Part shown: positions 1 through 22,442 of the stretch, one piece after another
How positions within the stretch are numbered: the stretch's first letter is position 1
Layout of the letters: each line of letters begins with the position of its first letter
Virus record (IMG/VR): IMGVR_UViG_3300009173_000088
Coordinates: 1 to 22,442 of that record
Strand: one strand, 5' to 3'
DNA: 22,442 nucleotides
Origin: a virus
Program-made: the position numbers and the translations under genes
Notes under the pieces: model-generated
Databases searched by the model: none
What the model saw: only the letters and a program-made list of their open reading frames with translations
Told to the model about the DNA's origin: nothing

Positions 1-43
1 AATTTCATTAACAGCTAAATAAAGTAACTGGAGTAATTTATAA
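1..43 (+). promoter_or_regulatory. Leader before gene 25 with weak late-promoter-like box and ribosome binding site
   Basis: All three forward frames close within the first 22 bases (stops at 9-11, 16-18 and 20-22), so an upstream gene could end here but cannot be identified. GCTAAATA at 14-21 matches the T4 late promoter consensus TATAAATA at 6 of 8 positions. GGAG at 30-33 lies ten bases before the ATG at 44 and is the likely ribosome binding site. The promoter assignment is inference from motif resemblance only. Confidence 0.35.
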
Positions 44-466
44 ATGGCAGATACAACATATACAGAACTTGAATATGATAAAGATACGGGTGCAGCAATA
101 TATTCTGATGTAGATTTATCGTTCAAAGTTCATCCTATTACGGGAGATCTTCTCAAAACAAAGAACTCTACTGTTATAAAACAGTCTATGCGTAATGTTT
201 TACAAACTAGAGAATTCGAAAGAATAGGACATCCCGAAATTGGATCAAATTTACAAGGTCTGTTGTTTGATCCCATGAATAAAATAACAGAAACTCGATT
301 AAGATTAAGTATTGAAACAACTATGCAGGCCCTCGAACCGCGTGCTATAATAAGAGATATCTTTGTGATAGCTGAAGAGGATTTAAATAGGTATAGAGTA
401 AAAATAATTTTCACTATGATGGGACAACAATCCTCAGAAACCTTCGAACAATTTTTATATAGATAG
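44..466 (+). CDS. 25: Baseplate wedge protein gp25
   Basis: A 140-residue homologue of T4 gp25 (132 residues), the small wedge protein that, with gp6 and gp53, joins the baseplate wedge to the hub and the first sheath ring. The GPW/gp25 family signature is visible. A segment around residues 38-60 aligns with the T4 region preceding its FDPEFGCDL motif. It is followed here by GHPEIGSNLQGLLFDPM (residues 62-78), a helix with an LEPRAIIRD motif (97-105) and a closing beta strand ending EQFLYR. The roughly 20 acidic, Thr-rich residues before the core are longer than in T4. The family is often labelled lysozyme-like from its fold, but this protein is structural. The ATG start is supported by GGAG ten bases upstream. 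Gene 6 follows after eight bases, as in related marine phages. The identification is firm. Confidence 0.93.
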   Translation: MADTTYTELEYDKDTGAAIYSDVDLSFKVHPITGDLLKTKNSTVIKQSMRNVLQTREFERIGHPEIGSNLQGLLFDPMNKITETRLRLSIETTMQALEPRAIIRDIFVIAEEDLNRYRVKIIFTMMGQQSSETFEQFLYR

Positions 467-474
467 GAAACACT

Positions 475-2361
475 GTGCCGGAACAATCAGCTAAATTACA
501 AGTATCTGAATTAGATTATAGTTCTATTAAATCAAACTTAGTAGCATTTTTAAAAAGTCAAAGTGAATTTTCAAATTTTGATTTTGCGGGATCTGGATTA
601 GATGTTATAATGGATTTGCTTTCATATAATACATACTACAATTCCTTTTATTTGAATATGTTAGCCAATGAAATGTTTTTAGATACGGCGGAACTCAGAA
701 ATTCTGTTGTACAAAAAGCTAAACAATTAGGTTATACGCCGCGATCTGTGCAGGGAACTAAAGCAATTGTTCAATTAGAAATAATTCCGAGTGATTCTGC
801 AACATCTATGATTGTTGAAAAAGATAAAAGATTCTCAACAACTATTGATGAACAAAAATACATATTTACAACAGCAAATTCTTATTCCGGAATATTGGAT
901 GATTCAGGAAAATTTACGATAAGGGATGTTCAATTAAATCAAGGTATCAGATTAACACACAAATATAAAGTTGATTATAATAATAAAGAACAACAATTTA
1001 TATTACCAAACACAAACACCGATGTAACAACTCTTTCTGTTGTTATAAAATCTTCACCCACTTCAACTGAAACACATTCCTATCAATTAATATCAGATAC
1101 AGTTAAAGTTACACCTACATCTAATGTATATTTTTTATATGAAACTTTTGAAAATAAATTTGAAGTTCAATTCGGAGATAATAAAGTTGGATATAGGCCG
1201 GCAGATGGAAGTCAAGTTATTTTAGCTGCGAATATATCCGATGGAACAGCTACTAATAAAGCAGTAGCATTTAGAGCAATAGATGCAATAGGTGGATATT
1301 CTAATGTTTCTGTGCTTACTACAACAGCTGGATATGGTGGAGGCAGCAGGGAATCTGTTGCTGAAATTAAGTATAATGCACCAAAATTATATGAAACTCA
1401 AAATAGATGTGTAACATTAAATGATTATAAAAGAGTTGTGGAAAAAGAATGGGTTAATGCTGAATCCGTAACATGCTGGGGTGGAGAACAAAATGACCCT
1501 CCGAGATATGGAAAAGCTTATATTGCTGTTAAACCTAAAAGTGGATTATTTTTAACAACAAAAGATAAAGAAGTTATTAAAAAAGAAATTTTAGCAACAA
1601 AGAATATGGTATCTGTTACGCCAGAAATTGTGCCACCGGATTATCTATACATATCAATTATCGCTAACGTTCGATATGATCCAAATAAAACTGTACAATC
1701 ACCCCAAGAAATAGGTGAAAGAATTGTTTCAACTGCTCTAGATTATAATATTGAGGAATTAGGAAAATTTGATTTAAGATTTAGATATTCACGATTAACC
1801 ACTTTAATTGATAATTCTGATCCAGCTGTTTTGAACAACCAGACAACAGTTTTATTATTTAAACGATTAGTAGTTGAGCTCGGCCAGGCATTTAACTATT
1901 CTCAAAATTTTTCTAATCAGATAAAATATCCTTATAAGGGATATAAGGGAGCATTATCATCTTCAAAATTTGAATATATCAATGAAAATACTGATGTATT
2001 AGAACAAAATACATTATTAAATGATGCTGACGGAATTATTCAAGTTGTGAAAGAAGAAGCCGGCGCAGTAGCAATTGTTAATTCTAATGTGGGAACAATA
2101 GATTATGAAACTGGTAAAATGACGTTGGTAGGATTTAAACCTAATTCTGTCGAGACGGTAGTAAATAATAATACTATTGAAATATATGTTGAAACCAATA
2201 TTCAAGATGTTACCCCCATTAGAGAACAAGTTATAATAATTAATAGAAAAGATGTAATAGTTAATATGATAGTAGACACGGCCTTATCTACTGGCGATTT
2301 TGTTCAGGGAACTGTTAATGAAACGCCGGCTTTGGTAGTATATGGAGCTAATACCGCATAA
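475..2361 (+). CDS. 6: Baseplate wedge protein gp6
   Basis: A 628-residue homologue of T4 gp6 (660 residues), the major wedge component that forms the inner iris of the baseplate and binds gp25, gp53 and gp7. The N-terminal signature is clear: a YSSIKSNLVAFLK segment (about residues 16-28), then FDFAGSGLDVIMDLLSYN (about 35-52), a YYNSFYLNMLANEMFLDTA stretch and RNSVVQKAKQLGYTPRS. All are diagnostic of gp6/baseplate-J-like proteins. The middle carries the usual beta-rich domain (FEVQFGDNKVGYRP), and TLNDYKRVVEKEW (near residue 315) begins the helical J-like core. The start is GTG at 475, preceded by TAGGAAA just upstream. No in-frame ATG near it would keep the conserved N-terminus complete. 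The stop overlaps the next start by one base (TAATG), suggesting coupled translation of the two wedge proteins. Length and domain order are ordinary for the family. Confidence 0.93.
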   Translation: MPEQSAKLQVSELDYSSIKSNLVAFLKSQSEFSNFDFAGSGLDVIMDLLSYNTYYNSFYLNMLANEMFLDTAELRNSVVQKAKQLGYTPRSVQGTKAIVQLEIIPSDSATSMIVEKDKRFSTTIDEQKYIFTTANSYSGILDDSGKFTIRDVQLNQGIRLTHKYKVDYNNKEQQFILPNTNTDVTTLSVVIKSSPTSTETHSYQLISDTVKVTPTSNVYFLYETFENKFEVQFGDNKVGYRPADGSQVILAANISDGTATNKAVAFRAIDAIGGYSNVSVLTTTAGYGGGSRESVAEIKYNAPKLYETQNRCVTLNDYKRVVEKEWVNAESVTCWGGEQNDPPRYGKAYIAVKPKSGLFLTTKDKEVIKKEILATKNMVSVTPEIVPPDYLYISIIANVRYDPNKTVQSPQEIGERIVSTALDYNIEELGKFDLRFRYSRLTTLIDNSDPAVLNNQTTVLLFKRLVVELGQAFNYSQNFSNQIKYPYKGYKGALSSSKFEYINENTDVLEQNTLLNDADGIIQVVKEEAGAVAIVNSNVGTIDYETGKMTLVGFKPNSVETVVNNNTIEIYVETNIQDVTPIREQVIIINRKDVIVNMIVDTALSTGDFVQGTVNETPALVVYGANTA

Positions 2362-5300
2362 TGGCTGATAATAGAATTTCTGAAATTATTCAAAATCAAT
2401 TACCTTCCTTTTTTACGGAGGAGGGTTCCAATCTCCCTCTCTTTCTTACTAAGTATTTTGAATTCCTAGAATCTTATCAAATAGAATATACCGATTTAAT
2501 TTTAGACGAATATAATATAGTTCTTGAAGATGATGCCGATGCTTATTATATTTACGGCACAGCTCTGGATGATGGATTAATATACTCACCATCCGATTTA
2601 GAAGTTGAATATGATGTCGGATTACAAACAGGTTATTATTTTCCAATATATGGTAATAGGCCAGATGCGATAGCAGCTTCTGATGATCCAGGAATAGTTT
2701 ATGAATTACACTTAGAAGAATTCGCCGGACGTACATTTTATATGCCCCAAAAAGGTGGAGAAAGCGGCGTCAACTTCGGAGTATATGAAAACGATCCACC
2801 TACAACAACACTTACCCAATATGCCACTTCCGGACGAAAATTTCTATTAGAAAGCACAGAAGACGATAATCCGAGTGTCAGTGAAATTCATGAATTATTG
2901 GTTGAATCAGATAGAGATCCAACTACCGCAACATTTTCATTAGGTGAATTAATTGTGGGTGCCGTTTCTGGAACTGAAGCAATAATTACGGGTGTTCAAA
3001 ATCACGGTGTTTTTCCAGCAGGCAAATATCAATCTGCAGATATTACCAGTAAAAATTATAAAACCGATCCTCATGTATTATTTGCGCGCCCCACAAATAC
3101 TAAAGCTTTTCTTCACGGTGAAGAAATAGTTGGAAAAAGATCTAGAGCAAAAGCAGTAATTGGTCAAACCGATAAAGACATTAAAAGAAATCCTCTCCGA
3201 GGGGCGGCTGATTTAGATTTGGTTAATGATATAGATGAAACCGATAATATGTATTTGGAGAGGTTCCGGGATGATTTTCTAACAAATATTCCTATCGGTG
3301 CCATTGGAGATTTAAGACAAGCGATAAAAACCGCCAGAGAAATTTATAGGTCAAGAGGAACAGAGGATTCATTTTTATGGTTATGGAGAACTGTTTATGG
3401 ATCGGAGCAACTTTCCTTTATATATCCAAAAGAAAGATTATTAAGACCATCCGACGGAACTTGGAAATCATTAAAATCTATTAAAATTTTTACTGGAACA
3501 GCTTTAAATCCAGATGATTTTAATAGTAAAATTATTAAAGGTGAACAATCTCAAGCAACAGCTACTGTTGATAATTCAATTTCATATTTTGAAGGAACAA
3601 CTGGTGTAACAGAATTATTTTTAACCGATTATACCAAAGGATATGATGTTCGTTTTGATGCCTATTCTGATTTTCAATCAGACGAAACAATAGCAACAAT
3701 TGAAACATATATTGACGCAGAATTAATGGGAAGTGATAATTCGGAAGATGTGGTTAAATCAATGACCTTCCCGACAAAATCCTCTCGGGGAACATGTATT
3801 GCGGTTATTGGGGAAATTGATATTATAAGTAATGGAACAGGATATGCCATTAACGATGAACTTATAATTACAGGAGGTGCCGGAAAAGGTGCTGTTGCAC
3901 GCGTTGCGTCAACTGCTAATGGTGCTATTGATGAAGTTATCATTGATGATGGAGGTAATGGTTATTATGGAGGCGAACGTTTAGAAATTAATAATTCTGG
4001 AACCGGAGGAAGAGGACATACCGGCGTAATTTCCAAAGTGCTTCCCACAGGAGTGTTTAGAAGTTCTAATACAAAGGTTAGCGCAGCTATATCAGTTGCT
4101 GAAGGTGGAACTGCTGAATCAGCTATATTATTAAATTCGGCTTCTTTTTCTATCGAAGAAGAAGATGTTAAATATCCAGAAAATATTAATACACACTTTA
4201 GTTCAAGTAATACAATTACGTTTGTTGCGGAAGTAGCAAATCAAGATACCGCAGAAGGTGGAGCAAGTATATTATTAGAAGAAGGAACAGGTTTAATTCT
4301 TATTGATAGTACAGATGGAAGTTCTGATGCTGGAGATAATATTCTTTTCCACACTGAGGCTTTTGAAGATGATATACAACCAGGTTATTTTGTATATGAT
4401 TCTAAAACAGGAACCAGAGGAACAGTTGCAGGGCCCTCAGTAAATAATTCAACTTTTGTATATGCATTAGAAAGTCCACAGGCTCCTAATTTTGTTGAAG
4501 GTTCAGCGTGTGATCTTTATTATAGTGCAAATGGATCTGCAGTTCCTGGTAAATCTAATATGTTTACCATTAACACGATTCAACCCGCCGGCTATTATGA
4601 AATTAAAGATGAAGAGGGATTATTTGCAAATCCATTAGGAGATGGTTCAAGATCAGTTTCAGATTATTATGGAGGAACTGCTTATACTTATACAGGTTTC
4701 GGGTCCATTTCTGAAACTCGAGTAATAACTACAGGACTTGATTATATAAGAGCTCCTAGATATGCAGCAAAAAATGAATCTACTTTAGGTCTAGAACAAT
4801 GGAGATTTGAAGATCCTATAACAGGAAAAAATACTGGTCGATTAACATATTTAAATTTTGATGAAAATGTTTATGGAAAATATAGATTTGGCGAATCTGT
4901 TATAGGGGTAACATCTGGCAAGAAAGCAAAAGTAATATTACCTTCTGTTAATTCTACATCAAATTCTACTTTTAGTACCATGAAGGTAAAAGATGAAGAA
5001 GCAACTTTTTCTCTTGAAGATGTAAATGTTCTTCAAAATAATATTGGAGACTTTGAGGATGGAAGTATTTCAGGACTTTCGGCTTTTTCTTCAAAAAGAA
5101 CAGCCGTAGATACTGGGAGCCACACACTTTCAGTAGAAACATCAAATACTATTTCTGGTTCATATAGTGGTAAGATAGCGATTAATGATCAGTTAGAAAC
5201 TTATATTGGTTTACGTTCAATAGATAGTGAAGAAGGTGAAGCATATGCGAATACTATTATTCCAGGAAATCAATATAATGCTAAAATTTCTTTTAGAGGC

Positions 5301-8300
5301 AGCAAAAGTCTCAAGTTCGTTGAATTAAGATATGGCCATTCAGATACCGATGTTGATTATGAACCAGTAGGATCCACAGTAGGATTAACAGAATCAGTTG
5401 TTTATACTCTTCTGGAAACAACTAATGCAGATCAAGTTTATACTTTCGAAGGAAAATTTGTAGCAAGTTCAGATCGTTATCACGCTGTTTATTTATTTGC
5501 AAATACTTCGACTTCTACAACATATGATTTACATATAGATAATATATCAATCGCTGATATATCATCTCGTGGAAAAATTCAATATGAAGGATTTAATACT
5601 GCCGATGATATAGAATCATTTATGATGTTAGAACCCGCAGATTTTATTCCTGGCGAAATGATTATTTCTTCCCAAGGTGCTAGAACAGCAACTTTAGCAT
5701 CTTCAAATGCTTCTTATCAGGAAACAAATTCTGGTTATGGTAACAATGCTATTTTAAAAGCCGGAGCTTTAAAAACTGGAGCTATCAAATCTCTTTCAAT
5801 TACTACGGCAGGTATTAATTATAATATAGTACCTGCTGTAACTGCTCCTGATGGCGATAATAATGCAACATTTTTAGCTATACGAACAGCTGTAACAAAT
5901 TATCCTGGTAAGTTTCAAGATAAACTCGGAATGATTAGTGATATTATCAGGATTCAAGATTCTTATTACTATCAAGATTTTTCGTACGTTTTAAGATCGG
6001 ACATTCAAATTAATGAATTTAGAGATTTAGTTAGATCTTTTGTTCATCCTGCTGGTTGGAATGTTTTCGGGGAAATTGGAATATTACTTTTGATAAATGT
6101 AGACGTTAAAGTGGAGACGGATACTATTAAAAAGCTTGAACTATTTGTTGATAGAACACCAGCATTTGTACCTACATACGGACCACTCACAACCAGCCAG
6201 AGAGGTACTGATACAATTTATAATAGTACTACCATGGGCCCTTATACTAGTATTTTCGGGCAAATTGATATGTGGACTGGAGAAGTTCATAAAATGCATA
6301 TTGAATTTTTGGATCCGCGAACAATAGGATTTGGAATTACAACAGATGATAAACATTTTGCATTTCATGCCGGACGAGTAGATTGGTTAGTTGGACGTGG
6401 ATGGGATTATGAACCATACAGCCGAGGTTTGGCTGGACAATTTGATCCGTGGAACGATGGATATGATTCAAATCGCACAGGGAGAGTAGAAATACCTCAT
6501 CATTTTTCGCAGCATGATAAAGCGCGTCTTAATTCTACTGAAAAAATTGCTCCTTGGTATCCAAATGTATTTCCAGAATTAGTCATTCCAGGCCACTTCG
6601 AAGGAAATGAATGTACGGGCCACAGTGCCTTTGGCGGAGTTTCATTATGGGGCAAGTCAACTCATTATAATACAGAAAATAGGTGGGGTCCAGTACATAC
6701 GACAAGTGCATGGCGTGCACCTGCAGGAGCACAAAGACCAGCCGACACCTATTGGGGTCTAGGCGGAGATGGGAATCCGAATACAGAACGTAAAGGCGGT
6801 ATAGATTATTGGTTAGAGATAGGTATATTAGGTAAGTATCGTTCTCCGGACGGTACACAAGTAATGCCAACAATTACTACTTATTGGACTTACGGCCAAG
6901 AAGAAATTGAATTACTTGCGGACTTGTGGAAGGATAATCATTATCTCGAAGTTAAAACACACCTCGAAATTTTTGATCGTTGGGGATTACAACGGATACA
7001 ACTTGATCTTCCAGCTTTAACAGGCGTGTCTACTTATGTTAACATGGCAGACTCTGTTTTAGAACCCATTTTTCCAGAAGCTGCGTTTGGCTGGCCCATA
7101 ACAGAATATCCAAATCCTGCATCATGGGAAATAATGGTAACAGTTTCAGGCACAGATTTTTATTTTGATGGTGTAAACATTAATGATAGTGCTTGGTCAA
7201 GAAAACTTATTAAAGGGGTTACATATCGTTTCAATCAAGAAGACAGTTCTAATTTAACTCATCCATTAAGATTTGCTAGTATAATTGATGGTCATCATAA
7301 TGGAAGCTTCGTATCAAGTATGGAATTTCCTGTAACTGCCGTAGGTACTCCTGGTAATGGCGGTGCTTATGTCGACTTTAAAATCCCAGATCATACTTAT
7401 AAAACTTGGTTACCTCCGGATGAACTAGTTGATTGGCAGCCTGATTTTTATCGCGCATTATTTGCATTTTGTCATCTGCATGCTGACTTTGGTGGTCCAA
7501 TAATGACGGAAAATAAATCAGTACTTTCTTCAACTATAGAAGTGACTCCACACACTCCAGTTGCAGCGGTTGATAAACCACAATTAACTGCTATTAATAC
7601 AGGAACTCAAGTATCCTCATCTGGTCAAGCGTATGCAAGAGCAAAAGATAAAAAATTAAATAATCCAAATACATTTATAGTAGCGGGTGCAAAAGTATAT
7701 GGTGGAATGGCAGTGGGATTAAGACCTGATGGAAAAGTAGAAAGAGTATATGAAGTAGGAAACGTATTATTTCCACGTATTAATTATGTTCATTCATTAT
7801 TAGGAATAGTTAATGAAGATGCCGAAGTAGGAGAAGTTGTAACAGTAAGAGATACAGATTCTATAGAAGAACGTGTTTGGGATTTAATACCAGGAGCAGA
7901 ATATTATCCTAATTATAGTCAAAATGTTTGGGCTAAAGGTGGCGATCACGAATGTTGGCTCACTACTGTACCGCCTACAATAACTTCTGCAGATAGTTTA
8001 GATAGAATTAAATTAGGAAAAGCAGTAACTAAAGATCAATTAGATTTATCTTTTTCTCAATGGAAATTATATGAATATCAAGCTTTTGAAGATATTAGTA
8101 AAGGCCATGTAGTTGGTTTAATGGATAATGGAAAAATTCAACTAGTTTTTTGCGAAGCAAATGGTGATGCGAAACCTCAATTAGATGGTGTACATTCAGT
8201 ATTAGGACTAGCAAAAGAAGATATAGCACTGGGAGATTGGGGCGAAGTAGTTACAATAGATAAATCTCTTCAAATGGCTGCTTTTCTAGAAGGATCCTAT

Positions 8301-9002
8301 AATCCACTTCCCGGAACGGGGTTATCAAAAGGTACAAATTATTATGTTGATTATAGAGATGCTTCAATAAAAGAATTTGGAACTTATAGTAATCATCCCG
8401 ATAATATTATCGGAGTCGCTTTACAAAACGATATAATTAAAATAACTACTAAGTTACCAATTCATCAAACATATTCACCACAATGGGATTTGACAACCAC
8501 AGCATATCCATATCCAACATATTGCCCGGTTAGAACTATTCCTAATCCCGATGAATATTTTCTAGCACATGACTCTATAGATGCTGCTGAACAATATGAT
8601 GATCAAATAATTGAAAGCTTGGTAGTCACAAATGTGACACCAGTTAAAAATTTAGAGCAAGGTTCAACAGTTTACTTTGATGATATAAATATAATATTAG
8701 AAGAGTCCGATGGGATGTTATTAGAAGATGGAGATGAATTATTAGCGGAAGATGGCTCAAACGCTGCTACTTCTTCGATTGGTAAGCTAATAATCGAATC
8801 TGAATTTTTACTATATGAAGATCTCATAAATACAGGAATAGGTCAAGAACCGAATAGAAAAATGAATATTTATAGTCGTCATGACGCTAAATATATCGTG
8901 GGCGATTTGACCACAACAACTTTTAACATTCATAATCGCGGTAATAAATATTTTCCAGAAGGAATATTAGATGCCGTTGCTCAACATACCGTTTTAGAGT
9001 AA
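2361..9002 (+). CDS. 7: Giant gp7-like baseplate wedge protein with fibre-like C-terminal extension
   Basis: A 2213-residue protein, twice the length of T4 gp7 (1032). Its first ~1260 residues contain the landmarks of the T4 gp7 C-terminal half: LPLFLTKYFEFLESY (about 25-39), then YRSRGTEDSFLWLWRTVYG (about 327-345, compare T4 STKGIEASYKFLFKVLYNE), and EFRDLVRSFVHPAGWNVFG with a hydrophobic ILLLINV stretch (about 1220-1250, compare T4 DVIRFVHPVGFGF). These are split by large insertions. One holds G-x-GY beta repeats (about 480-565). Another is a jelly-roll domain resembling carbohydrate-binding modules (about 895-1068). After residue 1260 comes a His/Trp-rich region of unknown fold (about 1330-1580), a cupredoxin-like domain (about 1589-1713) with His1634, Cys1704 and His1707, two related beta modules (about 1775-1865 and 1909-2035), and an acidic LLEDGDELL motif (about 2111-2135). 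Its place after gene 6 and before gene 8 fits gp7. The core assignment is fairly sure; the functions of the added domains are inference, probably surface exposure or glycan contact. Confidence 0.78.
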   Translation: MADNRISEIIQNQLPSFFTEEGSNLPLFLTKYFEFLESYQIEYTDLILDEYNIVLEDDADAYYIYGTALDDGLIYSPSDLEVEYDVGLQTGYYFPIYGNRPDAIAASDDPGIVYELHLEEFAGRTFYMPQKGGESGVNFGVYENDPPTTTLTQYATSGRKFLLESTEDDNPSVSEIHELLVESDRDPTTATFSLGELIVGAVSGTEAIITGVQNHGVFPAGKYQSADITSKNYKTDPHVLFARPTNTKAFLHGEEIVGKRSRAKAVIGQTDKDIKRNPLRGAADLDLVNDIDETDNMYLERFRDDFLTNIPIGAIGDLRQAIKTAREIYRSRGTEDSFLWLWRTVYGSEQLSFIYPKERLLRPSDGTWKSLKSIKIFTGTALNPDDFNSKIIKGEQSQATATVDNSISYFEGTTGVTELFLTDYTKGYDVRFDAYSDFQSDETIATIETYIDAELMGSDNSEDVVKSMTFPTKSSRGTCIAVIGEIDIISNGTGYAINDELIITGGAGKGAVARVASTANGAIDEVIIDDGGNGYYGGERLEINNSGTGGRGHTGVISKVLPTGVFRSSNTKVSAAISVAEGGTAESAILLNSASFSIEEEDVKYPENINTHFSSSNTITFVAEVANQDTAEGGASILLEEGTGLILIDSTDGSSDAGDNILFHTEAFEDDIQPGYFVYDSKTGTRGTVAGPSVNNSTFVYALESPQAPNFVEGSACDLYYSANGSAVPGKSNMFTINTIQPAGYYEIKDEEGLFANPLGDGSRSVSDYYGGTAYTYTGFGSISETRVITTGLDYIRAPRYAAKNESTLGLEQWRFEDPITGKNTGRLTYLNFDENVYGKYRFGESVIGVTSGKKAKVILPSVNSTSNSTFSTMKVKDEEATFSLEDVNVLQNNIGDFEDGSISGLSAFSSKRTAVDTGSHTLSVETSNTISGSYSGKIAINDQLETYIGLRSIDSEEGEAYANTIIPGNQYNAKISFRGSKSLKFVELRYGHSDTDVDYEPVGSTVGLTESVVYTLLETTNADQVYTFEGKFVASSDRYHAVYLFANTSTSTTYDLHIDNISIADISSRGKIQYEGFNTADDIESFMMLEPADFIPGEMIISSQGARTATLASSNASYQETNSGYGNNAILKAGALKTGAIKSLSITTAGINYNIVPAVTAPDGDNNATFLAIRTAVTNYPGKFQDKLGMISDIIRIQDSYYYQDFSYVLRSDIQINEFRDLVRSFVHPAGWNVFGEIGILLLINVDVKVETDTIKKLELFVDRTPAFVPTYGPLTTSQRGTDTIYNSTTMGPYTSIFGQIDMWTGEVHKMHIEFLDPRTIGFGITTDDKHFAFHAGRVDWLVGRGWDYEPYSRGLAGQFDPWNDGYDSNRTGRVEIPHHFSQHDKARLNSTEKIAPWYPNVFPELVIPGHFEGNECTGHSAFGGVSLWGKSTHYNTENRWGPVHTTSAWRAPAGAQRPADTYWGLGGDGNPNTERKGGIDYWLEIGILGKYRSPDGTQVMPTITTYWTYGQEEIELLADLWKDNHYLEVKTHLEIFDRWGLQRIQLDLPALTGVSTYVNMADSVLEPIFPEAAFGWPITEYPNPASWEIMVTVSGTDFYFDGVNINDSAWSRKLIKGVTYRFNQEDSSNLTHPLRFASIIDGHHNGSFVSSMEFPVTAVGTPGNGGAYVDFKIPDHTYKTWLPPDELVDWQPDFYRALFAFCHLHADFGGPIMTENKSVLSSTIEVTPHTPVAAVDKPQLTAINTGTQVSSSGQAYARAKDKKLNNPNTFIVAGAKVYGGMAVGLRPDGKVERVYEVGNVLFPRINYVHSLLGIVNEDAEVGEVVTVRDTDSIEERVWDLIPGAEYYPNYSQNVWAKGGDHECWLTTVPPTITSADSLDRIKLGKAVTKDQLDLSFSQWKLYEYQAFEDISKGHVVGLMDNGKIQLVFCEANGDAKPQLDGVHSVLGLAKEDIALGDWGEVVTIDKSLQMAAFLEGSYNPLPGTGLSKGTNYYVDYRDASIKEFGTYSNHPDNIIGVALQNDIIKITTKLPIHQTYSPQWDLTTTAYPYPTYCPVRTIPNPDEYFLAHDSIDAAEQYDDQIIESLVVTNVTPVKNLEQGSTVYFDDINIILEESDGMLLEDGDELLAEDGSNAATSSIGKLIIESEFLLYEDLINTGIGQEPNRKMNIYSRHDAKYIVGDLTTTTFNIHNRGNKYFPEGILDAVAQHTVLE

Positions 9003-9007
9003 TTAAT

Positions 9008-9015
9008 TAAAAATA
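9008..9015 (+). promoter_or_regulatory. Candidate T4-type late promoter upstream of gene 8
   Basis: TAAAAATA matches the T4 late consensus TATAAATA at seven of eight positions. It lies in the 32-base gap between the gp7-like gene and gene 8, with GGAG at 9023-9026 placed eight bases before the ATG. The surrounding sequence is A/T-rich, so a chance match is quite possible. Confidence 0.3.
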
Positions 9016-9034
9016 AAAGATTGGAGTTATCGAA

Positions 9035-10762
9035 ATGCCGGCCTTAGTAACAAACAAATTTAGAATGTTCAATGCAAGACAATTCCGGGAGTCTTTTGAC
9101 GAAGATTTCGGAATGACAACATTCGCGAATACAGTCGCAGGCGATACATACTTAGAATCTAATATGTATCTTTTCATCGGTGGTGTCCAAAACTGGGCTA
9201 ATGTAGCGGGAGCCGCGGCAGCAGATTCTGACACAACACCCCCTTCACCTACCGACGATGTATCAAACACCTATTATAGTCACTGGAAGGATATGATTGC
9301 AGCCAAAAAGGTTGTATCTACCGACGTGACACATTGTATTCCTAGATATAATTGGGCTAATAATACGCCTTATTATGCTTATGATAATACAGAACCTGGA
9401 ATGCTAGCACAATCATTTTATGTTATGACAGATGAATTTAACATTTATAAGTGCTTAGCGAACAATAACACATCCGGGAATAGTTTAGCTAAACCTACCG
9501 GACAGACAACAGCACTTGTTACGCCTGGATCTGATGGTTATAAGTGGAAATATATGTATACGATTTCCGCAGCATCAGCCTTAAAGTTTGTAACAACAAA
9601 TTATATTCCAGTACAACAAGTTAGATTTTCAAACGTTGTTATGGCTTCTGCCACTCAAGAAAATACTTTGCAAAGAGATGTTGAGAACGGCGCAGTTGAT
9701 GGAGCCATTAACATCTACAGAAAAACAGCTAATGGCACCGTTGGAGGATTAGAATATTTAATTTTTGAAACTAATACATTAGATAATGGTTTTGGTGGAG
9801 GATATAGTACTACTACAACTTCTTGTAGAATTCACAGCACAGCTTCGGCCGTAGATGACGTTTATGTCGGTTCAGATATTTTCTTTACTTCAGGAGATGC
9901 TGAAGGTTCAGGTGGAACTATTACAGATTATGATGCAACCACTAAAGTTGTAACTTTCAATCCGGCACTTTCTTCCGCTCCTGCTCAAGGCGATAATTTC
10001 CAAATAGCTCCCAGATTACAAATTTTAGGAGATGGTACTGGAGCAAATTGTAGATCTAATGGAACTAATGCATCTGGCTTAACCGATATTGTAACTATCG
10101 CAGCTGGATCCGGATATACAAATGCAGTAGTTAATGTTTTAGCAAATACTTCTTGGAATTTAGATGATGCCAAGGTAGTTGCCGCAATTGAACCTAAAGG
10201 TGGTCATGGATTTGATTCCGTTGAAGAATTAGGCGGATTTAATATAATGGTTAATGTTAGACTAGAAAATGATGAATCTGGCGAATTTACAGTTGCGAAT
10301 GATTTTAGAAAGATTGGATTAATTTCACATCCAAATGCTGCTAATACTACAGATGGATCAGATCTTGGAACTCCGGCAGTAATTTCTTTAGGAGATCAAG
10401 CTCTTAGATGTACACTTCAATCATTTTCTGGAGCAGCTTATATAGCAGATGATGTAGTAACAGGAGCTGAATCAGGAGCCACAGGAAGGGTTGTTGACTG
10501 GGCTTCCGGTACAAGTAAGTTGAGAATAACACAAGTTACAAAAGGAGCTAATTCAACCGTTGGTTGGGATACAACTCCTGGATCGTTTCAAGCTAATGAA
10601 GCTCTAACAATATCTGGTGCCGGAACTACGGCTAACACAAGTGTTATTGAAGGACCTGACTTGAAACAATATACTGGTGATATTCTGTATGTTGAAAATA
10701 GATCACCAATCTCAAGAGCTAGTGACCAAATTGAAGATGTGAAATTAATTATAAACTTCTAA
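9035..10762 (+). CDS. 8: Baseplate wedge protein gp8
   Basis: A 575-residue homologue of T4 gp8 (334 residues), the wedge protein that dimerises and bridges gp7, gp6 and gp10 in T4. Landmarks align well. The N-terminal VTNKFRMFNARQF corresponds to T4 VTSKFRTEKMLNF, VTHCIPRYNW (about 98-107) to the T4 AVIPRRDW region, DGYKWKYMYTI (167-177) to T4 DGYVWEYLFEI, and the C-terminal GDILYVENRSPISRASDQIE to T4 GEMIYMENRPPIIMAMDQTE. About 240 extra residues lie between the YMYTI motif and the C-terminal motif. They include a GSGYTNAVV beta repeat near residue 352 and a VVTGAESGATGRVV element (about 474-487). Such enlargement is seen in marine T4-like phages. The ATG start has GGAG eight bases upstream. 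A 21-base gap separates it from the next gene. Confidence 0.92.
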   Translation: MPALVTNKFRMFNARQFRESFDEDFGMTTFANTVAGDTYLESNMYLFIGGVQNWANVAGAAAADSDTTPPSPTDDVSNTYYSHWKDMIAAKKVVSTDVTHCIPRYNWANNTPYYAYDNTEPGMLAQSFYVMTDEFNIYKCLANNNTSGNSLAKPTGQTTALVTPGSDGYKWKYMYTISAASALKFVTTNYIPVQQVRFSNVVMASATQENTLQRDVENGAVDGAINIYRKTANGTVGGLEYLIFETNTLDNGFGGGYSTTTTSCRIHSTASAVDDVYVGSDIFFTSGDAEGSGGTITDYDATTKVVTFNPALSSAPAQGDNFQIAPRLQILGDGTGANCRSNGTNASGLTDIVTIAAGSGYTNAVVNVLANTSWNLDDAKVVAAIEPKGGHGFDSVEELGGFNIMVNVRLENDESGEFTVANDFRKIGLISHPNAANTTDGSDLGTPAVISLGDQALRCTLQSFSGAAYIADDVVTGAESGATGRVVDWASGTSKLRITQVTKGANSTVGWDTTPGSFQANEALTISGAGTTANTSVIEGPDLKQYTGDILYVENRSPISRASDQIEDVKLIINF

Positions 10763-10773
10763 AATTTTTAGAA
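10757..10773. repeat. Short A/T-rich inverted repeat at the end of gene 8
   Basis: TTCTAAAA and TTTTAGAA are perfect 8-base arms around a single T, overlapping the gene 8 stop codon and just before the GAAAGAGA ribosome binding site of the next gene. A realistic hairpin would pair only the outer TTCTA/TAGAA and would be weak. There is no GC-rich stem, so this is not a convincing terminator. It could modulate translation of the next gene, but chance is equally likely. Confidence 0.25.
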
Positions 10774-10783
10774 AGAGATATAA

Positions 10784-13700
10784 GTGTCTGGAGTAAAAAC
10801 AAATTTTAACATTGCACCATACTATGATGACTATGATAAAAATAAAAACTTTCATAGAATTTTATTCAGGCCTGGTTTTGCAGTTCAAGCAAGAGAGTTA
10901 ACTCAATTACAAACAATCTTACAAGAACAGGTATCTAGGTTTGGTGATAATATCTTCAAAGAAGGTAGTAAAGTTTTTGGTGGGGATGTTACCCTTAATA
11001 ATCAAGTTAATTCTTTAAAATTAGAATCTGCATTTGATAATGCAGATGTTGCCGTAACTAATTTTGCTCAAAAAACTATCACTGGTGGAACATCAGGAGC
11101 TAAAGGTTTAGTTATTCAAGCTGAGCCCGGAACTGTTTCAGATCAACCAACATTACTTTTTTCAAAATTGGGTGGTGGTGATTTTATAGACGGTGAAACA
11201 ATTTCTACTTTAGAAGGCGTGCCATGGCAAGCTAATACGGTTAGTTTAAGTGGAACTGCCGGTATCGCTGCAGCTCAAAATACTGCATCCATTGCAAGTA
11301 TTTCGGAAGGTGCTTTTTATATTAGTGGATTTTTTGTAGTTGTTCAAGATCAAACTATTTCATTAGACAAATATAGTAATAGTCCTACTAAGAGAATTGG
11401 ATTACTCGCTACTGAAGAAATCGTTCAGACAGATGATGATCCATCTATTTTGGATAATGCTCAAGGGACTGCCAACTATGCCGCTCCCGGTGCAGATAGA
11501 TTTGCTATAAATTTAACATTAGCGGCTCTAGATATAGTGACAGAAACAGTCGGAGCTGATGGAACAACGACTGTCACTAGTGACACTATTTCAGAATTTG
11601 CTGGTGAAAAATTTATAGAATTAACTAGAGTTGAATTAGGTGTTAAAACAACAGAAACGAAATATCCACTATATGCGGAAATTGAAAAGACAATGGCACG
11701 CAGAACTTTCGATGAAAGTGGAAGTTATACTGTTCGACCATTTGGAATTCAATTAAAAGATCATATAACCGGTAATAATTCTTTAATTTCTGCCGGATTA
11801 GAAGCAGGTAAGGCATATGTAAAGGGATATGAATATGAAAGTATCGCTACACGATATGTTGATGTTGAAAAAGGAAGAGATACTGCAGCTATTTCGGATT
11901 ATATAGTTGCTGCTGATTATGGAAATTCTTTATATCTCAATAAAGTTTTAGGAACGTTTGATATTTCTAAACACGAACTTGTCGACCTTCATTGTTGTGA
12001 TGCTGCAGTTGTTAACTCAGCAATAGGTGATTCAAATGCGCTGGAAAAATATAATCAAACAAAAATGGGTACAGCGAGAGTAAGATCGTTCGATTGGGAA
12101 CAAGCGGATCTAGTCACATCTAATACTACTCATTATCATTCAGTTTATTCGACACGAATATATGATATACGTTTAAATAAAACTATTAATGCGCAAGTTT
12201 CCGGAGAAGGTGATGATCTTATAACAATCGGAATGCCGGCAGACAAAACTTCTTATGCCAACGGAGCATATAAAGGAGCAACTCTCACAGTTAATACTAC
12301 ACTTGCCGGAGCTTCTACCAGCGATGTTGTTACTATCGCAGAATATATAGCTATTGGTTCCCAACATAAAGCAATAAGTAATACCGCATTATCACAAAAA
12401 GTTCAATCTAATTCAACTTTTTCTATTTCTTTTAAATTTCAAGATTTGGGATCTTTAATTGTCAAGCACGGAGCTAAAAGTCAATTAACTGAAGCTAATA
12501 GTTCATGTGTAGTTAAGACAACACAAGCCAATATAGATAAATTATCAAGATTTAATAATGATCCTGAAGGTACGGCTTTATTGGCTGGCACAAGTAAAAA
12601 TTCTTTAATTTTTCAATTACCATTTTCACCTTTAGCATCTATTCCGGATGGAATAACTTATACTTATAAAACATTTCAATCTGTATCTGTTCCCATTGCT
12701 GGAACAACAACTGTTTCAACCGCAACAGGATCTTTTATAGGAACAGGAAGTTTACCTGCTTCTACAGCAAAAGAATTATATTCCGTGGTTGTTAAAACAA
12801 TTGATAACCCTTCAAATCCTCCTATAGATAATGTTACAGGAGAAGAATTAACTGAGGGCCAAATATTAGAATTTTCTTCAGCAACTGGAAGAACAGCAAC
12901 CATTGATAGTGCATCTCAAACTACATTAAATTTAAATTCAAAAAATGGTGCATATCAAGTTGAAATTCTTTCAACTATTAGAACAGCAAATGCATCTCCA
13001 AGATCAAAAACTTTAACAATTGGAAATACTACAAATTTATCATCTAATACTGATATATCAAAAGGACAAGTTCATTTTATATTACCTAATAAACAAGCCG
13101 GTAAAAAAGATAACTTAATGATCTCAGATGTATTTAACTTAGTATATGTTATTGATTCCGGAGATAAATCAGCAGCCGTTACTTCAACACATTTAGCAGC
13201 CCTTAGAGATATAACATCGACAACAGCAAAGAATATTACAGCAAATTATGAATTAGATAATGGTCAAAGAGATAACTATTATGATCATGCGTCTATTATT
13301 TTAAAACCCGGAGCCGCTGGACCGAAAGGTCAAATGTTAGTAATCGTTGACCATTTTAGTAACCCTGCTCTCGATCCACCCATACAAGATGCCCTAGCAG
13401 GATACTTTTCGGTTCAATCGTATGCCGATGTAGGTGCTAACACTGGTTATCATTATGGTTTAAACGGAGTTAAGAGAGAAGGTCTTAATTTTGATAAAAT
13501 TCCTTCATTTACAAGTCCTACAACGGGCGAAGAAATTCAATTAAGAGATAGTATAGATTTTAGACCGTCGCGTTATTCTGCAAATAATGATAAAGGTTCT
13601 AATACAACAAATGATCTTACTTCTAATAATTCTGCTTTTCCATCATCTCAATTAGGAGCAGCTGGAGGCACTCCAGATCCAGAATATACATTGCAGTTTA

Positions 13701-16700
13701 ATACAAACTATTATTTGGGTCGAAAAGATAAACTAGTTTTATCTAAAGATAGAGTTTTTAGAGTTCTTAAAGGAGTTCCTTCGAGGGAACCAATTACTCC
13801 TCCAGACGATGATGATTCTATAACATTATATACCTTAACTATTCCTCCTTATACTTTTAATACCGGAGATATTAAAACCAAGTATATTGATAATAGACGA
13901 TATACAATGAGAGATATTGGTAAGTTAGAAAAAAGAATTGAAAATCTTGAATACTATACTGCATTATCAATGCTCGAAAAAGAAGCTGCTGCAACATCAA
14001 TATCGGGCGGATCAACAAAAGATTCTCTTTTTAATCCTGCCGGAGATAGATTTAAGAATGGTATTCTTGTAGATGGATTTAAAGGTCACTCTATAGGCGA
14101 CGTAATAAACACTGATTATTTATGTTCCATAGACATAGAAAAAAATGAATTAAGGCCTCCATTTAAAGCAGATGCCTTTAGTTTTCAATTATCAAAAGGA
14201 TCTAGTAATAATATTTCATACCATTTACCAGGTCCGGAATTAGCTACTTTACCATTTACAACAGCTAATCTAGTTAATCAACCATTGGCTAGTTCTTATA
14301 AAGCTATTAATCCTTATGCCTTAGCTCAATTTTCTGGAGGGATAAAAACATTTCCAGATTCTGATGTATGGTATGATTCTTCTATAAGACCAGAAGTGTT
14401 AGTTAATTTAGAAGGGGTTAATGATAATTGGCAATTCGGAGCTGTAAATGGTGGACACGGATCTCAATGGGATGATTGGACAAAAATTTGGACTGGCGAG
14501 CAAATTAACCCAGAACCAGAAATAAGTGTAAAAGATGCTGGAGCAACCTCAGGAGGAATAAGAAAAGCAACTCTAATTTCTCAAGGTCAAACTAGAAGAG
14601 GTATTACTTCGAAGAATATTCCTGATTCTATTAAAAGAAGTTTGGGCAATAAAGTCGCAGATATTTCTATGACTTTTTGGATGAAACCTCATTTACTTAA
14701 ATCACAATATGCCCCAGACGATGATAGAATTTATTTTGTTGCTAAAGGAATGAAACCATCAACAAATGTAGCGATATTTTTTGACGGCACGAATGTTACA
14801 GCTAATGTATATCCTATGCCTTTTCTTGTTCTTAATGCCGTGGATACTGCTAAACATTTAATTCAGGGAGAAACTCTTTCCGAAGGTGCTAATGTTTGTC
14901 AGATAATTATGCCAGAAAAAACTACCTCTGGTGGAACAGCAACTGGTTACATTAAAGTAATTAAAGCACATGATCAAAATGGTGATAATGCTGATATAGA
15001 TCAAACATTTAGTCCAAGTACAACAACTATTTTATCTTCCAATAGTGGAATTTCTGCCGTAGTTTCTAATAGAACTGTTCCCACAAAAGGACAGGCTTCT
15101 TACATGACAACCAATTTAGCCGGATCTTTTGCTGGCGTTCTTAGTTTACCTAAAGCCGCACATAAAGCCGGTGAAAGATTATTAAGAGTTACCGATGAAG
15201 TAAATGATAAGGTTGCAAATTCTACCATGGCTGCCGAATGTACTTTTCATGTAAGAGGTTTATTGGATGGTAGGGAAGCAACTTCAATTTCAACAAGACC
15301 ATCTACCTCGCGAAGAGAAGATGTTACTAATGAAAATGTTATAACAAGTGTTACTAGTAGAGTTGAAGGATCTCAAGGTTGGATGGATCCACTAACTCAA
15401 ACATTTATTGTTAATAAGAGTAATTATGTAGAAGGTGTTTTTGTTAAATCTGTTGATTTATTTTTTAGACAAAAAGCAACTGCTAATAGTTCTACACCCC
15501 AATTACCCGTTACTGTTCAAATTAGACCATTAATTAATGGGCTTCCGAGTTGCGGAACAATTTTACCATTTGCGGAAGCATCCTTAAAACCAGAATCAAT
15601 TCAAACTACTGTCTCTGCACCAGAAGCTGCAAATGCATTACATGTTACTACATTTGAATTCCCGGCACCGGTTTATTTAACTGGCGATGAATATGCATTA
15701 GTAATCATTTCTAATAGTAGTGAATATCAATTATGGACAGGAATACAGGGTCTAAATCCTTTAAGTACGGCTGCTATTAGTCCCAATTTTAGAATACCAA
15801 AACAACCGAATGTAGAAGACTTATATTTACCTACTAATGCAGGAGTTGTAAATAAATCTCCGGGCGAAGCTTTAATGATGAGAATCAACAGATGTCATTT
15901 TACAACAATGAATGAAGGTAATATAATCTTGATGTCTAATTCTACTAGCCAGTCTGCCGCAACATCTAATGTTTTTGCTGATGTATATAAACTTAATACA
16001 TCAATAATGCAATTTGATAGTTCAACAGTTGGATTTTCTTATAAAACTTCGAATACAGCCGGAAGTTATATCTCAACTAATTATGTTGCTGGCGAAAGAG
16101 ATAAAAATGTTTATCCTACTGAACGTATAATGATGCCGGCTAATACGGCTAATTCATTTAGTTGTCTTGTTGGAATTAGATCAACATCAAAATTTGTTTC
16201 CCCTGTTATTGATATTTCGAGATTTAGTTTAATAACTCTTGAAAATGATGTAGATAATGCAGCAATTGCAAATTCTCAAGTATATGTAATTAATGCAGGA
16301 GCTAATTATACATCTACAGCTGTTGCAACAGTAGACGGAGGAAATGGGACAGGCGCGCTGATAGATTTAACAATTACTTCGGGTGAGATTACAGCAGCAA
16401 CTGTATCAGCCGGTGGATCTAGCTATACAGGATCTCCAACGATAACCGTAACAGATCCTGCACATACAGGAGAGAACTTTTGTAATATAGTTATAAGTAG
16501 TGAATTAGATAGTCAAGGTGGACCGATCAATACTAAATATATAACAAGAAAGGTTAATCTTGAAGATGGTTTTGAAGCTGAAGATTTAAAAGTTATAGTT
16601 AATGCTTATAAACCAGAAAGTGCAAAAATACATGTATATGCAAAAGTATTGAGCCCAGACGACACAGAATCATTTGATGACAGAGGATATATTCAATTAG

Positions 16701-16915
16701 AACAAGAAACGGCAACTTCTGTTAATTCATTAAATGAAGATGATTTTAAAGAATTTTTATATAGATCCCCCGGTGATTCAATTGATTATGTAGATGATAA
16801 TGGAACGAATTATAAGAAGTTTAAAACCTTCGCAATTAAAGTATGTTTACTTTCAACTAGTACATTAGATGTACCAAGAGTGAAAGATTTAAGAGCAATA
16901 GCATTAGATGAATAA
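10784..16915 (+). CDS. Giant DUF4815-type virion structural protein
   Basis: A 2043-residue protein whose N-terminus carries the DUF4815 signature of T4-like marine phages: YYDDYDKNKNFHRILFRPGF, then VQARELTQLQTILQEQVSRFG and IFKEGSKVFGG (residues 13-67). A mixed helical/coiled segment (KLEKRIENLEYYTALSMLEKE, about 1046-1066) is followed by a DADAFSFQL-like PFKADAFSFQL strand. RIYFVAKGMKPSTNVAIFFDG (starting near residue 1315) is a beta-domain signature I recall from related phages. A galactose-binding or DUF4082-like beta domain (SVDLFFRQK, FEFPAPVYLTGDEYALVI) lies at about 1540-1660, and a G-x-Y beta repeat at about 1834-1895. The start is GTG with GAAAGAGA five bases upstream. Its place after gene 8 is where T4 has genes 9 to 12, so it may be a peripheral baseplate or fibre-attachment protein. 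That role is inference. Family membership is well supported. Confidence 0.85.
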   Translation: MSGVKTNFNIAPYYDDYDKNKNFHRILFRPGFAVQARELTQLQTILQEQVSRFGDNIFKEGSKVFGGDVTLNNQVNSLKLESAFDNADVAVTNFAQKTITGGTSGAKGLVIQAEPGTVSDQPTLLFSKLGGGDFIDGETISTLEGVPWQANTVSLSGTAGIAAAQNTASIASISEGAFYISGFFVVVQDQTISLDKYSNSPTKRIGLLATEEIVQTDDDPSILDNAQGTANYAAPGADRFAINLTLAALDIVTETVGADGTTTVTSDTISEFAGEKFIELTRVELGVKTTETKYPLYAEIEKTMARRTFDESGSYTVRPFGIQLKDHITGNNSLISAGLEAGKAYVKGYEYESIATRYVDVEKGRDTAAISDYIVAADYGNSLYLNKVLGTFDISKHELVDLHCCDAAVVNSAIGDSNALEKYNQTKMGTARVRSFDWEQADLVTSNTTHYHSVYSTRIYDIRLNKTINAQVSGEGDDLITIGMPADKTSYANGAYKGATLTVNTTLAGASTSDVVTIAEYIAIGSQHKAISNTALSQKVQSNSTFSISFKFQDLGSLIVKHGAKSQLTEANSSCVVKTTQANIDKLSRFNNDPEGTALLAGTSKNSLIFQLPFSPLASIPDGITYTYKTFQSVSVPIAGTTTVSTATGSFIGTGSLPASTAKELYSVVVKTIDNPSNPPIDNVTGEELTEGQILEFSSATGRTATIDSASQTTLNLNSKNGAYQVEILSTIRTANASPRSKTLTIGNTTNLSSNTDISKGQVHFILPNKQAGKKDNLMISDVFNLVYVIDSGDKSAAVTSTHLAALRDITSTTAKNITANYELDNGQRDNYYDHASIILKPGAAGPKGQMLVIVDHFSNPALDPPIQDALAGYFSVQSYADVGANTGYHYGLNGVKREGLNFDKIPSFTSPTTGEEIQLRDSIDFRPSRYSANNDKGSNTTNDLTSNNSAFPSSQLGAAGGTPDPEYTLQFNTNYYLGRKDKLVLSKDRVFRVLKGVPSREPITPPDDDDSITLYTLTIPPYTFNTGDIKTKYIDNRRYTMRDIGKLEKRIENLEYYTALSMLEKEAAATSISGGSTKDSLFNPAGDRFKNGILVDGFKGHSIGDVINTDYLCSIDIEKNELRPPFKADAFSFQLSKGSSNNISYHLPGPELATLPFTTANLVNQPLASSYKAINPYALAQFSGGIKTFPDSDVWYDSSIRPEVLVNLEGVNDNWQFGAVNGGHGSQWDDWTKIWTGEQINPEPEISVKDAGATSGGIRKATLISQGQTRRGITSKNIPDSIKRSLGNKVADISMTFWMKPHLLKSQYAPDDDRIYFVAKGMKPSTNVAIFFDGTNVTANVYPMPFLVLNAVDTAKHLIQGETLSEGANVCQIIMPEKTTSGGTATGYIKVIKAHDQNGDNADIDQTFSPSTTTILSSNSGISAVVSNRTVPTKGQASYMTTNLAGSFAGVLSLPKAAHKAGERLLRVTDEVNDKVANSTMAAECTFHVRGLLDGREATSISTRPSTSRREDVTNENVITSVTSRVEGSQGWMDPLTQTFIVNKSNYVEGVFVKSVDLFFRQKATANSSTPQLPVTVQIRPLINGLPSCGTILPFAEASLKPESIQTTVSAPEAANALHVTTFEFPAPVYLTGDEYALVIISNSSEYQLWTGIQGLNPLSTAAISPNFRIPKQPNVEDLYLPTNAGVVNKSPGEALMMRINRCHFTTMNEGNIILMSNSTSQSAATSNVFADVYKLNTSIMQFDSSTVGFSYKTSNTAGSYISTNYVAGERDKNVYPTERIMMPANTANSFSCLVGIRSTSKFVSPVIDISRFSLITLENDVDNAAIANSQVYVINAGANYTSTAVATVDGGNGTGALIDLTITSGEITAATVSAGGSSYTGSPTITVTDPAHTGENFCNIVISSELDSQGGPINTKYITRKVNLEDGFEAEDLKVIVNAYKPESAKIHVYAKVLSPDDTESFDDRGYIQLEQETATSVNSLNEDDFKEFLYRSPGDSIDYVDDNGTNYKKFKTFAIKVCLLSTSTLDVPRVKDLRAIALDE

Positions 16916-17165
16916 AAATATCCAAACAGAAGATCCGAGATTTGTTAGAGACGTACATTCTAAAGCTCTATTAAATACGGATAAAGATGCCCTAAATAAA
17001 CATAGATTGGAGCGCATGGCTGCAGCTAAACTAAAAGCGCAGCATGATGAAGCGCGCGAAACACAAGCCGCACATCATAAACAACTCCAAGAATTAAAGT
17101 CTACTGTGGATAAAATTGAAAAATTAATACATAAAGTTTTAGAAAAGGATAACAATGGCAGCTAA
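16908..17165 (+). CDS. Small helical coiled-coil protein of unknown function
   Basis: An 85-residue protein that overlaps the end of the DUF4815 gene by eight bases and the start of the next gene by eleven, which suggests translational coupling on both sides. After a motif reading DPRFVRDVHSKALLNTDKDA (residues 8-27), the rest is almost wholly predicted helix rich in Ala, Lys, Glu, Gln and His. A C-terminal heptad-like stretch has L/V/I at LQELKSTVDKIEKLIHKVL. The RDVHSKALLNTD segment resembles short proteins I recall at the same place in T4-like cyanophages, but no function is known to me. Possible roles are a trimerisation or attachment adaptor for the fibre protein encoded next, or a small virion protein. 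The start lacks a strong ribosome binding site, consistent with coupling to the upstream gene. Confidence 0.65.
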   Translation: MNKNIQTEDPRFVRDVHSKALLNTDKDALNKHRLERMAAAKLKAQHDEARETQAAHHKQLQELKSTVDKIEKLIHKVLEKDNNGS

Positions 17166-18690
17166 CGTAGCTTTATCAGATACGTTTGACTTATGGAGAA
17201 CGCGTACTAATCAACTATTAATGTACACTCAAATTCAGGGTGGCAAAGATGTTGTACACGTTTCTAATACTACTAATGCAACATCAACTACGACGGGTGC
17301 GATAACTTCAAACGGTGGTATTGGAATTTTGGAATCGGCTGTTGTTGGCGGTAGTGTTCTCATAAACACAAATTTAACTGTAGATAAAGATGTAGTAATA
17401 ACAGGAAATACTGATATCGGTGATACTTCTGCTGATACATTAACAATTAGTGCAAGAATAGATGCTGATGTAATTCCTTATACCGATGAAGCTAGAAATT
17501 TTGGTAATAGTACTTGGAGATGGGGAACAGTTCATGTAGGAGGCATTGCAGGATCAAATTCTTCCGCTTCATTACATATACCAGTAGGATCTAGTGCAGA
17601 AAGAGCCGGAGGAACAGGTTCAATTAGATGGAATACAACATTAAGTAGATTTGAAGGAAATACTGGTAGTTCTTTTTATCCTTTAGCTCAACCAGAAGAT
17701 CAAGATGGCGATACAAATATTACTACAGATAATGGTAGTGATGAAGATATAATCAGATTTTTTACTGGTAATTCTATAACTGAATCTACCGAGCGAATGA
17801 ATCTGGGAACTTCAGGTAATCTCGCAATCGGTACGGGTTCCACAACCGGCGATGCACAACTTCAAGTTAGCGGCACTGTAAACGTTGGCGGGACTACGAA
17901 TTTTGGAAATAGAGTTAATATAAGAGGAAATACTTATATCTATGATTCAGCCGAGTGGTGTAATGTTGCACCTTCTAGTTGGTTTCATATACATTCTCCA
18001 GATACTACCATCGATTCCGAAAACGTTATTATTACTGGTAATTTAGTTGTTCAAGGTACTAGAACTTATAATGATACAACAGTTACAGTTACTGAAGATA
18101 AAACTTTTGTAATTGGTTTAGCTGGAAACGTTTATAGTGATAGTGATGCCTCTTCTGGTACTATTACTTCGCAAAGAAATAATGCTACTGAAAATCACGG
18201 ATTATCAGTTTCAGATAAAGTTTTTATTGTGGTTGCCGGTACTTCTGGTTTAACAGATGAAGGAATTTATATAGTTGCAACAGTACCAACAGTTACAACA
18301 TTTACATTAACAGGTTATTCTGGCACCGGAACGTTTGATTGGGCTAAATGTCATACCGATGCACAAGCTAGTGGCGGAGGTCTAGTTATACCTGCTACAA
18401 CTAAACATTCATTTACATATGAAAGTTCTCTTAGCGCATGGTTAGTATCAGATGGTGGAAAAGTCAACGGAGCTTTTCAGGTAACTGGTACATCAGATTT
18501 TGATGGAGATTTAGATATTGATGCCGACGTTGTTCATGATGGAACTTTTACCCATGCAGGGACATTCAAAACTACTGCAGATACTACCGCAGCAGCAAAT
18601 TATTTTTTGAAGAGTGCGGATGCTGCTGGAACAAGTTCTTGGGTAGCATTTGGAATTTATGACTCATCCGGAACAAGACTCGGACCTTAA
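17155..18690 (+). CDS. Fibre-like beta-rich virion protein
   Basis: A 511-residue protein of low complexity, rich in Thr, Gly, Ser, Asn and Asp, typical of a phage fibre. The N-terminal helix DTFDLWRTRTNQLLMYTQ (about 9-26) resembles the attachment end of fibre-like proteins in marine T4-like phages. It is followed by strand repeats of the V-x-x-G-(N/T) type (VVITGNTDIGDTSADTL), a GSIRWNTTLSRFEGNTGSSF segment (about 153-172) like those found in tail-fibre shaft domains, and repeats of the same style near IITGNLVVQGTRTYND. The C-terminal part repeats short beta elements (GTSDFDGDLDIDADVVHDG) and ends SSGTRLGP. No peptidase or chaperone motif is visible. AAAAGGA at 17143-17149 precedes the ATG. 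Assignment as a fibre rests on composition and context; whether it is a short or a long fibre cannot be said. Confidence 0.7.
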   Translation: MAANVALSDTFDLWRTRTNQLLMYTQIQGGKDVVHVSNTTNATSTTTGAITSNGGIGILESAVVGGSVLINTNLTVDKDVVITGNTDIGDTSADTLTISARIDADVIPYTDEARNFGNSTWRWGTVHVGGIAGSNSSASLHIPVGSSAERAGGTGSIRWNTTLSRFEGNTGSSFYPLAQPEDQDGDTNITTDNGSDEDIIRFFTGNSITESTERMNLGTSGNLAIGTGSTTGDAQLQVSGTVNVGGTTNFGNRVNIRGNTYIYDSAEWCNVAPSSWFHIHSPDTTIDSENVIITGNLVVQGTRTYNDTTVTVTEDKTFVIGLAGNVYSDSDASSGTITSQRNNATENHGLSVSDKVFIVVAGTSGLTDEGIYIVATVPTVTTFTLTGYSGTGTFDWAKCHTDAQASGGGLVIPATTKHSFTYESSLSAWLVSDGGKVNGAFQVTGTSDFDGDLDIDADVVHDGTFTHAGTFKTTADTTAAANYFLKSADAAGTSSWVAFGIYDSSGTRLGP

Positions 18691-18709
18691 TTAAAAACGA
18701 TGAAAACAA

Positions 18710-20113
18710 ATGGCATCACCATTAAAAGTTTACAATTCTGGATCGGCTGTTCAAGTAATGACCGAAGCAGAAATCGACAGTATGATAGTACCTCTTGTTC
18801 TGCAAGAGTTTGCGTCTAATAATGTTTATAATGTAAGAGGAAATTGTACCGCGTATGCTAATAATGATGGCAACGTCGGTTCCTTTGATAATAGATACAG
18901 AGACGATGACGTAGGTGATCATCCTATTTCCGCATCGAATTTTACCACAACCACTTGGTCTATCCAACAAGAACAATCCAACGCTGCTAGTACAGCTAAC
19001 GTAATCTATCCAACAAAACTTATTGTTTCAGGCAATAAACTTCAGCAAATGAACTTTGCGGATTTAATAGCTACTATTCTAGCTAGAGTTTCTAATAATT
19101 GGAGAACTAATTTATATCCTGTAGGAGGTTATTATTTCGGCCCTGCCGCGCCCGATGCAGATACATGGATTTATACTGGCGACGCTGTAACAGAAACTTA
19201 TAGACAAGCTGGTGCTGATAGTGAAATTGTTTATAGGTTATGGAGAAAAACTGCCCCCAATACAACTTCTGGTGATCGGCCTATTTATAATAGGCCAGGT
19301 AATGATGGTGTTCAGGAAATGACTGATGCTGATATTAAATCATTAGCGGCGGAGTGGAGAAATTATTTGATGAATAGCAGTGTCGGAGAAGATATTGGTT
19401 ATTATAAATTAGTAGTTGGCACTTCAACCCCGACTCCCGGAACATGGGTTCAAACCGGTGCTTATACAGATTATCTAACAGATACTGGCGATGTAATTTA
19501 TTCCCAAGGATATGAAGGAATATATTCTCAAATGTATGAAGGAATATATTCAGGACAATATTTAGGATTATATTCTGGACAATTTACAGGTATATATTCT
19601 GGACAATTTACAGGTATATATTCAGGTCAATTCACTGGACTTTTTTCACGTGGTTATGAAGGTTTTTATTCGCAAGGATATTCCGGTGGATATGCAGGTG
19701 GTTATCAAGGTCCTTATCAAGGTGGATATACAACCGCATATACTGTAACATATGGGTCTGGAAGTGAAGCTCCTAATCCTCAAGCTTCTTCGGAAGGTGG
19801 TTCATTTTCTCATACATATTCTGGAGTTTATTCTGGAATTTTTTCAGGTACATTTTCTGGACAATATTCTAATCAATTTGCTGGATTTTATTCTAATCAA
19901 TATGAGGGAATTTATTCACTAGGTTTTCAAGGAATATTTTCACAGGGATTTGAAGGAATATATTCACAGGGTTTTGAAGGATATTATTCTCAAATGTATG
20001 TAGGAATATATTCAGGACAATATTCTGGATTTTATAGTAATCAATATACGGGGAGAACTGTATTAGCTTCTTTAGATTCTCAGCCGTATACTTTTTGGAA
20101 GAGGATTAACTAA
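18710..20113 (+). CDS. Virion protein with octapeptide aromatic/Gly/Ser repeats, copy A
   Basis: A 467-residue protein in two halves. The N-terminal half (1-263) contains three diverged copies of a module that opens VQVMTEAEID (14-23), LQQMNFADLI (111-120) and VQEMTDADIK (201-210), the latter two ending in a strand followed by a P-x-x-x-TW element. The C-terminal half is repetitive. Residues 264-343 and 370-449 are each ten perfect octads of the form (Y/F)-S-x-x-(Y/F)-x-G-x. A linker containing YGSGSEAPNPQASSEGG separates them and the protein ends YTFWKRIN. The next gene has the same plan. I know no characterised family for it. Context and repetitiveness argue for a fibre, whisker or tip protein on the virion. 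There is no strong ribosome binding site before the ATG, an oddity in this window. The TAATG overlap with the next gene implies coupled expression. The structural role is inference. Confidence 0.7.
   Translation: MASPLKVYNSGSAVQVMTEAEIDSMIVPLVLQEFASNNVYNVRGNCTAYANNDGNVGSFDNRYRDDDVGDHPISASNFTTTTWSIQQEQSNAASTANVIYPTKLIVSGNKLQQMNFADLIATILARVSNNWRTNLYPVGGYYFGPAAPDADTWIYTGDAVTETYRQAGADSEIVYRLWRKTAPNTTSGDRPIYNRPGNDGVQEMTDADIKSLAAEWRNYLMNSSVGEDIGYYKLVVGTSTPTPGTWVQTGAYTDYLTDTGDVIYSQGYEGIYSQMYEGIYSGQYLGLYSGQFTGIYSGQFTGIYSGQFTGLFSRGYEGFYSQGYSGGYAGGYQGPYQGGYTTAYTVTYGSGSEAPNPQASSEGGSFSHTYSGVYSGIFSGTFSGQYSNQFAGFYSNQYEGIYSLGFQGIFSQGFEGIYSQGFEGYYSQMYVGIYSGQYSGFYSNQYTGRTVLASLDSQPYTFWKRIN
19499..19738 (+). 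repeat. Octapeptide-coding repeat block 1 of copy A
   Basis: Ten consecutive 24-base units encode octads such as YSQGYEGI, YSGQFTGI (twice in a row) and FSRGYEGF. Two adjacent units at about 19570-19620 are almost identical in DNA. Other units vary at silent and non-silent sites, so the array is coding-constrained and not a recent slippage product throughout. Confidence 0.95.
19817..20056 (+). repeat. Octapeptide-coding repeat block 2 of copy A
   Basis: Ten further 24-base units encode octads such as YSNQYEGI, FSQGFEGI and YSGQYSGF, in the same length and register as block 1. The first two units are built from YSGV/YSGI/FSGT/FSGQ tetrads. The last two units are almost identical at DNA level to the end of block 2 in the following gene. 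Confidence 0.95.
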
Positions 20114-21852
20114 TGAGTAAACCTTGTCGAATATTGCCATTTGGAGCGAATACCGGGCTTGGTTCTAGTGAAACAGGCAATTTGTTTATAGGAAAATTAA
20201 CAGAAACGGGTTCCGGTGCTTCAGCGAATGTTGGAGAAATATGGGGAATAAATGAGCATCAGGGTGCCAGTGGTCAAGATACATATAAGAACGATATTGA
20301 TGCAGGAGACTACTTAGTAATTAGATATCAAGAATATGGAATGCTCGGCGTTGGGCAGTTCATTAAAGTTACAAATGTTACCGGTACTTTTGGCTCAGCA
20401 GTATTAACATTGGAAGATGGTGCAGCTCCCGACATTTATAGTTATTTAAATGCGTCCGGCGGAAATTATACTGGTCAAACTGATGTTGAAGTTATTTTTG
20501 AAAAAGTAGAAAGTTGGGGCGTACAGGAAATGACTGTAGACCAAATCGATGAGTCATGTGTTGTTCCTATTTTTGAAAGATGGGGAAGTTATACAAAAGG
20601 AACGGCAGGCAATGATTTTTGGAAGGGTCATGTTCGACCGATTTCTGGCACCAGTGCTACAGCCGGTTTTACTAGTGCTGGATATATAGGTGAAAGATAT
20701 AGAAGTCCGGACGTTGTAGGAGATCACCCAGTTGCGAATAATGTATCTATAACTAATGTATTATTAGAATATAATTCCGGCAGTGATCCATATAATGGAA
20801 CCAGTTTTAATGAAACTCATGTTGATGATACAGATAGTGTTCCTCCATTTATTAAGGTCGACGGCAGTAATGTCAAAGTTATGACTGAATCAGAAATGGA
20901 AGATAGTTCAGATACTGTAATCGAAAGATGTGTTCAATATTATATTAGTGCAGCTAATACAGTAGGTTCTTATCATATTGGAACATCACCTGGAGATGGA
21001 GATACTAGTTCTTGGCATAGTGAAACATTTTTTGAAGATAATGTTATATCCTCATCCGGTGCTGCAAATACTACTTATAATCTCTATAGAAAAGAATCTG
21101 GTATAACAAGAGGATGGAGCGGTACTAGATTATTATCAAATGCTAATACAACTTCAAGAGCTGCAAATTCCGTTTATTATTTTGGTGGAACTAATACTGA
21201 TTATATTGCCGTTGGAAATTATCCACGTGCTGCAACAGATGAAGTAATTTATAAACCTATATATCAAGATACTCCTAATCTAAAAGAAACGGCGCATACC
21301 GCTGGTATTTCCGGAACTTTAACAAATACTGCTAATGATGCAGGAATGCATTTATATTGGCATAAACGTTTATTAAGAAATGTTCTTTCAAAAACAATAG
21401 GTACTTATGCATTTGTCGCCGGAGGTTCCGCGCCTGGAACCGGTACATGGCAAGCCGTAGGAACATGCTCGGATAGATTAACAACCATTGGAGATGTAAT
21501 TTATTCTCAAGGATATGAAGGTATCTATTCTGCATCATATGAAGGTATCTATTCTGCTGGGTTTCAAGGGCCATATGAAGGAATTTATTCTTCCGGTTTT
21601 CAAGGTGGATATACTTTTACATATGGGTCTGGAGGAGAATCTCCTAATCCTCAAGCTTCTTCAGAGGGTCCAACATATTCTGGAGTTTATTCTTCTGGCT
21701 TTACAGGAATATATTCAGGAATATATTCTCAGGGCTTTACATCAACATATTCAGGCCAATATTCTGGATTTTATAGTAATCAATATACAGGCACAACAGT
21801 TTTTACTGTCCTGGAACAAGATGATTATTCTTTCTGGAAAAGAGTAACATAA
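20113..21852 (+). CDS. Virion protein with aromatic/Gly/Ser tetrad repeats, copy B
   Basis: A 579-residue protein paralogous to the one encoded just upstream. The first ~135 residues are distinct (opening MSKPCRILPFGANTGLGSSE, with a beta-rich YLVIRYQEYG segment). Then come modules like those of copy A: VQEMTVDQID at 137, with a VGDHP motif shared with copy A, VKVMTESEME at 254, and a less clear third copy around 410-455 ending GTGTWQAVGT. The C-terminal part has repeat blocks at residues 464-503 and 522-561, each ten aromatic-x-x-x tetrads. They are separated by YGSGGESPNPQASSEG, and the protein ends YSFWKRVT. Both blocks are half the length of those in copy A. The start overlaps the preceding stop by one base, and a strong ribosome binding site, GGAAGAGGA, lies at 20097-20105. 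It is probably a fibre or decoration protein assembled with or beside copy A. Confidence 0.7.
   Translation: MSKPCRILPFGANTGLGSSETGNLFIGKLTETGSGASANVGEIWGINEHQGASGQDTYKNDIDAGDYLVIRYQEYGMLGVGQFIKVTNVTGTFGSAVLTLEDGAAPDIYSYLNASGGNYTGQTDVEVIFEKVESWGVQEMTVDQIDESCVVPIFERWGSYTKGTAGNDFWKGHVRPISGTSATAGFTSAGYIGERYRSPDVVGDHPVANNVSITNVLLEYNSGSDPYNGTSFNETHVDDTDSVPPFIKVDGSNVKVMTESEMEDSSDTVIERCVQYYISAANTVGSYHIGTSPGDGDTSSWHSETFFEDNVISSSGAANTTYNLYRKESGITRGWSGTRLLSNANTTSRAANSVYYFGGTNTDYIAVGNYPRAATDEVIYKPIYQDTPNLKETAHTAGISGTLTNTANDAGMHLYWHKRLLRNVLSKTIGTYAFVAGGSAPGTGTWQAVGTCSDRLTTIGDVIYSQGYEGIYSASYEGIYSAGFQGPYEGIYSSGFQGGYTFTYGSGGESPNPQASSEGPTYSGVYSSGFTGIYSGIYSQGFTSTYSGQYSGFYSNQYTGTTVFTVLEQDDYSFWKRVT
21502..21621 (+). 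repeat. Aromatic-tetrad repeat block 1 of copy B
   Basis: Ten tetrads (YSQG, YEGI, YSAS, YEGI, YSAG, FQGP, YEGI, YSSG, FQGG, YTFT) keep an aromatic residue at every fourth position. A half-octad insertion (YEGI) breaks the octad register but not the four-residue one, which suggests that four residues are the basic unit. Confidence 0.93.
21676..21795 (+). repeat. Aromatic-tetrad repeat block 2 of copy B
   Basis: Ten tetrads (YSGV, YSSG, FTGI, YSGI, YSQG, FTST, YSGQ, YSGF, YSNQ, YTGT). The last four are encoded by DNA nearly identical to the end of block 2 in copy A (about 20020-20049), including one run of more than 25 identical bases. Confidence 0.93.
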
Positions 21853-21855
21853 ATA
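21848..21855 (+). promoter_or_regulatory. Candidate T4-type late promoter before the last gene
   Basis: CATAAATA matches the T4 late consensus TATAAATA at seven of eight positions and overlaps the stop codon of the preceding gene. It lies 38 bases before the ATG at 21886 and would start transcription just upstream of a ribosome binding site. It is the best-placed late-promoter candidate in the window, though short and A/T-rich. Confidence 0.4.
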
Positions 21856-21860
21856 CATAT

Positions 21861-21872
21861 AATATTAATATT
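21861..21872. repeat. 12-base perfect palindrome in the 33-base gap
   Basis: AATATTAATATT is its own reverse complement and lies between the candidate late promoter and the ribosome binding site (AAAGGA at 21876-21881). In such A/T-rich sequence it may be chance; a role as a weak RNA hairpin or protein site is possible. Confidence 0.3.
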
Positions 21873-21885
21873 ATGAAAGGAAAAA

Positions 21886-21915
21886 ATGGCTGAACAAAAA
21901 GTGGCTGAACAAGAA
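21886..21915 (+). repeat. 15-base tandem duplication at the start of the last gene
   Basis: ATGGCTGAACAAAAA is followed directly by GTGGCTGAACAAGAA (13 of 15 bases identical), encoding MAEQK then VAEQE. It creates a possible second start codon (GTG) at 21901. Only the first copy has a well-spaced ribosome binding site, so 21886 is preferred. Confidence 0.8.
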
Positions 21916-22442
21916 GAGTGGACACATGATACAATGATTGAGGGCCTGTGGCGCTCAGATCAAAAAAAAGAAATTTCTATTCTTTATGAAAGACAAGATA
22001 AATCTAGATACTCTGGACAGGCTTTAGAAGATTCACGAGAATGGAAAGATTTTTTTCACAAATTTACATCTGAACAAATTGATGAATTTTCTGAAACTAA
22101 TAAACAGCAACGCGAAATTCAAAATAAAGACAGAGGCCCTAGATCAAATATTAAACAAAGGGATGAAAAACAACGATTTGAAAGAAAAAGAGCTGCAGAT
22201 GATTTAGAAACTTTATTCCGAGCTAAATTAGAAGCTTTTGAAATTCCAGAAGTTAGAGATAGTGAAAATAGAGAATTAAGATCCCGAATTAGAAAATCTA
22301 AATCATTAACAGAAATTTCCGCACTAGTTGCGTCTTTTATAACTTTATCTATAATTAGAGTAACTTTATCTGCGGAAGGTCTTTTGGATGAAAGATCTAC
22401 AGAGGAACCAGCAGCTAATACATCAACAATTGAAGCAGTGGC
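21886..22442 (+). CDS. Uncharacterised charged helical protein, partial (runs off the window)
   Basis: An open frame of 185 codons from ATG at 21886 to the window edge with no stop. The protein is highly charged and predicted mostly helical. It opens MAEQKVAEQEEWTHDTMIEG, has a Lys/Arg/Glu/Gln-rich middle (RDEKQRFERKRAADDLETLF), then FEIPEVRDSENRELRSRIRK (starting near residue 117) and a short hydrophobic stretch, SALVASFITLSIIRVTL, that is amphipathic and not a convincing membrane segment. The FEIPEVRDSENREL segment resembles conserved hypothetical proteins of T4-like cyanophages as I recall them; no function is known to me. AAAGGA upstream supports this start. An earlier ATG at 21873 closes after six codons. 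It does not resemble gp13 or gp14, the neck proteins that often follow in related genomes. Confidence 0.7.
   Translation, partial: MAEQKVAEQEEWTHDTMIEGLWRSDQKKEISILYERQDKSRYSGQALEDSREWKDFFHKFTSEQIDEFSETNKQQREIQNKDRGPRSNIKQRDEKQRFERKRAADDLETLFRAKLEAFEIPEVRDSENRELRSRIRKSKSLTEISALVASFITLSIIRVTLSAEGLLDERSTEEPAANTSTIEAV

Follow-up and report, generated by a model that had tools for sequence, protein, structure and literature searches.

In bacteriophage T4 the gene for gp38 adjoins the gene for gp37, and the slot between the baseplate wedge and neck genes holds gp11, gp12 and wac. One published account describes gp37 as a 20 nm needle with a 15 angstrom stem, in which the chain turns at the tip and both of its ends lie at the knob (PMC9603124). 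In a second account, residues 811-881 and 1010-1026 are assigned to the knob, 882-931 and 960-1009 to the stem and 932-959 to the tip, and G921 is reported to pack against F970 of another subunit (PMC6957217); by our arithmetic these two residues each lie ten residues from the tip, one per stem, and form an aromatic-on-glycine contact. An excerpt of a third source states that gp38 is required for gp37 folding and describes T4 gp5C as an octapeptide-type repeat that builds a rigid rod, a continuous triple-stranded helix with the Val/Gly consensus VXGXXXXX, and that excerpt mentions neither paired arms nor a return of the chain (PMC3004832).

The window analyzed here is the whole 22.4 kb stretch of DNA of one IMG/VR virus record, and two consecutive genes within it encode repeat proteins, designated proteins 1 and 2, that match no Pfam, PHROG or NCBIfam model. 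The features referred to below are as follows.

44-466: baseplate wedge subunit match (phrog_261)
475-2361: baseplate wedge subunit match (phrog_219)
2361-9002: giant protein between baseplate wedge genes, with partial matches to structural PHROGs
9035-10762: baseplate wedge subunit match (phrog_438)
17155-18690, plus strand: fibre-like protein upstream of the repeat genes, ending ...YDSSGTRLGP, with no Pfam or PHROG family
18710-20113, plus strand: repeat protein 1, whole ORF, 467 aa
18710-19498, plus strand: protein 1 N-terminal part, residues 1-263, with modules as in the wider family
19499-19750, plus strand: protein 1 arm A, 21 aromatic tetrads, residues 264-347
19751-19804, plus strand: protein 1 central insert (putative tip or turn) YGSGSEAPNPQASSEGGS, residues 348-365, 18 residues
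19805-20056, plus strand: protein 1 arm B, 21 aromatic tetrads, residues 366-449
20057-20113, plus strand: protein 1 C-terminal tail, 18 residues (...YTFWKRIN), and stop
20113-21852, plus strand: repeat protein 2, the next gene, whole ORF
20113-21501, plus strand: protein 2 N-terminal part, residues 1-463
21502-21621, plus strand: protein 2 arm A, 10 aromatic tetrads, residues 464-503
21622-21675, plus strand: protein 2 central insert (putative tip or turn) YGSGGESPNPQASSEGPT, residues 504-521, 18 residues
21676-21795, plus strand: protein 2 arm B, 10 aromatic tetrads, residues 522-561
21796-21852, plus strand: protein 2 C-terminal tail, 18 residues, and stop
21886-22440, leaving the window, plus strand: small charged protein 3' of the repeat genes, with an alignable protein in the same slot in 7 relatives

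The matches to phrog_261, phrog_219 and phrog_438 we take to be counterparts of T4 gp25, gp6 and gp8, respectively. The baseplate wedge genes are followed by a 2043-residue protein (phrog_358/DUF4815), a small protein and then the fibre-like protein. In relatives L017, L080 and L187 the repeat genes are likewise preceded by a protein that ends in a similar way. Further downstream of the repeat genes in L017 lies a phrog_211 head-tail adaptor. The repeat genes thereby resemble the T4 gp11, gp12 and wac slot in standing 3' of baseplate wedge PHROGs and, in L017, 5' of a head-tail adaptor, although they show no sequence match to these T4 proteins. The assignment of proteins 1 and 2 as virion proteins rests on this gene context, namely the three upstream baseplate wedge PHROG genes and the downstream head-tail adaptor of L017. 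The small downstream protein, 150-193 residues long, is alignable around a common C-terminal core between the window and the 7 compared relatives, with complete copies in relatives such as L017; in an eighth relative, L217, the slot is occupied by a second repeat gene that leaves the fetched stretch. A search of this protein against the PHROGs returned no match, and by analogy with gp38 it is a reasonable guess that it is a candidate folding helper.

A first-pass annotation of this DNA had described residues 264-343 and 370-449 of one virion protein as two blocks of ten strict octads, (Y/F)Sxx(Y/F)xGx. Within ORF 18710-20113 these coordinates are correct, and the octad is found in 10 of 10 units of the second block and in 8 of 10 of the first, where YAGGYQGP and YQGGYTTA depart from it. 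The true period of the repeat is four residues, not eight. The aromatic residue described at every fourth position is perfectly kept and runs longer than claimed, with 22 in a row from residue 264; shuffles of residues 264-449 (n=5000) averaged 3.5 and never exceeded 9. The two blocks are indeed equal in copy number, and the annotated ten and ten are really 21 and 21 tetrads. In a tally over 11 proteins, Tyr/Phe predominates at position 1 of the tetrad and small residues or Thr/Ser/Ala/Val/Glu at position 2; Gly occupies position 3 in 42-87% of tetrads, and position 4 varies. The view that the repeat is neither collagen nor a coiled coil is supported, and the glycine-zipper model PF13441 is absent from the window proteins, with the best score among relatives (L177, 27.1 bits) against a gathering threshold of 28.9 and with L080 and L216 lower. 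Alignments of protein 1 reveal a repeated N-terminal module of the type (Q/K)EM(T/S)xxE(I)...GxYxL...P..GTWxxxG, and the family C-terminal tail carries the motif (L/F)(W/Y)x(R/K). As a separate observation, the same two-arm layout is present in the next gene, that of protein 2, which the annotation did not mention, and the central inserts are alike in proteins 1 and 2 and in relatives of both.

How general is the equality of the two arms? Relatives were gathered by a viral-contig scan (14 loci with protein 1 relatives), then by protein-alignment scans and a degenerate DNA pattern for three octads, and the parsing of arms around inserts matching YGS[GMN]... gave 24 distinct sequences, both window proteins included. 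Of these 24 protein 1 and protein 2 sequences, 23 have two arms of exactly the same length, and these equal-armed sequences take nine arm lengths (8, 9, 10, 14, 15, 16, 17, 21 and 24 tetrads). The exception, L035, is interrupted in arm B by an in-frame stop that leaves 9 tetrads upstream and 15 downstream (9 + 15 = 24). L139, whose insert starts with YGSD and so falls outside the parsing pattern, has arms of 17 and 17, and L154, cut by the record end, stands outside the count. A conserved number of ten units does not survive this comparison, since close relatives carry 8 to 24 tetrads with both arms changing together: the absolute tetrad number is not conserved in relatives, and the equality of the arms is. 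The proposal of a register-keeping repeat under selection for length is borne out in that arm lengths step by whole tetrads, not by whole octads alone, and the register of four is kept through the length changes. In the lineage of L014, L015 and L017, the protein 1 alignment places three additional tetrads on each side of the insert, roughly one tetrad away from it in arm A and roughly three tetrads away in arm B; these additions, whose placement is approximate, lie on the insert side of both arms and are roughly mirrored, not at the same position in each arm. Nonsynonymous codon differences are fewer than synonymous ones in 9 of 10 arm comparisons (the exception being L017 arm B, 22 versus 21), and for this reason the arms look constrained at the protein level.

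Other members of the family combine related N-terminal modules and a C-terminal tail of similar type with different repeat sequences. A simple hidden-state segmentation of a first set yielded 40 complete ORFs with at least 2 tetrad segments, in 19 N-terminal clusters. The first and last segments differ by no more than 3 tetrads in 17 of the 19 clusters, a count that includes L072 (lacking the family C-terminus) and L059 (with another N-terminus) and in which the misses are L148 and L151; 100,000 permutations gave 3.6 such clusters on average and 11 at most. Examples of first and last segments are 128/126, 119/121, 128/129, 54/54 and 41/42 tetrads, and the longest arms, 171/171 tetrads, belong to L083, which is cut on its N-terminal side. 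A scan with the short relative L060 added at least 80 loci, and the requirement of a tail motif no more than 40 residues from the last segment defined a wider set of 97 complete ORFs in 51 clusters. Single linkage at blastp E<1e-3 joins the N-termini of all 97, those of both window proteins among them, into one group. In this wider set, 23 of 43 clusters have first and last segments within 2 tetrads of each other, where permutation gave 5.2 on average and 16 at most.

Inspection of the block layouts of several members reveals palindromes: 5,5,5,5,6,10,6,5,5,5,5 in L192, likewise with one more block per side in L196, six 5s, 16 and six 5s in L183, 9,5,6,5,9 in L153, 11,7,11 in L185 and 78,78 in L217. 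FWKR-ended proteins, proteins 1 and 2 among them, were excluded from this listing of layouts and are included in the 51-cluster set. When mirror autocorrelation was compared with a block-shuffle null across that set, P<=0.01 was obtained in 14 of 51 clusters and P<=0.05 in 21, the latter comprising 14 of 26 clusters with LW/FW tails and 7 of 25 with LY-type tails; at P<=0.05 the signal is absent in the other 30 (12 of 26 and 18 of 25, respectively). LY-tailed members with a mirror signal are L063, L091, L100, L075 and L217, and crude autocorrelation gave none for the long LY-tailed L200, L201, L203, L205, L210, L226 and L232 or for two LWIR-ended ORFs (L187, 673 aa, and L196, 717 aa). An earlier mirror test that included L148 found none in L076 and L061 either. 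The test is powerless for short perfect arms, as in L089, where arms of 18 and 17 give P 1.0, and its negative outcome in long members reflects either diverged layouts or an over-coarse segmentation. L148 itself has a mirror z of 8.9, and its 12-residue repeats differ in sequence between the arms (QVPEQYVGAYTG-like in one, YERQQDITYTGL-like in the other). The fold-back claim has its firmest footing in the two window proteins and in close relatives of these.

A central motif, [FY][FYP]xG(x3-4)[GPTA], is present in 21 of 31 single-hairpin members examined and absent in the other 10. The candidate nearest the midpoint was chosen, and its rough centring is therefore by construction; in 17 of the 21 bearers the arms on its two sides match in length to 0-1 residue, and in the remaining 4 they differ by 9-25 residues. 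For L138 and L173 the pattern appears to have picked an incorrect site. Two large members have longer middle stretches, of ~90 residues in L080 and ~170 in L148.

Structure prediction, which the first-pass annotation had proposed as a check, succeeded for a relative and failed for protein 1. With 10 aligned sequences, AlphaFold2 modeled protein 1 at a mean pLDDT of 29 and a pTM of 0.18, with arms at about 21-30; the N-terminal part is unmodelled too, so the low pLDDT is not specific to the arms. With a 29-sequence alignment, the short relative L060 reached a mean pLDDT of 84.6 and a pTM of 0.78. Its model predicts helix/strand base modules followed by two long consecutive strands (239-270 and 274-315) with a tight, three-residue turn between them, a hairpin-like pair. 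The model was read as secondary structure and confidence, and strand pairing and the place of the C-terminus were taken from strand order in place of coordinates. The C-terminal tail has a pLDDT of 92-96 and the arms 55-74, on account of which the model counts as support and not as proof. Since AlphaFold2 worked for L060 and not for protein 1, the structural evidence concerns a relative ~30% identical to protein 1. Foldseek searches of the L060 model against PDB and BFVD returned no match at E<=0.001; the weak matches include T4 gp11 as the first-ranked Foldseek hit (E 0.45) and VIA-align Z values of 3.2 and 2.2 (gp11 2.2, over 46 residues). These weak gp11 values are what the model shows of a possible collar/knob fold in common with gp10, gp11 and gp12. 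The residue register from arm to arm was also considered: offsets that would pair aromatic with aromatic or aromatic with glycine are two residues apart and indistinguishable with a four-residue period, and no register is claimed.

Searches outside the viral contigs were largely negative. A scan of genome contigs with four aligned relatives gave no match. The octad pattern occurs in at least 117 stretches of genome contigs, and among the 53 ORFs listed most are simple DNA repeats. Two family-like loci are filed under bacterial MAGs: L331, on a 26,910-base contig of an Acidimicrobiaceae MAG that is equal in size to one viral match, and L352, which has the family tail, on a 6,491-base contig of a Bifidobacterium breve MAG. 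Both may be binned phage contigs, and neither is taken as host evidence. Among the named phages searched, C48C1 (OQ984149.1, Kyanoviridae) is the sole match besides a weak hit of 5% coverage to Enterococcus phage Riverwalk. The C48C1 protein WJE88074.1 shares N-terminal homology and aromatic tetrads with the family and adjoins annotated tail fibre and chaperone genes; it differs in being giant, with many segments and inserts and with no simple arm equality visible in an ORF that leaves the fetched stretch. PHROG matches exist for a segment of the C48C1 protein (phrog_15773, of unknown function, E 2e-6) and for one relative (phrog_584, E 0.009), so absence from the libraries can be claimed of the window proteins but not strictly of all relatives. 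A literature search turned up no paper that we recognised as dealing with such a protein, and 'not described' is accordingly provisional.

We consider it likely that proteins 1 and 2 belong to tail or baseplate fibres and that their chains run out and back, with a trimeric gp37-like needle the probable form. The rationale for this statement is that equal arms, together with mirrored layouts in part of the family, point to arms that pair in antiparallel fashion around an insert at the tip, and the equal copy number of the two blocks most likely reflects the two legs of one fold-back fibre. In such a fibre, the N-terminal modules and the short C-terminal tail would sit together at the base, arm A would run outward, the central insert would form the tip or turn, and arm B would return beside arm A in antiparallel orientation. 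Positions 1 and 3 of the [Y/F]-x-G-x tetrad would share one face of an extended strand, which would place an aromatic/glycine face in the core and a Ser/Thr/polar face toward solvent. By analogy with the gp37 needle, three chains would probably build a thin six-stranded rod that presents its tip to the host; at 0.33 nm per residue this rod would measure ~28 nm in the case of protein 1 and ~13 nm in that of protein 2. The trimer, the core packing, these rod lengths and receptor binding are what we infer from the layout and the analogy.

The likeness to T4 gp37 is one of sequence layout, with a base, a putative outgoing stem, a tip and an equal, putatively returning stem (50 and 50 residues in gp37), followed by a short C-terminal segment that returns to the base over 17 residues in gp37 and would do so in the 18-residue tails of proteins 1 and 2. 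Unlike gp37, the present proteins have a strict aromatic tetrad, and their relatives have arms of up to 171 tetrads; moreover, the tip is conserved in proteins 1 and 2, whereas those of gp37 are reported to diverge (PMC9603124). The HxH iron motif is absent from the arms, which contain one His in protein 1 and zero in protein 2. A profile of 29 family members gave 3 weak hits against all PDB chains, none of them to a phage fibre, and protein 1 alone gave one weak unrelated hit. We say that the window proteins would work like the gp37 needle, and because neither homology nor the HxH motif was found when both were looked for, they are not placed in the gp37 family.

What else might produce two equal blocks? 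One hypothesis is that each block forms an independent beta-solenoid or beta-helix rod, comparable to the T4 gp5C triple beta-helix, with the blocks placed end to end. The strict short period, the Gly/Ser/aromatic composition and the phage context would all suit such rods, and gp5C is reported to have an octapeptide repeat in a trimeric beta-helix (PMC3004832). However, the gp5C consensus differs from the repeat seen here, and independent rods leave unexplained the equality of arms at nine lengths, the mirrored segment layouts and the strand-turn-strand model of L060; we regard them as improbable. The ordered solenoid of the first-pass annotation is likewise not supported, since coupled arm lengths point to antiparallel pairing of the blocks and not to two separate rods. 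It is very improbable that the arms are instead a flexible, FUS-like sticker region of low complexity with no fixed structure, as might be read from their Tyr/Ser/Gly-rich composition and from the low AlphaFold2 confidence of the protein 1 arms. That low confidence extends to the N-terminal part of the protein, the phase is kept over segments of up to 171 tetrads, arm lengths differ by whole tetrads in both arms together, and nonsynonymous differences are the fewer in nine of the ten arm comparisons. The annotation had likewise set FUS-type disorder aside, a judgment upheld by the register kept through length changes and by the codon differences.

An alternative hypothesis is that duplication or recombination between the arms has made them equal incidentally, with no structural pairing involved. 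The arms are similar in composition, and L011 protein 2 shows forward similarity at offset 0 above the null (108 versus a maximum of 96), as its reversed order also does. In the other 6 of 7 proteins, however, the forward score is within the null (protein 1, 97 versus a mean of 82, SD 12), and in L083 the forward score of 886 falls below the null maximum of 905 while the reversed order scores best, at 940, above the null. Several layouts are mirrored instead of repeated in the same order, and the two arms of L148 carry unlike 12-residue repeats. On the strength of the reversed order in L083, the unlike arms of L148 and the forward scores within the null, duplication is no general explanation, and we hold it to be quite improbable. 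A real but minor chance is given to the possibility that the hairpin is right and the protein forms a ribbon of two or four strands, as a monomer or a dimer, in place of a three-chain needle of the gp37 type. The sequence evidence bears on arm pairing and not on chain number, and the strand-turn-strand prediction was made with a single chain. Against this, confidently predicted tail-fibre PHROGs are generally trimers (31 of 38) in a recent prediction survey (PMC13232217), and an isolated ribbon of two strands running over hundreds of residues would probably lack stability.

The repeat described in the first-pass annotation is a genuine observation, and its significance exceeds what was first seen in it. 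Many uncultured phages seem to carry an out-and-back aromatic-repeat fibre in which both rows have the same length and change together. We lean, with somewhat more conviction than doubt, toward a widespread and unnamed class of fibres whose length is written twice: a mirror-symmetric chain of tetrads with an aromatic/glycine core, in which the arms change in matched fashion and the tips are swapped independently. Such a class would alter its reach by means of matched blocks, from ~5 to 171 tetrads per arm, or roughly 7 to >200 nm if fully extended. A low-complexity repeat thereby becomes a legible structural code: the sequence by itself gives arm A, tip and arm B, and with them the length of the fibre and the tip that probably contacts the host, in phages that have few or no cultured relatives. 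Equal arms together with mirror symmetry of the repeat track are suggested as a homology-free sequence test for fold-back fibres. The finding also raises an evolutionary question: how are units gained and lost in coordination in two arms that, in the long members, lie hundreds of residues apart?

A small charged protein is encoded 3' of the repeat gene or genes in the window and in all seven of the relatives compared, and alignment shows its C-terminal core to be conserved. The copies lie at the following positions, numbered within each locus:

Window 21886-22440, small charged protein
L017 9338-9916, small charged protein
L080 530-979, minus strand, small charged protein
L174 4772-5239, small charged protein
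L187 5083-5535, small charged protein
L165 4421-4873, small charged protein
L198 6578-7048, small charged protein
L136 3568-4107, minus strand, small charged protein

No PHROG match was returned for any of the six copies scanned, and the protein is a candidate fibre-folding helper. In the relative L017, a 2OG-Fe(II) oxygenase gene (11496-12080; phrog_61, E 1e-29) lies with the fibre cluster on one side and a head-tail adaptor gene on the other.

In five relatives (L155, L188, L192, L196 and L183) five tetrads and about two further residues make up a larger unit; stacks of this unit flank the centre on either side, in an order that is mirrored or nearly so. The relative L148 encodes a 3150-residue ORF, starting at 4939, in which arms of about 115 tetrads each flank a large central stretch (residues 1683-1854); a 177-residue piece spanning most of this stretch gave no Pfam match, and the stretch is a candidate receptor-binding tip domain. 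The repeat protein of L059 (3086-4843) has an N-terminus unlike that of the family, with sub-threshold similarity to Disaggr_repeat/CBM96. Its arms comprise 15 and 16 tetrads, and segments rich in Cys and His are found both at the turn and where arm B ends (DYCDRCCHAHR and YICSRCGTG). This protein may represent a fold-back fibre that arose independently or stands apart from the family and carries a metal site. In the L035 relative of protein 1, an in-frame stop falls within arm B at about 8183, close to the contig end, and reflects either a sequencing error or a broken gene.

Family members also occur on contigs of bacterial MAGs, one assigned to Acidimicrobiaceae (L331, PBYV01000077.1) and one to Bifidobacterium breve (L352, CALPIE020000128.1). 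The former has the same size (26,910) as the viral contig IMGVR_UViG_2778261338_000005, and both MAG contigs, L331 and L352, are probably binned phage contigs.

Repeat genes often occur as tandem pairs with arm lengths that are unequal between the two members, as observed in the window, L187, L080, L198 and L217. It is as if each virion carried two fibres differing in reach.
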